This document shows positions 1-41,333 of a stretch of DNA of 41,333 nt, one piece after another. Location of the stretch: IMG/VR virus record IMGVR_UViG_3300014050_000058, positions 1 through 41,333 of that record, one strand, 5' to 3'. Origin of the DNA: a virus. Positions within the stretch are counted from its first letter, which is position 1. Every line of letters begins with the position of its first letter. Below the pieces are notes generated by a model. The model saw nothing but the letters and a program-made list of their open reading frames with translations. It did no database searches and was not told the DNA's origin. A program made the translations under genes and the position numbers.

Positions 1-120
1 CAAACGAAAGCCTAAGTATCCGTTGAAGACAAAGCCGGGCTGGTAGGAACTGCGAAGAACTGAACGGCAGTAAAAGGAGTGGACAAGCAAGGAGCCGCTA
101 CGCTGAATGTAGTAAATCAT
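1..120 (-). CDS. FGE/C-type-lectin-fold C-terminus-like ORF, partial (runs off left edge)
   Basis: This reading frame opens with an ATG overlapping the stop of the preceding fragment (ATGA) and runs out of the window. Its translation has the landmark order of the C-terminal end of formylglycine-generating-enzyme (SUMF1)/C-type-lectin domains: RSGS, then YCRS, then a terminal GFRL. In that family these landmarks are RGGSW, CRSA/RSANR and GFR. It is the second of two such segments in tandem. The same fold carries variable regions in diversity-generating retroelements. No reverse transcriptase is visible here, so this is only a possibility. The start and coding status are uncertain. Confidence 0.4.
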   Translation of the reverse strand, partial: MIYYIQRSGSLLVHSFYCRSVLRSSYQPGFVFNGYLGFRL

Positions 121-266
121 TGGGGAAGAACTAGGCGGAAGCTAATCGTGTTAGTAGTGTTAGTAGTGCTTTCGCCAAACCAGGCGGCGCGATTGGCGCT
201 GCGTACTTCCATATCGCCCCTCATTAAACGGATTCCTCTTGAACCACCACGAATGCTTTCTATTAG
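117..266 (-). pseudogene. FGE/C-type-lectin-fold C-terminal fragment
   Basis: The frame read from about 266 to the TGA at 117-119 contains RGGS, then VRSANR, then ISFRLV, the conserved skeleton of the last 45 or so residues of SUMF1/FGE-like domains. An in-frame TAG (267-269) lies just upstream, and no ATG precedes the RGGS motif; the first in-frame ATG is at 224. It therefore looks like an isolated domain end (remnant, or non-AUG start) rather than a full gene. It directly follows the stop of the MGTNYY-type gene and is followed by a second similar segment. Confidence 0.4.
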
Positions 267-658
267 CTAAATTCTCCTACGATATAGTCCCAAGTGCCTT
301 CACCATAGCCAATGCACCAATCGGGAATGATTGTGTGCCTATAAAGACCATTCGGGCCTGGTTTCGAATAGGCATCACAGTTCCATTCAAAATCAGGCGA
401 TCGTGGCCAGCTCCTCTCAGTGATGATTGAAAGCATTTTGTCCACGCTAATGCTTTGCCCACATTCGTCCACAATTTCTCTTGAAGGCTCTTGAAACAAA
501 AGCTTCCAATCCTCGAGAGAGCAAATCCCACACTCAGGTATGACATGCAGACCAAAGCACCAGCCCCCACTGGACTTGCCAATGTGGATAATGCTTTCAC
601 TGTTCACAACCCCACCAAGGAAGCAAGGATTGTTTCTCAAGTAGTAGTTAGTACCCAC
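263..658 (-). CDS. MGTNYY-family phage protein of unknown function
   Basis: A 131-residue protein starting at GTG. It begins MGTNYYL and contains HIGKSSGGWCF, features I recognise from a widespread family of small phage and bacterial proteins without assigned function. It is rich in aromatic residues and cysteines, suggesting a compact soluble fold. The GTG lies 2 nt beyond the stop of the upstream gene, so the two are probably translationally coupled and read from the promoter at about 930-974. The family match is from memory of the N-terminal signature. Confidence 0.75.
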   Translation of the reverse strand: MGTNYYLRNNPCFLGGVVNSESIIHIGKSSGGWCFGLHVIPECGICSLEDWKLLFQEPSREIVDECGQSISVDKMLSIITERSWPRSPDFEWNCDAYSKPGPNGLYRHTIIPDWCIGYGEGTWDYIVGEFS

Positions 659-660
659 AA

Positions 661-873
661 TCAGTGTTCTTTGTAGTTTTTGAGTTCGGGAGTTACATCT
701 CTTTCCCCGCTGAGTTTATCTTTGGCGAAACTTTGGGCTTCTCCTTTGCTCCTGAAGAAGTAAGGCAGACCCTCGTAAGCAATGAACCATTGGAAGTCAG
801 GGCGGCTATAGCAAGGCCACACCTTGATTGGGCCAATTTGCCATGGTTCCCTGAAATTGGTTGATTGAGGCAT
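661..873 (-). CDS. small hypothetical protein (70 aa)
   Basis: First gene after the promoter at 929-974. The ATG lies about 55 nt downstream of the -10. The protein is rich in Trp, Phe and Tyr in its first half (IGPIKVWPCYSR, DFQWFIAYEG) and charged in its second half. I do not recognise the family. It is followed 2 nt later by the MGTNYY-family gene. No strong Shine-Dalgarno sequence is visible. Confidence 0.65.
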   Translation of the reverse strand: MPQSTNFREPWQIGPIKVWPCYSRPDFQWFIAYEGLPYFFRSKGEAQSFAKDKLSGERDVTPELKNYKEH

Positions 874-928
874 CGAGGGTTAAGGGTTTAAAATGCTTGA
901 TGGATTCTCTTACAGAAGGTATATTACT

Positions 929-974
929 AGTATAGTCTAAGATGAGAAAGTAGGCAAGGCCGGATAACCGAACC
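929..974 (-). promoter_or_regulatory. sigma70-type promoter with upstream box
   Basis: On the minus strand the -35 is TTGCCT (952-957), the spacer 17 bp and the -10 TATACT (929-934). The box GGTTCGGTTATCCGGCC lies just upstream of the -35. It drives the 661-873 and 263-658 genes with a leader of about 50 nt. Confidence 0.75.
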
Positions 975-995
975 TTGCCGCATTCACTCCAACTC

Positions 996-1604
996 TCAAA
1001 GAATTGCAAAGTCCCTTGCGGAAGTTGGACCCGCGAAGGTTGGGATAACACAAAGGATTCGTGAAGCAGCAGCTCCGGTGCCGTCGGGATCAAAATAGAT
1101 GGTTTGGGCTGCTCCAGCAGATCCCATTCGAATGAATGTCGGATCTACAGAGGTTGGAGTGCCATTGAGAGCGTAAGCGAAGGGTTGCCCACTCACAAGG
1201 CCAAAAGAGGATGCCTTGACTGCAATCCTGTCAACCCCTGGCTTGAAGTCTTGGATAATGTCGCAATTGAACTGTCCGGCGGAGCTGAAAAGGAAAGTGT
1301 CCGCTCCACGGTCTCCCCAAAGGGTGTCCATACCCAAACCACCATCGATAACATTGTCTCGTTGGTTGCCAGAGATAGTGTTAGCCCCATTGTTCCCAGT
1401 TCCGTTGTTAGCTCCCACCCCAAGACGGAGAGTGCTAATTCCCTCCTGTAGAGTGTAATCTGAGAGAGTGGAAACTACTTCGTCACTGTAGCTTCCGGGA
1501 ACGAGTCCCGTGATCGTGTCACCAACGTTATTAACGTAAAACACGTCGTAGGCAGAAGTAGAAGCAAAGGTGTCAGCACCAAGAGTTCCTTTGAAAATAG
1601 CCAT
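996..1604 (-). CDS. RTX-like calcium-binding repeat protein
   Basis: A 202-residue protein. After an N-terminal stretch (FKGTLGADTFAS), residues of about 65-115 carry degenerate nonapeptide repeats of the RTX/hemolysin type (NTISGNQRDN, VIDGGLGMDTLWGDRGADTF), followed by an aspartate-rich IIQDFKPGVDRI segment typical of serralysin-type C-terminal domains. Such domains bind calcium and are common in secreted cyanobacterial proteins. No catalytic domain and no signal peptide are visible, so this is a stand-alone domain, perhaps a virion or adhesion protein. It is the last gene of the NAD-salvage operon running from 4824, though not functionally tied to it. Residues WGDRGADTF fit the family well. 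Confidence 0.75.
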   Translation of the reverse strand: MAIFKGTLGADTFASTSAYDVFYVNNVGDTITGLVPGSYSDEVVSTLSDYTLQEGISTLRLGVGANNGTGNNGANTISGNQRDNVIDGGLGMDTLWGDRGADTFLFSSAGQFNCDIIQDFKPGVDRIAVKASSFGLVSGQPFAYALNGTPTSVDPTFIRMGSAGAAQTIYFDPDGTGAAASRILCVIPTFAGPTSARDFAIL

Positions 1605-1656
1605 GTTGATAGATTTGAAAGATTGGTTTGAGAAAGAAAGGCAGGGGGTATGGGGA

Positions 1657-1779
1657 TCACATCTTGTGTGTCCCCCTATGAACTAAAGAGATTCCAACCA
1701 CAGGAACCAGAATCAGTGCGCTTCCGAGCAAAGAGGCAAAGAGGGTGTTACCCATGAGATGCACAATGGCATCTTTCAC
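1657..1779 (-). CDS. small membrane protein (about 40 aa, GTG start)
   Basis: A short frame whose GTG start (1779) overlaps the stop of the HNH gene. An in-frame ATG at 1755 would give 32 residues. The product has one hydrophobic helix (LLGSALILVPVVGISLV) and a short basic tail, so it is probably a single-pass membrane peptide. The stop-start overlap supports translation; the function is unknown. Confidence 0.45.
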   Translation of the reverse strand: MKDAIVHLMGNTLFASLLGSALILVPVVGISLVHRGTHKM

Positions 1780-2366
1780 ACATACAAGTACTCTTTCCAT
1801 TCCTCGACCTCGGAGGATCCGATAGATACGGAGATTTTGTTGTATGGAGCTTTAGGCTTTTCTGCCAAGGTGGTGCCACGTGCCCTGATTCGGCTTTCAA
1901 GCATACCGATTTGGTAGCTGTCCCAACTGAAGGGAAGAACAGACACGTTGGTGGTTTCCTTGTCGAAGACCTTCCTCAGAGCCTCAGCCCACTCTTCTGG
2001 TGTGCGGTTATCTTTGCAATTGTTACAGTCCAGACAGCTAGTGACGAGATTCAGCCAAGTGTCTTGACCACCTTTTGACTTTGGCAACACGTGGTCGATC
2101 GTTAAGTTGGGACCTTTGTATCCGCAGTACTGACAGGTGTGTTCGTCTCTTTTGAGAATCAGAGTCCTTGAAGGGTTGCCCGCAGCCATCTTTGAATGGG
2201 GCACTCTTACGTACTTTTTAAGCCTGATCGTACGACTTGAAACCACGTGAGCCTTGTTTTTAAGGACAAGAATCCTGGCTCTTTTCCAAGAAGTGTGGTT
2301 GAGGGGTTCGTATGAGGCGTTAAGCACCAAGATGGTTTTCAGGTATGCAACTTTGTTGTAGTCCAT
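1776..2366 (-). CDS. HNH endonuclease
   Basis: A 196-residue HNH nuclease of the type common in cyanobacteria and their phages. It opens with the family signature LVLNASYEPLNH. A zinc-binding pair CQYC (residues 78-81) precedes the catalytic IDHVLPKSKGG (Asp91-His92) and is matched by CLDCN (111-114). It could be a free-standing homing-type nuclease or act in phage DNA metabolism; the sequence does not decide this. It sits 35 nt downstream of the nicotinamide phosphoribosyltransferase gene. Confidence 0.9.
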   Translation of the reverse strand: MDYNKVAYLKTILVLNASYEPLNHTSWKRARILVLKNKAHVVSSRTIRLKKYVRVPHSKMAAGNPSRTLILKRDEHTCQYCGYKGPNLTIDHVLPKSKGGQDTWLNLVTSCLDCNNCKDNRTPEEWAEALRKVFDKETTNVSVLPFSWDSYQIGMLESRIRARGTTLAEKPKAPYNKISVSIGSSEVEEWKEYLYV

Positions 2367-2401
2367 AACTATCAGCGTAATTCCTCATCGCACGAGGCTG
2401 T

Positions 2402-3895
2402 TCAATTGAGTAGACGTTGTTTGATGTTTTTCAGGCTGTTGGTTTCCCTTCCATAAATCACTGAGTCCTTGAAAACAGTTCTTAGGCATCCCAGTTCTTC
2501 TTGTTCAGGTGTTTGGCTCTGCAGGAGATAGAAATTTCCCTGAGAGTCTTTTTCGACCCGAAGAAGACCCTTAGCGGATTTTTTCACTCCACTGTCAGTC
2601 ACAGGGTCTTTCATCACTTCTACCCCAGTTCCATTGATGTCTACCCAGGTTGTTTTGAATCCGATTCCAAGGGTGTCTCGTGTGTGGTACTGGTAGGTGT
2701 AAGAACCGACTCCGAGGAGAATGTTACTACTGGCCCAACCTTGCTTTCTCATGGTTTCGAGGATGGACCGTGCCCTGGCAAGAGTAATGGAATCGCCGTA
2801 AATGAGACCGATTCTCGGGTTCAACTCTCGGAAGCCTTTCTCATTCACTGAGCCACCAAAGGTGTTCCAGAGAAGTTCGAGAGAACCCAAGTATGCTGGG
2901 CTGTTTGGATCTGCTTCAGGGTCTCCGCAAATGATCTTAAGAGGGTCACCACTATCAGGCCTGAAAACAACTTTGGCGAAACCTGAACTATTGGGTTGCC
3001 TACTCAGAATTTGTTCCTTGAGGGTGGGTGCAATGTTGGTAAGAACATTCCAGTAATTCCAAGTGTCGCTGACAATGCTGATAATTCCCGAGGGATAGAG
3101 CTCGGTAATAAGCCTGGTGTAGGTTTCAAGCTCGGTATCTTTACCGCCGGCAGACATCACACTGTGCTCTGTGGCTGGAACTCCCCCTCCGATGTAGTCT
3201 CCCCCTGTGTCGTAGTAGTCTTCGAGGAAGTCGATGGAAAGAATTGTATCTGTTCCGGTGAACGAAAACAGGTGGCCGATAGAGTGAGAAGCGGAATCGT
3301 GAACACCCCCGACTCCCCTAAACGAAAAGTCATGGGCTTGATAGTCTACGAAACTTTTGTCAGAGCAAGTTTCCTCAGCGTAGGAATCGAGCAGCTTGCG
3401 GTATTCGTAGGCAATTGTAGCGATGTTGACAGACTTCCAGATGTTTGAGGAGAGAGCGGACTCTACGTAGTTGGTTACCCAGTGGAAGTCAGGATGCGTA
3501 TTGACAGAAGTAAGAAAGGGTACTTTGATATCCACCCTGCTGCCCTCTGGCAGAGCTTTGATATGGAGTGGAATATATCCGAGATCGTGGAGTTCGGCCA
3601 AGTGATCAATTCCTACCACACCTTCTCCTAGGGATGTATCCATCCTACGCTTGTACTTATCAAGCACTTGTTTTTTGGGTTGCCTGAAGAAAGTGTCATT
3701 CCAAAGGTCTCTCAAGAACCAGGTAAGCTCTCCTTGGATTCCAGCCACTACAACTTTTCCATCGGATGCAATACCATTGGCATGGTTCAAAGACCTTGGC
3801 GTCATATTGGAGAATACATACCTAGTACCTTCGGGGTACTGTCGGTAATGGCCAGTCTTGTAAAAATCGGTGGCGGAAGGAGCAAATAGTTTCAT
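2402..3895 (-). CDS. nadV: nicotinamide phosphoribosyltransferase (Nampt/NadV-like)
   Basis: A 497-residue protein, full length for the Nampt family. This family joins nicotinamide to PRPP to make NMN or, in the phage NARP1 variant, joins nicotinamide to ADP-ribose-pyrophosphate to give NAD+ directly. Diagnostic segments are DFYKTGHYRQYP at the N-terminus, ATEHSVMSAGG (active-site His region), VSDTWNYWN, VFRPDSGDP and LLGVGSYTYQYHTRDTLG. Its ATG overlaps the stop of the PRPP-synthetase-like gene (ATGA), so the two are co-translated. That pairing is the organisation described for phage NAD+ reconstitution against NAD-depleting defences. Sequence alone does not tell NARP1 from a PRPP-fed salvage route. 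Confidence 0.93.
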   Translation of the reverse strand: MKLFAPSATDFYKTGHYRQYPEGTRYVFSNMTPRSLNHANGIASDGKVVVAGIQGELTWFLRDLWNDTFFRQPKKQVLDKYKRRMDTSLGEGVVGIDHLAELHDLGYIPLHIKALPEGSRVDIKVPFLTSVNTHPDFHWVTNYVESALSSNIWKSVNIATIAYEYRKLLDSYAEETCSDKSFVDYQAHDFSFRGVGGVHDSASHSIGHLFSFTGTDTILSIDFLEDYYDTGGDYIGGGVPATEHSVMSAGGKDTELETYTRLITELYPSGIISIVSDTWNYWNVLTNIAPTLKEQILSRQPNSSGFAKVVFRPDSGDPLKIICGDPEADPNSPAYLGSLELLWNTFGGSVNEKGFRELNPRIGLIYGDSITLARARSILETMRKQGWASSNILLGVGSYTYQYHTRDTLGIGFKTTWVDINGTGVEVMKDPVTDSGVKKSAKGLLRVEKDSQGNFYLLQSQTPEQEELGCLRTVFKDSVIYGRETNSLKNIKQRLLN

Positions 3896-4824
3896 TTGAG
3901 GGTGTATACAGCAGGAACAAAGGGGTTGCCTTCTACTGGCAGCTCGACGCCAGGGAACAAATTGGCTGTGTAGATTCGCTCAATGAGCAAGCGGTCGTCT
4001 TCCAGGAAGACATCTAAACCTTTAGAGAAGATTCCATGAGTGACGTAGAGACTTACCGAAGAAGGCTCAAGGTATTTCCAGATTTCCTTCGCAAGTTCTA
4101 TAAAAGTGCGACCCCCATCACAAATGTCGTCTACTATGAGAATGTCTTTTCCCTTGATAGATGCGGGAGAATTCTCGTGGGAGAGTCTCGTATTAAATCT
4201 ATTGACAAGTGCAGTACCAGTAATTTTTCCATCACCGGGGTCTCGAATTTTCTTACCAAGCACTTCCACCTGCAACCCAAAACCCAGAGCAGCTTTCTCG
4301 GCCCTGTCAATAGCCCCTTCATCGGGGGGTATGATAAGGGTGTTTTCGCCGGAAGGGAATCCTTTTTCGCCCTTGAAGGACTCAATCAAGTTGTCAACTT
4401 CAATATTGACAAACTCTGGTTCTCCTGAACCTTTGCGGCGAAACACATTAGACCCTGGGTTGTGTACGTCCCAAGTAATAATCTCGTCTCTATCATTAAG
4501 ATTGCTCTTCAGCGTATCGAAAAAGACCTTCAGGGAAAGGGACTCTCCCTGGAAGCATGCCCTATCCTGCCTAGAATAAGGGAGGTAAGGAATAACTACC
4601 CTCAAAGAAGCATCGGAAGACCTCTTTATAGCATCTATAAGGAGAAGAGATTCAATGATTTCTTCACTGTCAGGGTACAAAATCTTAACTGTAAACTCTC
4701 CGTACTCCTCAACGGAGGGGAGCCTGACATGCACTTCTCCAGCAGAGAAGTTGAATCTGTCATAGGGAATGGACACACTCTCAGAAGGGTCTCTTTTGAG
4801 TTTCCCGTGGAGGCTTATGGGCAT
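3892..4824 (-). CDS. ribose-phosphate pyrophosphokinase (Prs/Adps-like)
   Basis: A 310-residue member of the PRPP-synthetase family. It has the catalytic-loop-like PYLPYSRQDRACFQGE segment, WDVHNPG, and the phosphoribosyl-binding ILIVDDICDGGRTF. Classical Prs makes PRPP from ribose-5-phosphate and ATP; the phage paralogue Adps pyrophosphorylates ADP-ribose. Fusion of translation with the following Nampt gene (4-nt overlap) indicates one pathway. It is the first gene of its operon, with a leader of about 27 nt from the promoter at 4852-4897. Relative to host enzymes the subfamily is undetermined, so I give no gene symbol. Confidence 0.9.
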   Translation of the reverse strand: MPISLHGKLKRDPSESVSIPYDRFNFSAGEVHVRLPSVEEYGEFTVKILYPDSEEIIESLLLIDAIKRSSDASLRVVIPYLPYSRQDRACFQGESLSLKVFFDTLKSNLNDRDEIITWDVHNPGSNVFRRKGSGEPEFVNIEVDNLIESFKGEKGFPSGENTLIIPPDEGAIDRAEKAALGFGLQVEVLGKKIRDPGDGKITGTALVNRFNTRLSHENSPASIKGKDILIVDDICDGGRTFIELAKEIWKYLEPSSVSLYVTHGIFSKGLDVFLEDDRLLIERIYTANLFPGVELPVEGNPFVPAVYTLK

Positions 4825-4851
4825 CTGTGTTGGTCGCGGTGCTATAGTTCT

Positions 4852-4897
4852 ATATTAGCGGGAAGAGGCAGGCAAGTAAAGGTCGGTTTCCCGACCC
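4852..4897 (-). promoter_or_regulatory. promoter of the NAD-salvage operon
   Basis: -35 TTTACT (4875-4880), 17-bp spacer, -10 TAATAT (4852-4857). The upstream box reads GGTCGGGAAACCGACC, a near-perfect palindrome. It drives the Prs-like, Nampt, HNH and downstream genes. Confidence 0.8.
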
Positions 4898-4904
4898 TTA
4901 TTTG

Positions 4905-5006
4905 CTAGCTCTTTCGGAACTTGGAGGACAACCAGAAGCCGGAAATGGCTCCTGCGAAGTACATTACCAAGGCGAAGATCAACTCAAGGGAGAGTACGGA
5001 ACTCAT
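4905..5006 (-). CDS. 33-aa membrane peptide after the holin-like gene
   Basis: The ATG overlaps the stop of the preceding membrane gene (ATGA). The product has one long hydrophobic segment (LIFALVMYFAGAISGFWL) and a basic end (SSKFRKS). Its place at the end of the lysis cassette suggests an accessory lysis peptide (antiholin or spanin-like). This is a positional inference only. Confidence 0.5.
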   Translation of the reverse strand: MSSVLSLELIFALVMYFAGAISGFWLSSKFRKS

Positions 5007-5224
5007 TTGTCTTTCGAGGTGGTTGCAACGTTGTTGGTTCGAAGTCCACTGAGCAAGTCAGTGAGAAAGGCAGTCAATGGTTTCTTGATCTCAGGGAACG
5101 CTGTTACCAAGTAAAGCAGCACGCAGATCAGAGAAATCAGAAAACTCGGAGAAAGAGCAGCAACAACAAAGAACGAAGATACTTTGATTTGTTCTGCGAT
5201 GGTTTGCTTGTCTTCGATGTCCAT
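5003..5224 (-). CDS. putative holin-like membrane protein (73 aa)
   Basis: I start at ATG 5224, followed by a charged N-terminus (MDIEDKQTIAEQIK). A hydrophobic region of about 35 residues (FFVVAALSPSFLISLICVLL and beyond) can form two short or one long transmembrane segment, and the tail is polar. Size, topology and position directly after an RlpA-like gene and a lysozyme gene fit a holin. No specific holin family is recognised. Confidence 0.6.
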   Translation of the reverse strand: MDIEDKQTIAEQIKVSSFFVVAALSPSFLISLICVLLYLVTAFPEIKKPLTAFLTDLLSGLRTNNVATTSKDK

Positions 5225-5243
5225 TTGGTTTAAGGGTGTTGTG

Positions 5244-5582
5244 TCAGAGAGAACGTATGCACACATGGCCGACTCCCGAGGAAATGATGCCAATCCTTTG
5301 CGCAGCTGCCTGACTAAGGTCAATCAGTCTGCCACCGTGGTATGGCCCTCGGTCATTGATGCGGACGTCAACGGACCTGCCGTTGACAGTGTTGACAACT
5401 TTGACAGTTGTCCCCAACGGAAGACTGGTGTGTGCAGCAGTCAAGGTGTTGGGTCTGAAAGTTTCTCCGCTGGCCGTCAGGTTGCCATACAACCCTGGGC
5501 CATACCAGCTTGCTTGCCCACAGGAAGCGTGGGCGCACATTGGAAACAGAGAAAGGGTGATTGCCAGAACGTTTCGAATCAT
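5244..5582 (-). CDS. RlpA-like double-psi beta-barrel protein, secreted
   Basis: A 112-residue protein starting at ATG 5582. The first 20 or so residues form a signal peptide (MIRNVLAITLSLFPMCAHA) followed by a mature start SCGQASWYG. The rest matches the RlpA double-psi beta-barrel: ASWYGPGLYG, LTASGETF, TAAHTSLPLGT, VRINDRGPY and IDLSQAAA. RlpA proteins act on septal peptidoglycan, some as lytic transglycosylases; the conserved Asp in NDRGP is present. It lies between the lysozyme and holin-like genes with 4 nt separating it from the lysozyme stop, so a role in host wall breakdown is likely. Confidence 0.85.
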   Translation of the reverse strand: MIRNVLAITLSLFPMCAHASCGQASWYGPGLYGNLTASGETFRPNTLTAAHTSLPLGTTVKVVNTVNGRSVDVRINDRGPYHGGRLIDLSQAAAQRIGIISSGVGHVCIRSL

Positions 5583-5586
5583 GGTT

Positions 5587-6195
5587 TCACGAATTGGTAT
5601 CTGGCACCAGCTTTTGCAGGTAGCTGTAGGCGTAAGAGGTTCGAGCCCCGTGAATGCCCCACCCAATCCAGCTGTAGGCGTATCTCATGTAATTTTCAAC
5701 TGTTTTACCAGTGGCTTTCATCCTATTTTCAATGAGTCTCCACTGGGGCTCAGTCGTCATGTACTGGAGTTGGGTTAAGGTAGTAGAGGGATCTCCTCCA
5801 ACCTGCCTTGCAAATTGGCCTAGACCGTAGTATCGGTCAGAGGAAGTGAATTGGATCAAACCAAAGCCGCCTGCGCGGCACCTGTGGTAAGAAGTGCGGA
5901 GACCGCCTTCACAGATGTTTGAAATGAAGGTGGACTCTTGGCGGATGTTTCCAAGGATGACGGCAAGAGCGTTTTTGTCTTTGATGCCAACATTTTGGAA
6001 GTACTCGAGTGCTAGTGACTCGTTTTCATTGCAACCTTTGCAAATGAAGCGTGGTTCTTTGGGTTCCGGAGCTTTGTTTAAGATGGAAACTTCAGTTTCC
6101 GCGCTAAGCTCCTCAGTCTGTGTGATCAGCTGGGAAGCTTGAACTGCAGTTCCGGACAAAGAAAGAGCTGCAAGTGTAGTGAGGGCAACACGCAT
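5587..6195 (-). CDS. phage tail-lysozyme-family endolysin with signal peptide
   Basis: I choose ATG 6195, which gives a clean signal peptide (MRVALTTLAALSLSGTAVQA). After a linker, residues of about 60-200 match the Phage_lysozyme2 fold: VILGNIRQEST (catalytic Glu), GGFGLIQFTSSDRYYGL and a C-terminal YAYSWIGWG region. Several cysteines (CKGC, CEGG, HRCRAGG) could form disulfides after export. It is the probable cell-wall hydrolase of the lysis cassette, exported by Sec rather than relying only on the holin. An upstream ORF extension to 6264 is possible but would bury the signal peptide. Confidence 0.85.
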   Translation of the reverse strand: MRVALTTLAALSLSGTAVQASQLITQTEELSAETEVSILNKAPEPKEPRFICKGCNENESLALEYFQNVGIKDKNALAVILGNIRQESTFISNICEGGLRTSYHRCRAGGFGLIQFTSSDRYYGLGQFARQVGGDPSTTLTQLQYMTTEPQWRLIENRMKATGKTVENYMRYAYSWIGWGIHGARTSYAYSYLQKLVPDTNS

Positions 6196-6275
6196 TAGAA
6201 AAGTTAGAAATCTACATCCGTATAGAGAACGGTCACTCACCTGTTTCAAGGTGCATTTCTCCACGGCACAAAAGT

Positions 6276-6359
6276 TTAAGAGCGCAATATCAGGCTCCGA
6301 GTCTCCCCTTGATTACAAGGAACTTTCTCATAAAAAGTGACTTTGACAGTCTGAGACAT
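6276..6359 (-). CDS. possible 27-aa peptide
   Basis: A short ATG-started frame (MSQTVKVTFYEKVP then a charged end) located 7 nt past the stop of the Pth2-like gene, in the gap before the lysozyme. Residue composition looks protein-like, with alternating hydrophobics, but no family is recognised and no clear Shine-Dalgarno is seen. Confidence 0.3.
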   Translation of the reverse strand: MSQTVKVTFYEKVPCNQGETRSLILRS

Positions 6360-6366
6360 TCATATT

Positions 6367-6756
6367 TTAGCTCCGTAAAGGTTTAGTAAACGATCTGATT
6401 AGCCGGAGCAGATTGGAGAACGGATCCTTTTTCCGATCATCCTTAGCAACCCAAAGCGGCAAATCCGAAATCAGATACCGTTCTTTCTCGAAAACCATGA
6501 ACGAAATGGCACTGGGGTCGTACCCGTTATAGTCCGGGTCTGTGAAAGAAGCTACGGGGATTCTGGAAGTTTCCAGGAATTTGATAAGATGAATCAACTC
6601 TTCCTTGTCTTCAACAGTCAGCCAGACAAAAGGAGTACCCGTGATAGACAGCATGGAAGGGTATGCCTGAAGATATTCATGCTGAGCGTGGGCACTTTGA
6701 ATAGCTTGTTGGTGGGAGGGAAGGTCCCTACGAGAAACTGCGTAGAAATAGAGCAT
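6367..6756 (-). CDS. peptidyl-tRNA hydrolase type 2-like protein
   Basis: A 129-residue protein. Its pattern matches Pth2: an initial strand ending in RRDL, a helix with the family-like QSAHAQHEYL (compare AQVAHA), a strand WLTVEDKEELIHLI and a later SRIPVASFTDPDYNGYDP segment resembling the family's PVALIRDAG region. Pth2 frees peptides from dropped-off peptidyl-tRNA. A phage copy beside a tmRNA and large tRNA arrays fits a role in recycling tRNAs. It lies at the head of the lysis unit, downstream of the promoter at 6912. Confidence 0.65.
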   Translation of the reverse strand: MLYFYAVSRRDLPSHQQAIQSAHAQHEYLQAYPSMLSITGTPFVWLTVEDKEELIHLIKFLETSRIPVASFTDPDYNGYDPSAISFMVFEKERYLISDLPLWVAKDDRKKDPFSNLLRLIRSFTKPLRS

Positions 6757-6762
6757 TAGTCC

Positions 6763-6891
6763 TCAAAATCTTTGGCAAGCTGTTGCGCTTGGTGCATAAA
6801 GAGTGCAGGTTTTCTCTGATTGGGTCTCAAATTGACCCATGGACAGAAATCCCAAAAGAATTGAGACAGGCACTAAAACTGACAGAGGCAT
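6763..6891 (-). CDS. small secreted or membrane peptide (42 aa)
   Basis: First ORF after the promoter at 6912-6956. It starts with a hydrophobic stretch (MPLSVLVPVSILLGFLSMG) and ends with a polar, cysteine-containing tail, so it is probably a signal-anchored peptide. A second ATG 8 nt upstream (6899), in another frame, opens an eight-codon ORF. Function unknown. Confidence 0.45.
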   Translation of the reverse strand: MPLSVLVPVSILLGFLSMGQFETQSEKTCTLYAPSATACQRF

Positions 6892-6911
6892 AGGTGCATC
6901 GCAACAACTCT

Positions 6912-6956
6912 ACTATAGCCTATGCAGCTTGTTAAGGAAAGGGTGGTTAACCGAAC
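6912..6956 (-). promoter_or_regulatory. promoter of the Pth2/lysis unit
   Basis: -35 TTTCCT (6935-6940), 17-bp spacer, -10 TATAGT (6912-6917), with upstream box GTTCGGTTAACCACCC. It lies immediately after the 6978-7736 gene and reads into the lysis genes. Confidence 0.75.
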
Positions 6957-6977
6957 TGTACGGTCACAGGATCGTCT

Positions 6978-7736
6978 CTACCTCCTACCGTGAGTGCCCC
7001 GGAATGAAAGCTTCGAGTCAAATCCTTTCTGAGAAAACCTTTGCCCCTCTTCCACTTGGATCGGAGGGGAACTGTCGGGGTTGTCCTTCAGAGTGTTCAT
7101 AAACATCGAAATTCTTTGGTACATCTGCTCAGCTTTTACGATCTTTTGGATGCCCAGTTCCCTTAGGCAAGGCGTTTCAACCTCAATTAACAACCTTGAT
7201 GAACCAGACTCTCTGATAACAAAGACTGGTTTTTGGATCCTCTTTGACACGTCAACCAGAGTTTTCACCTCTCTATTAACGACTTCTTCGTAAGAGAGTT
7301 TATTCTTGTTTAAAAGAGGCAGGTTCCATGAAAAACCTGGCCTGATGTAATCCCAAGAGGGATGGTCTCTTGGTATCACATGGAAGGAGTGGGTAGGGTC
7401 AGAAATGTGTTCAAACGGATGCCCAAGGGGCACTTCTTTTACCAGTAGATATAAACAACCACAGACTGACAACCATCTGAACCTCCAAGGGAACTGTTTC
7501 CAACTTAATAGGTTACTGCCGTTGTAGGAGGTGAGGGAATTAAAACGGGGCAAAGGGAAACCATGATTTTGGACCTCAACTATCAATGAGTTATTTGTGG
7601 GATATGTAGACTCGGTAAGAGGTTGATCCACAAAACACTTATCTCTCTCGTATCTGTTGGATTCATCCCCACCCTCTTTGCTGTAGAGAAACTCCACATA
7701 GTCATAGTAATCCCTGAACTTAGATACTATCCTCAT
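6978..7736 (-). CDS. MRIVSKFRDYYD-family phage protein (252 aa)
   Basis: I start at ATG 7736 because the protein then opens MRIVSKFRDYYDYVEFL, a start shared by a common family of hypothetical phage proteins. An upstream extension would run through the tmRNA. Central features are CGCLYLLVKEVP and HPFEHISDPTHSFHVIP. No catalytic motif is recognised. It follows the tmRNA and its terminator, so it depends on readthrough or an unrecognised promoter. Confidence 0.75.
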   Translation of the reverse strand: MRIVSKFRDYYDYVEFLYSKEGGDESNRYERDKCFVDQPLTESTYPTNNSLIVEVQNHGFPLPRFNSLTSYNGSNLLSWKQFPWRFRWLSVCGCLYLLVKEVPLGHPFEHISDPTHSFHVIPRDHPSWDYIRPGFSWNLPLLNKNKLSYEEVVNREVKTLVDVSKRIQKPVFVIRESGSSRLLIEVETPCLRELGIQKIVKAEQMYQRISMFMNTLKDNPDSSPPIQVEEGQRFSQKGFDSKLSFRGTHGRR

Positions 7737-7753
7737 GGCAAAACTTCCTAAAT

Positions 7754-7782
7754 TTGGAAAGAGGGAGACCTTAGCCTCCCTC
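7754..7782 (-). terminator. rho-independent terminator after tmRNA
   Basis: The minus strand reads GAGGGAG-GCTAAGGT-CTCCCTC followed by TTTCC: a 7-bp stem with a short U-rich tail, directly 3' of the tmRNA coding piece. It may alternatively be part of the tmRNA structure. Confidence 0.6.
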
Positions 7783-7992
7783 AAACAGAGTCGGAGTGCG
7801 TGGCTCAAACAGCCACAACAGCCCTCTCGAACTTGACGATTTTGTTAGCGTCTATTTTGTGCTTGTGCAAGCAGCTTTCACTTGAGTGAAATCTCCACCT
7901 CGTCGAAACCTTGGCACCCCCTTGTAATGGAAGTGAGGGGAATCGAACCCCTGTCCGAGATGTCATCTTCCCAAACTACACCTAGTTTTGAG
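7783..7992 (-). ncRNA. ssrA: two-piece, circularly permuted tmRNA
   Basis: The acceptor piece comes first (minus strand), with T arm GACAGGGGTTCGATTCCCC and 3' strand CACTTCC plus A73 at 7928. After only 6 nt the coding piece starts at 7921 with GGGGGTGCCAAGGTTTCGACG, carrying the tmRNA hallmark GGTTTCGACG. The two acceptor strands pair over 7 bp and include G3-U70, the alanine identity pair. The tag frame (7805-7849) begins at a GCT resume codon and encodes ANKIVKFERAVVAV. The permuted order and ANKIV start are typical of alpha-cyanobacteria. The tag's last residues are VAV rather than the usual VAA, which should weaken ClpXP recognition. CCA is not encoded. Transcription is probably from the promoter at 9284. 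Confidence 0.88.
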
Positions 7993-8271
7993 TCATTCGG
8001 TAGGACTATCCAACATCACTATTGAGGGAGAAGAAGCACCCATTGCAGCAATGTCGTCTTCCGAGAGAGTTTCGCAGAATTCTATAAAGTCATTGAGGCC
8101 CCAATGACACGCTTCGATCCACAATTTATTCCCTTCTTTGTCACTCGTTTGGAAGGCCAATGCCATTGCGTCGGATTCCCTCTGGTGACACAGGGCATAA
8201 GTCTCTTCGTCAAGAGAGACAGGTGCTCCGTTGCTCATCGCATATAGGACTCTGAGAAACTTAGGGCTCAT
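7993..8271 (-). CDS. hypothetical protein (92 aa)
   Basis: The ATG overlaps the stop of the 8268-8456 gene (ATGA), and the stop lies right at the 5' edge of the tmRNA acceptor piece. The protein is acidic and helical (LDEETYALCHQRESDAMALAF, FIEFCETLSEDDIAAMG). I do not recognise a family. Confidence 0.7.
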   Translation of the reverse strand: MSPKFLRVLYAMSNGAPVSLDEETYALCHQRESDAMALAFQTSDKEGNKLWIEACHWGLNDFIEFCETLSEDDIAAMGASSPSIVMLDSPTE

Positions 8272-8456
8272 CGTCCTTTACTGAAGACTTTCTTCACGAG
8301 ACGAGAGGTATCTCCCTCGTGCATTACAACAGCAACCTCTCGGCCGTTTTTCATGCAAAGAGCCTCAGCCTCTGAAAGAGCCTCAGCCTCTGTAGAGAAC
8401 GATCGTTTCTGGGAAACACCTTGAGAGCGGATTGTGAAGTAAGTAGGATTTTTCAT
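8268..8456 (-). CDS. hypothetical protein (62 aa)
   Basis: I start at ATG 8456 because the longer frame would overlap the preceding 59-aa gene. The protein opens MKNPTYFTIRSQGVSQKRSF and contains an alanine/glutamate-rich near-repeat (STEAEALSEAEAL). It is coupled to the next gene through ATGA. Function unknown. Confidence 0.6.
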   Translation of the reverse strand: MKNPTYFTIRSQGVSQKRSFSTEAEALSEAEALCMKNGREVAVVMHEGDTSRLVKKVFSKGR

Positions 8457-8469
8457 GTGTTTGGGTTGT

Positions 8470-8649
8470 TTAGAGGCAAAAGTGCCAGTTTCGGATGTCT
8501 TTTGGGTCATGCCAAATGCATAACTTTCGGTTCTCTGAGAGAAGCAGATATTTGCCTCTCTCAAATCTTAGAGCTTCCACCTTGGGCGAGCCCTCCATCT
8601 TCTCTTTGAAGATTTTCTTAGCTTTGTTGCTTATGGGGATAAGCTTCAT
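8470..8649 (-). CDS. basic hypothetical protein (59 aa)
   Basis: An uninterrupted frame from ATG 8649, lysine-rich at the start (MKLIPISNKAKKIFKEKM) and ending in a Trp/His/Cys-rich tail (CIWHDPKD, NWHFCL). It fits the gap between its neighbours without overlap. The high basic content may indicate nucleic-acid binding, but no family is recognised. Confidence 0.6.
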   Translation of the reverse strand: MKLIPISNKAKKIFKEKMEGSPKVEALRFERGKYLLLSENRKLCIWHDPKDIRNWHFCL

Positions 8650-8664
8650 GTATCTACATGTCCC

Positions 8665-8793
8665 TCATTCTCCTTTGCCGTAGAAACGATCGATGAAAAC
8701 TTCCGACTGGATGTGCTTGAGGTAATCACGCTCATTGAAATTCGGACGCTTCGGGAGCTGGCTGGAGCGAGTGTTGTCTTTCGTGCTAACCAT
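8665..8793 (-). CDS. hypothetical protein (42 aa)
   Basis: I start at ATG 8793 (MVSTKDNTRSSQ); the upstream extension overlaps the 2H phosphoesterase gene. A polar N-terminus is followed by an amphipathic part (ERDYLKHIQSEVFIDRFYG). GGAG lies just before the next frame. Function unknown. Confidence 0.5.
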   Translation of the reverse strand: MVSTKDNTRSSQLPKRPNFNERDYLKHIQSEVFIDRFYGKGE

Positions 8794-8803
8794 TGTAGTG
8801 TGC

Positions 8804-9175
8804 TCAGGAAAACCGGAAAAAGTCGAATACAAGAGAGACAGGCTTGACAACTGGGAGGTGATTGTGAGAGGAAGACAACATCTCATTCGATGCCACAGGC
8901 TTGACACCTTCAACCATAGACACTGTAATGTGAGGATACCGATTCTTGCAAAGAGCCTTTACATCCGAAGGCAGCTTCACAGTGACCGCCTGGATTTGTT
9001 CATTCCAACAATCACTCAGCAGGAGAGCCTGAACTTCTCTTCCAAGCAAACTCTGAATGTCATCGGTCATTTGAACCCCATATTGCAGGGTTACGTGAAG
9101 GTGGTTTGGACGAGTGGCAAAGCGTGGTTGAACCGTCAGATTCGAATTTACAGACAACCAGAGAATTCCTTCCAT
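8804..9175 (-). CDS. 2H phosphoesterase-like protein
   Basis: I start at ATG 9175, just after the tRNA-Arg. The 123-residue protein has two H-x-T motifs about 60 residues apart, HVTLQYG and PHITVSM, the pattern of 2H phosphoesterases. These open 2',3'-cyclic phosphates or cleave 2'-5' and cyclic-oligonucleotide bonds. The HITVS...KPVASNEML segment resembles tRNA-ligase-associated phosphodiesterase domains. Phage 2H enzymes include RNA-repair proteins and the anti-CBASS protein Acb1. Given the nearby RNA ligase and tRNAs I favour RNA repair, without excluding defence evasion. Confidence 0.65.
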   Translation of the reverse strand: MEGILWLSVNSNLTVQPRFATRPNHLHVTLQYGVQMTDDIQSLLGREVQALLLSDCWNEQIQAVTVKLPSDVKALCKNRYPHITVSMVEGVKPVASNEMLSSSHNHLPVVKPVSLVFDFFRFS

Positions 9176-9193
9176 GACAACCAATCTTTGAAG

Positions 9194-9267
9194 CACCCTG
9201 AACAGGACTCGAACCTGTGACAACCTCTTTAGGAAAGAGGCGCTCTATCCAGCTGAGCTACCAGGGC
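9194..9267 (-). tRNA. tRNA-Arg(CCT)
   Basis: Full cloverleaf: acceptor GCCCTGG/TCAGGGT with G-U ends, D arm CTCAGCTGGATAGAG, anticodon loop TTCCTAA, T arm ACAGG-TTCGAGT-CCTGT. CCA is not encoded. It reads AGG codons. First transcript product of the promoter at 9284. Confidence 0.92.
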
Positions 9268-9283
9268 TTGAAACCACCCTTAT

Positions 9284-9328
9284 ACTATAGAGGGCTTTGG
9301 GAGGAAAGTAAAGGTCGGGTTACCGAAC
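9284..9328 (-). promoter_or_regulatory. promoter for tRNA-Arg(CCT) and the tmRNA unit
   Basis: -35 TTTACT (9307-9312), 17-bp spacer, -10 TATAGT (9284-9289), with box GTTCGGTAACCCGACC abutting the -35. Confidence 0.85.
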
Positions 9329-9333
9329 TTCCC

Positions 9334-9792
9334 TCACTTGTTGAGGTCAGAGAGTCTTGCTTGGATTTCCAGGTAGAACTTGTAATACTTGGCCATCCGA
9401 GCCATGTCTTTCTCGGAGATACCTTTGAGTCTTCGAATATCAGTGTTATGGCGCAGGTCGGCAAGTTTAACCCTCATTGCATCCTCGTTTGAGAAGACCC
9501 GAAGTTTGTACTCTTCGTAGCTTTCCCCTCGCTGTTTAGTGAGAGAGCGAATGCCTTCCACAACTCTGTCAGAAAAGCCCATCTCACGGAGATCGGAGAA
9601 GGTTACACTCGTGTCCTCAACCAAATCGTGACCCAAGGCGATACACTGAAGCTCTTCATCCTTTTCTCCCCTCAAGTAATGCATTACTTTAAGGGGATGG
9701 AGAATGTAAGGATTACCGCCTTTGTCATATTGCCCTTCGTGGGAATTTGTGGCAAGGACAAGCATCTTGCTCAACATTTCTCCTTTGTTCAT
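9334..9792 (-). CDS. HD-domain (p)ppGpp hydrolase-like protein
   Basis: I start at ATG 9792, giving 152 residues. It matches the HD domain of small alarmone hydrolases (SpoT-HD/MESH1): HEGQYDKGGNPYILHPL (first metal His), ALGHDLVEDTSVTF (HD pair plus ED) and VKLADLRHNTDI. No synthetase domain is present. Such an enzyme would remove (p)ppGpp or a related nucleotide, which could blunt the host stringent response. It follows tRNA-Cys and the promoter at 9939. Confidence 0.85.
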   Translation of the reverse strand: MNKGEMLSKMLVLATNSHEGQYDKGGNPYILHPLKVMHYLRGEKDEELQCIALGHDLVEDTSVTFSDLREMGFSDRVVEGIRSLTKQRGESYEEYKLRVFSNEDAMRVKLADLRHNTDIRRLKGISEKDMARMAKYYKFYLEIQARLSDLNK

Positions 9793-9850
9793 GGTGTTTA
9801 GAGGTTGCAATTTGAACTGTGAAGGAAGGTAGTTGTTTACTGTTATGGAA

Positions 9851-9924
9851 AGTTCCAGGTCGGATTCGAACCGACGAATAGGAGCTTTGCAGGCTCCCGC
9901 CTTAGACCGCTTGGCTACTGGAAC
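9851..9924 (-). tRNA. tRNA-Cys(GCA)
   Basis: Acceptor GTTCCAG/CTGGAAC, T73, D arm GCCAAGCGGTCTAAGGC, anticodon arm GGAGC-CTGCAAA-GCTCC, T arm GTCGG-TTCGAAT-CCGAC. CCA not encoded. Confidence 0.92.
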
Positions 9925-9938
9925 ACGTTTACATTATA

Positions 9939-9984
9939 AGTGTACCCCGTTGAGGGGGAGAAGTAAAGGTCGGGTTACCGAACC
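9939..9984 (-). promoter_or_regulatory. promoter for tRNA-Cys and the HD gene
   Basis: -35 TTTACT (9962-9967), 17-bp spacer, -10 TACACT (9939-9944), box GGTTCGGTAACCCGACC. The tRNA begins about 15 nt after the -10. Confidence 0.85.
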
Positions 9985-10004
9985 TGACTCTGCCCTCTAT
10001 CCCT

Positions 10005-10598
10005 TCAGTAGTTTGCAGCTTGAAGGGCCAAAAGTACCTTTTTTTCAAGGTCTTTAATGTCACCATCGTTCATAATCACTTTGTCAAAATGGTGGCCCTC
10101 TAAGAGATACTCTGAGGGGTGCTTAGTAACGGTCGAAGGCAGCGAGAGGAAGTTTCTCTTGATCTCTGGTCTCTCCACCTTCCAAAATTCCACCGTTGGC
10201 ACAGTTGATAGAGACTCGTATTCTCCCGGAAATCTGAGATCATCGCACACACAATGGTAAGTATCAATGTCTCTCCTAATCCCTTGTAAACATGCCTCAG
10301 TCCACAAGTTGCTGTGAATCATATTTCTTCCCCAGTCTGTTCCAAGGGTCTGATGAAGGTATCTACTTGTAGGCTCTCCTGGAATTTTTTTGAGAGGTTC
10401 TCCTTTGAGAGAGAAAACGTAGGAGCTTGCTTCTTCCTCAGTATAGCCGAAACTTACAAGAAGCTCACAAACCATGGCCTTCAAAGGAGCTGCGAAGGAG
10501 TAGGTCTTTGTCTTCAACAACAACTTGTTGATAATGAGGGCCACCTCGCTTTTCCCACTACCAGGACAACTAGAGTACAAAGCAATCAGTCTTTTCAT
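10005..10598 (-). CDS. deoxynucleoside monophosphate kinase
   Basis: A 197-residue P-loop protein. The Walker A is CPGSGKSE near residue 12, followed by TYSFAAPLKAMVC, KKIPGEPTSRYLHQTLGTDWGR and a DDLRFPGEYE segment, all as in T4 gp1-type dNMP kinases that raise dNMPs to dNDPs for replication. The stop is followed closely by the tRNA-Cys promoter. Its ATG overlaps the upstream gene's stop (ATGA). Confidence 0.88.
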   Translation of the reverse strand: MKRLIALYSSCPGSGKSEVALIINKLLLKTKTYSFAAPLKAMVCELLVSFGYTEEEASSYVFSLKGEPLKKIPGEPTSRYLHQTLGTDWGRNMIHSNLWTEACLQGIRRDIDTYHCVCDDLRFPGEYESLSTVPTVEFWKVERPEIKRNFLSLPSTVTKHPSEYLLEGHHFDKVIMNDGDIKDLEKKVLLALQAANY

Positions 10599-11044
10599 TG
10601 GGACAGTTTGGCTTTTTCGATAAACTGGTGCAAACGGTACACTGTCCTTCTATCTGGCATGGTTTTGAGAGGCAATGATCGAATGCTATTCATCAGGTGC
10701 AGGTCTTGGAATACACTTTTGACCAAAGAAGACTCCTCACACACTCTTTGAACCAGCTGCCCTTCTTCCTCCTGCCAGTGCTTGAAAAACTCGTAGAGGC
10801 CTCCTTGATTTCTATGTGCGGAATAGATTGTGCCGTACGCATAAGGATAATTATTGACCCACAGGGGAACTATCGGGTATTTTTCACAGCTGAAAATAGC
10901 AACGTACTCATCTATCGCTGAGATGGTAGCGTTGTCTATCAGCCAATTCACAAAGCGAGTGTATTCTTTCGAAGTGGGGTACAATCGGACCAGAGAACTC
11001 AGGTAGTACCTGAGGTACTTAAGCAGACTTGCAATTTTTTTCAT
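10595..11044 (-). CDS. hypothetical protein (149 aa)
   Basis: Middle gene of a three-gene unit ending in dNMP kinase. The N-terminus is basic and hydrophobic (MKKIASLLKYLRYYLSSLVRL). Later parts are aromatic-rich (PLWVNNYPYAYGTIY) and helical with a basic C-terminus. No family is recognised. It overlaps its upstream neighbour by 26 nt. Confidence 0.7.
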   Translation of the reverse strand: MKKIASLLKYLRYYLSSLVRLYPTSKEYTRFVNWLIDNATISAIDEYVAIFSCEKYPIVPLWVNNYPYAYGTIYSAHRNQGGLYEFFKHWQEEEGQLVQRVCEESSLVKSVFQDLHLMNSIRSLPLKTMPDRRTVYRLHQFIEKAKLSQ

Positions 11045-11243
11045 AGTTTCTCAGAGCTTGCCTAACAGCCTCTTTTTCTAAGGAGAGAGAAGAGGCAATC
11101 TTTTCGCCTCCAAAGTAAAAGTCAAATCGTTTGTATTGACGACGGAGCATATTCCCCATCTTGTCATAATCAATGTACCATTTTTGGTCCTCAACCACTT
11201 GGTAGGGGACGCCAGAAAAGGGTGAATAGAAGTTCATTTGCAT
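11019..11243 (-). CDS. hypothetical protein (74 aa), leaderless
   Basis: ATG lies exactly 6 nt after the -10 TATAAT, predicting transcription from the start codon itself. Tyr/Phe-rich first half (PYQVVEDQKWYIDYDKMGNM) and a basic tail ending NYEKNCKSA. The opening ATG-CAA-ATG offers two starts. Function unknown. Confidence 0.7.
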   Translation of the reverse strand: MQMNFYSPFSGVPYQVVEDQKWYIDYDKMGNMLRRQYKRFDFYFGGEKIASSLSLEKEAVRQALRNYEKNCKSA

Positions 11244-11249
11244 GACTCT

Positions 11250-11293
11250 ATTATAGATCTATGAAAGAGGAGTAAAGAGCGGATAGCCGAACC
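11250..11293 (-). promoter_or_regulatory. leaderless-type promoter
   Basis: -10 TATAAT (11250-11255), -35 TTTACT (11271-11276). The spacer is only 15 bp, shorter than in the other copies. Box GGTTCGGCTATCCGC. Six nt separate the -10 from ATG 11243. Confidence 0.7.
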
Positions 11294-11300
11294 CCCCCTC

Positions 11301-12593
11301 TCACACACCTTTGTACAATGCATTAATCAACCCTTGGGCGTCATCATCACTCAACTTCTTCCATGGCCCTTGCTCATAGGTCTCAATGGGAGAACGTATG
11401 CCGTGAACCATCATAGCAACCACTTCTTCGGGTTCCATGTTATACTTTTTTCGGAGAGTGTTCACAACTGAATTCAAGTTTTTATACATCCTGCCGAGAG
11501 CAGGGAACTCATTTCCAAGTTCTTTCTCCTTGCCATCACGCAAAAGTCTCAAGGAAGAGACTAACCCTGTAACATGCCAATCAAGACTTTGCCAATTTCC
11601 CGCCGTAATATGACCAGACGCATCATCGGGCACATGCTTCCAGGGGTTGGCATTTTTCAAGCTCTTTGGGATTTCCAGGGAGCCCAAAGCCTCTGCAAGA
11701 GCAGCTTTCGGGTTGTCTTGAGAGAGTCCAAAGTCAACCCATCTGCCTTTTCCAGTCTTGTCGCCAATCTTTAAGTTGCCAGGGTGAGCATCATTGTGAG
11801 CGATTCCTAGGCGGTGTAGTTCGGCCATGGCTTGCCAGTACACATCGGCGGCTTTCTTCCCTGCAATTTGATCCTCTGGTAAGCTTCCTAGAAGATCCAA
11901 ATCTTTTCCAGGGACCCGAGTCATTGCTATCCTACCCTGCCTCAGGCCTAGGTGTTTGACACTCTCGAGATCTTCATGTCCCTCAGTTTTAATTTTGCCG
12001 TCTAAATCAGCTGCTATCAAACCTGGCCCCAGGTCCTTTCGACCTACTTTCTCAAGTATCCTCACCTCATTCTCAGTCACCACCCCCCTCTTCACATACT
12101 CTCCGTTCGGGTTTGAGATGACCGAAGCGAAGGACCCGAGACCGGCTTCTTCTGCAGTTGGTTTACTACTGTCTGCCCAGCCGTTATAACTCTCGGAGCC
12201 AATTCTCTTCATTGGCTTCTTTTCTATCTTTTTGTCGTAATCTCCGGCCTTAAGCCAGTCCCACTCTTTAACATCTTCCGTTGGTAAAGAAGGTGATAGC
12301 AAACCTGCTTTGACTAATCTGCTTTTCAGCTCTGCAATGTCTTCCTGACTTATAATGTTATGGCCCAGTTCTTTCTTGAGTTGAGCTCTCAACCTTTCGA
12401 AAATAGCTCTATCCCCGCGAACTCCCCGCTCTTTGACTCTCTTGAACAGAGCAACAACTCCGAGTTTCTCCTGAACTTTTCTCACAGTGGAAGAGACTCT
12501 CGGAGACAAAGTCGCTGTGCAAGCTTTGGAGCTTTGTATGCAGGAAGAGCCACACGACTTCCCCTTATCACATCTTTTTCTCATTGAGGACAT
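11301..12593 (-). CDS. protein-kinase-fold protein with cyanophage cysteine signature
   Basis: A 430-residue protein. The N-terminus carries RCDKGKSCGSSCIQSSKAC, a cysteine signature I associate with cyanophage virion-linked proteins. The C-terminal half looks like a kinase: GLGSFASVISNPNGEYVKRG (glycine loop and Lys), ENEVRILEKVG (helix-C Glu), LGIAHNDAHPGNLKIG (HxD-N catalytic loop) and WVDFGLSQ (DFG). It could phosphorylate host proteins after injection or act during infection. Two nearby starts (12593 and 12584) are possible. No box-type promoter precedes it. Substrate unknown. Confidence 0.8.
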   Translation of the reverse strand: MSSMRKRCDKGKSCGSSCIQSSKACTATLSPRVSSTVRKVQEKLGVVALFKRVKERGVRGDRAIFERLRAQLKKELGHNIISQEDIAELKSRLVKAGLLSPSLPTEDVKEWDWLKAGDYDKKIEKKPMKRIGSESYNGWADSSKPTAEEAGLGSFASVISNPNGEYVKRGVVTENEVRILEKVGRKDLGPGLIAADLDGKIKTEGHEDLESVKHLGLRQGRIAMTRVPGKDLDLLGSLPEDQIAGKKAADVYWQAMAELHRLGIAHNDAHPGNLKIGDKTGKGRWVDFGLSQDNPKAALAEALGSLEIPKSLKNANPWKHVPDDASGHITAGNWQSLDWHVTGLVSSLRLLRDGKEKELGNEFPALGRMYKNLNSVVNTLRKKYNMEPEEVVAMMVHGIRSPIETYEQGPWKKLSDDDAQGLINALYKGV

Positions 12594-12724
12594 TCACGCA
12601 ATGCAAGACTTTACCCTCTCCCTGCGGCCCTGCAAGCCCCTCACCAGGGCTAGTGGGCCGAGGGCCGAGGTTTGGGGGCCAGGGTCCTCCCAGGGGCTCT
12701 AGGGAGCCTTAGAGGCTCGTGTAC

Positions 12725-12746
12725 AAAAAAGCCCCAGCGAAGGGGC
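12725..12746 (-). terminator. rho-independent terminator of the first tRNA array
   Basis: The minus strand reads GCCCC-TTCGCT-GGGGC followed by TTTTTT, 17 nt after tRNA-Leu(TAA). Confidence 0.85.
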
Positions 12747-12762
12747 GAAGGTTATCTTTGAG

Positions 12763-12845
12763 TGGCCGTCGGGGGACTCGAACCCCCATAGCTTTCCAGC
12801 TGGCGCATTTTAAGTGCGCTGTGTCTACCGTTCCACCAGACGGCC
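12763..12845 (-). tRNA. tRNA-Leu(TAA)
   Basis: Class II tRNA: acceptor GGCCGTC/GACGGCC with A73, anticodon arm GCGCA-CTTAAAA-TGCGC, variable stem-loop CAGCTGGAAAGCTAT, T arm GGGGG-TTCGAGT-CCCCC. Confidence 0.93.
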
Positions 12846-12849
12846 ATTT

Positions 12850-12877
12850 GTTATGGGACAGTTTAATGTCTTGTCAA
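12850..12877 (-). promoter_or_regulatory. candidate promoter for tRNA-Leu(TAA)
   Basis: A consensus -35 TTGACA (12872-12877) and -10-like CATAAC (12850-12855), spacer 16 bp, without the usual upstream box. Confidence 0.4.
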
Positions 12878-12887
12878 GGACAAGGTT

Positions 12888-13109
12888 TCAATAGATCCCG
12901 GCAGTATCGTGGAGGATACGATGCACAGTAAGCTCCGCAAGATACTCGTCGCTGTGAGTGATCCCTGCTTCTTCAACAACTTCACGCAGAGTTGATTGAA
13001 TCTCAGAAGGAGCCAGCTCTCGCCCATAAAGTAGGAGCATGAGCCGAGTGGCAACAATGACGCCGATTTCAGCTTCTTCGCGAGGGCTGAGCATTTCAGT
13101 GACTTTCAT
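12888..13109 (-). CDS. hypothetical protein (73 aa), leaderless
   Basis: I start at ATG 13109, 6 nt after the -10, which gives MKVTEMLSPREEAEIGVIVA. Mostly helical and acidic (LAPSEIQSTLREVVEEAG). The longer frame upstream runs into a tRNA-like element. Resembles small cyanophage proteins with an MK-ELLTP-type start, such as the 30714-30920 product. Function unknown. Confidence 0.7.
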   Translation of the reverse strand: MKVTEMLSPREEAEIGVIVATRLMLLLYGRELAPSEIQSTLREVVEEAGITHSDEYLAELTVHRILHDTAGIY

Positions 13110-13115
13110 ACTATA

Positions 13116-13161
13116 ATCATAGGTCTTTTTACCCTGGGAAGCAAGTAGGGGAAACCGAACC
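13116..13161 (-). promoter_or_regulatory. leaderless-type promoter
   Basis: -35 TTGCTT (13139-13144), 17-bp spacer, -10 TATGAT (13116-13121), 6 nt to ATG 13109. Box GGTTCGGTTTCCCC. Confidence 0.8.
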
Positions 13162-13173
13162 TCTTCAAAGAAG

Positions 13174-13251
13174 TGGAATGCATGGGAATCGAACCCACCA
13201 ATTTGCCCTGCCTTTTGAAGGTTTTGAAGCAAAGTGCCACCAAGGCACCCC
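13174..13251 (-). tRNA. tRNA-like element with duplicated anticodon-loop segment
   Basis: Acceptor GGGGTGC/GCATTCC with A73 and T arm GTGGG-TTCGATT-CCCAT are intact. The central part contains a tandem 9-nt repeat (CTTCAAAAC, CTTCAAAAG), so no standard 7-nt anticodon loop can be drawn. It is either a decayed tRNA or one with an enlarged loop; the loop reads CAA. Confidence 0.5.
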
Positions 13252-13293
13252 ATTATTGGACAATGAAACTTTTCACCTACGGTTATGAAGGTA

Positions 13294-13378
13294 TGCGTGT
13301 GGCGAGATTCGAACTCGCACTCTGCTTAACCAGAACTAGCTCCTCAAGCTAGCGGGTCTACCGTTCCCCCACACACGC
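13294..13378 (-). tRNA. tRNA-Leu(GAG)
   Basis: Class II: acceptor GCGTGTG/CACACGC with A73, anticodon stem CTAGC/GCTAG around loop TTGAGGA, long variable arm, T arm GCGAG-TTCGAAT-CTCGC. Confidence 0.92.
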
Positions 13379-13385
13379 GATCTTG

Positions 13386-13577
13386 TCAATCAAACATCCA
13401 CCATTCCCAACTCCAGGTGCGATAGTCTTTGCGACCCTCCAACTCTTTGATCACGCGATCAAGCAATTGGCCTCGCTCAGACTCAGGCATGGTGTTTTTG
13501 CCATCGGTGAGAGAGTTACCCATGGTAACAAGCTCCGAGGTTTGGAGCGAGGACAGGTTGGGCTTCTTATTTTCCAT
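13386..13577 (-). CDS. hypothetical protein (63 aa), leaderless
   Basis: ATG is 6 nt after the -10. Polar and acidic (MENKKPNLSSLQTSELVTMG) with a Trp-rich end (RTWSWEWWMFD). It is inserted between two tRNA genes. Function unknown. Confidence 0.7.
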   Translation of the reverse strand: MENKKPNLSSLQTSELVTMGNSLTDGKNTMPESERGQLLDRVIKELEGRKDYRTWSWEWWMFD

Positions 13578-13583
13578 ACCTCT

Positions 13584-13628
13584 ATCTTAGCCCTTCCTCA
13601 AGGGCTAGGCAAGGTCGGGTTACCGAAC
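13584..13628 (-). promoter_or_regulatory. leaderless-type promoter
   Basis: -35 TTGCCT (13607-13612), 17-bp spacer, -10 TAAGAT (13584-13589), 6 nt to ATG 13577. Box GGTTCGGTAACCCGACC. Confidence 0.85.
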
Positions 13629-13665
13629 CATCTGCCCCTGAAAATCGGCGTAACAAGTGTGGAAA

Positions 13666-13734
13666 TTGGGAAGGCAGGATTCGAACCTGCAATTGAGTAC
13701 TCTGCGATGGGCTTTGCCGTTTGCCTACTTCCCA
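13666..13734 (-). tRNA. short tRNA-like element, anticodon unresolved
   Basis: Acceptor TGGGAAG/CTTCCCA, A73, D arm GGC-AAACGGCAAA-GCC and T arm GCAGG-TTCGAAT-CCTGC are good. The region between D and T arms is 4 nt short and gives no proper anticodon stem (CATCGCAGAGTACTCAATT). Total 69 nt. Confidence 0.5.
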
Positions 13735-13736
13735 AA

Positions 13737-13859
13737 TTGACTCACGAGGATTCGAACCTCGACCTCTCTGCCCAAAACTACTCACAGGTACGGAACTTGG
13801 CCTTCGTTCTATCTTACTGTTTTCACCCAAAGAACATGCAGCCATAACACTTTGAGTCA
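13737..13859 (-). tRNA. oversized tRNA-like element (123 nt)
   Basis: A perfect 7-bp acceptor TGACTCA/TGAGTCA, A73 and T arm CGAGG-TTCGAAT-CCTCG enclose about 90 nt instead of the usual 40 or so. Inside are a possible GTTCT/AGAAC stem and a GCCAA/TTGGGC stem. This could be a tRNA with inserted sequence. No anticodon assigned. Confidence 0.4.
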
Positions 13860-13933
13860 TAGAGAGTTTGGGAGTCGAACCCAACAGGCCTGGGGTTTTT
13901 CCACCAGGGTGATCTCCGGATCACCTCCTCTCT
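13860..13933 (-). tRNA. tRNA-like element with enlarged anticodon loop
   Basis: At 74 nt it has tRNA size. Acceptor AGAGAG/CTCTCT, A73, D arm GTGA-TCCGGAGA-TCAC and T arm TTGGG-TTCGACT-CCCAA are good. The anticodon stem CCTGG/CCAGG closes a 10-nt loop TGGAAAAACC rather than 7 nt. Directly abuts the preceding 123-nt element. Confidence 0.5.
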
Positions 13934-14069
13934 GACTCCTTTCTTGAAACCTGCGCGTTTCTCGTTAGGAGCAGCTTCTCGCATTCGCAGACGAGTCGCC
14001 TCAGGGATTGCACCTGTATTGCAGTCTTTTCCAACTGCTACGGTCCCTTCAGGGATAGCCCCAAAGAAA

Positions 14070-14130
14070 TAGAGGGAGCAGGAATCGAACCTGCCATCTC
14101 CGTGCACGGAGTGACACCCAATCCACCTCA
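14070..14130 (-). tRNA. short tRNA-like element
   Basis: T arm GCAGG-TTCGATT-CCTGC and 3' acceptor TCCCTCT plus A73 are present. The centre is the palindrome CTCCG-TGCA-CGGAG with no 7-nt loop, and the 5' acceptor (TGAGGTG) pairs poorly. Probably decayed. Confidence 0.4.
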
Positions 14131-14193
14131 ACTTTTGTTGCCTTGCGATTAAATCGTGCCAGGGTTAGCCGGTGGAGTTAATCTTGGGGCAAA

Positions 14194-14264
14194 TTGACAC
14201 GGCAGGAATCGAACCTGCTACCGCTGACTGTTACGCCCCAGCTCTACCAATGAGCTACGTGTCG
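14194..14264 (-). tRNA. tRNA-like element with C1-A72 mismatch and disrupted anticodon stem
   Basis: Acceptor CGACACG/CGTGTCA pairs at positions 2-7 but not at 1-72. D arm GCTC-ATTGGTA-GAGC and T arm GCAGG-TTCGATT-CCTGC are canonical. The anticodon region (GGGGCGTAACAGTCAGC) does not form a 5-bp stem with a 7-nt loop. The 5' mismatch is the kind of defect a Thg1-like enzyme can correct; the anticodon defect is not. Confidence 0.5.
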
Positions 14265-14334
14265 CTCTCTCTAACGAGAAAGGGATTTACTCAGCCCCGA
14301 CCCCTGTTGAAAGTCCTGGATTGCCGGCAACTAA

Positions 14335-14412
14335 GGAAACCCTAGGGACTCGAACCCTTAGCGAAGTTCACCAACATGTTTAGATGCGGGCGCTTTGCGT
14401 AAGCAAAGTTCC
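14335..14412 (-). tRNA. tRNA-like element, anticodon unresolved
   Basis: Acceptor GGAACTT pairs fully with GGGTTTC (three G-U). T arm AAGGG-TTCGAGT-CCCTA has one mismatch. A CTTTGC-TTAC-GCAAAG hairpin sits where the D arm would be, and no standard anticodon arm follows. Confidence 0.35.
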
Positions 14413-14562
14413 TTACACTGCTTCGACAGTGATAACCGAGAGGGAACGTTTTTAGGCCACTTAAACTACCCCGCAACCATGGCTAGGAATGCCCCTGACG
14501 GGCTCAATTAATGCAGGATCCGGATTCGAACCGTGATCTTTCCCTCTTTGCCCCAAAGGGGA

Positions 14563-14636
14563 TACTCCGTGCGGGATTCGAACCCGCGATCTTCACCTTG
14601 AAAGGGTGACGGCTTAGACCGCTCGCCTAACGGAGC
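14563..14636 (-). tRNA. tRNA-Glu(TTC), copy 1
   Basis: Acceptor GCTCCGT/ACGGAGT, anticodon arm TCACC-CTTTCAA-GGTGA, T arm GCGGG-TTCGAAT-CCCGC. A partial T-arm fragment (CGGTTCGAATCCGG, near 14521-14535) lies just downstream. Confidence 0.92.
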
Positions 14637-14643
14637 ATAACAA

Positions 14644-14659
14644 CAGGGCCGAAGCCCTG
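14644..14659 (-). other. UUCG-tetraloop hairpin upstream of tRNA-Glu
   Basis: The minus strand reads CAGGGC-TTCG-GCCCTG, followed by TTGTT. A stable hairpin, perhaps a processing signal or weak terminator in the tRNA precursor. Confidence 0.5.
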
Positions 14660-15081
14660 AAGCTTGCAGGCAGTTGCCAGAAATACCCGTGGTTGAAAAA
14701 GATGGAATGCTTAGGTACTTCCTTATTTCTGGTGATAAGGCCCTCGATAAGCACTTTCATTTAGCAACCTTTGATAAGAGTTTGGCAAGACTTACGTGAC
14801 ATATTGTTTCGGTGTACTTGGCATTACCCAGCGTGACCCTAGTACTTCTGCTCAAAGCTCACCCATTGCAACCCCTACTGGACCGACTTTGCTTATCGTT
14901 AGTTCCGGATTTGCAGGCGGGACCTGCGTGTTTCCCCGTTTTGTTTCATCCGAAAAGACCACAGAGTCTCCTGTGGCTCGGTTTCCATCTACTCATCGCA
15001 ATGTTTAACTCTTAGTTAGTTGGCTGGAACATGGTGCATTCACCATTTAACCGGACCAACTTATTCACCTTGAGGTGAAAG
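14660..15081. other. 420-nt gap without a convincing gene
   Basis: I see no T-arm motif and no gene with a proper start here. On the minus strand a stop-interrupted frame (about 14800-14985) gives protein-like text such as VVFSDETKRGNTQVPPANPE, then a TGA. Another frame starts MKVLIEGLITRNKEV at 14760 but runs into tRNA-Glu. These may be remnants of a decayed gene within the tRNA precursor. Confidence 0.35.
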
Positions 15082-15154
15082 AGCGGATGAAGGGATTTGA
15101 ACCCTCAACTTCAGTTTGGAAGACTGGGATGTTACCGTTAAACACCACACCCGC
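15082..15154 (-). tRNA. tRNA-Gly(TCC)
   Basis: Acceptor GCGGGTG/CATCCGC with T73, anticodon arm CCAGT-CTTCCAA-ACTGA (outer pair mismatched), T arm GAGGG-TTCAAAT-CCCTT. Confidence 0.85.
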
Positions 15155-15235
15155 TTGTGACCTGTTCCTGAGGAACTCTGGGCCTGGCCGCAAGCCCCCA
15201 CTTTGTAACCCGAAAGTGGTAAACAGGGTTCTCTT

Positions 15236-15311
15236 GTGGCGAACTTAGAGTCGAACTAAAGAATCCTTTTGCGAGTGACGAGTTCGCTATCTCTTTAATT
15301 AACATTCACGG
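15236..15311 (-). tRNA. tRNA-Thr(CGT)-like, 5' acceptor mismatches
   Basis: Anticodon arm GCGAA-CTCGTCA-CTCGC reads CGT, with one mismatch at 31-39. T arm TTTAG-TTCGACT-CTAAG. The acceptor CCGTGAA/TTCGCCA fails to pair at positions 1-72 and 2-71. The D loop lacks a GG pair. Weakly canonical. Confidence 0.45.
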
Positions 15312-15369
15312 ACAATAGAGTCACTACTGGCTGTGAACGAGCCTCAGAGACGGACCTACCTCCAGCAGG

Positions 15370-15432
15370 TTATCCACCATTCTATTCGGAAGTCATCCGA
15401 ATGTGGGAGTATACTTTATATAAGTATACCCG
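15370..15432 (-). other. two hairpins in the tRNA precursor
   Basis: On the minus strand GTATACTT-ATAT-AAAGTATAC is followed by ATTCGGA-TGACT-TCCGAAT. These perfect stems between tRNA-like segments may guide processing. Confidence 0.45.
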
Positions 15433-15444
15433 TTTCTCCAAAGA

Positions 15445-15519
15445 TTGAGTGCCAAGATTCACACTAGAGAATCTCTTGACTGGTGACTCGGAAGTTGCAC
15501 ACTAACCGGACCACCCTCA
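15445..15519 (-). tRNA. degenerate tRNA-like element
   Basis: Acceptor TGAGGGT/GCACTCA pairs at six of seven positions with A73. The T loop is altered (GTGAATC) and its stem broken. A CTTCCGA loop-like sequence reads TCC but lacks a stem. First element after the leader; probably non-functional. Confidence 0.3.
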
Positions 15520-15537
15520 ACAGTTGAAGAATTAAAC

Positions 15538-15674
15538 TTTGGCTCAGTTCATGCCATGCGATTTACCCTGGACCGCATATCCAGGCACCAAAGTCGTTGG
15601 AAACGTCTATTAAGTTTTCAAGGTTGCTTTCGCAGCGACGGGAGAGAGCGAAGCTCTCAACCAACCACCCTTTT
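15538..15674 (-). promoter_or_regulatory. tRNA-array leader A with hairpin and box A-like motif
   Basis: Transcript start region GGGTGGTTGGTTGAG, hairpin GAGAGC-TTC-GCTCTC, then a UUCG hairpin GTCGCT/AGCAAC (15623-15639) abutting the box A-like AACCTTGAAAACT (15613-15625). Then comes hairpin CCTGGA-TATGCGG-TCCAGG (15567-15585), which recurs in leader D within about 53 nearly identical bp. Box B/box A order resembles rRNA antitermination leaders; in cyanobacterial rRNA spacers box A is GAACCTTGAAAA. Confidence 0.7.
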
Positions 15675-15716
15675 ACTATAGCCGGTTTCCTCAAGGAAGT
15701 AAAGTTCGGGTAACCG
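15646..15716. repeat. 71-bp direct repeat, copy 1 (promoter plus start of leader)
   Basis: Identical to 15916-15986. It spans the box, -35, -10 and first 30 or so transcribed nt of a tRNA-array promoter. Confidence 0.95.
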
Positions 15717-15720
15717 AACC
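15675..15720 (-). promoter_or_regulatory. tRNA-array promoter A
   Basis: -35 TTTACT (15698-15703), 17-bp spacer TCCTTGAGGAAACCGGC, -10 TATAGT (15675-15680), box GGTTCGGTTACCCGAAC. Drives the 12.7-15.5 kb array. Confidence 0.88.
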
Positions 15721-15944
15721 GAAACAGAAGAGGAGACAACGTCAGCTTAAAACCCTGCCTGGGCACCGGTGCTAAGTTTTAGCCTAGCTTAGTCTTCATC
15801 GAATGGTAGCGTTTATTCTACCTCTTCTCAGACCTCCGCCGATTCGCTGGACATCTTTCCATCAAGGTTCCTCTTCAGTTTTCAAGGTTCCTCCCGGAGG
15901 AGCGGAAGCCAGAAGGAGCGAAGCTCTCAACCAACCACCCTTTT
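15721..15944 (-). promoter_or_regulatory. leader B with hairpin and box A-like motif
   Basis: Downstream of promoter B, hairpin CCTCCGGGAGG (15890-15900) is followed at once by AACCTTGAAAACTG (15876-15889), preceded by G, matching cyanobacterial box A. A second partial copy (GAACCTTGA, about 15863-15871) follows. No tRNA lies between this leader and promoter A, so the transcript continues into the array, making a tandem-promoter arrangement. Confidence 0.7.
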
Positions 15945-15986
15945 ACTATAGCCGGTTTCCTCAAGGAAGTAAAGTTCGGGTAACCG
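15916..15986. repeat. 71-bp direct repeat, copy 2
   Basis: Identical to 15646-15716 at an offset of 270 bp. The duplication created tandem promoters for the tRNA array. Confidence 0.95.
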
Positions 15987-15987
15987 C
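15945..15987 (-). promoter_or_regulatory. tRNA-array promoter B
   Basis: -35 TTTACT (15968-15973), 17-bp spacer, -10 TATAGT (15945-15950), box CGGTTACCCGAAC. Immediately follows the stop of the 15989-16297 gene. Confidence 0.88.
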
Positions 15988-15988
15988 C

Positions 15989-16297
15989 CTATTGAGCGGG
16001 ACCTGAGTTCGTTGATTTCGAGTTTTCCTTCGAGGTTGACACCTCAACTGTAGTCGACCAAATACGGCCCAGAAGCATTCCAAGAAACTTTGCTCTCGTT
16101 TTTCTTCCTTCAGAATCGACCAAGTCTTCGTACAATCTGTCCAAGGAGTTGAAATCCTCGACATCACCCTGCAAGCAGAACTCAGTCGCGTTTCCAACTT
16201 GAAGGGGATCTTGAATGAATCTAAGAGACTTGTGCTGTCTCACTAGACTTTTGACAACATCGAAGTGTTCGTTTTTAACCCAAAATGTTTGTTTCAT
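15989..16297 (-). CDS. hypothetical protein (102 aa)
   Basis: I start at ATG 16297 (MKQTFWVKNEHFDVVKSLV). Mixed alpha/beta composition with a Ser/Lys-rich tail (TVEVSTSKENSKSTNSG). Last gene of a three-gene group with the next two entries. No family recognised. Confidence 0.7.
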   Translation of the reverse strand: MKQTFWVKNEHFDVVKSLVRQHKSLRFIQDPLQVGNATEFCLQGDVEDFNSLDRLYEDLVDSEGRKTRAKFLGMLLGRIWSTTVEVSTSKENSKSTNSGPAQ

Positions 16298-16342
16298 AGT
16301 TTTCTGAGGATCCAAAGGAGCAAATCTTCCTGATTAAGCCTA

Positions 16343-16522
16343 TTAGCCGTATTGTCTGGCAAATCTTCCTACACTTCGAGTTGAGGACGTTAGCAACTTA
16401 GCCACCGCAAAGTATTGCGGGTATGTGCGGTCTTCGTCCTCAAAGATGAAGACATACTGTCGATTTTCGTCCAGAAAACCTTGAAAGTTGCCCTCTGTGA
16501 GTTGTTCCGGTGTCAGTTTCAT
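16343..16522 (-). CDS. hypothetical protein (59 aa)
   Basis: The ATG overlaps the upstream stop (ATGA). An acidic centre (FIFEDEDRTYPQYFAVAKLL) and a basic end (TRSVGRFARQYG). Sized below common ORF cut-offs but uninterrupted and coupled. Function unknown. Confidence 0.7.
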   Translation of the reverse strand: MKLTPEQLTEGNFQGFLDENRQYVFIFEDEDRTYPQYFAVAKLLTSSTRSVGRFARQYG

Positions 16523-16845
16523 GCTTTCACTAATACTGTAGCAGTGCCGTTAGTCCCCCCACAACAACTGGTTAAATTCCTTTTGGCTCTTTTCAGGAAA
16601 CCCTGTTTGAGCAACCTCTGAAGGTCAGAGTCATACTTCGTATGAAGTGAGCCCTCAATGTTTACATACAACTCCAGAGAAGGTATTTCTTGGTAGAGCT
16701 GTTTGAACAGATTTCTGCGTTCTTTCCCGGGAGAAAGATTCATGATCTGTTCCATGTATTCCAAAAATACTTGGTTCGTCCCGCAGCTACCTATCTGATC
16801 GAAGTACCTCCGATGGACCATTGTTGAGGGATTTATTGCTCTCAT
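16519..16845 (-). CDS. hypothetical protein (108 aa)
   Basis: I start at ATG 16845, 20 nt past tRNA-Arg(TCT); the longer frame would run into the tRNA. Contains CGTNQVFLEYMEQIMNL and a basic, cysteine-containing C-terminus (KRAKRNLTSCCGGTNG). Unrecognised. Confidence 0.65.
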   Translation of the reverse strand: MRAINPSTMVHRRYFDQIGSCGTNQVFLEYMEQIMNLSPGKERRNLFKQLYQEIPSLELYVNIEGSLHTKYDSDLQRLLKQGFLKRAKRNLTSCCGGTNGTATVLVKA

Positions 16846-16864
16846 TCTGGCTCTAATCGTGCAA

Positions 16865-16938
16865 CGCCCCAGGTAGGATTCGAACCTACGACTCACTCCT
16901 TAGAAGGGAGTTACTCTAGTCCGCTGAGTTACTGAGGC
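16865..16938 (-). tRNA. tRNA-Arg(TCT)
   Basis: Acceptor GCCTCAG/CTGGGGC with G73, anticodon arm ACTCC-CTTCTAA-GGAGT, T arm GTAGG-TTCGAAT-CCTAC. It reads AGA. Confidence 0.93.
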
Positions 16939-16964
16939 AATCTTAAGGGGGGTTACCCCCTGTT

Positions 16965-17144
16965 TCATTTCAGGCAGTAGCTAACATCACCAGGGCGAAC
17001 CAGAACGGTTCCTCCAGCTTGCCTACAGGCCATCTCAATTTTGGGGTTGAGGCTGTATTTCATGTAAAGGATCGGACCGATAATCAGACCCAAGAGGGCG
17101 AAGGAGACGGTGATGCCAAACACGTAGGCTTTGATTGTTTCCAT
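16965..17144 (-). CDS. small membrane protein (59 aa), leaderless
   Basis: ATG 17144 lies 6 nt after the -10 TATAGT. An N-terminal transmembrane helix (AYVFGITVSFALLGLIIGPI) is followed by a polar part with two cysteines (MACRQAGG, VSYCLK). Function unknown. Located between tRNA-Gly(CCC) and tRNA-Arg(TCT). Confidence 0.75.
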   Translation of the reverse strand: METIKAYVFGITVSFALLGLIIGPILYMKYSLNPKIEMACRQAGGTVLVRPGDVSYCLK

Positions 17145-17150
17145 GATAAT

Positions 17151-17217
17151 ACTATAGCGCTTTTGCCATCGGTGGACAAGGGTGGGAACCGAACAGTTCG
17201 GTTCGGTTAACCGAATC
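17151..17217 (-). promoter_or_regulatory. leaderless-type promoter with doubled box
   Basis: -35 TTGTCC (17174-17179), 17-bp spacer, -10 TATAGT (17151-17156), 6 nt to ATG. Upstream are two box copies, GGTTAACCGAACC-type and GTTCGGTTCCC. Confidence 0.85.
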
Positions 17218-17240
17218 TTTCCGAGGCAAATAGGCTAAAG

Positions 17241-17312
17241 AGCGAGTGATCGGATTCGAACCGACGACGATTAGCTTGGGAAGTTAACATTCTACCGCTG
17301 AATTACACTCGC
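17241..17312 (-). tRNA. tRNA-Gly(CCC)
   Basis: Acceptor GCGAGTG/CACTCGC, T73, anticodon arm TTAAC-TTCCCAA-GCTAA (one mismatch), T arm GTCGG-TTCGAAT-CCGAT. Follows the Thg1-like gene after about 130 nt of hairpin-containing spacer (CTGCCG-TC-CGGCAG). Confidence 0.88.
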
Positions 17313-17445
17313 AATGGTGCTTCTTTGAAGAATTCAGCAAAACAGTCTGCCGGACGGCAGGGTGGCCCATACGCCCGGTAGAAACTCCTGCTTTTTGGTT
17401 TCACTTACATTCTTACCCGTTTAGTACCTGATTCTCAACTTCCCT

Positions 17446-18234
17446 TCACTCCAGTCCCGAGACAAACCAATCATAAGAGATTCGACCTGGGGGCTCCCAC
17501 TCTGCCACCACCGTTCGAACGATGGGCTGCGTTGGCCTGTGTTTTTCCGGAATTTCCCTCAGAGTGATCCAAGGATTATCGGGTTCAAACACCACCTTTT
17601 GACGACGCACATAGGTTCCATGGGTGAAGAATCTCGGAAGTTGATCCCAAGGTTCTCCGATTTCTTGGAGCAAACCTTTCATCTCGTCGCAAGTTTTACC
17701 TTGAAGGAACCTGTGAGAGAAATGGTGGTGAGCCATCATGGACACCGAGTTTTTGGTGGCGTCGTTCAACCTCCAAAGAAAGTTTTTGTAAACGTGCTCC
17801 AAATCCGGGACGTTCCAGACACGGCAGTCGAACACTGGGTATTGACCCATTTTTTCTGGCAAGTACTTCGGAAGGTTGCTTGCGAAAAAAGAGCTCGCTG
17901 TGGAAGCCAACACAGAGGTCAATTTCTGGAATTTGCCACCAAACCAGTACTCTCTGTTTGAATACTGCTCTTTGTCAAGGTTCCAATATAGGGTGATCTC
18001 GTCGGATTGGCAGTAGCCAAGCAGAGCTTCGCTCTCTCCAACAAGGTGTTTGGTAGTTGCCACCATCAAGCGCACAAAACGCTCGTCAAACGGTCGTTTC
18101 AATCCCTTGGTGAATTTGCTAAAGCATTTACCGTCGATGCGAGCCATCAGAGGGAGAAAAGGGTCCGCCCGTCTCCCAGCTTCAAGCTGCTCTTGTTGCT
18201 TCAGGGTGTCTCCTAGAGTGTCGGCGTAGGTCAT
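17446..18234 (-). CDS. Thg1-like 3'-5' nucleotidyltransferase (tRNAHis guanylyltransferase family)
   Basis: A 262-residue member of the Thg1 family, which adds nucleotides to tRNA 5' ends in the 3'-5' direction. Landmarks are LMARIDGKCFSKFTKG (metal-binding Asp), LGYCQSDEITLYW (SDE catalytic pair), FDCRVWNVPD, RLNDATKNSVSMMAHHHFSH and FFTHGTYVRR. Bacterial and phage Thg1-like proteins mainly repair 5'-truncated tRNAs by templated addition. The window's tRNA-like genes with mismatched first acceptor positions make editing or repair attractive here. Last protein gene of the operon from 20839. Confidence 0.9.
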   Translation of the reverse strand: MTYADTLGDTLKQQEQLEAGRRADPFLPLMARIDGKCFSKFTKGLKRPFDERFVRLMVATTKHLVGESEALLGYCQSDEITLYWNLDKEQYSNREYWFGGKFQKLTSVLASTASSFFASNLPKYLPEKMGQYPVFDCRVWNVPDLEHVYKNFLWRLNDATKNSVSMMAHHHFSHRFLQGKTCDEMKGLLQEIGEPWDQLPRFFTHGTYVRRQKVVFEPDNPWITLREIPEKHRPTQPIVRTVVAEWEPPGRISYDWFVSGLE

Positions 18235-18258
18235 TTTGCTATACGGGTTGCCAGGGAC

Positions 18259-18564
18259 TCAGTCCCATTTTAGCAGGATAAAGCGAGAGTACTTGTTGAA
18301 ACAATTGTAGTATTCATCAAATTTAACGGAGTAACCGTTTGAGGCAAATTCTCGCGTAAGAGCCTCTTTTGGCACTCTCGTAAAACCCCTAGCGGTTAAG
18401 TTATATTCTAAGCGTTTACTTCCCTCCTTGGCAGCATAAGTAATCGCCTTGTAAATGTCTTCAATGGCTCGCTGGGTAAGACTCTCCAACGCCAAATCCG
18501 AAGCTTCTCTTGCTTGTTCCGCTGTGATTCTTTCTGTTGTCACAGAGGTTGGGTCAACGGTCAT
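18259..18564 (-). CDS. hypothetical protein (101 aa)
   Basis: I start at ATG 18564 (MTVDPTSVTTERITAEQARE), overlapping the upstream gene by 11 nt. Helical N-terminal half (LALESLTQRAIEDIYKAITY) and an aromatic C-terminus (YYNCFNKYSRF). Unrecognised; lies just upstream of the Thg1-like gene. Confidence 0.7.
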   Translation of the reverse strand: MTVDPTSVTTERITAEQAREASDLALESLTQRAIEDIYKAITYAAKEGSKRLEYNLTARGFTRVPKEALTREFASNGYSVKFDEYYNCFNKYSRFILLKWD

Positions 18565-18823
18565 AGTTCTCCCAAGTTTTGGACGGCTTAACCTCGTGGG
18601 TAATCTCCACAATGGCTTTGCCCAGGGTATGAGATCCCATGAGTTCACCCCTCATGTCCGTAGGAGAATGGTTGATTACAAAGCGTACTTTTCCTGGTGC
18701 GTAACCAGCGGGAATCTCCGGAAATCGCTCCTTCACATAATTGTAAAGGATTTGCTCAATCAGCTCAGTTTTAAGTTCTACCTTGAGCGTCAGGTCTGCT
18801 TCTGGGTTCATAGTTTTGTCCAT
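18554..18823 (-). CDS. hypothetical protein (89 aa)
   Basis: Start at 18823 or the second Met at 18811. Contains ELIEQILYNYVKERFPEI, GKVRFVINHSP and KAIVEITHEVKPS. Similar short helix-then-strand proteins are common in cyanophages. Function unknown. Confidence 0.7.
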   Translation of the reverse strand: MDKTMNPEADLTLKVELKTELIEQILYNYVKERFPEIPAGYAPGKVRFVINHSPTDMRGELMGSHTLGKAIVEITHEVKPSKTWENYDR

Positions 18824-18832
18824 GTTGTTGGA

Positions 18833-19204
18833 TTAGATACCTTTTTCAAGGTAAGTTGTTGAGAATGTAACGTTATCCTGTGATGGTTTGAGCTTCAGAT
18901 AGGCTCTTGTAATCAGCTGTTCAGGGTCTGTTGAGTTGTCCCATGTCACCTTATTTTCGAAGGAGAGGAGGTCTTCATTGTGCCTGAAACAGAATTCACC
19001 TGATCCAAAAGCTAGCACAACTTCACCAACGTTAGCAGTGGGGATACCCGTGACACTGCGTTTCGGCACTTGGCGTATGTAGTATACAAGGTGTTCTTTC
19101 TTGCCACCCAGCAACCTCCTAAATAAACTTGTGTCTTTGTACTCAAACACCACTTCGTAGTTGAAGAGTTTGAAGTTAAACTCAGACAGGGGGGTGTTTT
19201 TCAT
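18833..19204 (-). CDS. hypothetical protein (123 aa)
   Basis: ATG 19204 lies 10 nt after the preceding stop. Beta-rich with basic patches (FRRLLGGKKEHLVYYIRQV, GEVVLAFGSGEFCF). No family recognised. Confidence 0.7.
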   Translation of the reverse strand: MKNTPLSEFNFKLFNYEVVFEYKDTSLFRRLLGGKKEHLVYYIRQVPKRSVTGIPTANVGEVVLAFGSGEFCFRHNEDLLSFENKVTWDNSTDPEQLITRAYLKLKPSQDNVTFSTTYLEKGI

Positions 19205-19213
19205 ATCAGAGGG

Positions 19214-19321
19214 TCAGTTGAGCAATGCTACGGAGGATGTGGGCAGGGGCGTCAGACTTCCGTTCGTTCCAGTGGGATCGCCACCGTTGGAATGAGAAGA
19301 TAAACACTGATTACACTTCAT
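19214..19321 (-). CDS. small hypothetical protein (35 aa)
   Basis: The ATG overlaps the stop of the next gene upstream (GATGA). Starts MKCNQC and is Gly/Thr/Ser/Pro-rich. Coupling supports translation, but the composition is low-complexity. Function unknown. Confidence 0.4.
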   Translation of the reverse strand: MKCNQCLSSHSNGGDPTGTNGSLTPLPTSSVALLN

Positions 19322-19434
19322 CGCACCCTGGTCTTATTGATGAAAATGGGCAAGAAACCGAACAACTTCCAAGTTGTTACCAGGTAGCTACGGTTGTAGG
19401 GCTGATTTTCAATATCAGTGAATTTGAACAGCAT
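19318..19434 (-). CDS. small hypothetical protein (38 aa)
   Basis: ATG 19434 follows the 19443 stop by 8 nt. The sequence (MLFKFTDIENQPYNRSYLV, then WKLFGFLPIFINKTR) looks protein-like, with a basic end and a hydrophobic patch. Coupled to the 35-aa frame. Confidence 0.5.
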   Translation of the reverse strand: MLFKFTDIENQPYNRSYLVTTWKLFGFLPIFINKTRVR

Positions 19435-19442
19435 AGTAGTTG

Positions 19443-19832
19443 TCAGTGAATGAACCTTGTAACAATGTCCACATAATGGTATCCCGAACAGAAGCTTTCG
19501 TCAGCTTCTAACTGAGCTTGATATGCCAAAGCTTCCTCTCGCTCAAAGAAAACTTTCACAGAACTCAAGTCTTCGCCTTGGCCCTGCTCCGAGCACCATC
19601 CTAAAGCCACACAGTAAACAGGCTTTTGTCGGTCCAACTTAAGACACTCGACCTCAAGTCTTGCGAGTTCAAGCTCCTCTTCCAGTTGCTTCAGCTTTCG
19701 GTACTCACACCAATCTTGGTGTCTTTCGAGAGACCCGTTGATCTCGGGAGTGGGAACCTCGCAATGCGCGCAACAGGAGTAAGGGTTGCCCCCGCCGATT
19801 GGCTTCGTAGGGTAATCGCTATAATACCTCAT
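19443..19832 (-). CDS. zinc-finger-like hypothetical protein (129 aa)
   Basis: I start at ATG 19832. N-terminal CCAHC then HQDWC could bind zinc. A heptad-like helix follows (KLKQLEEELELARLEVECLK), suggesting a coiled coil, then a basic-free C-terminus with FEREEALAYQAQLEADES. Function unknown. Confidence 0.7.
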   Translation of the reverse strand: MRYYSDYPTKPIGGGNPYSCCAHCEVPTPEINGSLERHQDWCEYRKLKQLEEELELARLEVECLKLDRQKPVYCVALGWCSEQGQGEDLSSVKVFFEREEALAYQAQLEADESFCSGYHYVDIVTRFIH

Positions 19833-19834
19833 CT

Positions 19835-20104
19835 TCAAGTCCGACCGCTATCTTGAATGTGAATGAGCCACTGCTCCACATATTGTACTACCTCAGCCAG
19901 GCGCTGGAACTCAGCGTCACGCTCGGCCCGTGCTCGTTCCCAAGCACCGTCTCCCTGAGGGTAGAAGTCGCGAGGGTGGCAGGTGGCCTGCGCCAGTGCC
20001 TCTGCGGCGTTGCTCAGTGCTTCCAGGACCGTGCGGTACTCCCTCTTGAGAGTAGCGGCACCAGTGCCGTTCAGGTGGAGAGTGGGGAGAGTGATTTCTT
20101 TCAT
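19835..20104 (-). CDS. hypothetical helical protein (89 aa)
   Basis: Starts MKEITLPTLHLNGTGAATL, a start I associate with a recurring phage protein family of unknown function. Helices ALSNAAEALAQA and FQRLAEVVQYVEQWL follow. Its stop is 2 nt before the next ATG. Confidence 0.75.
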   Translation of the reverse strand: MKEITLPTLHLNGTGAATLKREYRTVLEALSNAAEALAQATCHPRDFYPQGDGAWERARAERDAEFQRLAEVVQYVEQWLIHIQDSGRT

Positions 20105-20118
20105 GGTTTTGTGAATCT

Positions 20119-20217
20119 CTAAGGATAGAACTCAGGGAAGCTTTGAAGATCTTCAGTCCAGGATCGCTTTAGTTTTTCGGCGTAGCTATCGCTTATGGTT
20201 GCAGTCTCGTCAATCAG
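20119..20217 (-). CDS. possible 32-aa ORF with CTG start
   Basis: A frame directly overlapping the previous stop as CTGA (CTG 20217, TGA 20214-20216), analogous to the ATGA overlaps seen elsewhere. It fills an otherwise empty 110-nt gap with acidic, protein-like sequence (SYAEKLKRSWTEDLQSFPEF). No ATG or GTG is available. Could also be reached by frameshifting from the upstream gene. Confidence 0.35.
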   Translation of the reverse strand: MIDETATISDSYAEKLKRSWTEDLQSFPEFYP

Positions 20218-20492
20218 AGGGATTCGGGTAGGGAAATCTCTTGCCAGTAGGTTGGTGTGAAGGTTACACCGCCTTCAAATTTGTGGTTGAGCCAAAAAGA
20301 GTCTCCGTCTGGGTATAGAACAAACACCATCACTTCTACGCTCGGAGGGCTGTTGGGGATCCAAGAAGGTCCACAGACCAAGACAGGGTTCGACTGGAGT
20401 CTTCCATCAGGGTGCTTGTACCCTAGTGCAAGATTTCGGTCATAACAATCAGGGAGAGTTTCGGAAATGAGTTTCCAGTCAGAGGTGTTCAT
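20214..20492 (-). CDS. DUF551-like protein (92 aa)
   Basis: I start at ATG 20492, which overlaps the preceding stop (ATGA). The pattern WKLISETLPD...NPVLVCGPSW...YWQEISLPES follows the DUF551 layout (Trp near the start, LP, a central VLV strand, then W-LP at the end). Function of the family is unknown. Neighbour and order match the 26188-26762 pair. Confidence 0.55.
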   Translation of the reverse strand: MNTSDWKLISETLPDCYDRNLALGYKHPDGRLQSNPVLVCGPSWIPNSPPSVEVMVFVLYPDGDSFWLNHKFEGGVTFTPTYWQEISLPESL

Positions 20493-20824
20493 TTGCAGGA
20501 ACGTAGAATTAGGCGGTTGGCGCGTGAAGACCGAAAGCACCCTGCCCAAAGGTATGCACTCCAAGGGAGATGGCCTTTAGGACAGCTCCATTCAGCTGTA
20601 ACAGGACCGAGGTTAAGTCGCTCAGCCAAAGATTCAAGCTCAGACAGAGTCCTTACATTATAGAACTCCTTCATATGACGAAGACGGCTGAAATAGAAAG
20701 TCCCGATCTTGAAGCCAATGAATCGGTTGGGGTGAACACTATCCCTACCATCGTACACGAAGCCAGCATTAACTACTTGGCCAGCGGCTAGGTTGGAAAC
20801 TGCAACCTTTTTCACGAGAAACAC
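20489..20824 (-). CDS. hypothetical protein, paralogue of 26415-26762
   Basis: A GTG start 14 nt after the -10 (or the next GTG, AAA-AAG following). The segment FIGFKIGTFYFSRLRHMKEF...SAYLWAGCFRSSRANRL aligns with FFGFKLAG...EAYLWNGAFRVGTSADRL of the other copy. So the phage keeps two diverged copies, each followed by a DUF551-like gene. Function unknown. Confidence 0.7.
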   Translation of the reverse strand: MFLVKKVAVSNLAAGQVVNAGFVYDGRDSVHPNRFIGFKIGTFYFSRLRHMKEFYNVRTLSELESLAERLNLGPVTAEWSCPKGHLPWSAYLWAGCFRSSRANRLILRSCK

Positions 20825-20838
20825 TTGCTTACTTTTTA

Positions 20839-20898
20839 AGTATAGCCGTTCTTCCAGTGGCAGGCAAGGGGGTAAACCGAACTTTCACGGTTCGGTTC
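20839..20898 (-). promoter_or_regulatory. promoter of the Thg1 operon
   Basis: -35 TTGCCT (20862-20867), 17-bp spacer, -10 TATACT (20839-20844), box with GTTCGGTTTACCCCC and a second GGGAACCGAACC half. Reads through about ten genes to Thg1. Confidence 0.8.
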
Positions 20899-21127
20899 CC
20901 CTCTTTTCAAACTCTTTCTGCAACATTTCGACGGTCTCCCTCAACTCTCTGAGGTTCATCGTAGAAAAGTGGAGTTCCATCTCTTCTTTAATCCTCTCAC
21001 AATCTTCACAAGGGAACTCGGGAGGTGCCAGGCCCAATTCAACCGGGCAATCAGGGTCAAAGTATTTACAACCGCACTTTTGACAGCAGTGCGTGATGTG
21101 AACTTCGGTGCGGTCAACTTCCCTCAT
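20885..21127 (-). CDS. zinc-ribbon-like protein (80 aa)
   Basis: ATG overlaps the DNA ligase stop (TGATG). Cysteine pairs HCCQKCGCKYFDPDC and CEDC suggest a zinc ribbon, followed by a helical charged tail (LRETVEMLQKEFEKRG). Its end overlaps the box of the next promoter. Function unknown. Confidence 0.75.
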   Translation of the reverse strand: MREVDRTEVHITHCCQKCGCKYFDPDCPVELGLAPPEFPCEDCERIKEEMELHFSTMNLRELRETVEMLQKEFEKRGTEP

Positions 21128-22251
21128 CAGTAACCGCCGTCCAAGGTTTCCCTGAGGGAAACCCCTACAGGAAAGATTGGCACCCCGTCCTCACTCAGTT
21201 CTTGGTATCTAACAGTCAGGTATTTTCGGGCGGAAAGGATTTTATCCCGAGTTTCGTACAAACTTCTACGGTATTCCATATCCCCCTCGGGCACGACAGT
21301 GAATGTTTCTGTCTCAGTGGCACGACAAACAAAGATCGCAGCACCTTTGAACCTGCCGTCTCCATCCACAATGTCGAGAACTTCAAACTCACTGTCCACG
21401 AAATCCTTCACTTTCTGAAGCTGGTTGTTGCGGTGGCCGATGTCGTAACCTTCTGAGTCGAAGCGAACCATGGAACCTTCGAACCCGAGACGAACAAAAT
21501 GTTCGTGGTGTGCCATCACATCTGCGGCATTCTCTACGTTTACCGTGGGAGTGACTTTGACATGTTCTTTGTCAAGAACTAGAATTCTCCCCAGTTGATC
21601 AAACCTTTTTGAGTACCTTTTTGAAGGGTCAACAATGTCGTAGACCCAGTACACAAGAGTGGGGGACAACTCCGGACGAAACTTTTTGATCGCCGTCATT
21701 GTCTTTTGCAGCAGAGGGTTCCCCGGCAGAATGAGTTCTCCGTCTAGAATTACACCCTCAGGTAATGGCCCAATCTCATCTTTAATGTGAGTAATGCACT
21801 CTGGAATGATCTCTTTACCACCTCTCGACCAACCCTTTGTGCCGTCAAATAGCATTCGTTGGCCGTTTAACTTTGGTTGTACAAAGGCAGGCCAAGTAAT
21901 TTTGTGCCCTCGATCTGAGAACTTGTGGGCTAACATCGGCAACGGTAGGACCTCAGACTTTTGCCCAACCTCTGCATACCCTTTGTCTTTTTGCCTCTTA
22001 AAGTCCCTTTCAATCTCCAGGTAGGCTTGTTCTTCTGCAGAGGTTTCATTCGAGCGACCCACATTCTTAGCCTCTACAGCATAAGGGTCGCTCCATTGCA
22101 CTGCAGAGGTTGAGCCGTCATTCTTCAGTTGCCAATACGAAGTTTGGTTGTACCAGCCATCATCTGCATGGACAACGTGGCCCTGCCAGAACTTTGCTTT
22201 TCCTGTACGAGTTGTTGCCTGAAGAACAGGCGTGCTGTATACGATTGTCAT
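21127..22251 (-). CDS. ATP-dependent DNA ligase
   Basis: A 374-residue ligase. The N-terminal 70 or so residues (GHVVHADDGWYNQTSYWQL) look WGR-like and probably bind DNA. The nucleotidyltransferase core follows: motif I QPKLNGQRML (adenylated Lys), ILDGELILPG (motif III), FEGSMVRF (motif IV) and LQKVKDFVDSEFEVLDI (motif V), with an OB-fold C-terminus. It seals nicks in phage DNA. Preceded by a coupled 58-aa gene. Confidence 0.9.
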   Translation of the reverse strand: MTIVYSTPVLQATTRTGKAKFWQGHVVHADDGWYNQTSYWQLKNDGSTSAVQWSDPYAVEAKNVGRSNETSAEEQAYLEIERDFKRQKDKGYAEVGQKSEVLPLPMLAHKFSDRGHKITWPAFVQPKLNGQRMLFDGTKGWSRGGKEIIPECITHIKDEIGPLPEGVILDGELILPGNPLLQKTMTAIKKFRPELSPTLVYWVYDIVDPSKRYSKRFDQLGRILVLDKEHVKVTPTVNVENAADVMAHHEHFVRLGFEGSMVRFDSEGYDIGHRNNQLQKVKDFVDSEFEVLDIVDGDGRFKGAAIFVCRATETETFTVVPEGDMEYRRSLYETRDKILSARKYLTVRYQELSEDGVPIFPVGVSLRETLDGGY

Positions 22252-22424
22252 TCGTTTTCGTCAATTTGAAAGTATTGAAGGATCTCGTTCCTTAGGTTAG
22301 AACTCATATCTCGGCCTTCGTCTGCGCTAAAGAACAGCCTCCACAACAGGTTTTTAGCTTTTTCGAGATCTTCAATCTCTGAGACAAGTCCTTTCAGGTT
22401 TTCAATGTTGGAAGTTGCTCTCAT
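22248..22424 (-). CDS. hypothetical protein (58 aa)
   Basis: Uninterrupted frame from ATG 22424; its stop overlaps the ligase ATG (ATGA). Helical, probably coiled-coil (IENLKGLVSEIEDLEKAKNL), ending YFQIDENE. Function unknown. Confidence 0.7.
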   Translation of the reverse strand: MRATSNIENLKGLVSEIEDLEKAKNLLWRLFFSADEGRDMSSNLRNEILQYFQIDENE

Positions 22425-22482
22425 TGTTCTGTGTCGGTTTTCAGAAGGTTCAAAATTCTTTATTATTCCGTCTTCATTGATT

Positions 22483-22521
22483 CACAAGGAGAGTGCACAC
22501 ACATCTGTACACTCTCTTGTG
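22483..22521 (-). other. long hairpin between RNA-ligase and downstream genes
   Basis: CACAAGAGAGTG pairs with CACTCTCCTTGTG (12 bp, one bulge) around a 14-nt loop. No U-run follows, so it is more likely an mRNA stability or processing element than a terminator. Confidence 0.6.
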
Positions 22522-22539
22522 AGGAGCCAATCAGTAGGA

Positions 22540-23166
22540 CTAAACCAGGGAGTTTGGCACAAGAACAGAAGACCTCCAGTGCTTGTCCGTCTGGACATGG
22601 CCTTTACGCACGAACTTCCCAACTGAGGTTGAAAACTCTTCGTATCGGAAAGACCGAGCGAGACGGACCACGTATCCCTCTTTGGATTCCTTGTCGGAGG
22701 AGTTCCACAGAGACCGGATGGCCTTTTCGTTCCACTTGCCCTGGTAGAGAGTGGGAACGGAAGTAATTCCTAGAATGTTGAACCATTCTTGGGTTTCTTC
22801 CCAACTCAGAGCCTCGTTATTTGCGTCCCACACACTGAACCCCAGGAAGAACGAGGGAAGTTGAGTGTAGGCAACACTGTGCTTGGCCCAGAGGTTCTCT
22901 CCACAGATGCGCCACCCTTCGGGAATGTCCCTACAGAAGGAAGACCAGAATTGCTTAACCCAGGCTCTGTCCTCTCCACCTTTGCTATCAAGGGAGCGAG
23001 CGTGAATGTGATTCCGATACATAGTGGTATTTTCACCATCCATCTTTTCGGTCACAACAACTTCTTCGCCCTCAAACTGGCCCAGAGACTGGAGCACTTT
23101 GTCGTCGGAAGAGACGGACTCAGACCAAGGAAGGTGGAAGGTCCTGGGGTATTTGATTGGTTCCAT
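22540..23166 (-). CDS. RNA ligase (Rnl2-like)
   Basis: A 208-residue protein from ATG 23166. A TTG-started extension adds four residues. Motif I is VVTEKMDGENTTMYRN, with Lys as the AMP acceptor, then GWRICGENLWAKHS (motif III), FFLGFSVWD, SKEGYVVRL (motif IV) and a terminal GKFVRKGH (motif V). This ligase group seals nicked or broken RNA, and phage versions repair tRNAs cut by host anticodon nucleases. Promoter at 23195 with an atypically long 28-nt leader. No kinase-phosphatase partner is visible here. Confidence 0.88.
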   Translation of the reverse strand: MEPIKYPRTFHLPWSESVSSDDKVLQSLGQFEGEEVVVTEKMDGENTTMYRNHIHARSLDSKGGEDRAWVKQFWSSFCRDIPEGWRICGENLWAKHSVAYTQLPSFFLGFSVWDANNEALSWEETQEWFNILGITSVPTLYQGKWNEKAIRSLWNSSDKESKEGYVVRLARSFRYEEFSTSVGKFVRKGHVQTDKHWRSSVLVPNSLV

Positions 23167-23194
23167 GGTAACCTTCAACCATCTTTACAACCTT

Positions 23195-23238
23195 AGTTTA
23201 CCTGGCTTCGGTCAGGAAGTAAAGGTCGGGTTACCGAA
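23195..23238 (-). promoter_or_regulatory. promoter of the RNA ligase/DNA ligase unit
   Basis: -35 TTTACT (23218-23223), 17-bp spacer, -10 TAAACT (23195-23200), box GTTCGGTAACCCGACC. Leader of about 28 nt. Confidence 0.82.
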
Positions 23239-23244
23239 CTCCCC

Positions 23245-23535
23245 TTATCCCTGTCCCTGTCTGATGGCGTTCTTGCTGTACCTTTTTAAGATTCTGATAA
23301 TCATATCTTTCCTTTCCGACAACCTTTTATCCGCAACTGCTATCGAATCGGTTTCAAAATCAAACTTCACCCAACACATGTGATATATGCATACATCGGA
23401 AACATACTTCAGTTTGGAGATGGCCGTCTCCATTTTATTCAAATCAGCTTTCCAACACCGTAACTCTTGGAACTCGAGTAGAAAGTCCCAAACAGCCGTC
23501 CAACTGTGGTTCCCTCTTTTGATTTTATTTGCCAT
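23245..23535 (-). CDS. hypothetical protein (96 aa)
   Basis: I start at ATG 23535 (MANKIKRGNHSWTAVWDFL), 8 nt after the upstream stop. Basic, helical, with several cysteines (LRCWKADL, VCIYHMCWV). Last gene of the CCA-transferase operon. Function unknown. Confidence 0.7.
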   Translation of the reverse strand: MANKIKRGNHSWTAVWDFLLEFQELRCWKADLNKMETAISKLKYVSDVCIYHMCWVKFDFETDSIAVADKRLSERKDMIIRILKRYSKNAIRQGQG

Positions 23536-23543
23536 GTGCAGGC

Positions 23544-23906
23544 TCAATCAATGTAGTAATGAGACTCTTCCATAACCTCTCCAGCTCTGAGTGTCTCGTT
23601 CAGATATTCAATTGCTTCTTCCTCACTGCTAAATTTCTGAGGCAGAGGTATCCAATTGTTGGGTTGAGGCTTCCCGTTGACATGTATCATGCCAATTGTA
23701 GGGTAGTTCGGGAAAAGAATACGCAATGTAGTATGAGTGGATACAAATTGCTCAATAACCCAATGAACGGTGCCGTCATACCATACCTGACGAGTCAGTC
23801 TATAGTCCTTGTCTTGGGGTTCTCGCCTCTCTTCCTGAGGTTCGGGGAAAGTAACCTGGACACCTAAAAGATCAGCCATTGTCTTAATCAGAATTCTTGC
23901 TTTCAT
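23544..23906 (-). CDS. hypothetical protein (120 aa)
   Basis: ATG overlaps the preceding stop (ATGA). Contains WYDGTVHWVIEQFVS and IGMIHVNGKPQPNNWIPLP, ending with an acidic helix. Beta-rich; unrecognised. Confidence 0.7.
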   Translation of the reverse strand: MKARILIKTMADLLGVQVTFPEPQEERREPQDKDYRLTRQVWYDGTVHWVIEQFVSTHTTLRILFPNYPTIGMIHVNGKPQPNNWIPLPQKFSSEEEAIEYLNETLRAGEVMEESHYYID

Positions 23907-24241
23907 TTGACATCACTAACAAAAAAGTAGAAGTAACAATCAGTACCAAGTTCCAATTCCAAAGTCTCAAAGATGTCCTTCACTTCTTTGGCGAATTTCT
24001 TGCTTTGTCGGAGTTTGGATCCATGGGGCAAGTAAACACTATCGATTTGATAGCGGGGAGTATTCTCAAAGTCTCCCAAGCTTTTGTCAAAAAACGCACA
24101 TACTCCGTTACCGGAGAGGAAATCTAGACCATGCTTTTCGCAAAAGGGCATGATCACGCCACGTCTGAAAATTTCTCCTTCTTCAGAAAGACGTTCTTGA
24201 AACTCCTCGTATAGAGACCTAAGTTTATCCCTATAGTTCAT
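23903..24241 (-). CDS. hypothetical protein (112 aa)
   Basis: ATGA overlap on both sides. Begins with an amphipathic helix (YRDKLRSLYEEFQERLSEEG) and ends in aromatic strands (TDCYFYFFVSDVK). Function unknown. Confidence 0.7.
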   Translation of the reverse strand: MNYRDKLRSLYEEFQERLSEEGEIFRRGVIMPFCEKHGLDFLSGNGVCAFFDKSLGDFENTPRYQIDSVYLPHGSKLRQSKKFAKEVKDIFETLELELGTDCYFYFFVSDVK

Positions 24242-24438
24242 GCTGATCCCTCGTAAATTGTCTCTCCAGAAGGACTCTGGACCTTGAGGATTTCCAGGTT
24301 AAGAGAATCCTCTTGGCTATCGTCTGCTGGGTGTACGAACCAAACGACGTTATCAACGTGGCCTAGAATCGTCGCATTGTCCATATTATCCGCGAGGGAG
24401 GGAAGTTCCAGAGAGATTGTCAGTGTAACCTTGGCCAT
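24238..24438 (-). CDS. hypothetical protein (66 aa)
   Basis: Second gene of the CCA-transferase operon, 33 nt after it. Beta-rich start MAKVTLTISLELPSLADN, then NVVWFVHPADDS. Function unknown. Confidence 0.7.
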   Translation of the reverse strand: MAKVTLTISLELPSLADNMDNATILGHVDNVVWFVHPADDSQEDSLNLEILKVQSPSGETIYEGSA

Positions 24439-24471
24439 TTCTTTTTCAGTCAGAGTGTGGTTGAGTGGGCC

Positions 24472-25233
24472 TCACTGAGCCATGGTGGCATCAAGGCGAA
24501 GCCCGTCTCGGAAGATTGCTTCTTGAGTGTGCCTGGGGAGTTCTCCCAGCAGGCGCAGAGAGTGCAGGGTGTTTGCACGGAACATCTTCACAAGCTCTTC
24601 ACGGATGCGCTCAACAGAAACTTTTGAGAGCATTTCGGCAGAGGACTCAGAAATAAGAGCTTCCCAAGAGTCTGCTTCTACGTCGAAGCCTTTGGTGATG
24701 TGAAATCGGAATCCCCGTGCCACTCGAAGGCCATCCTCAGCAATCCTTTCCTCAGGATTGCCCACAAAGGAGAGAACACCCTCCTCAACGTCCTTCACAC
24801 CACCCACAAGATCGACAATGTTGCCCTCAATGTCTCGGGCCAGAGCATTGCAGGTAAAGTCCCTGCGGAAAATGTCGTCCCTCAGGGAACCAGGCTTCAC
24901 CCAATCAGGGCGACGACCGTCACTGTAAGGACCGTCTTTCCGGGCCAGAACGAAGTCTGCCACCTTAGTACGGGATTGCAGGGGATGGCCCTGAGGGACC
25001 CGTGCACGGAGAGTGAGAGTCCGGAGGCTGATCTCCCTTTGTGCCGGGGTATCGTGCTTAAAGAACAGGAAACCTTGAGAGGTAAGAAACTCCTCAAGTG
25101 CATAGAAAGCAGTCTCAGCGTCCTGGAACAGGCCTTCTCGCGCTACAACGGAGAAGTCAACGTCCTTGCTGTCCAGCCCTAGCAGGCTGTCTCGGACGCA
25201 ACCACCAACCTCGTAGAAAGTGAAATCGTTCAT
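24472..25233 (-). CDS. cca: CCA-adding tRNA nucleotidyltransferase, short form, leaderless
   Basis: A 253-residue class II CCA/poly(A) polymerase. It has EVGGCVRDSLLG with KDVDFSVV (catalytic D-x-D), RRDFTCNALA, IVDLVGGVKDVEEG and RIAEDGLRVARGFRFH. Bacterial enzymes run to about 400 residues, so this copy holds head and neck but little body or tail. None of the window's tRNAs encodes CCA, so such an activity is needed for every one of them; the phage copy would secure it. Its ATG is 6 nt after the -10, indicating a leaderless message. Confidence 0.88.
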   Translation of the reverse strand: MNDFTFYEVGGCVRDSLLGLDSKDVDFSVVAREGLFQDAETAFYALEEFLTSQGFLFFKHDTPAQREISLRTLTLRARVPQGHPLQSRTKVADFVLARKDGPYSDGRRPDWVKPGSLRDDIFRRDFTCNALARDIEGNIVDLVGGVKDVEEGVLSFVGNPEERIAEDGLRVARGFRFHITKGFDVEADSWEALISESSAEMLSKVSVERIREELVKMFRANTLHSLRLLGELPRHTQEAIFRDGLRLDATMAQ

Positions 25234-25239
25234 GCTATT

Positions 25240-25303
25240 ATCTTAGATCATTTCACCAAGGAAGGCAAGGGTGGGAACCGAACCCTTCGGTTCGGTTAAC
25301 CGA
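25240..25303 (-). promoter_or_regulatory. leaderless-type promoter of the cca operon
   Basis: -35 TTGCCT (25263-25268), 17-bp spacer, -10 TAAGAT (25240-25245), 6 nt to ATG. Two box copies: CGGTTAACCGAACC and GGTTCGGTTCCC. Confidence 0.88.
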
Positions 25304-25534
25304 TTAGTTACTTTGGTCCTCACAAAGAGACAGTTGTACTGCCGCTTCAAGTCCCTCGGCACTCTGAGACTCATACCAACACACGTATTCGACTTTGAAT
25401 CGGTGGAACTCGGTAAGGCCAGAACTTTTGCACTGTAAAATAATGCCTTCCCCGACACGTGGCACAGCACAAGACGAATGCCGCTGGGAACATAAAACGA
25501 CTCCTGCTGGAGCCACAAAGAGAATCTTAATCAT
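25304..25534 (-). CDS. hypothetical protein (76 aa)
   Basis: Overlaps the upstream stop by 8 nt. Hydrophobic N-terminus (MIKILFVAPAGVVLCS) then several cysteines and an acidic end (EAAVQLSLCEDQSN). Possibly membrane-associated. Unrecognised. Confidence 0.7.
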   Translation of the reverse strand: MIKILFVAPAGVVLCSQRHSSCAVPRVGEGIILQCKSSGLTEFHRFKVEYVCWYESQSAEGLEAAVQLSLCEDQSN

Positions 25535-26177
25535 TTAGGTAAACTTTGTAACCTTGGGGAGGGCGAATTCCGCGATCGAAGATTCTCACATGCTCATTTG
25601 AAACGATCTTGGAGGACCTTGCTGACATTTTTCCGATATTCTTAGGAACTCTCATCCACTTGGCCTCCGAGTCCATGCTAACATTTGAGTCATAAAGGCA
25701 GAGTTCAACCTTGCGGCCGAAGGCTGAGTGTTCTTGAGCGAACTCATGGAATTTCAGAGAATCGTAGCATCTTTCAGTAGCAATCAGCTCGCCTGTAAAC
25801 AGGTTGCGGCTAATGCCAGTGCCCTGTCTTCGAGCTTCTTCTGAAGTCACAGCAAAGTGAGTCTCGATATAAAGATATTCGTCTGGAGAAATGCTGTCGT
25901 TATATTCAGCCTCAATCTTCATGCGTTCCGGTGCGTTGGTTGTATAAGTGAGCCAACCCTTCGCAGTCTGCGAGTTTGAGAGAAAGTGCAACGCTGCCAA
26001 ATGTCCCCCTTTCAAGGAAGCTTTTTCTGCAGTCATCCAATCTGTTCTAATCAAGGAACCTTCTTGATCAAGGTTCTGAATAGCCAAGACAGGTGTTCCT
26101 TTTGCGAAACTGTTTATCTCGGCGTTGAGCTCGCGGGCGAGTCGAGGGTGGCCCACAGTGATGTGAAATTCGTACAT
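25527..26177 (-). CDS. hypothetical protein (216 aa)
   Basis: I start at ATG 26177, giving MYEFHITVGHPRLARELNAE; the upstream extension overlaps the DUF551 gene. The FHITVGHP start resembles one half of a 2H motif, but I see no second H-x-T. Later segments include IEAEYNDSISPDEYLYIETH and DRGIRPPQGYKVYL. Probably a phage protein of unknown function, conserved-looking and well structured. Confidence 0.7.
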   Translation of the reverse strand: MYEFHITVGHPRLARELNAEINSFAKGTPVLAIQNLDQEGSLIRTDWMTAEKASLKGGHLAALHFLSNSQTAKGWLTYTTNAPERMKIEAEYNDSISPDEYLYIETHFAVTSEEARRQGTGISRNLFTGELIATERCYDSLKFHEFAQEHSAFGRKVELCLYDSNVSMDSEAKWMRVPKNIGKMSARSSKIVSNEHVRIFDRGIRPPQGYKVYLND

Positions 26178-26187
26178 TGCTTTGGTA

Positions 26188-26406
26188 TCAACCAGGCAGA
26201 GGGATCTCCATCCAATAAAGAACATCTCTCAGCGGATCGGAATCAGGGTGACGTTCTTGCACCCATTGGCCGTTCTCATTCATGTAAGCCACAAGAGCAT
26301 GATTGTTCCTCCAAGATGCCCCACGTTTGCCGTCGATCCAAACCAAGACCTCTTTAAAGGGCTCGGGTTGGCTGTTGGTGATATTGATCCAAGTAGTTTG
26401 TTTCAT
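26188..26406 (-). CDS. DUF551 family protein (72 aa)
   Basis: I start at ATG 26406 (MKQTTWINITNSQPEPFKEV). WINI...P...EVLVWID...ALVAYMNENGQWVQE...VLYWMEIPLP is the DUF551 pattern, a small phage and prophage family of unknown function. It follows the 26415-26762 gene exactly as the 20214 gene follows its paralogue. Confidence 0.8.
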   Translation of the reverse strand: MKQTTWINITNSQPEPFKEVLVWIDGKRGASWRNNHALVAYMNENGQWVQERHPDSDPLRDVLYWMEIPLPG

Positions 26407-26414
26407 GTTAGACC

Positions 26415-26762
26415 TCAAGCAACCTGGGCAACCTCAAGCTTGAGGCGATCGGCAGAAGTGCCCACACGGAAGGCACCATTCCACAAGTATGCCTCCCAGG
26501 TGTATTTGCCTTCGCAGTTCCAAAATTCTATTTTCACCTCTTGACCCGCTACTTTAGCTGCTTCTTCAAGCTGCCCCAGGTTTCTAACTTTGAACCTATG
26601 CTTCAGGTCTCCCAAGGTAAGGAAAAGACTGGAATTGTCAGCCCCAGCAAGTTTGAATCCGAAAAAGAGATTATCATCCATAGATCCACGATACCCGGCT
26701 CTAACTGGCTGGGCTTGCCGGTTAAGATTGGTTAGTCTCAAAGGAGAGGTGTCATTCATCAT
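26415..26762 (-). CDS. hypothetical protein, paralogue of 20489-20824, leaderless
   Basis: ATG 26762 is 6 nt after the -10 TAAAGT (the second Met starts 3 nt on). LFLTLGDLKHRFKVRNLGQL and YTWEAYLWNGAFRVG match the 20489 gene in order and spacing. Function unknown. Confidence 0.75.
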   Translation of the reverse strand: MMNDTSPLRLTNLNRQAQPVRAGYRGSMDDNLFFGFKLAGADNSSLFLTLGDLKHRFKVRNLGQLEEAAKVAGQEVKIEFWNCEGKYTWEAYLWNGAFRVGTSADRLKLEVAQVA

Positions 26763-26768
26763 GTATAC

Positions 26769-26832
26769 ACTTTAGGTGTTTTCGCAGAAGGAGCCAAGGG
26801 TGCGAACCGAACCATTCAGTTCGGGTAACCGG
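26769..26832 (-). promoter_or_regulatory. leaderless-type promoter
   Basis: -35 TTGGCT (26792-26797), 17-bp spacer, -10 TAAAGT (26769-26774), 6 nt to ATG. Boxes GGTTACCCGAAC and GGTTCGGTTCGC. Confidence 0.82.
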
Positions 26833-26855
26833 ACCCTGTTAAGTTAGTATTCGGC

Positions 26856-27029
26856 TTACCAGATTTCTTTCAAACGCTCGATCTCGTGATTACACTTGGT
26901 GCAGTGAAGTTTGCCTTCCCAGTCATCGTAGATGGAAGTTTCTTGGTAGGATCCTTGCCCACACACTTCACAAAGAGTGCCTGTGAGATTGAGCCGGGAG
27001 TACAGGGTGAGTTGGTTAGTTGTACTCAT
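26856..27029 (-). CDS. zinc-ribbon protein (57 aa)
   Basis: Frame from ATG 27029, below usual cut-offs. CEVCGQG and HCTKCNH are a C2-C2 zinc ribbon around an acidic YDDWEG stretch. Such small ribbons may bind nucleic acid or a protein partner. Last gene of its unit. Confidence 0.75.
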   Translation of the reverse strand: MSTTNQLTLYSRLNLTGTLCEVCGQGSYQETSIYDDWEGKLHCTKCNHEIERLKEIW

Positions 27030-27037
27030 TCATCCAC

Positions 27038-27208
27038 TTACTCTGAGTCTCTCTGCCAGTAACCGTCATCGTACCCTTCAGACCAGGAATCATACCTCGC
27101 TCGAGATTGAGTCTTTTTAAGTAATTTCTCGATTTCCCCCTGCGCTGCTAAGGGTATCCGGTAAATTTGAAAAATTGACTTTAGCTCTTCGCGATAGTTA
27201 TAGCTCAT
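27038..27208 (-). CDS. hypothetical protein (56 aa)
   Basis: I start at ATG 27208 (MSYNYREELKSIFQIYRIPL). A helical middle (GEIEKLLKKTQSRARYDSW) and an aromatic acidic end (GYDDGYWQRDSE). Unrecognised. Confidence 0.65.
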   Translation of the reverse strand: MSYNYREELKSIFQIYRIPLAAQGEIEKLLKKTQSRARYDSWSEGYDDGYWQRDSE

Positions 27209-27216
27209 TTGCCTAC

Positions 27217-27408
27217 TCACTCCGCCTCCAGCCAAGCTTTACAAGCCGACTCGAAGATCTCGTCATCGGACATGTCCCAGTAGATCGGGTCGTTCAATAT
27301 GAAGTTAACCTCGGAGACAGCCTCGTCGCGGCAGTTCCAGCCAGCATTATCCACAGCCCAAGCATCAACACGGGACATGATTCTGAAGAAGCGGTCGTTG
27401 TTTTCCAT
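27217..27408 (-). CDS. hypothetical protein (63 aa), leaderless
   Basis: ATG 6 nt after the -10. Acidic with several Trp (DAWAVDNAGWNC, YWDMSDDEIFESACKAWLE). Function unknown. Confidence 0.72.
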   Translation of the reverse strand: MENNDRFFRIMSRVDAWAVDNAGWNCRDEAVSEVNFILNDPIYWDMSDDEIFESACKAWLEAE

Positions 27409-27414
27409 ACTAAT

Positions 27415-27480
27415 ATCATAGCGCTTCTGGCGAGCACAGCCAAGGGGGCGAACCGAACGGTTCGGTTCGGGTAACCGACC
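27415..27480 (-). promoter_or_regulatory. leaderless-type promoter
   Basis: -35 TTGGCT (27438-27443), 17-bp spacer, -10 TATGAT (27415-27420), 6 nt to ATG. Double box including GGTTCGGTTCGCCCCC. Confidence 0.87.
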
Positions 27481-27492
27481 CCCTACAAGGGT

Positions 27493-27903
27493 TCAGAAGG
27501 AGTAGGAGTACAATCCCGGCAAGACTTCGGAAGCAGCAATCCACTTGTCGATGTGTTCTTCAGGCCACGCAATCGGAAGGTACTTTTTGCTTCTGTATTT
27601 ACCTTGCAATTTTTCGTAGTATCCTGTCCCTGGCTTCGCACGCCAATCAGGGTTGTCCTCTCTCAAAACAACCCAGACCTCCCACTTCATATGTCCCCCT
27701 TGAGTTTGGAACTCATCTAGGGTTCTTAACTTGTAGGTACCAAAGAAGTGCCTTGGGTGGTATTTCTTTGTCCATTTCATCGTCTCATCTATCTCGTTGA
27801 GTCTGATACCTTCGCGCATGTCAATTGTGCCCACGTACCTGTACACGACCGGACCATAGTACTCGCTCAGGCCTGTACAGAGTACAATGTTTTTGTTTTT
27901 CAA
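27493..27903 (-). CDS. hypothetical protein (136 aa, TTG start)
   Basis: The upstream gene ends at 27908, so I place the start at TTG 27903, with an AGGAG Shine-Dalgarno about 8 nt before it. Contains PVVYRYVGTIDMREGIRL, HPRHFFGTYKLRTLDEF and KKYLPIAWPEEHIDKWI. No family recognised. This is one of few strong ribosome sites in the window. Confidence 0.7.
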   Translation of the reverse strand: MKNKNIVLCTGLSEYYGPVVYRYVGTIDMREGIRLNEIDETMKWTKKYHPRHFFGTYKLRTLDEFQTQGGHMKWEVWVVLREDNPDWRAKPGTGYYEKLQGKYRSKKYLPIAWPEEHIDKWIAASEVLPGLYSYSF

Positions 27904-27907
27904 AAGT

Positions 27908-28114
27908 TTACTCCTGATCTGAAATGGCGAGCACAAGGTAACCAATAAGGCAGACGAGGGCCACCACCCCGGATAGGCCAAGCTCTGCACGTTGTTGAGC
28001 AGTTAATGGTGGTGGTTTTTGGACCGGCGCCTGTTCAGAGCGGTAACCTCCGTAAGTAGGTCGAAAGAAGCACGAGCTACAAACTGGAACCATGGCTTGA
28101 GGAAGGCTCGTCAT
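27908..28114 (-). CDS. small membrane protein (68 aa)
   Basis: Start ATG 28114. An N-terminal CSSCFFRPTYGGY stretch, a proline-rich linker and one C-terminal transmembrane helix (SGVVALVCLIGYLVLAIS). Function unknown. Confidence 0.65.
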   Translation of the reverse strand: MTSLPQAMVPVCSSCFFRPTYGGYRSEQAPVQKPPPLTAQQRAELGLSGVVALVCLIGYLVLAISDQE

Positions 28115-28118
28115 TGTC

Positions 28119-28307
28119 TCAGTTGTAGTCGCGAATCCAGTTGAAGTTACGAACAACCCCGGACGAGAATTTCACACGAACAGAGTCACAACGACCAATA
28201 TACTTTCGCTCAATCAGTTCCCAAGGACAGCGCCGGTTCTCGGCTCCGACTTGTTCGAAGAGGTCAGGGGCAATCTGAGAGAACGTGTAGGTGGGAGTGT
28301 TTTCCAT
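28119..28307 (-). CDS. hypothetical protein (62 aa), leaderless
   Basis: ATG 6 nt after the -10. Contains FSQIAPDLFEQVGAENRRCP, IERKYIGRCDSVRVKFS and ends WIRDYN, suggesting a small beta-domain. Function unknown. Confidence 0.72.
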   Translation of the reverse strand: MENTPTYTFSQIAPDLFEQVGAENRRCPWELIERKYIGRCDSVRVKFSSGVVRNFNWIRDYN

Positions 28308-28313
28308 ACTAAT

Positions 28314-28380
28314 ATCATACCGTTTTCGCCTCGCGAAAACAAGGGTGCGAACCGAACGATGTGGTTCGGTTTACCGAACC
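28314..28380 (-). promoter_or_regulatory. leaderless-type promoter with doubled box
   Basis: -35 TTGTTT (28337-28342), 17-bp spacer, -10 TATGAT (28314-28319), 6 nt to ATG. Boxes GGTTCGGTAAACCGAACC and GTTCGGTTCGC. Confidence 0.88.
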
Positions 28381-28600
28381 TGGTTGAAACCACGCTGGAA
28401 CGGGTCTGGTCCCTCTCACCCGAAAAACCAGAAATTCCGGTGATTCTAGCCTCTGCGGGCAGCCCTGCCCCCAAGTCAACGCTCAAATTCTAAGGAAAAA
28501 CGGAAAGAGTTCTTACGATTTGGGGCGCTGGGTTATACTTTTGATTTTTCCCGCGTTTCTGGGCGCTGGGGTGGGCGATGGTGCCTTAGATCCAGGCGCA
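28381..28600. other. 220-nt gap downstream of nadA
   Basis: No ORF with a start, no tRNA and no box promoter. Contains near-repeats of CCCAGCGCCC about 40 nt apart, separated by an A/T-rich stretch, and a CTGCCCGCAGAGG segment. May hold transcription ends or an insertion scar from nadA acquisition. Confidence 0.4.
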
Positions 28601-29524
28601 TCAGGAAAGAGCAAGCATTTGCTCTAGCGGCTGCAATGCTCTGACCCTAAGCCCCTCTTCAAGGTGAATTTGAGGGCTTAAATCTCTCAAGCAGTTGCGC
28701 ACTTTTTCAAGAGTATTGAGACGCATATAAGGGCAAAGATTGCAATTGCAACCATTCCTATTTGGGACTTCGAGATAAGTTTTATCTGGTGCCAACTGTC
28801 TCATCTTGTGGATGATGCCAGGCTCCGTGAGAACAATAAAAGTTTTCGCCTCACTCTCCTGAACCCTGCGTAACAAGGCACTCGTAGAACCAACAAAGTC
28901 CGAAAGTCGCAATAAGGCTTCTTCGCACTCAGGGTGAGCAATCACCTCGCACCCCGGATTGCTGTTCCAAAGTTCCATGAGTGCTTCTTCGCAAAATTGC
29001 TCATGGACTTGGCAACTGCCATCCCAGAGCGTCAACTCGCGGCTTGTTTGCTCAGCAACCCAACGTCCCAGATTCTTGTCCGGTGCAAACAGAATCGGAC
29101 GGTCCTTTGGAATTTGATTTACAAGACGAACAGCATTACTGCTGGTGCAAATTAGATCACTCTGGGCCTTAATCGCTGCTGAACAGTTTATATAGCTAAT
29201 TACGTAATGGTCAGGGTGCTTCTCACGGAACTTGGCGAAATCATCGGGCAAGCAAGCATCGGCAAGGCTGCACCCTGCATTAAGGTCTGGCAGCAAGACG
29301 GTCTTGTTCGGATTGACAATCTTCGCTGTTTCTGCCATGAAATGAACTCCGCAAAAGACAATCGTGTCCGCATCCGTTCCAGCAGCTTGGCGGGCCAGTT
29401 CAAGGGAATCTCCAACGAAATCAGCAATTTCCTGGATTTCAGGGTCTTGGTAGTAATGCGCCAGGATGACTGCTTTCCTTTGCTCTTTCAGTTCGAGGAT
29501 TTCTTCACTCAGGGTCATCCTCAT
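28601..29524 (-). CDS. nadA: quinolinate synthase NadA
   Basis: A 307-residue full-length NadA, the [4Fe-4S] enzyme that condenses iminoaspartate with dihydroxyacetone phosphate to quinolinate in de novo NAD synthesis. Landmarks are [42 protein letters not shown] (Cys85), [25 protein letters not shown] (Cys171), [10 protein letters not shown] and [15 protein letters not shown]. The three expected cluster cysteines are available. It is the last gene of an operon of small proteins and overlaps the upstream stop by 20 nt. A biosynthetic gene of this kind is rare in phages and likely came from a cyanobacterium. Confidence 0.93.
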
Positions 29525-29954
29525 CCTCCTCTAACCAGGCATTTTGTTGTTCCATCTCTTCCTCGCAGGAAGGGTCCGTGTCGATTTCTACGTGGCTAAA
29601 GCGAATGAGTCCGTCTTGGTAAGAGCAGTCGTCGGAAGTGAGGGGGGATTCAAAAGTGTGAATACAACCCATTTGTTTCATGTATTCCTCAGAGTATGCG
29701 CTGCCTCGAATGTCCTCCACTCGGATGGCACCGATGCTGCCAGAATCCACGCCGTAGGAGTTTCCAAACTGGTCGCGGTACTCCCCGTCTCCGTGAGCAG
29801 TGCCAAACATGAAAAACTCTCTTCCGTCTTTCAAAAGGAATTGGCCTGTTCTTCTCGTGTATTCGTATTTTGGGAACAGAAGATTGCAAATCTCTTCCCA
29901 ATCTGCGTCTTCAAAGACGTAGCAGAGATCGCCAATAAAGTAAGATGTCGTCAT
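29505..29954 (-). CDS. hypothetical protein (149 aa)
   Basis: [10 protein letters not shown] near the start and [20 protein letters not shown] in the middle match a recurrent phage family of unknown function that I recall by its IGDPCYV-type opening. A strongly acidic C-terminus ([10 protein letters not shown]). Directly upstream of nadA with overlap. Confidence 0.72.
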
Positions 29955-30295
29955 TTGCGTTTCTCACCAAACTCTCTTTGAAGCTCCAGGTAGAGCTTAT
30001 ATCGCTCATCCCTCTGACGAAGGTAATTGAGTCGATGTGATGCCATCTTACCGAGATTATCTATCAAATCAGTCCCGGGATTATCCTCTAGATGAGAGAA
30101 GATGAATTCAAGGTCTTCGTCCTTCAAGTTTGGCAGCTCACCGTGGAATTGAGATAGTTCTTCGTGCCACTGGGCAACCTCAGTCAGATCCTCTCGGGAA
30201 ATCAACAGGGCGAAGATAGGTTCGTCTTTACGGAGAGTACCTGCTTCTATCCAGCCGTTGAGGGCGCGAATGAGATTCTCGGGCGTTGTTTGCAT
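29951..30295 (-). CDS. hypothetical protein (114 aa)
   Basis: ATGA overlap with the next gene. Contains ENLIRALNGWIEAGTLRKDE, then ISREDLTEVAQWHEEL, an all-helical acidic fold. Middle gene of the nadA operon. Function unknown. Confidence 0.7.
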   Translation of the reverse strand: MQTTPENLIRALNGWIEAGTLRKDEPIFALLISREDLTEVAQWHEELSQFHGELPNLKDEDLEFIFSHLEDNPGTDLIDNLGKMASHRLNYLRQRDERYKLYLELQREFGEKRK

Positions 30296-30321
30296 TTTTT
30301 TATTGGAATTGCAGGATCAAA

Positions 30322-30600
30322 TCAGCGATAGAGAAACCAGTCAACCTTACGAACGCCTTCGCTAATCTCAAATTGGAAGACGTAGAAGGCTTCCACAACT
30401 ATCTCTACAGGGTCAACTTCGAGCCATTCTGCTTCATTCTCTTCGAGAGCGATCACAAAGAGTTCCCGATAGAGGTTGTCGAAGGCATCTTTGGTGCCAT
30501 TGTAACCGGCGAAGCATTCGTCAGCAAGTAATTCGCCGTGTAGACGGCAGGCAGCGGTCAGGGCGACAGCTTCAGGGGACATAGTGTCAATCGCTTTCAT
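30322..30600 (-). CDS. hypothetical protein (92 aa), leaderless
   Basis: ATG is 6 nt after a -10 TAAAGT. MKAIDTMSPEAVALTAACRL opening, acidic middle (EENEAEWLEVDPVEIVVEAF). First gene of the nadA operon. Function unknown. Confidence 0.7.
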   Translation of the reverse strand: MKAIDTMSPEAVALTAACRLHGELLADECFAGYNGTKDAFDNLYRELFVIALEENEAEWLEVDPVEIVVEAFYVFQFEISEGVRKVDWFLYR

Positions 30601-30606
30601 GATTGT

Positions 30607-30660
30607 ACTTTAGAGCTTTCCGCTGGTTTTCGAAAGATTTGATCCGGGCAATCTAACCGA
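30607..30660 (-). promoter_or_regulatory. leaderless-type promoter of the nadA operon (degenerate)
   Basis: -10 TAAAGT (30607-30612), 6 nt to ATG, weak -35 TTTCGA at 17 bp. The box is poorly conserved (TTTTCGGTTAGATTGCCC). Confidence 0.55.
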
Positions 30661-30713
30661 AAAGGGAACTGTGGAAACGGGATACTTGAGGAGTTATTTT
30701 GAGTTGGACGGGA

Positions 30714-30920
30714 TCAAGCAACCAGGGCAACCCAAGAACACCCTTCTTCAACATAGGTTGTCACAAGACCTTTCTTAACGAGAGAACCCAAAACACCCGC
30801 TGTCTCTCGAGTCTCAGGGGCAAGCTCATGGAGCCAACCGCAACCAGGTTCATCCATGCCCATGCGAATAGAGTCAAGAAGGGCTTGTTCTTTCGGAGTC
30901 AAGAGTTCACTGGCTTTCAT
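30714..30920 (-). CDS. small winged-helix-like protein (68 aa), leaderless
   Basis: I start at ATG 30920, 6 nt after the -10. LTPKEQALLDSIRMGM, then AGVLGSLVKKGLVTTYVEEG resembles the recognition helix and wing of MarR-type winged helices. It may regulate phage transcription; size and fold are inferred. Confidence 0.7.
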   Translation of the reverse strand: MKASELLTPKEQALLDSIRMGMDEPGCGWLHELAPETRETAGVLGSLVKKGLVTTYVEEGCSWVALVA

Positions 30921-30926
30921 ACTATT

Positions 30927-30990
30927 ACTATAGCGCTTTTGCTGAGCCAAGGCAAGGGTGGAAGCCGAAGGCTTCCGTTCGGTTAACCGC
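30927..30990 (-). promoter_or_regulatory. leaderless-type promoter
   Basis: -35 TTGCCT (30950-30955), 17-bp spacer, -10 TATAGT (30927-30932), 6 nt to ATG 30920. Box GGCGGTTAACCGAAC plus an AAGCCTTCGGCTT inverted repeat. Confidence 0.87.
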
Positions 30991-31186
30991 CCTGACGGTG
31001 ACGCTCCAGGATTTCCTCACGCTCCTTGATCTGTCGCTTCAAGTCGTTAAGATGGCGAATTTTAGAGGGTCGCTTTTTCATTTCCTCCTCAACCTCAATG
31101 CACTTATTGAGAAGCCACTGTATTTCACGGTGCACTTGATACTCCTGGTGCGGAGTTCTTATGGTTTGGTTGCATTTGGTGCTCAT
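30983..31186 (-). CDS. coiled-coil hypothetical protein (67 aa)
   Basis: ATG 31186 has a purine-rich GAGAGAGAG ribosome site. Charged heptad-like helix (NKCIEVEEEMKKRPSKIRHL, then KRQIKEREEILERHRQGG). Function unknown. Confidence 0.7.
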   Translation of the reverse strand: MSTKCNQTIRTPHQEYQVHREIQWLLNKCIEVEEEMKKRPSKIRHLNDLKRQIKEREEILERHRQGG

Positions 31187-31211
31187 CGTTCTCTCTCTCA
31201 GTTACACTGTA

Positions 31212-31256
31212 ACTCTACTTCAAAAAAGCTCTGAGGTAAAGCCGAGGAAACCGAAC
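31212..31256 (-). promoter_or_regulatory. promoter
   Basis: -35 TTTACC (31235-31240), 17-bp spacer, -10 TAGAGT (31212-31217), box GTTCGGTTTCCTCGGC, leader about 25 nt. Confidence 0.72.
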
Positions 31257-31257
31257 T

Positions 31258-31452
31258 TCAGATCACCATTACAAACTCACCATCTTCGAACATCCTTACA
31301 ACCCATCCACGTCCGTTATGGAACAGATCGAACGTTTCGCCTGGTCCGGCAGTTTGAATCGCCAGAGACAAAGTTTCTTCTGCTCGGGACTTACCACCCT
31401 CGTTATCAGCGTAGGTCGTGGAGTGGTAGGAGATTTTGGAAAGATCAATCAT
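31258..31452 (-). CDS. hypothetical protein (64 aa)
   Basis: Separated by 1 nt from the upstream stop. MIDLSKISYHSTTYADNEGG then ETFDLFHNGRGWVVRMFEDG, a beta-rich small domain. Function unknown. Confidence 0.7.
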   Translation of the reverse strand: MIDLSKISYHSTTYADNEGGKSRAEETLSLAIQTAGPGETFDLFHNGRGWVVRMFEDGEFVMVI

Positions 31453-31453
31453 C

Positions 31454-31654
31454 TCAGTGGTTAACAGAGAACGAAATGATAGTGTAAGGGGTTCCAGAGA
31501 GTCCTTTGACCCTCTTGTTTAGCATAGAGTTTCGGAAACTTTCCGCAGATTGGCGATTTGCAAATCTCATGGTTTCCTCCACTTTCGTATCACCATATCG
31601 GTGAAGGACCTTTGTGAGTTTGGCGACGACCATTGAAGCTCTCTCATTTCCCAT
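31454..31654 (-). CDS. hypothetical protein (66 aa), leaderless
   Basis: ATG 6 nt after the -10. Basic (AKLTKVLHRYGDTKVEETMR, then LNKRVKGLSGTPYTI). Function unknown. Confidence 0.7.
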   Translation of the reverse strand: MGNERASMVVAKLTKVLHRYGDTKVEETMRFANRQSAESFRNSMLNKRVKGLSGTPYTIISFSVNH

Positions 31655-31660
31655 ACCTCT

Positions 31661-31707
31661 ATGATACCTCGGATCGGGGATCGAAGTAAAGGTCGGGTTA
31701 CCGAACT
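31661..31707 (-). promoter_or_regulatory. leaderless-type promoter (18-bp spacer)
   Basis: -35 TTTACT (31685-31690), 18-bp spacer, -10 TATCAT (31661-31666), 6 nt to ATG. Box GTTCGGTAACCCGACC. Confidence 0.85.
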
Positions 31708-31736
31708 TTCACGCTTGTTGTGTGAAACCGGGAGTA

Positions 31737-31824
31737 TACCAGCCGAGGGTATCGAACCCTCCCAAAGCCGCTAATCTGGCGGAAAGAGCTTATAAGGCCC
31801 CTCTGAACACCTGTTCTGACTGGC
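31737..31824 (-). tRNA. class II tRNA with TAT anticodon, unusual D arm
   Basis: Acceptor GCCAGTC/GGCTGGT with A73, anticodon arm GGGGC-CTTATAA-GCTCT, a long variable arm (CCGC-CAGATTA-GCGG) and T arm GAGGG-TTCGATA-CCCTC. TAT would read the Ile codon ATA, but tRNA-Ile normally lacks a long variable arm. The D arm is GAAC-AGGT-GTTC with a 4-nt loop. It has its own promoter. Confidence 0.7.
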
Positions 31825-31838
31825 TTGTGTCTCCAACT

Positions 31839-31866
31839 ACTATAGTTGGAGGTTTGGAAGAGTAAA
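31839..31866 (-). promoter_or_regulatory. promoter of the TAT tRNA
   Basis: -35 TTTACT (31861-31866), 16-bp spacer, -10 TATAGT (31839-31844) at the centre of the palindrome CCAACTATAGTAGTTGG. No upstream box, because the preceding gene ends there. Confidence 0.65.
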
Positions 31867-31868
31867 CC

Positions 31869-32063
31869 TCACTTTTCCGAAGATAGGGCTGCGAATATGG
31901 CCCACATGACGAACACACCCAAGATAATCGCAGGACCCCAAAAAGGGAGAAGGATCTGCCACCAAGGCCAGGAAATTGATCCCGATAGCTTCAAAGTCAC
32001 CAGCACTGTTTGAAGAGTGTGCAAAGTGAAAAAGCCAAAAGAGAGAATCTTTGATACATTCAT
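31869..32063 (-). CDS. two-helix membrane protein (transmembrane Fragile-X-F-like)
   Basis: Two hydrophobic helices (FGFFTLHTLQTVLVTLKLSG; PAIILGVFVMWAIFAAL) around a Trp-rich turn (ISWPWWQILLPFWGP). This matches a family of small phage membrane proteins labelled Fragile-X-F-like, of unknown function. ATGA overlap with the next gene upstream. Confidence 0.75.
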   Translation of the reverse strand: MNVSKILSFGFFTLHTLQTVLVTLKLSGSISWPWWQILLPFWGPAIILGVFVMWAIFAALSSEK

Positions 32064-32545
32064 AGTTCAGGACGCAGAGAAGTACCCAGACTAACTTGTG
32101 TAAATCGGTCAGGGAAGGTGACAATGAGTTCGAGGAGAGCCCCTTCATCAAAGCAGGCGTCGTATCTCTGGTTTATGCACAGGGAGGAAACTCCATGCTT
32201 GGATAGCAGAACCTTGACATCTTTCAGGAATCTCTCTCGGTTAAACATAAAAAGTACATCGTTTTGATTTTCCTCCAGGAAATCATTCCACTCTACGCAG
32301 TTGTAGATGAACTCAACTTTTGAGGATTCCCCTGAGTAGTCACCGAAATAGTAGCAGTAGTCCGAGTGGGCTTCTCCGGAAGATTTCGGATGAGGGGCAA
32401 CTTCTAGAATGCGATACACCCCTCTCTTAATCGGGCTCTTCTTGAACCCTACGGGAATACTTTTTTGGAAATGGAATCGATCTCCAACAGTATAGGGAAA
32501 ATCAGAGAGCTTAATTTGCAATCGAGCGGGAACGGATTGTGTCAT
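32060..32545 (-). CDS. hypothetical protein (161 aa), leaderless
   Basis: ATG 6 nt after the -10. Contains FPYTVGDRFHFQKSIPVGFK, RGVYRILEVAPHP, YCYYFGDYSG and a C-terminal SSLCINQRYDACFDEGALL. Beta-rich, possibly SH3-like at the start. Unrecognised. Confidence 0.72.
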   Translation of the reverse strand: MTQSVPARLQIKLSDFPYTVGDRFHFQKSIPVGFKKSPIKRGVYRILEVAPHPKSSGEAHSDYCYYFGDYSGESSKVEFIYNCVEWNDFLEENQNDVLFMFNRERFLKDVKVLLSKHGVSSLCINQRYDACFDEGALLELIVTFPDRFTQVSLGTSLRPEL

Positions 32546-32551
32546 AGTTTA

Positions 32552-32597
32552 ATCTTAGATCAATTCCTGTCAGAAGTAAAAGTCGGGTTACCGAATA
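32552..32597 (-). promoter_or_regulatory. leaderless-type promoter
   Basis: -35 TTTACT (32575-32580), 17-bp spacer, -10 TAAGAT (32552-32557), 6 nt to ATG. Box ATTCGGTAACCCGACT. Confidence 0.86.
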
Positions 32598-33005
32598 TCA
32601 CTTCCACCATAGCAGATACAAAGCTAGAAAAGTAATGAGGAAGGAAACCACAAAGACAGGTTTTGGTATCTCTTCCCACTTTTCTTCTGGCTCAACCTCT
32701 TTCTCCTCAAAGCGGTATTTGAAGACTTTGGGAGCAGCCAGGAGGTTGACTTCAAATTGCGGGTCCCCAGAAACGACGAACACAGATGCATTACCAATGC
32801 TTGCTCCTTTCAAGGTTTTCAATTCGAAGGTTAGAGGCCATGCCTCCTGCCACCCACCCTGTCCGAAAAAGTACAGGTAGGCAGCTTCTTGGATGATCTG
32901 GGTTGCGTCTTTGCCCTTTGGGTTAAACACAGTGAATTTCTCCCAGTCCGTGCCAGCCTCTTTGACACGGAAGTAGTATTCGCTACTTTGCTTAACTTCT
33001 AGCAC
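32598..33005 (-). CDS. tail-anchored hypothetical membrane protein (135 aa, GTG start)
   Basis: GTG start at 33005. A beta-rich soluble part (ASVFVVSGDPQFEVNLLAAP), an acidic stretch (EEKEVEPEEKWEE) and a single C-terminal helix (VFVVSFLITFLALYLLWWK), so probably anchored in the host membrane facing the cytoplasm. Function unknown. Confidence 0.7.
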   Translation of the reverse strand: MLEVKQSSEYYFRVKEAGTDWEKFTVFNPKGKDATQIIQEAAYLYFFGQGGWQEAWPLTFELKTLKGASIGNASVFVVSGDPQFEVNLLAAPKVFKYRFEEKEVEPEEKWEEIPKPVFVVSFLITFLALYLLWWK

Positions 33006-33039
33006 TTTGCTTATTCGTACAACAAAGAGATTTGCGAGG

Positions 33040-33120
33040 TTAGGACAGACCGGGGATCAGCACATAGCTGATGGAAAAACCGAAGATGAACAGGATCGAG
33101 GTTGAGATAGTGTAGTTCAC
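33040..33120 (-). CDS. 26-aa membrane peptide (GTG start)
   Basis: Frame from GTG 33120, 8 nt after the preceding stop. It is mostly one hydrophobic helix (TSILFIFGFSISYVLIPGLS). Tiny membrane peptides are common in phages. Coding status rests on composition and fit. Confidence 0.45.
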   Translation of the reverse strand: MNYTISTSILFIFGFSISYVLIPGLS

Positions 33121-33128
33121 TTTGTTGG

Positions 33129-33377
33129 TTAGCGAAATGAGACCAGGACGAAGTCTTTCATGTGAGACTCTCGAACTTCTTTCAAATGGTTGTTGGCATA
33201 GAACATCCTCTCCGCAACTAGCCAACTGCCGGTAAACATCCGTGGGGAACTTTTGTAGATGCGATAGAGATTGCCATCTCGCAGGTTCCTGAATACCAAC
33301 GAGCGACCGTCTTCGGTCCTTAGATTCTCTACATCCAACCCCTGCTTATACATTTGCGCGAGAGACATGTTTTGCAT
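33129..33377 (-). CDS. hypothetical protein (82 aa)
   Basis: I start at ATG 33377 (second ATG 9 nt on). Contains LVFRNLRDGNLYRIYKSSPR and MFTGSWLVAERMFYANNHLK, ending MKDFVLVSFR. A basic small beta-domain. Leader of about 33 nt from the promoter at 33411. Confidence 0.7.
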   Translation of the reverse strand: MQNMSLAQMYKQGLDVENLRTEDGRSLVFRNLRDGNLYRIYKSSPRMFTGSWLVAERMFYANNHLKEVRESHMKDFVLVSFR

Positions 33378-33410
33378 TGTGGTTTGGGAAGAATGGCTCA
33401 ACTACCCTCT

Positions 33411-33456
33411 ATCTTAGACCAGAGAGCGAGGGAAGTAAAGGTCGGGTAACCGAACC
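33411..33456 (-). promoter_or_regulatory. promoter
   Basis: -35 TTTACT (33434-33439), 17-bp spacer, -10 TAAGAT (33411-33416), box GGTTCGGTTACCCGACC. Starts 3 nt after the 33460 stop. Confidence 0.85.
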
Positions 33457-33459
33457 ATC

Positions 33460-34434
33460 TCAACCGTGGAACCTCAACCACCAACCGGTTACAGAAGTCT
33501 TGTCCCCCGGATTTTTCCACACACTCAGCAGAGAAGGGTTAATACCATGCTTCAAGGCATCGCTCATACTCAAGCCCTTGCTTCTCCACTCATCAACCAC
33601 TTTTTTGTTGGGAATCTTGTGATCCTTCCTCGCCTCGCTCTTCAGACTTTTTATGTTCTTTATTGCACCATCGTATATGTGATATTCACTAATAAGCTTC
33701 TCTCTTGCTTGAGCGATCAAACTAGGAACCCGCGACTTGCCTTTATATTTGCCCATGATCTTGAGGAGGTCCAACTCACGGTGAAGATCTTGAAGATCTT
33801 GCTTTCTTTTCTCAAGCACTTTCAAGGGCACATCTAGTGTGCCTGCTCTCAAAGGGTCTTTATTGTCCTTCAGATGCTCGCTGACCAACATCTTCGCCCT
33901 GGCCAGTTTCTTTCTGTTTTCTGGATCGGGCACTACCTCTCTTAGAGATTTACCAAGCTTTCTGCTTTCGCTCTTGTCAAGATCGCTACGATCCTCCCAC
34001 TGAAAAATGTCTCTCTTAAGGAGAGGCACTTTTTTCCCCTCTCGCTTGTTCGTGAAAGACTCCACGGCAAGTTTCAGCTTACCATATTGTTCCAATTCTT
34101 TTTCGCTAGGAGTTCTCAGAGGGTCGGATATTAGTTTTTCAAACATCTCTAGCTTAGACTGGGCTTTTTCTAAGGGAGTGTTCCCGCTTGCCAAAGGTTC
34201 TTTTGGATCATTGCGGGGGACTCTTCCAGGGATGGTTTTGTCTAGTATAGCCTTCACTGAAGTTTCCACACCTTTACGGCACTTTCCCGAAGTTCCATAA
34301 GAGGAACCGTCTGTTCTCAAACAGCGGGTGAAATCGTATGTCGCTGTTTCGGATTCCCCAAAGTTTTCGCGCCAGTTTGATTGTACCAACTCAGCGTACT
34401 TTTCTATGGAATCTGTGGAGAATGAGTTTTTCAT
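33460..34434 (-). CDS. possible virion-associated protein with cysteine signature
   Basis: A 324-residue, lysine- and arginine-rich, largely helical protein. Near residue 35 it has FTRCLRTDGSSYGTSGKCRK, a signature I associate with cyanophage virion-linked proteins (RC-R-DGS-YGT-G-CRKG). The rest is low-complexity helix (KQDLQDLHRELDLLKIMGKY) ending in a conserved-looking WKNPGDKTSVTGWWLRFHG. Could be an internal virion or injected protein. The association is from memory, not a search. Confidence 0.65.
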   Translation of the reverse strand: MKNSFSTDSIEKYAELVQSNWRENFGESETATYDFTRCLRTDGSSYGTSGKCRKGVETSVKAILDKTIPGRVPRNDPKEPLASGNTPLEKAQSKLEMFEKLISDPLRTPSEKELEQYGKLKLAVESFTNKREGKKVPLLKRDIFQWEDRSDLDKSESRKLGKSLREVVPDPENRKKLARAKMLVSEHLKDNKDPLRAGTLDVPLKVLEKRKQDLQDLHRELDLLKIMGKYKGKSRVPSLIAQAREKLISEYHIYDGAIKNIKSLKSEARKDHKIPNKKVVDEWRSKGLSMSDALKHGINPSLLSVWKNPGDKTSVTGWWLRFHG

Positions 34435-34470
34435 AAGACTTACAACCCGTATTCAAACTTACCCTTTGAC

Positions 34471-34755
34471 TCACTCTTCCTTAGTCTGATGGTCGGTCTC
34501 GGGCAGCAAGCGCCAAAATGTCTGGCTCGGTATGCCCAGGTATGTGTAACGGTTTTCGTTCTTGAACCCCGAACCTTCTCTGCCGGAGAACCACCTACCG
34601 CTGTAGGGAGGACTGGAGAAGGCAACATGCTCGCACATTGCTCCTTGGGGTGGCTCCCGGTCTGTGAGTTTGTACCACGCTTGGCATTCACTGTTTTCGA
34701 GAGCTGGTGCCTCGGTTCGAAGGGAGAGCAGCTTTTTGATAAGGGCTTTCAACAT
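34471..34755 (-). CDS. hypothetical protein, weakly DUF551-like (94 aa)
   Basis: I start at ATG 34755, just past the TGA of the upstream gene. MLKALIKKLLSLR opening, then AWYKLTDREPPQGAMCEHVA and a terminal YLGIPSQTFWRLLPETD. The Trp-x-x-L-x-D-x-x-PP and final W-x-LP recall DUF551. Confidence 0.55.
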   Translation of the reverse strand: MLKALIKKLLSLRTEAPALENSECQAWYKLTDREPPQGAMCEHVAFSSPPYSGRWFSGREGSGFKNENRYTYLGIPSQTFWRLLPETDHQTKEE

Positions 34756-34756
34756 C

Positions 34757-35005
34757 TCATTGATTCGATTCAACTGGAGTCTCCCATTGGGTAACTGCCT
34801 TGGGCTTCTCACTCCAAGAGCCAGGGTGATTTTCAGGGCACGCGGCAAAATCAATTTCCATAGTGTTGTTAGAAACATTCACTCGTGGTACTCCATAAAC
34901 ATTATTTGCTCCACTAGGATCAGAGAAGGGAGAGTAATTTTGATTCACCCATTCCCAAAGATCATGGAGATCAATTTCGATCGTCCCTTCAACCCAAAAT
35001 GACAT
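34757..35005 (-). CDS. hypothetical protein (82 aa)
   Basis: First gene after the promoter at 35033, with a 27-nt leader. MSFWVEGTIEIDLHDLWEWV then VPRVNVSNNTMEIDFAACPE. Beta-rich small domain. Function unknown. Confidence 0.7.
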   Translation of the reverse strand: MSFWVEGTIEIDLHDLWEWVNQNYSPFSDPSGANNVYGVPRVNVSNNTMEIDFAACPENHPGSWSEKPKAVTQWETPVESNQ

Positions 35006-35032
35006 GTTCTTTGTTTCCAGTGTTACATCTTA

Positions 35033-35078
35033 ATGTTAGCGGGGATCTCACCCTGTGTAAAGGTCGGGTAACCGAACC
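35033..35078 (-). promoter_or_regulatory. promoter
   Basis: -35 TTTACA (35056-35061), 17-bp spacer, -10 TAACAT (35033-35038), box GGTTCGGTTACCCGACC. Confidence 0.82.
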
Positions 35079-35088
35079 CAAGGGGAGC

Positions 35089-35271
35089 TTAGCATTTCAT
35101 CCTTCCAGAAATGTTAACCTTTGGCTGTCGAGGCCCAGGATTGTGGATCTCATGGTAAAATACCATGTTAAGGTGGTTGCGGATCATCTGGATTTGGTCT
35201 GAGGAAAGGCTCTCAGGGTTTCCAAGCTCAAAGAGCCCTTGAAGCCAGTAGCAAAAGTCTCGTGATTGCAT
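35089..35271 (-). CDS. MQSRDFCYWLQG-family phage protein (60 aa)
   Basis: Opens MQSRDFCYWLQGLFELGNPE, the hallmark start of a widespread small phage family of unknown function, followed by LSSDQIQMIRNHLNMVF. Complete for the family. Confidence 0.85.
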   Translation of the reverse strand: MQSRDFCYWLQGLFELGNPESLSSDQIQMIRNHLNMVFYHEIHNPGPRQPKVNISGRMKC

Positions 35272-35355
35272 TGTATCGTAAGATTGGGATTAGTGGTTTC
35301 GGTTCACTCAGGAACAGTTCAACTTCGGGTTCCACCTTACCTGAGGTAGGGATCA

Positions 35356-35436
35356 CTACTCTCTTGAGAGTTTTTGGACAATTTGTGTGTCTGAAAATAC
35401 CTGGTCAAGCAGGAGAGAGTCACAAGGTTTGTGCAT
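35356..35436 (-). CDS. 26-aa ORF coupled to the 35436-35873 gene
   Basis: ATG overlaps the upstream stop (TGATG). The 26 residues (MHKPCDSLLLDQVFSDTQIV and a basic end) look protein-like. About 80 nt separate it from the next gene. Function unknown. Confidence 0.4.
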   Translation of the reverse strand: MHKPCDSLLLDQVFSDTQIVQKLSRE

Positions 35437-35873
35437 CAACTGGGTAGGAAATCGAGATTTTTCTCCACCCATTCTTTTCTATAAGAGTAAACTTCATCCT
35501 TAATCCCGATGGCGATGAAGTTAGGATGGTAGACTTTCAGATCTCCTTCAAGACATTTCAAAATCACCTCGTATCCTTCTGGTACGGGCACGGCTTTGCA
35601 CAACGCTTTGCGCCGATAAACTTCTGAGCCAGGCTCAGTTTCCTCCCAGCTGTCAGCAAAAATATTAATTTTGCAAGGGTTGGATTGGGAGCCATCAAGT
35701 GGCTCAAGCACGTAGTCTACTCCTTGGACGGCTGTAAGGTCACCCTCAGTTTTGCGAAACACTTCTGTCCCGATTGCATCGCGGCGGCGAACAAGGGTCT
35801 TTCGGCGAGCTAGCAGGGGAGAACCGAAGTAGTTCTGGACTTCAGCTCCGGATGAAAAGGTTAGTTGTTTCAT
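35436..35873 (-). CDS. hypothetical phage protein (145 aa)
   Basis: Starts MKQLTFSSGAEVQNYFGSPL and includes LARRKTLVRRRDAIGTEVF, EGDLTAVQGVDYVLEPLD and PVPEGYEVILKCLEGDLKV. I recall similar phage proteins carrying a PGDY/PEGY-type domain, function unknown. Its upstream region holds a broken promoter-like arrangement. Confidence 0.72.
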   Translation of the reverse strand: MKQLTFSSGAEVQNYFGSPLLARRKTLVRRRDAIGTEVFRKTEGDLTAVQGVDYVLEPLDGSQSNPCKINIFADSWEETEPGSEVYRRKALCKAVPVPEGYEVILKCLEGDLKVYHPNFIAIGIKDEVYSYRKEWVEKNLDFLPS

Positions 35874-35908
35874 TATTTAGTGAGTTGGGAACAAGTTTTG
35901 TTCTAGTA

Positions 35909-35975
35909 AAGTGAAACTTGGAGGTCGGATTTGAACTGACGAAAAGTTCCTGGTCGGTTAACCGCTCCTCACCAG
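35909..35975 (-). promoter_or_regulatory. box and -35 separated by a tRNA T-arm fragment
   Basis: A box GCGGTTAACCGACC (about 35957-35970) and a -35-like TTTACT (35909-35914) are split by a T-arm-like CGTCAGTTCAAATCCGACC. No -10 is found at the right distance; GAACAA-AAC-TTGTTC follows instead. Possibly a promoter disrupted by a tRNA remnant. Confidence 0.4.
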
Positions 35976-36134
35976 ATTGCAAACTTTTTCATTAACCTCT
36001 TTCATCTCTTCCACACTGAGAGCAAACCAAATTCCGTCGAGTTCATCCAAGATTCGACCCTCCAACTCTTCATTCTCTTCAGCGCGAGCCTTTTGGAGTT
36101 CCTCGTGTTTTGAAAGGTAAATGTCTTTTGACAT
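35958..36134 (-). CDS. hypothetical protein (58 aa)
   Basis: I start at ATG 36134, 17 nt after tRNA-Thr; the longer frame would cover the tRNA. Acidic, helical (KHEELQKARAEENEELEGRI, then DELDGIWFALSVEEMKEVNE). Function unknown. Confidence 0.65.
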   Translation of the reverse strand: MSKDIYLSKHEELQKARAEENEELEGRILDELDGIWFALSVEEMKEVNEKVCNLVRSG

Positions 36135-36150
36135 TGCTTTTGCCAGAAAA

Positions 36151-36221
36151 AGCCCCCAGCGAGAATTGAACTCGCGTCCCCTCCTTACCAAAGAGGTACT
36201 CTACCACTGAGCTATAGGGGC
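36151..36221 (-). tRNA. tRNA-Thr(GGT)
   Basis: Acceptor GCCCCTA/TGGGGGC, T73, anticodon arm CCTCT-TTGGTAA-GGAGG, T arm GCGAG-TTCAATT-CTCGC. TTTTT follows the acceptor, which may act as a terminator. Confidence 0.92.
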
Positions 36222-36247
36222 CTAAAGTTTAGAACTAATGAAGCCAT

Positions 36248-36715
36248 TTACGAGAAAGGAGGTTCAAGCAGGAGCGACAGCATGTCCTGGATTACAGTAT
36301 ACACAGGGTCTTCTTTCGTAAAGGCAAATTTCTTAGAAGCCTGGTTATCGATCCAATCTCGAACTCCCGACCCAAATTCTGTCGACCTTGCATACCAGTC
36401 GCATACCATCTCTGCAATGTAAACTTTTGGCATGTCATGAATACTACCCCAATACTCGGGGTGGTGAGGGTTCACAGACTGGTGATGTTTCACAACTTCC
36501 GATAATAAAGGGTCCGAATAAAAGAGATGCTCAAATTCTATGCCCTTAAACTTTGAGTTGTCGTGAATCTGTCCGTTTGCAATCAGGTTGCGACCGAGTT
36601 CTATTTCTCCCCTCTTCATCAACTTCAGACCAAGTTTGTAACAGCTTCTCTGAACGTTTTGAATATGGTTAAAAACCAGCTCTATCTTGTCAATGGCTTC
36701 AGTTTCAATGGACAT
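36248..36715 (-). CDS. DUF5662-like protein (155 aa)
   Basis: Pattern IHDNSKF near residue 50, then VVKHHQSVNPHHPEYWGSIH, MPKVYIAEMVCDWYARSTEF. This His/Asp-rich arrangement is that of DUF5662, a phage and bacterial family that looks HD-like and may bind metal. Function not established. Translated after a 7-codon leaderless mini-cistron. Confidence 0.75.
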   Translation of the reverse strand: MSIETEAIDKIELVFNHIQNVQRSCYKLGLKLMKRGEIELGRNLIANGQIHDNSKFKGIEFEHLFYSDPLLSEVVKHHQSVNPHHPEYWGSIHDMPKVYIAEMVCDWYARSTEFGSGVRDWIDNQASKKFAFTKEDPVYTVIQDMLSLLLEPPFS

Positions 36716-36718
36716 TGC

Positions 36719-36742
36719 TCAGGAACCTGCAAAGTCTTTCAT
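36719..36742 (-). CDS. 7-codon leaderless mini-cistron (MKDFAGS)
   Basis: ATG lies 6 nt after the -10 TATCAT, as at the other leaderless promoters. The frame stops after seven codons, 3 nt before the next ATG (TGA-GCA-ATG). It probably loads ribosomes that then reinitiate on the DUF5662-like gene. It contains GCAGG, a weak ribosome-binding site for that gene. Confidence 0.5.
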   Translation of the reverse strand: MKDFAGS

Positions 36743-36748
36743 ACTATT

Positions 36749-36815
36749 ATGATAGTGTTTCCGCGGTGCGAAAACAAGGGTGGGAACCGAACGTTTCAGG
36801 GAGGTTTCCCGACCC
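36749..36815 (-). promoter_or_regulatory. leaderless-type promoter
   Basis: -35 TTGTTT (36772-36777), 17-bp spacer, -10 TATCAT (36749-36754). Boxes GGTCGGGAAACC and GTTCGGTTCCC. Confidence 0.85.
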
Positions 36816-36935
36816 GTGCGGAGAGGGTCCTCAGAGCCTCTCAGAGGCCTGAGAAGGCTGCCCTTGGGTAAGGGCTGAGAGAGCGGGCTGGAGCCCCTTG
36901 GAGGCGCTCTAGAGTGTTGCTCACGCAGCTTACAG
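36816..36935. other. GC-rich spacer of short inverted repeats
   Basis: No gene. Dense small palindromes (CCTCAGAGCCTCTCAGAGGCCTGAG, quoted here only in part: CAGAGCCTCTCAGAGGCC). Similar GC-rich spacers lie at 12600-12720, 38985-39090 and 41200-41333, each next to a promoter or tRNA array. Confidence 0.5.
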
Positions 36936-37007
36936 TCCGAGATGGGAATTTCGAAATCCCGACTTCTGGTCCCCAAGGCCAGCGCTCTTCCTCTGAGCTA
37001 ATCCCGG
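36936..37007 (-). tRNA. tRNA-Pro(TGG)
   Basis: Acceptor CCGGGAT/ATCTCGG, A73, anticodon arm CTGGC-CTTGGGG-ACCAG (one mismatch next to the loop), T arm GGGAT-TTCGAAA-TTCCC. Confidence 0.82.
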
Positions 37008-37074
37008 TTGGAGCCGTTTCGTCTAGTGTAAAGACCCGGCAGGCAGACCGGCAGGGGGAGACCCCTAAGTGAAC

Positions 37075-37125
37075 CTAACAGGATTCGAACCTGCAACTTC
37101 CAATTGAGTTATAAGCCCGTGTTAA
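37075..37125 (-). tRNA. tRNA-like fragment (T arm plus TAT-type loop)
   Basis: T arm GCAGG-TTCGAAT-CCTGT and 3' acceptor TAGGTTC with A73, preceded by GGG-CTTATAA-CTC resembling an anticodon arm with TAT. No D arm or matching 5' acceptor is visible, because the preceding gene ends there. Confidence 0.4.
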
Positions 37126-37262
37126 CTCATGCTTTCCAGTGTATAGGTTTTACCCTTGAAATCAACTGTGAGAGAAAGATTAACCAAAGCAGCCTGTAAC
37201 TGCTTTCTAGCTTCAGGGTCTTGCAAGATTTCCTTCATTAGCTTGGTTGATTCTACTTTCAT
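37122..37262 (-). CDS. hypothetical protein (46 aa) within the tRNA array
   Basis: I start at ATG 37262 (MKVESTKLMKEILQDPEARK), since the longer frame crosses tRNA-Gln. QLQAALVNLSLTVDFKGKTY follows. A compact basic protein embedded between tRNAs. Function unknown. Confidence 0.6.
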   Translation of the reverse strand: MKVESTKLMKEILQDPEARKQLQAALVNLSLTVDFKGKTYTLESMS

Positions 37263-37294
37263 TTTCTCAAAGTTCCGTATGGTCGGAATGGAAA

Positions 37295-37366
37295 TTCTGG
37301 AACTAGGATTCGAACCTAGATAAACTCCTTCAAAGGGAGGTGTCCTGCCAGTTAGACGATTCCAGA
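37295..37366 (-). tRNA. tRNA-Gln(TTG)
   Basis: Acceptor TCTGGAA/TTCCAGA, A73, anticodon arm CCTCC-CTTTGAA-GGAGT, T arm CTAGG-TTCGAAT-CCTAG. Confidence 0.92.
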
Positions 37367-37447
37367 TTGCGAGATGTTCACTTTCTAAGGTGAATTGGGA
37401 GTGAGAGGGTAACACTGGACCATATTCGTTTTGTCTGAGCAAAACAA

Positions 37448-37523
37448 TCGGGATGACAGGACTTGAACCTGCGAAACCTCTCGCCCCCCAGACGAGCGCT
37501 CTACCAAACTGAGCTACATCCCG
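37448..37523 (-). tRNA. tRNA-Pro(GGG)
   Basis: Acceptor CGGGATG/CATCCCG, A73, anticodon arm CTCGT-CTGGGGG-GCGAG, T arm GCAGG-TTCAAGT-CCTGT. Confidence 0.93.
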
Positions 37524-37535
37524 TTAAATTGGACA

Positions 37536-37620
37536 CGGAGGGAGGGGGAGTCGAACCCCCAAGGGCTTTCACCTCGACTGTTTTCAAGACAGTTTCCGTC
37601 GCCAATCGGATTGCCCCTCC
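37536..37620 (-). tRNA. tRNA-Ser(TGA)
   Basis: Class II: acceptor GGAGGGG/TCCCTCC, G73, anticodon arm ACTGT-CTTGAAA-ACAGT, variable arm, T arm GGGGG-TTCGACT-CCCCC. Confidence 0.93.
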
Positions 37621-37674
37621 ATCTACCTTCATTCAGTGGGCTTTGGATTTCAAAACGAAACAGAATGAAAGTTA

Positions 37675-37748
37675 CGCCTTCTAGAGGATTCGAACCTCTG
37701 ACCCTTCGATTCGTAGTCGAATGCTCTAGTCCGCTGAGCTAAGAAGGC
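37675..37748 (-). tRNA. tRNA-Arg(ACG)
   Basis: Acceptor GCCTTCT/AGAAGGC, G73, anticodon arm TTCGA-CTACGAA-TCGAA, T arm AGAGG-TTCGAAT-CCTCT. A34 would need conversion to inosine by host TadA. Confidence 0.94.
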
Positions 37749-37758
37749 AGGGAATTCA

Positions 37759-37813
37759 GAGATTGACCCCAACCTCGCCAGAGCTAGGGAATCGAACCGA
37801 TAAGGTCAATCTC
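37759..37813 (-). ncRNA. minihelix-like RNA (10-bp stem enclosing a T-loop motif)
   Basis: GAGATTGACC pairs perfectly with GGTCAATCTC 35 nt away. The enclosed part holds CGGTTCGATTCCC, a T-arm-like motif, with no D or anticodon arm. Either a collapsed tRNA or a small structured RNA. Confidence 0.4.
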
Positions 37814-37869
37814 AGGCTTGCGTAAACCATGCATAGTTCACATTCGCCTTTGCGCTTGTACTAACGCAA

Positions 37870-37950
37870 TACCTGCCGGGGGACTCGAACCCCCACGCCT
37901 TTCGGCGCCTGATTTTGAGTCAGGTGCGTCTACCATTCCGCCATGCAGGC
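37870..37950 (-). tRNA. tRNA-Leu(CAA)
   Basis: Class II: acceptor GCCTGC/GCAGGT, A73, anticodon arm CCTGA-CTCAAAA-TCAGG, variable arm GCGCCGAAAGGCGT, T arm GGGGG-TTCGAGT-CCCCC. Confidence 0.92.
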
Positions 37951-38056
37951 ATAGAGGTGCCCGGACACCTTGTATCAGTTTTCGGACTGAAGGACCTATC
38001 ACCAACCAACCGAAGTTTCTTAACGAGAGAGGTGAATTCCCGATTCCCTTAGGGAA

Positions 38057-38137
38057 TGCCCACCGGGGGACTCGAACCCCCAAGCCTTACGGCATCTGGT
38101 TCTAAGCCAGACGTGTCTACCATTTCACCAGGCAGGC
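38057..38137 (-). tRNA. tRNA-Leu(TAG)
   Basis: Class II: acceptor GCCTGCC/GGTGGGC, A73, anticodon arm TCTGG-CTTAGAA-CCAGA, variable arm TGCCGTAAGGCT, T arm GGGGG-TTCGAGT-CCCCC. Confidence 0.93.
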
Positions 38138-38216
38138 TTTTTGCTCAGATGCTCAAAGAGTCAGAAAAACTTACCCTTTCAGCGTTACACTTGTGGTCTG
38201 AGGAGTGAATCAAAGT

Positions 38217-38305
38217 TGTATCAGGTGGGAGTCGAACCCACAATGTCAAACTTACGTCTAGCTGTTGTTTGACAGGTAGTTGTAACCGTGAGCTAGGAGA
38301 TTGTT
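38217..38305 (-). tRNA. tRNA-like element with 8-bp stem and 15-nt loop in place of the anticodon arm
   Basis: T arm GTGGG-TTCGACT-CCCAC, 3' strand CTGATAC with A73, and a TAGCTC...-type D segment. The central arm is TGTCAAAC/GTTTGACA around AACAGCTAGACGTAA. The 5' acceptor does not pair. Confidence 0.4.
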
Positions 38306-38408
38306 ATTTATTTATTTGCAACCCCATCCGTATAGGCTTACACTACACCCCCGTATTCCAGTTCCGGCACTGACGGACTTTGAAGTTCAACAACTGTTGT
38401 GTTGTTGA

Positions 38409-38482
38409 TGCCCAACCCAGGATTCGAACCTGGGACTTCTTGGTTCGAAGCCAAGCACTCTGGTCCACTGAGTTAGTTGGGC
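38409..38482 (-). tRNA. tRNA-Arg(TCG)
   Basis: Acceptor GCCCAAC/GTTGGGC, A73, anticodon arm CTTGG-CTTCGAA-CCAAG, T arm CCAGG-TTCGAAT-CCTGG. Confidence 0.94.
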
Positions 38483-38531
38483 TTAGCAATTTCACTTTTT
38501 ATCGCCACATATGTGAATGAGCCTATTCTTT

Positions 38532-38568
38532 GGTGCTTAGCGGATAGGCACTGGGATTGCTAAGCACC
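38532..38568 (-). other. 10-bp hairpin between tRNA-Asp and tRNA-Arg
   Basis: GGTGCTTAGC pairs perfectly with GCTAAGCACC around a 17-nt loop, immediately 3' of tRNA-Asp. Possible processing signal. Confidence 0.6.
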
Positions 38569-38570
38569 GA

Positions 38571-38643
38571 CGACCCCGATGGGATTCGAACCCACGACTT
38601 CTACCGTGACAGGGTAGCACTCTAACCGCTGAGTTACGAGGTC
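38571..38643 (-). tRNA. tRNA-Asp(GTC)
   Basis: Acceptor GACCTCG/CGGGGTC, G73, anticodon arm CTACC-CTGTCAC-GGTAG, T arm GTGGG-TTCGAAT-CCCAT. Confidence 0.94.
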
Positions 38644-38666
38644 ATTGAGCAGGTTGATTAAACCTA

Positions 38667-38739
38667 TGGGTTAGGTCGGGTTCGAACCGACGACCTTCCG
38701 GTTAAGAGCCGGATACTCTACCAACTGAGTTACTAACCC
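38667..38739 (-). tRNA. tRNA-Lys(CTT)
   Basis: Acceptor GGGTTAG/CTAACCC, A73, anticodon arm TCCGG-CTCTTAA-CCGGA, T arm GTCGG-TTCGAAC-CCGAC. First tRNA after leader C. Confidence 0.94.
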
Positions 38740-38905
38740 GATGCTTCGGGAGAGCCCCGAAGGAAATGTCAGGCAAATTGCGAGCTTTGGCTGGATCCGT
38801 CATTTAACTTGGGACCTCGCCCAAGCACCAAAGTTTGTTTTTCGAGGTTCCTGCCTCAGGATCAGAAGCGGGGCGGATGAAGGAAACTCTCTCAACCACC
38901 CTAAT
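38740..38905 (-). promoter_or_regulatory. tRNA-array leader C with hairpin and box A-like motif
   Basis: Begins GGGTGGTTGAGAG as in leaders A and B. Hairpin CCTG-AGG-CAGG (38850-38860) abuts GAACCTCGAAAA (38839-38850), one base from the cyanobacterial box A, then CTTTGGTGCTTGG as in the other leaders. Confidence 0.65.
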
Positions 38906-38980
38906 ATCATAGCCGGTTTCGCCGCTAGGCGAAAGGCAGGGTAACCGATCTTTCGGATCGGGTAACCGAACCTGCTGCCA
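38906..38980 (-). promoter_or_regulatory. tRNA-array promoter C with doubled box
   Basis: -10 TATGAT (38906-38911), 17-bp spacer, weak -35 TTTCGC (38929-38934). Two boxes, GGTTCGGTTACCCGATC and GATCGGTTACCCTGCC. Confidence 0.78.
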
Positions 38981-39000
38981 GAGACCTTCAGAGAGGCCTA

Positions 39001-39042
39001 GAGAGGGCTTAGACACCTCCAGAGAGGGCTTCGACACCTCCA
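39001..39042. repeat. 21-bp tandem repeat, two copies
   Basis: The unit GAGAGGGCTT-A/C-GACACCTCCA occurs twice in a row with one difference, in GC-rich spacer upstream of promoter C. Confidence 0.85.
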
Positions 39043-39094
39043 GCCCGACTTCAACCACCGGTTCTAGGCTCCTGTAGGAGCCTTTCAGGGTCGA

Positions 39095-39165
39095 TTCTCA
39101 CGAAAAGGGTCGAACCGCCACGGGCCTAAACCAAGCGCGGCTGCCATTTCGGCGCTTGAACGATT
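39095..39165 (-). tRNA. tRNA-like remnant
   Basis: CAAGCGC/GCGCTTG closes a 13-nt loop, followed by GGCGGTTCGACCC, a T-loop motif. No acceptor can be paired. A further GGCGGTTCGCC hairpin lies at about 39228-39240. Probably decayed tRNA sequence. Confidence 0.3.
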
Positions 39166-39304
39166 TAGTTATGAAGAGCGCTATTGACGCCTCTTAAGCT
39201 ACTCAACTCGATTGGAGTTAAGGTGGCACGGCGAACCGCCCACATCTCTCTTCAAAACAGCAGCAGTTTAACGTCTTACCGGACGCTTCTACTTTCGTAG
39301 AAAG

Positions 39305-39375
39305 TATTCCTAACGGGATTCGAACCCGTGCCGTCACCTTGAAAAGGTGATGACCTAACCGCTAGTCATAGGAAC
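39305..39375 (-). tRNA. tRNA-Glu(TTC), copy 2
   Basis: Acceptor GTTCCTA/TAGGAAT, A73, anticodon arm TCACC-TTTTCAA-GGTGA, T arm CGGG-TTCGAAT-CCCG. Sequence differs from copy 1, so it is an independent acquisition or an old duplicate. Confidence 0.9.
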
Positions 39376-39548
39376 GAAGATTGCATAGTTTCCTATGTGA
39401 GAAGCTAAGAAGATAAGGCAGGCTCCAGGGAGCAAAACCCCCTGGCCTCCTTTACCAACTTAGCACCCTTAGCTTCGGGTAAACTTTCAGGTATTCCAGC
39501 GAGGGCCAGAGTGCTAATCCGGTGCCACATTCCTGAAGAGTTTGCACC

Positions 39549-39679
39549 TTTGGCTCATTTTATGCCGTACGATTTACCCTGGACCGCATATCCAGGCACC
39601 AAAGGTTGAATGGTATTGTTTCTCCAGTTTTCAAGTTTCGTAGAACCGAGGAAGGCTTAGCCTTCTCTCAACCCCCTAC
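39549..39679 (-). promoter_or_regulatory. tRNA-array leader D with box A-like motif
   Basis: Hairpin GAAGGC-TAA-GCCTTC, then AACTTGAAAACT (39626-39637), then the CCTGGA-TATGCGG-TCCAGG hairpin shared with leader A within about 53 nearly identical bp (39549-39604). Confidence 0.65.
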
Positions 39680-39727
39680 ATCCTACCTGGTTTAGGGGAA
39701 GGCGTAAAGGAGTGGGAACCGACCCTT
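39680..39727 (-). promoter_or_regulatory. tRNA-array promoter D
   Basis: -35 TTTACG (39703-39708), 17-bp spacer, -10 TAGGAT (39680-39685), box GGGTCGGTTCCCACTCC. Leads to tRNA-Glu copy 2. Confidence 0.72.
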
Positions 39728-39738
39728 GAGCCGGAAAG

Positions 39739-39812
<74 letters not shown>

Positions 39813-39966
39813 TTATGGCCGTTTTATTTTGGATCGGCAGGCCAATACCCGATCGTTCTTTTCGAAAAGTGCCTCACGTTAACGACGCTGTGAGGCCGCG
39901 TCGGGTCCTTATCGCCGGATACCATACGACTCCAGGTTCTAGAATGGAGATTTCCCACAAGGGGAA

Positions 39967-40074
39967 TGGGTGTGGACAGGATTCGAACCTGCGATGCCTG
40001 GGGCGACTGTTGTACATACAGCCCATTATACCTCTGCAGCTGGGCCCAGCTACAGCTTGCAATGAGACACACCC
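39967..40074 (-). tRNA. tRNA-Tyr(GTA), oversized (108 nt) with hairpin insertion
   Basis: Acceptor GGGTGTG/CACACCC, A73, anticodon arm GGCTGT-ATGTACA-ACAGTC, a class II variable region and T arm GCAGG-TTCGAAT-CCTGT. Between acceptor and anticodon arms an extra perfect stem CTGTAGCTGG/CCAGCTGCAG (10 bp) is inserted in the D region. All other parts are intact. Confidence 0.7.
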
Positions 40075-40144
40075 GTGAAGTTTGCGAAAGGAAACGAAAG
40101 TAGCTGCTATTCCGTGTTCTCGGAGTTTTCTCGTTAGAGAATAG

Positions 40145-40196
40145 TGTCCGTCGGGAGACTCGAACTCTCCTATCAGACGGTTTTCATCTGATGATA
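40145..40196 (-). tRNA. tRNA-Phe(GAA)-like 3' half
   Basis: T arm GGAGA-GTTCGAG-TCTCC, 3' strand GACGGAC with A73, and stem ATCAGA/TCTGAT around TGAAAACCG. No D arm or 5' acceptor. Alternatively CCGTC/GACGG forms a minihelix with the T arm. Confidence 0.4.
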
Positions 40197-40226
40197 ACTT
40201 AGCATTTTTATAAAGAAAGTAAACTC

Positions 40227-40415
40227 TTAGGAGTACCACTTTCCAATTTTTTCGTAAGCTTCAGCAATCTCTGTGAAACCGAGTTGGCGAACAAAATCCA
40301 CAAGAATTGCATCTGCCTCAATATGGTTAAATTCATCGGCTTCCGTAGGGAGTTCTTTCAGAAGTTTCAAGGTGCGATCAGCTTGTTCAGCGAAGTGGAG
40401 TTCTAATCGTGACAT
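40227..40415 (-). CDS. hypothetical protein (62 aa)
   Basis: Helical, acidic (LHFAEQADRTLKLLKELPTE, then ILVDFVRQLGFTEIAEAYEK). Second gene of a short unit. Its ATG is 11 nt past the upstream stop. Function unknown. Confidence 0.7.
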   Translation of the reverse strand: MSRLELHFAEQADRTLKLLKELPTEADEFNHIEADAILVDFVRQLGFTEIAEAYEKIGKWYS

Positions 40416-40425
40416 TTTCTGTAAG

Positions 40426-40569
40426 TCAGTTGTAACCGGCTCTCGTCAAAGCTTCGCGAATCATTTCGATTTCTTTGTCCCAGTTGAAGTAACCATCTAA
40501 GGCTTCCAACCTTGCGGCTAAAGCCTCAAAAGCCAACGTAACCTCGTTCTTGTTAAATTCGTTTTCCAT
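40426..40569 (-). CDS. hypothetical protein (47 aa), leaderless
   Basis: ATG 40569 is 6 nt after the -10. MENEFNKNEVTLAFEALAAR then DGYFNWDKEIEMIREALTRA, a compact helical protein below usual ORF size cut-offs. Promoter position makes it convincing. Function unknown. Confidence 0.7.
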   Translation of the reverse strand: MENEFNKNEVTLAFEALAARLEALDGYFNWDKEIEMIREALTRAGYN

Positions 40570-40575
40570 ACCTCT

Positions 40576-40640
40576 ATGATAGCGTTTCGGCGGAGCGGAG
40601 ACAAGGGTGCGAACCGAACGATTCGGTTCGGGTAACCGAT
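40576..40640 (-). promoter_or_regulatory. leaderless-type promoter
   Basis: -35 TTGTCT (40599-40604), 17-bp spacer, -10 TATCAT (40576-40581), 6 nt to ATG. Boxes GGTTACCCGAACC and GTTCGGTTCGC. Confidence 0.87.
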
Positions 40641-40668
40641 CCGATTTTCTTTAGCTTCTTAGTTAATT

Positions 40669-40890
40669 TCACACGTAGAAGTCTTCGTCCCACCGTTCTC
40701 TCAACCACTCACAGCAGGCGTCAAGAAACCGATCATCGTGGTAAGGATCGATATCCCACGGAACTGCATGATAAAGATGCCTTTTTACTTTTCGAAGACG
40801 ATACATAAAAAACCGGCCGATCTGAAGGCTTCCATCGTTTTCTTGATGGTAGAGATTCAGAGTCTCAGAGTAGAAGTCAGAAAAGTTCAT
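40669..40890 (-). CDS. hypothetical protein (73 aa)
   Basis: I start at ATG 40890 (MNFSDFYSETLNLYHQENDG). RFFMYRLRKVKRHLYHAVPW and DRFLDACCEWLRERWDED follow, with many His and Trp. Function unknown. Confidence 0.65.
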   Translation of the reverse strand: MNFSDFYSETLNLYHQENDGSLQIGRFFMYRLRKVKRHLYHAVPWDIDPYHDDRFLDACCEWLRERWDEDFYV

Positions 40891-40930
40891 TGTTTGGTGG
40901 TACCGAGTGTGATCAGTTGTGACATTGCAC

Positions 40931-41122
40931 TCAGTAGTAAAAATTAACTTTTTCGATCTCAAACCAAGTACCATCGTCATCTTCGGACACGGCCTCAGAT
41001 AAACCAAGTTTCAAACCGTAATCTCTTGCATGATCTTCGAAAGGATGGGCAGAATGTATTTCGGCACAGCGGATGTCGAAATCACCCCAGGAACAAACTT
41101 TAAGCAGGTAGACGGTTTCCAT
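40931..41122 (-). CDS. hypothetical protein (63 aa), leaderless
   Basis: ATG 6 nt after the -10. METVYLLKVCSWGDFDIRCA, then acidic SEAVSEDDDGTWFEIEKVNF. A small alpha/beta protein. Function unknown. Confidence 0.72.
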   Translation of the reverse strand: METVYLLKVCSWGDFDIRCAEIHSAHPFEDHARDYGLKLGLSEAVSEDDDGTWFEIEKVNFYY

Positions 41123-41128
41123 AACTCT

Positions 41129-41200
41129 ATCATAGCGTTTCTGCGCTGCAGAAACAAGGGTGGAAGCCGAAAGCTTCTGGGCGGTTTACCGTCCTTTGCA
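41129..41200 (-). promoter_or_regulatory. leaderless-type promoter
   Basis: -35 TTGTTT (41152-41157), 17-bp spacer, -10 TATGAT (41129-41134), 6 nt to ATG. Box GGACGGTAAACCGCCC and an AGAAGCTTTCGGCTTC inverted repeat. Confidence 0.85.
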
Positions 41201-41333
41201 GAGCCGCGCTGGAGGCACCTAGAAGGCGCCTGGTGAGGCGTTTCAAGAAGCCAGCCTTAGGGTTGGGCTCAGCCTCAGGATGCTCCCTGGACCCTTCTAA
41301 GGTCCGCTAAGGAGGGCTCGAACATACGAGGCT

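Follow-up and report, generated by a model that had tools for sequence, protein, structure and literature searches.

A probable NARP1-type gene pair and a separate picocyanobacterial-related nadA gene in a presumed cyanophage

Known phage systems and the layout of the gene pair

The NARP1 modules of SpbetaL1, Bas63 and Mycobacterium phage DyoEdafos consist of a gene for an ADP-ribose pyrophosphate synthetase with the Prs fold (Adps), followed on the same strand by a gene for a nicotinamide ADP-ribose transferase with the Nampt fold (Namat). NARP1 has reportedly been tested in phages of a few heterotrophic bacteria. A second type of system, NARP2, found in KVP40- and phi-Grn1-like phages, combines a NadV-type Nampt with an NMN adenylyltransferase, and has the Nampt fold and nicotinamide site in common with the locus described here. 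The Nampt and NMN adenylyltransferase set of phi-Grn1 is given in PMC7824862, and a preprint (PMC13232231) records the production of NAD+ in vitro by the DyoEdafos enzymes.

The DNA surveyed here is a single virus record of 41,333 bases (the window), which is a fragment and not a whole genome. Unlike the known NARP1 phages, this virus has a presumed cyanobacterial host and additionally encodes NadA. As in the known modules, an Adps-like gene (310 aa; positions 3892–4824, minus strand) comes first and is followed on the same strand by a Namat-like gene (497 aa; positions 2402–3895, minus strand), a Prs homologue and a Nampt homologue thus being encoded side by side. Both ORFs are intact, and direct reading of the sequence confirms the ATGA overlap described in an earlier sequence-only reading, the TGA stop of the first gene and the ATG start of the second sharing positions 3892–3895 (minus strand). 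From this overlap we infer that the pair is co-transcribed. The single common promoter that had also been proposed found no support, as a sigma-70 pattern scan of positions 1700–5400 returned 2 sites against 3.0 expected, with none upstream of position 4824 on the minus strand.

A further viral contig (L002, 12.5 kb) has both genes at 100% identity. Immediately downstream of the pair lies a gene for an HNH protein (Pfam HNH; positions 1776–2366, minus strand), and this neighbour is kept in ten related loci with 74.6–78.6% identity. The other ORFs adjoining the pair were mostly without a match in a domain search, and a PADLOC search returned nothing useful. The RyR-domain gene that accompanies NARP1 in DyoEdafos is absent from the window.

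In Pfam, the Namat-like protein matches NAPRTase/NAMPT_N and the Adps-like protein matches Pribosyltran_N/Pribosyltran; the pair matches phrog_448 and phrog_619 among the PHROG families, and its NCBIfam names are nicotinate phosphoribosyltransferase and ribose-phosphate diphosphokinase. These names, together with the folds, which the two proteins share with Prs and Nampt, would suit ordinary salvage, in which a PRPP synthetase feeds a nicotinamide phosphoribosyltransferase and the NMN formed is converted to NAD+ by an adenylyltransferase of the host or the phage. However, the activity-tested Namat of DyoEdafos and canonical Nampt are named alike in NCBIfam, and database names were therefore rejected as evidence. 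An AlphaFold model of the window Adps (mean pLDDT 72) matched Prs structures at a TM of ~0.55, which fits either a Prs or an Adps reading.

Selectivity motifs, trees and gene neighbours

According to PMC12774641, the selectivity-clamp helix of Namat has the pattern GSX-Phi-X-Phi-X-Phi-TRD, where X is aromatic, and canonical Nampt is without it. The motif GSYTYQYHTRD of the Namat-like protein (aa 397–407; positions 2675–2707, minus strand) fits this pattern, with aromatic residues at positions 3 and 7. The best relative of the protein among solved structures is PDB 9w5x/9w5w, which was taken as the SpbetaL1 Namat because the residue numbering and motif match those in the same paper. All of the SpbetaL1 residues at the nicotinamide/ribose site (D13, Y15, F189, R192, D215, R306, D308, G360, D361 and R399) are conserved in the window, and those at the adenine site, F392/Y396/T398/D400, align with Y/Y/T/D. 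The Nampt-like catalytic core is retained, with Ala362 of SpbetaL1 being Ser in the window, as it is in DyoEdafos.

The selectivity-clamp loop, PRSLNHANG (aa 33–41; positions 3773–3799, minus strand), differs from that of SpbetaL1 in that the clamp residue Arg40 aligns with Asn37, which is followed by His38. In an alignment of 99 Namat-like rows, the residue in this column is K (44 rows), R (40), H (6), E, A or T (2 each), N (1) or S (1), with a gap in one row; K or R is therefore found in 84 of the 99, and the window alone has Asn. PMC12774641 describes Arg, Lys or Tyr as typical at position three of the clamp loop; Asn37 falls outside this set, which typifies Namat without defining it. The same paper gives a 1.3–1.7 fold loss for single clamp changes and a 16.6 fold loss for R40A/F392G. 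As single changes cost merely 1.3–1.7 fold, we expect the window protein to be active despite Asn37, which is the weak spot of the case. The SpbetaL1 Namat, as described there, also produces NMN from PRPP, and this retained activity speaks for ordinary salvage.

In the Namat tree (122 rows and 486 columns, in which some contigs appear twice and the Nampt rows include every fourth of the 80 control Nampts described below), the 99 Namat-like rows form a single clade with none of the 23 Nampt rows inside it (node 0.80, branch 1.535). The window protein is placed in a 14-row clade with a support of 1.0, and DyoEdafos and SpbetaL1 both lie within the Namat-like clade. The NadV of H. ducreyi pNAD1, the sequence of which matches PDB 9ke8, also falls inside this clade and is 42% identical to the window protein, yet where the aromatic clamp would be it reads GAQTYQRNTRD, and it has no Prs-like neighbour. 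Hence, membership of the clade is by itself no proof of a Namat.

The Adps tree included 105 rows, made up of 93 Adps-like proteins, among them the Adps of DyoEdafos, and 12 ordinary Prs (one from E. coli, six from cyanobacteria and five from plasmid records). The 12 ordinary Prs all fall in a separate clade (support 1.0), and the window Adps lies among the Adps-like rows, within a clade of 13 phage rows supported at 0.997. The sequence-only reading had looked to trees to decide between NARP1 and ordinary Prs/NadV. Both proteins group with Adps and Namat, apart from ordinary Prs and Nampt, and neither falls with ordinary Prs/NadV, the outcome that the sequence-only reading had named as refuting NARP1.

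The DD-x-IDTGGT loop of Prs holds the 5-phosphate of ribose-5-phosphate. At the corresponding place, the Adps-like protein has the loop DDICDGGRTFIEL (aa 232–244; positions 4093–4131, minus strand), and the aligned Adps-like rows have DDICDGG-x-TF in place of the Prs motif and are without the QIQGF/Y motif. The canonical motifs DD-x-x-DTGGT and QIQGF/Y are replaced in the window by DDICDGGRTF and DVHNPGSNVF.

The neighbours of such genes were compared across viral loci. Namat-like loci were collected by a scan with the window-clade alignment, using patterns that sit outside the clamp helix, and the best 80 of 210 relatives were kept; control loci were collected with canonical phage and bacterial Nampt, and the best 80 of 187 were kept. 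A gene was called Adps-like at a threshold of 40 bits against a profile built from 19 sequences, window relatives included. The clamp motif was found in 79 of the best 80 of 210 Namat-like loci and in none of the best 80 of 187 canonical viral Nampt loci, and an Adps-like gene was present in the fetched stretch at 77/80 and 0/80 of these loci, respectively. The sole exception to the motif, L178, does have an Adps-like gene. The three Namat-like loci without one are L191, L195 and L208, of which L195 and L208 are cut by contig ends. The pairing of Adps-like and Namat-like genes is far above chance. As a practical rule for viral genomes, the clamp motif and an Adps neighbour tell Namat from Nampt where database names fail.

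The window accordingly differs from the NARP2/NadV type, as it has both the motif and the neighbour that those 80 canonical loci (best 80 of 187) lack, and its Namat is only 28–30% identical to the canonical Nampts compared. No adenylyltransferase was found in the window either, a search of this 41-kb fragment for NMN adenylyltransferase-like, NadM-like or HxGH frames being negative. Two further observations suit ordinary salvage. An Arthrobacter plasmid has an ordinary Prs and a canonical Nampt as near neighbours, and when 17 related contigs were searched for PF01467, three of them (G011, G012 and G002) had weak CTP_transf-like matches, which belong to the adenylyltransferase superfamily; the frames of two of these three contigs were scanned against NCBIfam and were assigned to no family. 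Against this, the clamp motif, the tree positions and the Adps loop all speak for Adps and Namat. Ordinary Prs plus NadV was rejected on the trees, the motif and the neighbour counts, and ordinary salvage is regarded as very unlikely.

The clamp motif, the Adps neighbour counts and both trees instead support NARP1, which the sequence-only reading had preferred. The pair very probably is a NARP1 module that would make NAD+ from ADP-ribose and nicotinamide and so counter NADase defences. The Adps-like enzyme would move pyrophosphate from ATP to ADP-ribose, yielding ADP-ribose pyrophosphate, which the Namat-like enzyme would then couple with nicotinamide to give NAD+, with no need for NMN or an NMN adenylyltransferase. 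If the genes are expressed in infection, NAD+ would be regenerated from both products of TIR or SIR2 NADase defences.

A further alternative is that the module is degraded, the Adps no longer yielding ADP-ribose pyrophosphate and the two genes being passengers. The window Adps has only 42–47% identity to its sisters as against 67–69% for the window Namat, its branch in the tree is long (0.892), and Asn replaces the clamp Arg40. However, both frames are intact and the motif residues are retained. In comparisons with sister phages, in which synonymous sites are saturated, pN is well below pS for both genes (0.36–0.42 and 0.75–0.88 for Adps in five comparisons; 0.21–0.23 and 0.80–0.84 for Namat in four). 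Selection maintains both proteins, and Adps evolves faster. Degradation of the module is thus considered extremely unlikely.

NadA, tmRNA and the presumed host

The window contains 22 tRNA genes and a permuted tmRNA of the cyanobacterial type (positions 7764–7996, minus strand; Rfam RF01851, 81.0 bits with a gathering threshold of 70), for which ARAGORN gives the tag ANKIVKFERAVVAV. At a locus separate from the pair, the window encodes a NadA quinolinate synthase of 307 aa (positions 28601–29524, minus strand; Pfam PF02445, E 1.4e-119), and the match to the NCBIfam equivalog family is above the curated cut-off. Residues C85, C171, C259, C261 and C264 are retained across the phage NadA copies, being invariant in an alignment of six sequences, and three of these cysteines presumably bind the iron-sulphur cluster. 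Synechococcus sp. HJ21-Hayes and Tobar12-5m-g are among the nearest genome relatives (best 80 of 590), with 68–69% identity. In a NadA tree of 98 rows, a clade of nine phage NadA (0.992) adjoins eleven picocyanobacterial sequences, with a joint node of 0.972. Given the cyanobacterial-type tmRNA and the grouping of NadA with picocyanobacteria, the host is probably a picocyanobacterium.

Besides the window, three contigs (279, 277 and 134 kb) have both NadA and NARP1, and as the two are about 24 to 70 kb apart, they do not form one operon. There are 12 distinct contigs with a window-type Namat, excluding the identical L002, and NadA was seen in four of these, the other eight being or possibly being fragments. 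A NadA profile search found none in two of the eight (G002, 201 kb; G004, 33 kb), and the remaining six showed no NadA by pattern scan alone. Only 9 matches to NadA, several of them probably bacterial, were obtained in 50,697 phage records, and none of the PHROG families matched NadA. More distant NadA are present on seven other large viral contigs, three of which also have a canonical-type Nampt. A search of the available literature returned nothing on phage NadA, and nothing on cyanophage Nampt, cyanobacterial NARP1 or NAD in jumbo cyanophages that bears on this system. The NARP1 kit is already known; here, the same virus also has a host-like NadA for de novo NAD+ synthesis.

NAD+ metabolism in the presumed host and the role of the pair

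The presumed host order was taken as that of Synechococcus sp. HJ21-Hayes, and genome counts for it are subject to possible incompleteness of the assemblies. NadA is found in 149 of 150 genomes of this order. A Nampt match is present in 12/299 genomes and absent in 287/299; eight of the 12 were read, and all eight have the canonical motif. A NadM-Nudix gene adjoins Nampt in both host-order genomes whose neighbours were read, and NadM-like matches are limited to 15/299 genomes, including all 12 with Nampt, and are absent in 284/299, which further argues against ordinary salvage. Since most genomes show no Nampt or NadM match, NMN appears to be mostly a poor intermediate in the presumed host. 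A PRPP-based Nampt would strand NMN in cells that mostly have no known NMN-preferring enzyme, though the host NadD might accept NMN; NARP1 requires no such enzyme.

The same NARP1 chemistry could alternatively maintain NAD+ homeostasis in general over a long infection, recycling the ADP-ribose and nicotinamide released by any NAD-consuming reaction, and not act against defences. Few genomes of the presumed host order have a TIR_2 or SIR2_2 match (22/299 and 19/299, respectively), and the phage NadA, which makes NAD+ from scratch, needs no NADase trigger. NARP1-like modules also occur in bacteria, as stated in PMC12774641. At one Acinetobacter locus (L021), Prs-like, Namat-like and NrtR-like genes stand in a row, which likewise favours homeostasis. 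As in the window, an Adps-like gene lies upstream of Namat in this cluster, and the Namat has the clamp GSFTYNYLTRD and 56% identity to the window protein. The cluster differs in lying, by its gene content, on a bacterial chromosome and in being followed by a Nudix-HTH regulator-like gene. The annotation of this third gene is NMN adenylyltransferase, but from its sequence alone we read it as an NrtR-type Nudix plus HTH protein, and for this reason it was left out as an adenylyltransferase query. The record with this cluster, filed as 'Acinetobacter phage MD-2021a', was set aside as phage evidence, as the neighbouring genes (iron transport, copper resistance and argJ) look chromosomal. NadV of Acinetobacter reportedly functions in an NMN route.

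By contrast, the tested phage NARP1 examples act against NAD-depleting defences. In addition, nine TIR_2 matches and one SIR2_2 match were obtained in the genome of Synechococcus sp. Tobar12-5m-g, which is among the near relatives by NadA, and domains of the NADase type hence exist near the presumed hosts. A purely homeostatic role is therefore possible though doubtful, and the NARP1 module is preferred as a counter to NADase defences.

With NARP1 recycling ADP-ribose and nicotinamide directly to NAD+ and the phage NadA backing de novo synthesis, some large cyanophages may run a two-arm NAD programme, in which a picocyanobacterial-related NadA boosts new synthesis and the virus brings the first direct route from nicotinamide to NAD+ into its host. 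This proposal is about as likely as not. If a large phage of presumed picocyanobacteria has NARP1, the known range of the module would reach major photosynthetic primary producers, and its co-occurrence with a host-type NadA predicts phages that protect NAD+ both by rebuilding it and by new synthesis.

Architecture of the Adps- and Namat-like proteins

A single profile of 547 positions, phrog_12872, matches both proteins of the window Adps/Namat-like pair (2402-4824), each by a different part, as if a fused or shortened Adps-Namat occurred in some phages. Downstream of the pair lies a gene (996-1604, minus strand) whose small product matches an RTX calcium-binding repeat model (HemolysinCabind).

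Two loci, L045 (4855-7302, minus strand) and L185 (5001-7448, plus strand), each encode a Namat-like protein of 815 aa, in which an in-frame insert of ~310 aa splits the catalytic site between RPD and SGDP. Judged from its sequence, with CYDSDTQ at the start and VSGN at the end, the insert looks like an intein; the Pfam intein models gave no match to it.

The NadV of H. ducreyi plasmid pNAD1 (2947-4434 of locus L023) falls within the Namat-like clade, yet has neither the aromatics of the adenine-selectivity clamp nor a Prs-like neighbour. It may have reverted from Namat to Nampt, or may represent an ancestral condition. In Acinetobacter, Prs-like, Namat-like and Nudix-HTH genes lie in a row (5099-8316 of locus L021), and the Namat-like protein is 56% identical to that of the window and includes the clamp motif. 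The database entry labels this locus a phage, although the surrounding genes look chromosomal.

Candidate partner genes

In Rheinheimera phage Barba19A, a macro-domain gene (2163-2666 of locus L030) immediately precedes the Adps-like gene, and its product is a possible ADP-ribose-handling partner. Two related contigs encode a small HIGH-type nucleotidyltransferase-like protein (L047, 1443-1946, minus strand; L048, 1728-2249, plus strand) with a weak CTP_transf-like match, which could be an adenylyltransferase. Close to the Namat-like gene of a further locus, L161, positions 7647-7805 encode a segment that shares 42% identity across 53 aa with the RyR-domain protein of Mycobacterium phage DyoEdafos.

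RNA-related genes and NadA

The window carries a permuted tmRNA of the cyanobacterial type (7764-7996, minus strand; tag ANKIVKFERAVVAV), set among 22 tRNA genes, and Thg1-like, CCA-adding-like, RNA ligase and DNA ligase genes are all present. It also includes a phage-borne gene for the quinolinate synthase NadA (28601-29524, minus strand), the product of which groups with picocyanobacterial NadA, shares 82-84% identity with most of the copies found on large viral contigs, and had no match among PHROG families. In three other large viral contigs (G326, G321 and G320; loci L337, L338 and L339, respectively), a distant NadA occurs together with a canonical-type Nampt, and this is a second NadA and Nampt combination.

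Follow-up and report, generated by a model that had tools for sequence, protein, structure and literature searches.

A cyanophage two-piece tmRNA of alpha-cyanobacterial type with a valine-ending tag, and the recurrence of that ending among cyanophages

The minus strand of a 41,333-base IMG/VR viral record (the window, by which the whole record is meant) carries, at 7996..7758, a permuted tmRNA gene whose tag, ANKIVKFERAVVAV, ends in Val-Ala-Val and not in the host-like Ala-Ala. Judged by its sequence features, the gene is phage-encoded and specifies a circularly permuted (two-piece) tmRNA of the alpha-cyanobacterial type that looks functional, its activity being predicted; the gene itself is a further member of the already known phage-borne two-piece tmRNAs. 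Terminal Val is recurrent in cyanophages, where it occurs in separate lineages (the counts of changes are approximate), and our searches of the literature turned up no earlier description of an Ala-Ala end lost recurrently and only in viruses.

ARAGORN called a permuted tmRNA (tmRNA*) with this tag at 7714-8017 on the minus strand. Two Rfam covariance models were matched over their whole length: tmRNA_permuted (RF04321; gathering cut-off 47 bits) at 7976..7805 with 84.1 bits (E 8e-15), and cyano_tmRNA (RF01851; gathering cut-off 70 bits) at 7996..7764 with 81.0 bits (E 3e-20). These matches confirm the original prediction of a phage-encoded, circularly permuted tmRNA of alpha-cyanobacterial type, which had named the cyano_tmRNA search as one of its checks; the location that it gave is also real, the strand, which it had left unstated, being minus. 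A chance match or an assembly oddity is rejected on the strength of the ARAGORN and Rfam matches, a near-identical separate contig (L018; 99.85% identity over 11.8 kb) and a counterpart in Synechococcus phage S-CBWM1. On one side of it a 92-aa ORF ends at 7993 and on the other a gene starts near 7733; both run in the same direction as the tmRNA. Its elements are listed in Table 1.

Table 1. Elements of the permuted tmRNA gene of the window
Element	Positions	Strand	Basis
Upstream half: acceptor piece (T arm, acceptor 3' strand, A73) and intervening sequence	7922..7996	-	RF01851 and RF04321 alignments, ARAGORN
T arm: stem AGGGG/CCCCU, loop UUCGAUU	7936..7952	-	Rfam alignment, fold
Acceptor stem 3' strand CACUUCC (positions 66-72), U70 at 7931	7929..7935	-	Rfam alignment, sequence, fold
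Discriminator A73	7928	-	Rfam alignment, sequence, fold
Intervening sequence UUACAA, 6 nt; putatively removed, leaving two pieces	7922..7927	-	Read from sequence
Acceptor stem 5' strand GGGGGUG, G3 at 7919	7915..7921	-	Rfam alignment, sequence
tRNA-like D-loop motif GGUUUCGACG	7901..7910	-	Rfam alignment
Tag coding sequence, resume codon GCU (7849-7847), peptide ANKIVKFERAVVAV	7808..7849	-	ARAGORN, Rfam alignment
Tag stop codon UGA	7805..7807	-	ARAGORN
Hairpin GUGGCU-GUUUG-AGCCAC, last Val codon GUU in loop	7800..7816	-	Fold
3' hairpin GAGGGAG-N8-CUCCCUC then UUU: terminator-like or coding-piece 3' end	7758..7782	-	RF01851 match end, sequence

As had been foreseen, the acceptor piece precedes the coding piece with only the UUACAA hexamer between them, and the acceptor stem keeps G3.U70 (7919.7931); the Rfam alignment and the sequence agree on both points. 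The stem, GGGGGUG/CACUUCC, forms 7 of 7 standard pairs, two of which are G.U, namely this alanine identity pair and a second wobble, G4.U69, read from the sequence. The tag frame (GCU...GUU UGA) is open. By Rfam alignment, sequence and fold the gene has intact charging identity elements, T arm and D-loop motif, which were counted in favour of a working tmRNA. Folded alone, the coding piece had an energy no better than that of shuffled sequences, as is expected of a two-piece RNA without its partner.

The tmRNA does not encode CCA, which must therefore be added. The tRNA 3' ends printed by ARAGORN for the window likewise show none, and a CCA enzyme carried by the phage would fit this. The window specifies (24472-25233, minus strand) a 253-aa protein in which both the head domain and the RNA-binding domain of CCA-adding tRNA nucleotidyltransferases are recognized (PF01743, PF12627); NCBIfam CCA models match it under their cut-off, and it is best termed CCA-enzyme-like. 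An extra tRNA-like match at 13666-13734 on the minus strand (Rfam tRNA, 40.6 bits) received no ARAGORN call, and at 14194-14264, close by, the anticodon is unreadable.

The RNA resembles the two-piece tmRNA of alpha-cyanobacteria (RF01851; Prochlorococcus/Synechococcus ssrA) in its permuted order, its G3.U70 acceptor stem, its lack of an encoded CCA, the ANKIV/ANNIV start of its tag and the hairpin over the tag end and stop codon. It differs in its shorter intervening and 3' parts and in its tag, which has 14 residues and ends in VAV, that of the hosts having 16 and ending in PVAA. Most host genes score 299-336 bits with cyano_tmRNA, far above the 81 bits of the phage gene, which is therefore diverged and trimmed.

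The nearest tmRNA from a sequenced isolate belongs to S-CBWM1 (MG450654, 23896-24077); it shows 76% identity over the conserved part and falls within the same well-supported clade, and unlike the gene in the window it has a longer intervening sequence and a tag, ANKIVAFHRQAVSCA, ending in SCA. More distant tmRNAs are present in S-SSM7, S-SSM6a, S-CAM1, S-CAM3, S-CRM01, Sf-FS3 and the single-cell virus AG-345-P14; the S-SSM7 tag ends in ELVTA. The window, S-CBWM1 and S-CRM01 share an RlpA-like gene close to the tmRNA, the flanking genes otherwise differing. The cyanophage records that were examined miss their tmRNA genes: the RNA is unannotated in S-CBWM1 and throughout the public records L055, L056, L058, L059, L180, L181 and L182, in several of which the annotation has a small hypothetical ORF at that place (SSSM7_025 in S-SSM7, for example). 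Neither SmpB nor a ClpP homologue was found in five complete relatives, in the partial relatives or in the window; with SmpB missing from the phage relatives, that of the host must serve.

The window tag lacks the C-terminal Ala-Ala after a hydrophobic residue that characterizes the ssrA-class ClpXP degron (-LAA/-VAA). A host-like -AA end is usual in cellular cyano_tmRNA members and lies outside the RF01851 model. Tags of the hosts end in -AA in 117 of 117 alpha-cyanobacterial genomes (116 VAA, 1 IAA), which agrees with the VAA ending assumed in the original prediction, and all 32 further host loci end in VAA (30 came from an order-level search, and at least two repeat genomes already counted). 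Of 30 one-piece tags from the wider cyanobacterial phylum, 28 have a terminal Ala; two genomes from the phylum search, L268 and L286, have predicted tags ending in LAGV and LAGL, not -AA. The cyanophage-type set, gathered from isolates and from IMG/VR pattern scans that placed no condition on the tag end, comprised 95 loci and 71 distinct genes. Terminal Val occurs in 38 of these 71, in 22 distinct tags (VAV, ALV, SLV, TLV, FLV, QTV, VSV); -AA is kept in 23 (13 tags), and 10 have other non-AA ends (5 ATA, 3 VTA, 1 SCA and 1 AAL). The second viral scan was biased to short tags by its spacing limit; of the 29 cyanophage-type loci from the first alone, 17 end in Val, 11 in AA and 1 otherwise. The altered end noticed in this one phage is thus real, recurs in cyanophages and is absent from alpha-cyanobacterial hosts. 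The Val-ending class is known from metagenome contigs only, with none among the isolates found.

A general phage habit of ending tags in Val is rejected, since other phages and viral contigs keep Ala: none of 112 control calls ends in Val, a sample that has a few spurious-looking calls and in which some contigs may derive from prophages or hosts. It comprised 34 one-piece tmRNAs and 60 permuted ones of other bacterial types, 15 further contigs that came from the first scan, and three isolates, Stenotrophomonas phage DLP6, Pseudomonas phage SM1 and Acinetobacter phage BUCT628. The three isolates carry unannotated permuted beta-type tmRNAs with -AA tags and scores of 119-137 bits (DLP6, L226 1472-1693; SM1, L227 1507-1806; BUCT628, L228 1478-1692). 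Their gammaproteobacterial hosts use one-piece tmRNA.

A maximum-likelihood tree that excluded the tag was inferred from the tRNA-like and upstream parts (153 columns), and on it a fully supported branch sets the hosts apart. Among the phage genes, terminal Val changes at least 8 times (bootstrap 8-8), or 3 times on well-supported branches alone, and the loss of -AA involves 13 changes (bootstrap 11-13), or 4 on well-supported branches alone; these counts are blind to gain versus loss, and are approximate in a tree with several long branches and many weak nodes. The well-supported branches rule out a single origin of terminal Val without reversal. One contig, L040 (2376-2690, minus strand), has the tRNA-like domain of the Val-ending group together with an STVAA tag of the other group, and looks like a recombinant between phage tmRNAs.

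What a terminal Val does to a tag can be gauged from published fusions. The strength of ssrA tags in Synechocystis follows the order LVA > AAV > ASV (available text of PMC3446811, citing Huang 2010), and in Salmonella the AAV and ASV tags act more slowly, all degradation being lost without ClpXP (PMC11003136). As AAV and ASV proteins are slower to be degraded yet still degraded, terminal Val attenuates the degron and does not abolish it. The predicted fall in ClpXP recognition of a VAV end fits these results; the suggestion that tagged products would be spared was too strong, and slower degradation is the better description. AAV and ASV end in Val like the window tag; with LVA, they are laboratory constructs on the E. 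coli tag, whereas the cyanophage change is natural and recurrent. The available text of PMC2862035 reports that propagation of λimmP22 in E. coli needs ribosome recycling and not targeting to proteolysis, as judged with ssrA mutants, and that heterologous tmRNAs show a secondary role of tagging.

On balance we favour the view that the cyanophage tmRNA keeps ribosome recycling while its Val-ending tag lowers the proteolysis that follows. The RNA would be transcribed with its neighbours during infection and cut by host tRNA-processing enzymes into acceptor and coding pieces; a tRNA nucleotidyltransferase would add CCA, and G3.U70 would direct charging with alanine. Host SmpB and the phage tmRNA would then release ribosomes stuck on broken mRNAs, and the appended tag, ending in Val instead of Ala-Ala, would be a weakened ClpXP degron. 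The phage plausibly gains from ribosome rescue during messenger breakdown, and fast ClpXP-dependent loss of tagged, partly viral, proteins may be useless or costly to it. More tentatively, and with somewhat less than even confidence, we propose that cyanophages took the host two-piece tmRNA and repeatedly and independently made its tag weak or differently read, ribosomes being recycled without prompt destruction of what is tagged. Several observations weigh against the favoured view: weakening does not extend to the 23 genes that keep -AA; from GCN codons no single-base change comes more easily than A to V or A to T, which drift by itself would favour; the Val-ending class is absent from the isolates found; and the published Val-ending tags were slowed only.

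The main rival, and a serious one although we judge it unlikely, is relaxed selection, under which the tmRNA is kept for rescue and the degron decays since the fate of the tag is irrelevant in a short lytic cycle, Val being the easiest mutation. The variety of the losses (VAV, ATA, VTA, SCA, AAL), the fact that the simple ones (A to V, A to T) need just one transition in a GCN codon, and the retention of -AA in some lineages all speak for it. Yet terminal Val is kept through synonymous GTT, GTA and GTG codons next to a variable preceding residue (A, L, T or S), separate lineages have it, and decay should also have yielded charged and polar ends, of which none was seen. The persistence of Val, as opposed to random residues, might instead mean that the end is read differently, not more weakly, another protease, an adaptor or a phage-altered ClpX sending tagged products elsewhere. 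Tail-specific proteases of the Tsp/Ctp type do accept small non-polar C-termini, including Val. We regard such re-routing as improbable, given that the AAV and ASV tags of Salmonella were degraded by ClpXP only (PMC11003136) and that the five complete relatives have no ClpP homologue.

A driver at the RNA level was also considered: the last codon and the stop pair with earlier tag codons, so that GCU to GUU would remove an A.C mismatch, the change in the protein being a by-product. Folds do place the tag end and stop codon in a hairpin in hosts and phages alike, and the SLV group has a compensatory pair change in it (GCACC/GGUGU versus GUACC/GGUAU). The Val codon is base-paired in SLV and VSV tags; it lies in the loop in the window and in most other VAV and QTV tags, however, and faces a mismatch in APVAV tags, so that no pairing is gained there. 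With Val kept in paired and loop contexts while its third base varies, pairing alone is no explanation, and a pure RNA-pairing cause is disfavoured, being a shade less probable still than re-routing. Least probable of all, and very unlikely, is that the RNA titrates SmpB as a decoy or is an unused relic, after the manner of the tRNA-domain-only tmRNA of mycobacteriophage DS6A (available text of PMC4131195 and PMC11915505). Beyond that precedent, the score of 81 bits against about 300 in hosts is what such a relic might show, but the gene retains intact acceptor, T and D elements, a resume codon, an open tag frame and its stop codon, all conserved across very diverged phages.

If true, the favoured reading of a weakened tag describes a recurrent, virus-only change at exactly the residue controlling ClpXP recognition, through which natural selection would have separated the two functions of trans-translation, and the Val-ending tags are candidate naturally attenuated degrons for cyanobacteria. 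The more tentative reading would run counter to the published proposal in which the tmRNA of a phage marks host proteins for degradation; the published guess for lytic phages is amino-acid recycling by that route. According to the available text of PMC9004378, an earlier survey of phage-borne two-piece tmRNAs recovered 53 structures, of which marine or aquatic samples contributed 50, and suggested that they tag host proteins for degradation. The same text describes phage-encoded permuted tmRNAs, like that of the window, in methylophage Melnitz and other aquatic phages; the Melnitz RNA, unlike ours, is of alphaproteobacterial type, lies under a glutamine riboswitch and is proposed to tag host proteins for degradation. 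The tmRNA database holds 79 bacteriophage sequences (available text of PMC11915505), and in the available text of these two reports we found no discussion of phage tmRNA tag ends.

Other genes of the window include one for a protein with a Thg1-like tRNA-His guanylyltransferase domain (17446-18234, minus strand; PF04446), unusual in a phage, and an NAD-related set at 2402-4824 and 28601-29524 on the minus strand, comprising nicotinamide phosphoribosyltransferase, PRPP synthase and quinolinate synthase NadA. About 20 dispersed repeats of three families (D1-D3) are also present, in which a GGTTCGG/CCGAACC palindrome adjoins a TAT-rich block (e.g. 27400-27481, 40561-40642, 9281-9329 and 33408-33456). 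On the minus strand they look like terminator and promoter modules between genes.

What the first reader, a model, noticed from the sequence alone, without database searches (positions are those of the whole stretch)
13174..14412. Cluster of tRNA-like genes with sound acceptor and T arms but non-canonical anticodon arms
Seven consecutive elements (13174, 13666, 13737, 13860, 14070, 14194, 14335) keep paired acceptors, A/C73 and T loops, yet anticodon arms show a duplicated segment, 10-nt loops, deletions or replacement hairpins. Random decay should hit acceptors as often. Preserved acceptor/T halves (as in minihelices) suggest retained use, for example as decoys for tRNA-binding nucleases or for processing enzymes.
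Basis: seen in the sequence. Interest (0 to 1): 0.7.

Follow-up and report, generated by a model that had tools for sequence, protein, structure and literature searches.

The report
Conserved tRNA-shaped RNAs lacking anticodons
A large uncultured phage carries, among its ordinary tRNA genes, a cluster of tRNA-shaped RNAs that cannot decode; the best of them is kept in related phages with matching base-pair changes and an almost unchanging inner part, so it is probably a working non-coding RNA that borrows the tRNA shape, not a dead tRNA gene.

Summary
The elements are real. On the minus strand of 13.1-14.66 kb there are 8 T arms, against 0.01 expected in shuffles and none on the other strand. 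Three of the seven (13666, 13737, 14194) are clearly maintained in related large phages. 14335 has an ortholog that keeps the same odd shape. 13174 has a weak relative. 13860 and 14070 have none. The 123-nt element at 13737 is the best case. In two independent relatives its 65-nt inner part is 92% identical, while the neighbouring tRNA-Glu is about 70%, and all 25 proposed pairs hold, four through double changes. Element 13666 keeps its acceptor through two double changes. Random decay is therefore excluded for the core of the cluster. Most likely these are structured non-coding RNAs that use the tRNA body for processing and stability, as T4 RNA C appears to. The decoy idea is untested; decoys for anticodon nucleases are disfavoured because the anticodon loop is gone. 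No Rfam family matches. Function and expression are unproven.

The parts
13737..13859 (-). 123-nt tRNA-bodied RNA: acceptor TGACTCA/TGAGTCA, D-like arm, 4-bp stem at the anticodon position, ~65-nt near-invariant inner domain, T arm
   Evidence: Orthologs in G019 and G017; 25 pairs all kept, 4 with double changes
13768..13832 (-). Inner domain of 13737 (TTTGGGYGAAARCAGTAAGATAGAACGAAGGCCAAGTTCCGTAYCTGYGAGTAGTTTTGGRCAG), approximate limits
   Evidence: About 92% identical in G017 and G019
13666..13734 (-). 69-nt tRNA-like element with acceptor, D and T arms; anticodon arm replaced by an invariant 16-nt stretch
   Evidence: 88.6% to G001 with two double changes in the acceptor
14194..14264 (-). 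71-nt tRNA-like element with perfect D and T arms, first acceptor pair C-A, unpaired anticodon stem
   Evidence: 94.4% to G001; ARAGORN gives a 2-nt anticodon in both
14139..14193 (-). ~55-nt hairpin directly after the 14194 element; follows other tRNA-like elements in G017 and G019
   Evidence: folding z = -2.4
14331..14415 (-). tRNA-like element with two replacement hairpins and a T arm
   Evidence: 71.7% to G001, first hairpin one pair longer there
13860..13936 (-). tRNA-like element with 7-bp hairpin at the D-arm place and a 10-nt loop; holds a 12-nt complement of the 16S rRNA 3' end
   Evidence: no relative found
14070..14131 (-). Short T-arm element without D arm, weak acceptor, CTCCG TGCA CGGAG hairpin
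   Evidence: no relative beyond a 29-nt match at its 3' end
13174..13251 (-). T-arm and acceptor element with TTTGC/GCAAA stem and inserted CCTTCAAAAGG hairpin
   Evidence: Weak relative in G019, 67.9%
14560..14637 (-). Normal tRNA-Glu(TTC) that precedes the island in all four phages compared
13294..13378 (-). Normal tRNA-Leu(GAG) inside the cluster
24472..25233 (-). tRNA nucleotidyltransferase (CCA-adding type), possible 3'-end maturation of the elements
17446..18234 (-). Thg1-like tRNA-His guanylyltransferase

Best explanation
The cluster is an island of phage non-coding RNAs that keep the tRNA body (acceptor and T arm, mostly a D arm) but not a usable anticodon arm. Inferred mechanism: they are transcribed with the tRNA array, their ends are cut by tRNA-processing enzymes (RNase P and 3' nucleases, with the phage's own CCA-adding enzyme), and the folded tRNA body protects the RNA and presents an inner domain that does the work (clearest in 13737, where the anticodon loop is replaced by a ~65-nt near-invariant domain). 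Shown: conservation, pairing-preserving changes and island synteny. Inferred: transcription, processing, stability, and that the inner domain is the effector. Not every element need be active: 13860, 14070 and 13174 may be younger, diverging or dying members.
For: 13737 has orthologs in G019 and G017 (88.2 and 83.5% identity; inner part 92.4%), while tRNA-Glu next to it is 69.7 and 72.0%. 25 pairs, 100% of cells paired, 4 pairs with changes on both sides; partners slid by 1-3 columns give 0 double changes and 37-52% paired. Covariance model finds only W, G017 (161 bits), G019 (156 bits); next hits are tRNAs under 32 bits. 13666: 88.6% to G001, inner CCATCGCAGAGTACTC invariant, acceptor changes T1-A72 to G-C and A5-T68 to G-C. 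14194: 94.4% to G001. 14335: 71.7%, with a matched insertion on both sides of its first hairpin. The island follows tRNA-Glu(TTC) in W, G001, G017 and G019. A separate tRNA-bodied family in G001, G019 and G015 shows the same pattern: acceptor letters drift as pairs, inner domain constant. The phage encodes a CCA-adding enzyme and a Thg1-like protein.
Against: No expression data. Two or three sequences per family, so covariation is limited and the shuffle control is not a probability. Single-sequence folding is not unusual (z from +0.3 to -1.7 for the seven elements). 13860 and 14070 have no relatives in the loci held; 13174 only one weak one (67.9%). 14335 loses one acceptor pair in G001. 14194 has no change in its acceptor, so pairing is not tested there.
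Confidence: 0.6

Rival explanations
1. Decoys or cleavage-resistant tRNA mimics: they bind host tRNA-targeting defence enzymes through the tRNA elbow and acceptor, and lack the anticodon or variable loop that would be cut.
For: Phage tRNAs do counter tRNA-cutting defences; a phage tRNA-Tyr is discussed as decoy or supplement against Septu, and T5 tRNA-Tyr resists cleavage through its variable loop (PMC13096335). Island contents differ between related phages, as in an arms race.
Against: Anticodon loops, the target of the best-known nucleases, are missing. In 13737 the inner domain, not the tRNA-like part, is most constrained, and acceptor letters drift as pairs. No defence partner known; host unknown.
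Confidence: 0.18
2. Decaying tRNA pseudogenes, seen as intact at acceptor and T arm only because those parts are how they are recognised.
For: A real decay product exists: 37070-37118 is a tRNA-Ala remnant without anticodon arm; relatives have a normal tRNA-Ala(TGC) there. 13860 and 14070 have no relatives; 13174 is only 67.9% like its relative and its T arm is imperfect there.
Against: 13737, 13666 and 14194 are more alike between phages than most normal tRNAs (88.2, 88.6 and 94.4% against 70-85%), with paired changes that keep the stems of 13737 and 13666.
Confidence: 0.17
3. Interrupted tRNAs: 13737 and others are tRNAs with a removable intron or missing piece, spliced to a normal anticodon arm.
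For: Related phages do have tRNAs that become perfect if a ~40-nt block is removed from the anticodon stem. For window 13737 alone, one excision gives a tRNA-Gln-like arm (score 13.4, 0 of 40 shuffles reach it).
Against: The tRNA-Gln reading does not survive in the two orthologs: its stem does not pair there (alignment). Window 13737 lacks the hairpin plus CAGCAA block of the interrupted tRNAs, and a scan found that block nowhere in the window. 13666, 14194 and 14070 are too short to hold an insert.
Confidence: 0.05

Closest known systems
Phage T4 RNA C (species 1 RNA, rnaC, NC_000866 70908-71046)
   Same: Small stable RNA made from a phage tRNA cluster; ends in a T arm (CCGGG TTCGAAT CCCGG) with an odd interior of more than 100 nt. 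Role unknown (PMC3014915).
   Different: No sequence match: model R1 finds nothing in the T4 region. Its acceptor is imperfect in the fold. T4 has two such RNAs; here an island of several.
Canonical phage tRNAs of the same array
   Same: Acceptor, T arm and mostly D arm; same strand and array.
   Different: No 5-bp stem with 7-nt loop and U33 in the anticodon arm.
tmRNA (tRNA-like domain without anticodon arm)
   Same: tRNA-like ends joined to a non-tRNA interior.
   Different: The window's tmRNA is elsewhere (7714-8017); no tmRNA match at the seven elements.
Gammaherpesvirus tRNA-like RNAs (murine herpesvirus 68, from own knowledge)
   Same: Virus-encoded cluster of tRNA-like RNAs not used in decoding, some followed by hairpins.
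   Different: Unrelated virus and host, other transcription and processing machinery; resemblance only, not tested.

Membership tests
Elongator tRNA | Acceptor stem and T arm | tested here: met
   weaker in 14070, 14194 and 14335.
Elongator tRNA | Anticodon arm of 5 bp with 7-nt loop and U33 | tested here: not met
   ARAGORN finds none but a 2-nt 'anticodon' at 14194; scoring; alignments.
T4 RNA C-like stable RNA | Lies in a phage tRNA cluster with T arm at the 3' end and non-tRNA interior | tested here: met
T4 RNA C-like stable RNA | Sequence or model similarity to RNA C | tested here: not met
   R1 against the T4 region (L036): no hit up to E = 10.
T4 RNA C-like stable RNA | Accumulates as a discrete stable RNA | not testable with these tools
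   No RNA data.
Selenocysteine tRNA | Match to RF01852 above its cut-off | tested here: not met
   22.9, 22.6 and 19.5 bits against 47.
tmRNA | Match to an Rfam tmRNA family | tested here: not met
   Only 7764-7996 and 7805-7976 match.
Described RNA family | Rfam hit for the 13737 RNA | tested here: not met
   Nothing above cut-off in W, G017 or G019.

The most novel reading that the evidence does not exclude
Large tRNA-rich phages keep a syntenic island that produces non-decoding, tRNA-bodied effector RNAs: the tRNA shape is a processing and stability chassis, and inner domains are swapped or added between phages.
Probability: 0.35. Interest if true: 0.8.

Novelty: new variant of a known kind. 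Interest (0 to 1): 0.6.

Why it matters
Odd tRNA genes in phage arrays are normally discarded as pseudogenes or software misses. Here some are more conserved than real tRNAs, and the acceptor stems of two of them change in pairs. That gives concrete RNAs to test for a role that has been open since T4 RNA C and RNA D were found, and shows that tRNA finders overlook structured phage RNAs.

Tried and rejected
A 17-mer of element 13666 also matched L008 and L009 in the viral collection; both lie inside a protein-coding gene and are chance. Search for 13737 among 50,697 phage records: none; its inner part among E. coli genomes: none. Hits of 14194 to mycobacteriophage tRNA-Trp are ordinary tRNA similarity. 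Intron reading of 13737 rejected after aligning its orthologs. Similarity of 13737 to rRNA, sense or antisense: no more than chance. First idea that the repeat-flanked hairpins between tRNAs in relatives are split or permuted tRNA exons was dropped: the same hairpins also lie upstream of a protein gene. 37089 looked conserved, but the conserved part is the end of an upstream gene plus a normal tRNA-Ala in relatives. The models R2 and R3 found no further relatives of 13666 and 14194 beyond G001, apart from a distant analogue at L045 15530-15596.

Full report
What the window is. It is a 41,333-base virus contig with tRNA genes on the minus strand at 9-17 kb and 36-40 kb, a permuted-type tmRNA at 7714-8017, a Thg1-like tRNA-His guanylyltransferase (17446-18234), a CCA-adding-type tRNA nucleotidyltransferase (24472-25233), NAD-salvage genes and a DNA ligase. 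Relatives found with the Thg1 protein include contigs of 277 and 279 kb, so it is a piece of a large phage genome. Handles: G001 = locus L002, G017 = L043, G019 = L045, G015 = L041, G020 = L046; W = the window.

Noticed in passing
L004 10717-10835, 10940-11062 and 11181-11299 (minus; G001 36716-37298); L012 7816-7844; L015 6647-6675; L037 1495-1607 (Vibrio phage phi-ST2); many more: tRNA genes in related and unrelated large phages carry a 39-56-nt block (hairpin such as TTATCTTG..CAAGATA followed by CAGCAA), mostly in the anticodon stem between positions 28 and 29. Removing it gives good anticodon arms (11 of 14 hand-read cases with all 5 pairs, 12 of 14 with U33) with varied anticodons; looks like a short tRNA intron for which no description was found. 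Annotated as tRNA-Ile or tRNA-Val in two Vibrio phages..
   Followed up: partly
L025 1345-1460, 2990-3440; L041 14955, 15700; L049 and L051 many: The same block in circularly permuted order (arm-CAGCAAT-hairpin-arm-TTG) lies between tRNAs, and in L025 just before a start codon; in a few copies the inner hairpin is a T arm. None in the window..
   Followed up: partly
window 13919-13930 (minus, approximate), inside element 13860: AGGAGGTGATCC is a perfect 12-nt complement of the 3' end of 16S rRNA (anti-Shine-Dalgarno region); about 1.5% of shuffles of the element have any rRNA complement as long. No relative to test it..
   Followed up: partly
window 38210-38340 (minus): Conserved RNA with two interleaved stems (pseudoknot) and a T arm at its 3' end but no clear acceptor; relatives in G015, G017, G020, G019; 7 pairs change on both sides, 0 of 500 shuffles reach the score..
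   Followed up: partly
L002 9946-10063, L065 883-1001 (minus), L041 12036-12152: Another tRNA-bodied RNA family of 117-119 nt with constant ACCTCC/GGAGG stem and CGGTAAAGGACCG hairpin; acceptor letters drift as pairs..
   Followed up: partly
window 39967-40073 (minus): tRNA-Tyr(GTA)-like gene missed by ARAGORN: its D loop holds an inserted hairpin, also in G001 and G019 but not in L046..
   Followed up: partly
window 37070-37118 (minus): Truly truncated tRNA-Ala: D half joined to the T arm, anticodon arm gone; relatives have a normal tRNA-Ala(TGC)..
   Followed up: yes
window 7714-8017 (minus): Permuted-type (two-piece) phage tmRNA, 84 bits to RF04321 and 81 bits to the cyanobacterial family..
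   Followed up: no
L045 15825-15890: Weak match to an HDV-like ribozyme family (25.6 bits, cut-off 44) inside the RNA island of G019..
   Followed up: no
L005 7759-7826 (minus; G001 75758-75825): tRNA-like element of 68 nt with sound acceptor, D and T arms but a 4-bp anticodon stem closed by a 4-nt loop..
   Followed up: no
L045 14840-16130: The island of G019 holds several further T-arm elements, among them one with a long anticodon-position stem (15385-15462) and a minihelix-like one near 15100..
   Followed up: partly

What the first reader, a model, noticed from the sequence alone, without database searches (positions are those of the whole stretch)
17446..25233. A concentrated RNA-maintenance kit including a Thg1-like enzyme
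Within this phage are a Thg1-like 3'-5' polymerase, RNA ligase, CCA-adding enzyme, 2H phosphoesterase, Pth2-like hydrolase, tmRNA and over 30 tRNA or tRNA-like genes. None of the tRNAs encodes CCA. At least two tRNA-like genes (14194-14264 and 15236-15311) have mismatches only at the first acceptor positions, the defect Thg1-like proteins repair in other systems. This suggests phage tRNA repair or 5' editing, perhaps against tRNA-cutting defences.
Basis: partly seen in the sequence, partly recalled or inferred. Interest (0 to 1): 0.78.

Follow-up and report, generated by a model that had tools for sequence, protein, structure and literature searches.

The report
Phage tRNA-repair kit with Thg1-like enzyme

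Summary
The kit is real: a Thg1-like protein (17446-18234), RNA ligase, CCA-adding enzyme, 2H-type phosphoesterase, permuted tmRNA and 22 ARAGORN tRNAs. A T-arm scan finds 35 elements on the tRNA strand against 1 on the other; none is followed by CCA. Pth2 is weakly supported. The kit is not new: 125 phage records encode Thg1, and the set was already described as jumbo-phage RNA repair (PMC7824862).

The mechanistic clue fails. In 191 tRNAs of 12 other Thg1-encoding phages, acceptor mismatches are not concentrated at pairs 1-3 (5/573 against 20/764 at pairs 4-7), nor in the window or its closest relative (87-kb contig, Thg1 80% identical). 15236-15311 does not fold as a tRNA. 14194-14264 has one mismatch (C1.A72), identical in the relative, but lacks a normal anticodon arm.

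Best reading: a TLP-type enzyme in an ordinary tRNA-maintenance kit, probably repairing damaged tRNAs.

What looks new lies beside it: conserved tRNA-like RNAs keeping acceptor and T-arm without a usable anticodon; and, in the relative and other phages, tRNAs interrupted between positions 28 and 29 by 41-55 nt whose removal restores a perfect tRNA. Phage tRNA introns are reported in Lak megaphages; this class was not found in the papers searched.

The parts
17446..18234 (-). Thg1-like protein (TLP-type 3'-5' nucleotidyltransferase), 262 aa
   Evidence: PF04446 98.2 bits; phrog_4717; closest solved relative BtTLP 4kgk
22540..23178 (-). ATP-dependent RNA ligase (PF09414), 212 aa
   Evidence: 169 IMG/VR relatives, 80 loci kept
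24472..25233 (-). CCA-adding enzyme / tRNA nucleotidyltransferase
   Evidence: PF01743 + PF12627; 56% identical to Synechococcus phage B23
8804..9223 (-). 2H-type cyclic phosphodiesterase-like protein with two HxT motifs
   Evidence: PF08302 E=1.8e-9; motifs
6367..6756 (-). possible Pth2-like peptidyl-tRNA hydrolase
   Evidence: only through its homologue in the relative, PF01981 E=0.027, below cut-off
7714..8017 (-). permuted (two-piece) tmRNA
   Evidence: ARAGORN tmRNA*; RF04321 84.1 bits
12762..17312 (-). tRNA cluster 1, with tRNA-like elements between the genes
36150..39812 (-). tRNA cluster 2
14194..14264 (-). tRNA-like element 'B': acceptor with C1.A72 mismatch, D-arm and T-arm, no standard anticodon arm; inside a longer conserved stretch 14138-14437
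   Evidence: same mismatch in relative L002 8051-8121
13666..13734 (-). 69-nt tRNA-like element: acceptor, D-arm and T-arm, no pairing anticodon arm; two compensatory acceptor changes against the relative (T-A to G-C, A-T to G-C)
39967..40074 (-). tRNA-like element 'A': 108-nt Tyr(GUA)-like RNA with an 8-9 bp hairpin in the D-loop; compensatory changes in acceptor and D stems against the relative
37070..37118 (-). 49-nt tRNA-like element: acceptor + D-arm + T-arm, no room for an anticodon arm
   Evidence: RF00005 25 bits, below gathering; T-arm scan; sequence read directly
   Evidence: no ARAGORN or Rfam call; best fold xxx||x|

Best explanation
The window is part of a large phage, probably of cyanobacteria, that carries its own tRNA set and a tRNA-maintenance and repair kit of the kind known from jumbo phages. 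The Thg1 homologue is a bacterial-type Thg1-like protein (TLP): it would bind the acceptor/T-arm half of tRNAs and add nucleotides 3'-to-5' by Watson-Crick copying, restoring 5' ends lost by damage or faulty processing. The CCA-adding enzyme finishes the 3' ends, which the genes do not encode; the RNA ligase and the 2H phosphoesterase mend cleaved tRNAs; the tmRNA (and perhaps a Pth2-like enzyme) rescues stalled ribosomes and peptidyl-tRNA. It does not systematically rewrite encoded 5' mismatches, because the tRNA genes have essentially none. Shown: the genes, their families, intact catalytic motifs, absence of encoded CCA, absence of a 5'-mismatch signature. Inferred: enzyme activity, 5' repair as the role, and host defence as the cause of damage.
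For: Family and motif evidence. No CCA after any of 35 T-arm elements, so a CCA enzyme is needed. The relative G001 encodes Thg1 (80% identical) together with RlaP and PF09414 and PF09511 RNA ligases. Thg1 occurs in 125 phage records, many of them jumbo phages, and in the tRNA-rich terminal repeats of XacN1 (PMC5852040). The same set is described as RNA repair in PMC7824862 and a very similar set in phage CBB (PMC5259590). No 5'-mismatch signature.
Against: No activity is shown and the damaging nuclease is unknown. The Pth2 assignment is weak. No 5'-kinase was identified among the proteins scanned in this fragment, so a complete heal-and-seal route is not demonstrated. ARAGORN is biased against tRNAs with bad acceptors, although the T-arm-anchored test does not depend on acceptor pairs 1-3. 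Host assignment rests on cyanophage-like relatives only.
Confidence: 0.6

Rival explanations
1. Obligatory 5' editing: the phage encodes tRNAs with wrong first bases, which are removed and rewritten by the Thg1-like protein, as in some protist mitochondria.
For: Element 14194-14264 has a lone C1.A72 mismatch, and TLPs can do this chemistry (PMC6471195).
Against: Well-scoring cloverleaf genes in the window pair at positions 1-3, except a pair-3 mismatch in the Sec-like 31756 element. Mismatches are not enriched at pairs 1-3 in 12 other Thg1+ phages (5/573 against 20/764). The mismatched element does not look like a decoding tRNA; C1.A72 is identical in the relative, though this is weak evidence because the whole element is nearly invariant.
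Confidence: 0.06
2. Canonical tRNA-His maturation: the enzyme adds G-1 to tRNA-His of phage or host.
For: This is the name-giving activity of the family. The relative's tRNA-His has A73 instead of the usual bacterial C73.
Against: No tRNA-His in this fragment. In the relative a G is already encoded at -1. TLPs prefer Watson-Crick templated addition and most do not efficiently add G-1 opposite A73, though BtTLP is unusual in complementing yeast (PMC6471195).
Confidence: 0.13
3. The kit serves the phage's own unusual RNAs: it processes, splices or end-finishes the non-cloverleaf tRNA-like RNAs and, in related phages, the tRNAs interrupted at position 28/29.
For: Ten orphan T-arm elements in the window and ten in the relative, against 1 and 0 on the other strand. 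TLPs bind acceptor stem and T-arm and do not contact the anticodon loop (PMC6471195), and those are the parts these RNAs keep. Interrupted tRNAs lie in the relative. RNA ligase homologues occur in several interrupted-tRNA phages.
Against: No interrupted tRNA of this class is found in the window itself. Several records with them show no ligase or Thg1, though most are fragments; Synechococcus phage B23 has one without Thg1. Vibrio phage D69 has ligases and Thg1 but no orphan T-arms in the stretch tested. No endonuclease is known.
Confidence: 0.12
4. The genes are hitchhiking cargo of a recombining tRNA region, with little function in infection.
For: Thg1 is sporadic among jumbo phages (PMC7824862); tRNA regions of other phages carry homing endonuclease genes.
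Against: Thg1 is 80% identical to the relative at protein level while the DNA is 75% identical, and its active-site motifs are intact.
Confidence: 0.08

Closest known systems
Jumbo-phage RNA-repair and tRNA-provisioning systems (comparative review PMC7824862)
   Same: RNA ligase, 2H phosphoesterase, CCA-adding enzyme, Thg1 and many tRNAs, read as counter-defence
   Different: This set is in a fragment of a probable cyanobacterial phage, with a permuted tmRNA and about ten non-cloverleaf tRNA-like elements
Pectobacterium phage vB_PcaM_CBB (PMC5259590)
   Same: tRNA-rich region, tRNA-His guanylyltransferase, peptidyl-tRNA hydrolase, two RNA ligases
   Different: A complete cultured phage of a different lineage; it has interrupted tRNAs of the 28/29 class, the window does not
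Bacillus thuringiensis Thg1-like protein (BtTLP, PDB 4kgk; PMC3701042)
   Same: Closest solved relative; motifs RIDG, QSDE and KNS shared
   Different: Here phage-encoded beside a tRNA array; activity untested
Bacteriophage T4 rnaC (species 1 RNA)
   Same: Stable RNA inside a phage tRNA cluster with a T-arm and acceptor-like 3' end but no cloverleaf
   Different: Relatedness was not tested; the window's elements are several and of different builds
Lak megaphage tRNA introns (PMC6784885)
   Same: Phage tRNAs interrupted by short inserts called introns
   Different: The 28/29 class seen here in relatives shares a hairpin and an ACAGCAA motif across unrelated phages; the Lak inserts were not compared. 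The window itself has none of this class

Membership tests
Thg1/TLP superfamily | PF04446 catalytic domain over the curated cut-off | tested here: met
   98.2 bits against cut-off 29.2
Thg1/TLP superfamily | Conserved metal-binding aspartate and D/E pair | tested here: met
   RIDG D34 and QSDE D78/E79 align with BtTLP
TLP (bacterial type) rather than eukaryotic Thg1 | Closest to a bacterial TLP | tested here: inconclusive
   4kgk 95.8 bits against 42.8 and 35.8 for the two other solved guanylyltransferases; no tree was built
Thg1/TLP superfamily | 3'-5' nucleotide addition activity | not testable with these tools
   needs an enzyme assay
5' tRNA editing system (mitochondrial type) | Many tRNA genes with mismatches confined to acceptor pairs 1-3 | tested here: not met
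Jumbo-phage RNA-repair kit | RNA ligase plus end-healing enzyme plus nucleotidyltransferases together with tRNAs | tested here: met
   ligase, 2H-like protein, CCA enzyme, Thg1, 22 tRNAs
Jumbo-phage RNA-repair kit | Polynucleotide kinase/phosphatase | not tested
   No targeted search; none appeared among the proteins scanned, and the record is a 41-kb fragment
Jumbo-phage RNA-repair kit | Genome over 200 kb | not testable with these tools
   The window is an IMG/VR record of 41,333 bases, probably a fragment
Peptidyl-tRNA hydrolase Pth2 | PF01981 match | tested here: inconclusive
   none for the window protein; homologue E=0.027, below cut-off
28/29-interrupted tRNA class (seen in relatives) | 41-55 nt insert splitting the anticodon stem, cloverleaf restored on removal | tested here: not met
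   no member in the window by strict finder or covariance model

The most novel reading that the evidence does not exclude
Phages of this group make two kinds of unusual tRNA-related RNA: conserved tRNA-like RNAs that keep only the acceptor/T-arm half and no usable anticodon (in this window), and real tRNAs interrupted between positions 28 and 29 by a 41-55 nt structured insert with an ACAGCAA motif (in its relative and in unrelated phages). The kit of ligase, 2H phosphoesterase, CCA enzyme and Thg1-like protein would splice and finish these RNAs: a phage-encoded tRNA-splicing and end-building pathway.
Probability: 0.1. Interest if true: 0.85.

Novelty: new member of a known kind. Interest (0 to 1): 0.45.

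Why it matters
The kit itself adds one more lineage to a known counter-defence theme. It also gives a clear negative: Thg1-carrying phages do not encode 5'-defective tRNAs as a rule, so the enzyme must act on damaged or unusual RNAs rather than on faulty genes. If the tRNA-like and interrupted RNAs prove to be substrates, they would give the widespread phage Thg1 and RNA ligases a physiological role. Interrupted tRNAs occur in cultured phages (CBB, BF, Erwinia pEa_SNUABM), so splicing can be tested at the bench.

Tried and rejected
1) Encoded 5' mismatches as Thg1 targets: rejected by two tests. 2) 15236-15311 as a tRNA: rejected. 3) 25527-26225 as a 2H phosphoesterase: no Pfam, PHROG, NCBIfam or phage match. 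4) Relatives by DNA motif: TTTGCCCCAAGATTAAC and GCCCATCGCAGAGTACTC hit only the known relative and unrelated sequence, so the window's own elements rest on a two-phage comparison. 5) RNA-ligase neighbours: the closest IMG/VR loci carry no tRNAs. 6) Permuted tRNA genes as the source of orphan T-arms: looked at by eye only, for one element, nothing found; not tested systematically. 7) The 28/29 insert class in the window: absent. 8) Correlation of interrupted tRNAs with ligase or Thg1: undecided because most records are fragments. 9) An insert-free copy in close relatives of CBB: not found among the matches examined. 10) Structure prediction was not run; family membership was clear without it.
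Full report
WHAT WAS CHECKED. The window is a 41,333-base IMG/VR virus record. The Thg1 homologue, RNA ligase and CCA-adding enzyme lie where the finding says; the other items lie outside its coordinates. Family evidence is strong for Thg1, RNA ligase and CCA enzyme, fair for a 2H phosphoesterase at 8804-9223 (PF08302, two HxT motifs) and weak for Pth2. The tmRNA is permuted. ARAGORN finds 22 tRNAs plus the tmRNA.

HOW MANY tRNA-LIKE ELEMENTS. A scan for T-arm hairpins finds 35 on the tRNA strand and 1 on the other; a stricter version 32 and 1 (binomial p about 8e-9). Ten in the window, and ten in the relative G001 (one of them its tmRNA), have no ARAGORN gene over them, against 1 and 0 on the opposite strand. 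So the count of 'over 30' is right, but about a third are not ordinary tRNAs. None of the 35 is followed by CCA.

THE 5' MISMATCH TEST. In the first test, acceptor pairs of ARAGORN tRNAs were scored: the window has one pair-1 mismatch (the 14194-14264 element) in 22 genes; 191 tRNAs from 12 other Thg1-encoding phages have 5 mismatches in 573 pairs at positions 1-3 and 20 in 764 at positions 4-7 (Fisher p=0.024 in the direction opposite to the claim). Thg1-lacking cyanophages show a similarly low rate. In the second, each T-arm was used as an anchor and cloverleaves were chosen on arms other than acceptor pairs 1-3; the well-scoring cloverleaves of window and relative pair at 1-3, with exceptions at the relative's tRNA-Met(CAT) and a pair-3 mismatch in the Sec-like 31756 element; one window gene (39324) was placed in a wrong register by this scan and pairs fully in the first test. 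A pair-1 mismatch in an initiator tRNA is a normal bacterial feature (general knowledge). True 5'-editing systems affect many different tRNAs (PMC6471195).

THE TWO NAMED GENES. 15236-15311 is not called by ARAGORN or by Rfam even at relaxed threshold and folds badly. 14194-14264 is real and conserved: the relative has the same element with the same C1.A72. It lies in a longer conserved stretch (14138-14437, 79% identical; near-identical over the element and about 60 nt downstream) and has no normal anticodon arm. The conserved mismatch does not decide for or against editing, because the whole element is nearly invariant.

OTHER CONSERVED ELEMENTS. 13666-13734 (69 nt) keeps its acceptor stem through two compensatory changes between the phages. 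39967-40074 folds in both phages as a tRNA-Tyr(GUA)-like RNA with an extra hairpin in the D-loop; acceptor and D-stem change in a compensatory way while the anticodon loop is invariant. These comparisons rest on two genomes only.

HOW KNOWN IT IS. 125 phage records match this Thg1. XacN1 carries Thg1 in both copies of its tRNA-rich terminal repeat (PMC5852040). PMC7824862 describes RNA ligases, 2H phosphoesterases, CCA enzyme and Thg1 of jumbo phages as RNA repair against host attack. The CBB paper lists a very similar set (PMC5259590). Phage tRNAs that evade tRNA-cutting defences are published (PMC10264068, PMC11555353). So the kit is a new member of a known kind.

HOW IT MOST LIKELY WORKS. 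The nearest solved relative is BtTLP, a TLP. [quoted passage not shown] With a CCA enzyme for 3' ends and a ligase plus 2H phosphoesterase for breaks, the kit would cover damage at every part of a tRNA. The role in this phage is inferred.

A LEAD IN THE RELATIVES. Following the orphan T-arms led to tRNAs of 110-128 nt in the relative (36716-36834, 37180-37298), Pectobacterium phage CBB, Serratia phage BF, Erwinia phages, Synechococcus phage B23 and IMG/VR contigs. Removing 41-55 nt between positions 28 and 29 restores cloverleaves with anticodons TTT, GGT, TGT, TAT and TTC in most of them; one CBB gene, L140, B23 and the relative's two elements fit less exactly (read by eye). On a 15-sequence alignment the structure, including the anticodon stem split by the insert, pairs in 88.6% of cells with covariation score 0.66 against 0.20 in shuffles and 0.10-0.20 with slid partners; the insert's own hairpin pairs in 61% of cells, partly for alignment reasons. 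Two Erwinia phage genes (L156, L157) show the outer anticodon pairs changed together. The finder gave no hits in 1.9 Mb of shuffled sequence; the companion count on real sequence ended in a script error, so the real hits are those. Lak megaphages were reported to have 'enigmatic' tRNA introns (PMC6784885); whether they are this class was not tested. Excision is inferred, not shown, and the window itself has no member.

CONCLUSION. The best-supported reading is a TLP-type enzyme in an ordinary phage tRNA-maintenance kit. The more surprising material is the set of tRNA-like and interrupted tRNAs beside such kits; their link to the kit is speculation at present.

Noticed in passing
G001 (IMGVR_UViG_3300032173_000003) 36716-36834, 37180-37298 (-); L134 9425-9546, 7724-7837; L137, L138, L141-L144, L146, L147, L150, L156, L157; L131 3409-3518: tRNA genes of 110-128 nt interrupted between positions 28 and 29 by about 41-55 nt (hairpin then ACAGCAA); in most, removal restores a perfect cloverleaf (Lys, Thr, Ile, Glu). 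Covariation is strong. Possible introns of a shared class in unrelated phages.
   Followed up: partly
window 39967-40074, 13666-13734, 14138-14437: Conserved tRNA-like RNAs without a standard cloverleaf, shared with the relative; two show compensatory changes.
   Followed up: partly
window 38217-38343, 13737-13859, 13174-13251, 14070-14128, 13860-13934, 37070-37118: Further orphan T-arm elements, seen only in this phage so far, with large or missing anticodon regions.
   Followed up: partly
G001 intergenic stretches within 36500-37500 and near 75500, and L131 upstream of 3409: Hairpins of the form GGTTCAGCAAYYAAAAACC...AACC recur beside interrupted tRNAs and share the CAGCAA motif with the inserts.
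   Followed up: no
L120 2230-2348 (Salicola phage SCTP-2): A tRNA whose insert contains a second T-arm, resembling the Lak report of an intron that may encode a tRNA.
   Followed up: no
window 2402-3895, 3892-4824, 28601-29524: NAD-related genes: NAMPT/NAPRTase, PRPP synthetase and NadA quinolinate synthase, perhaps a counter to NAD-depleting defences.
   Followed up: no
window 9334-9810: SpoT/MESH1-like HD hydrolase, possibly a ppGpp hydrolase.
   Followed up: no
G001 76757-76829 (-): tRNA-His with A73, an encoded G-1 and mismatches at acceptor pairs 4 and 5.
   Followed up: no
window 15940-15990 and 15650-15710 (-): A direct repeat (cggttacccgaactttacttccttgaggaaaccggctatagtaaaagggtggttggttgagagcttcgct) inside the tRNA cluster.
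   Followed up: no
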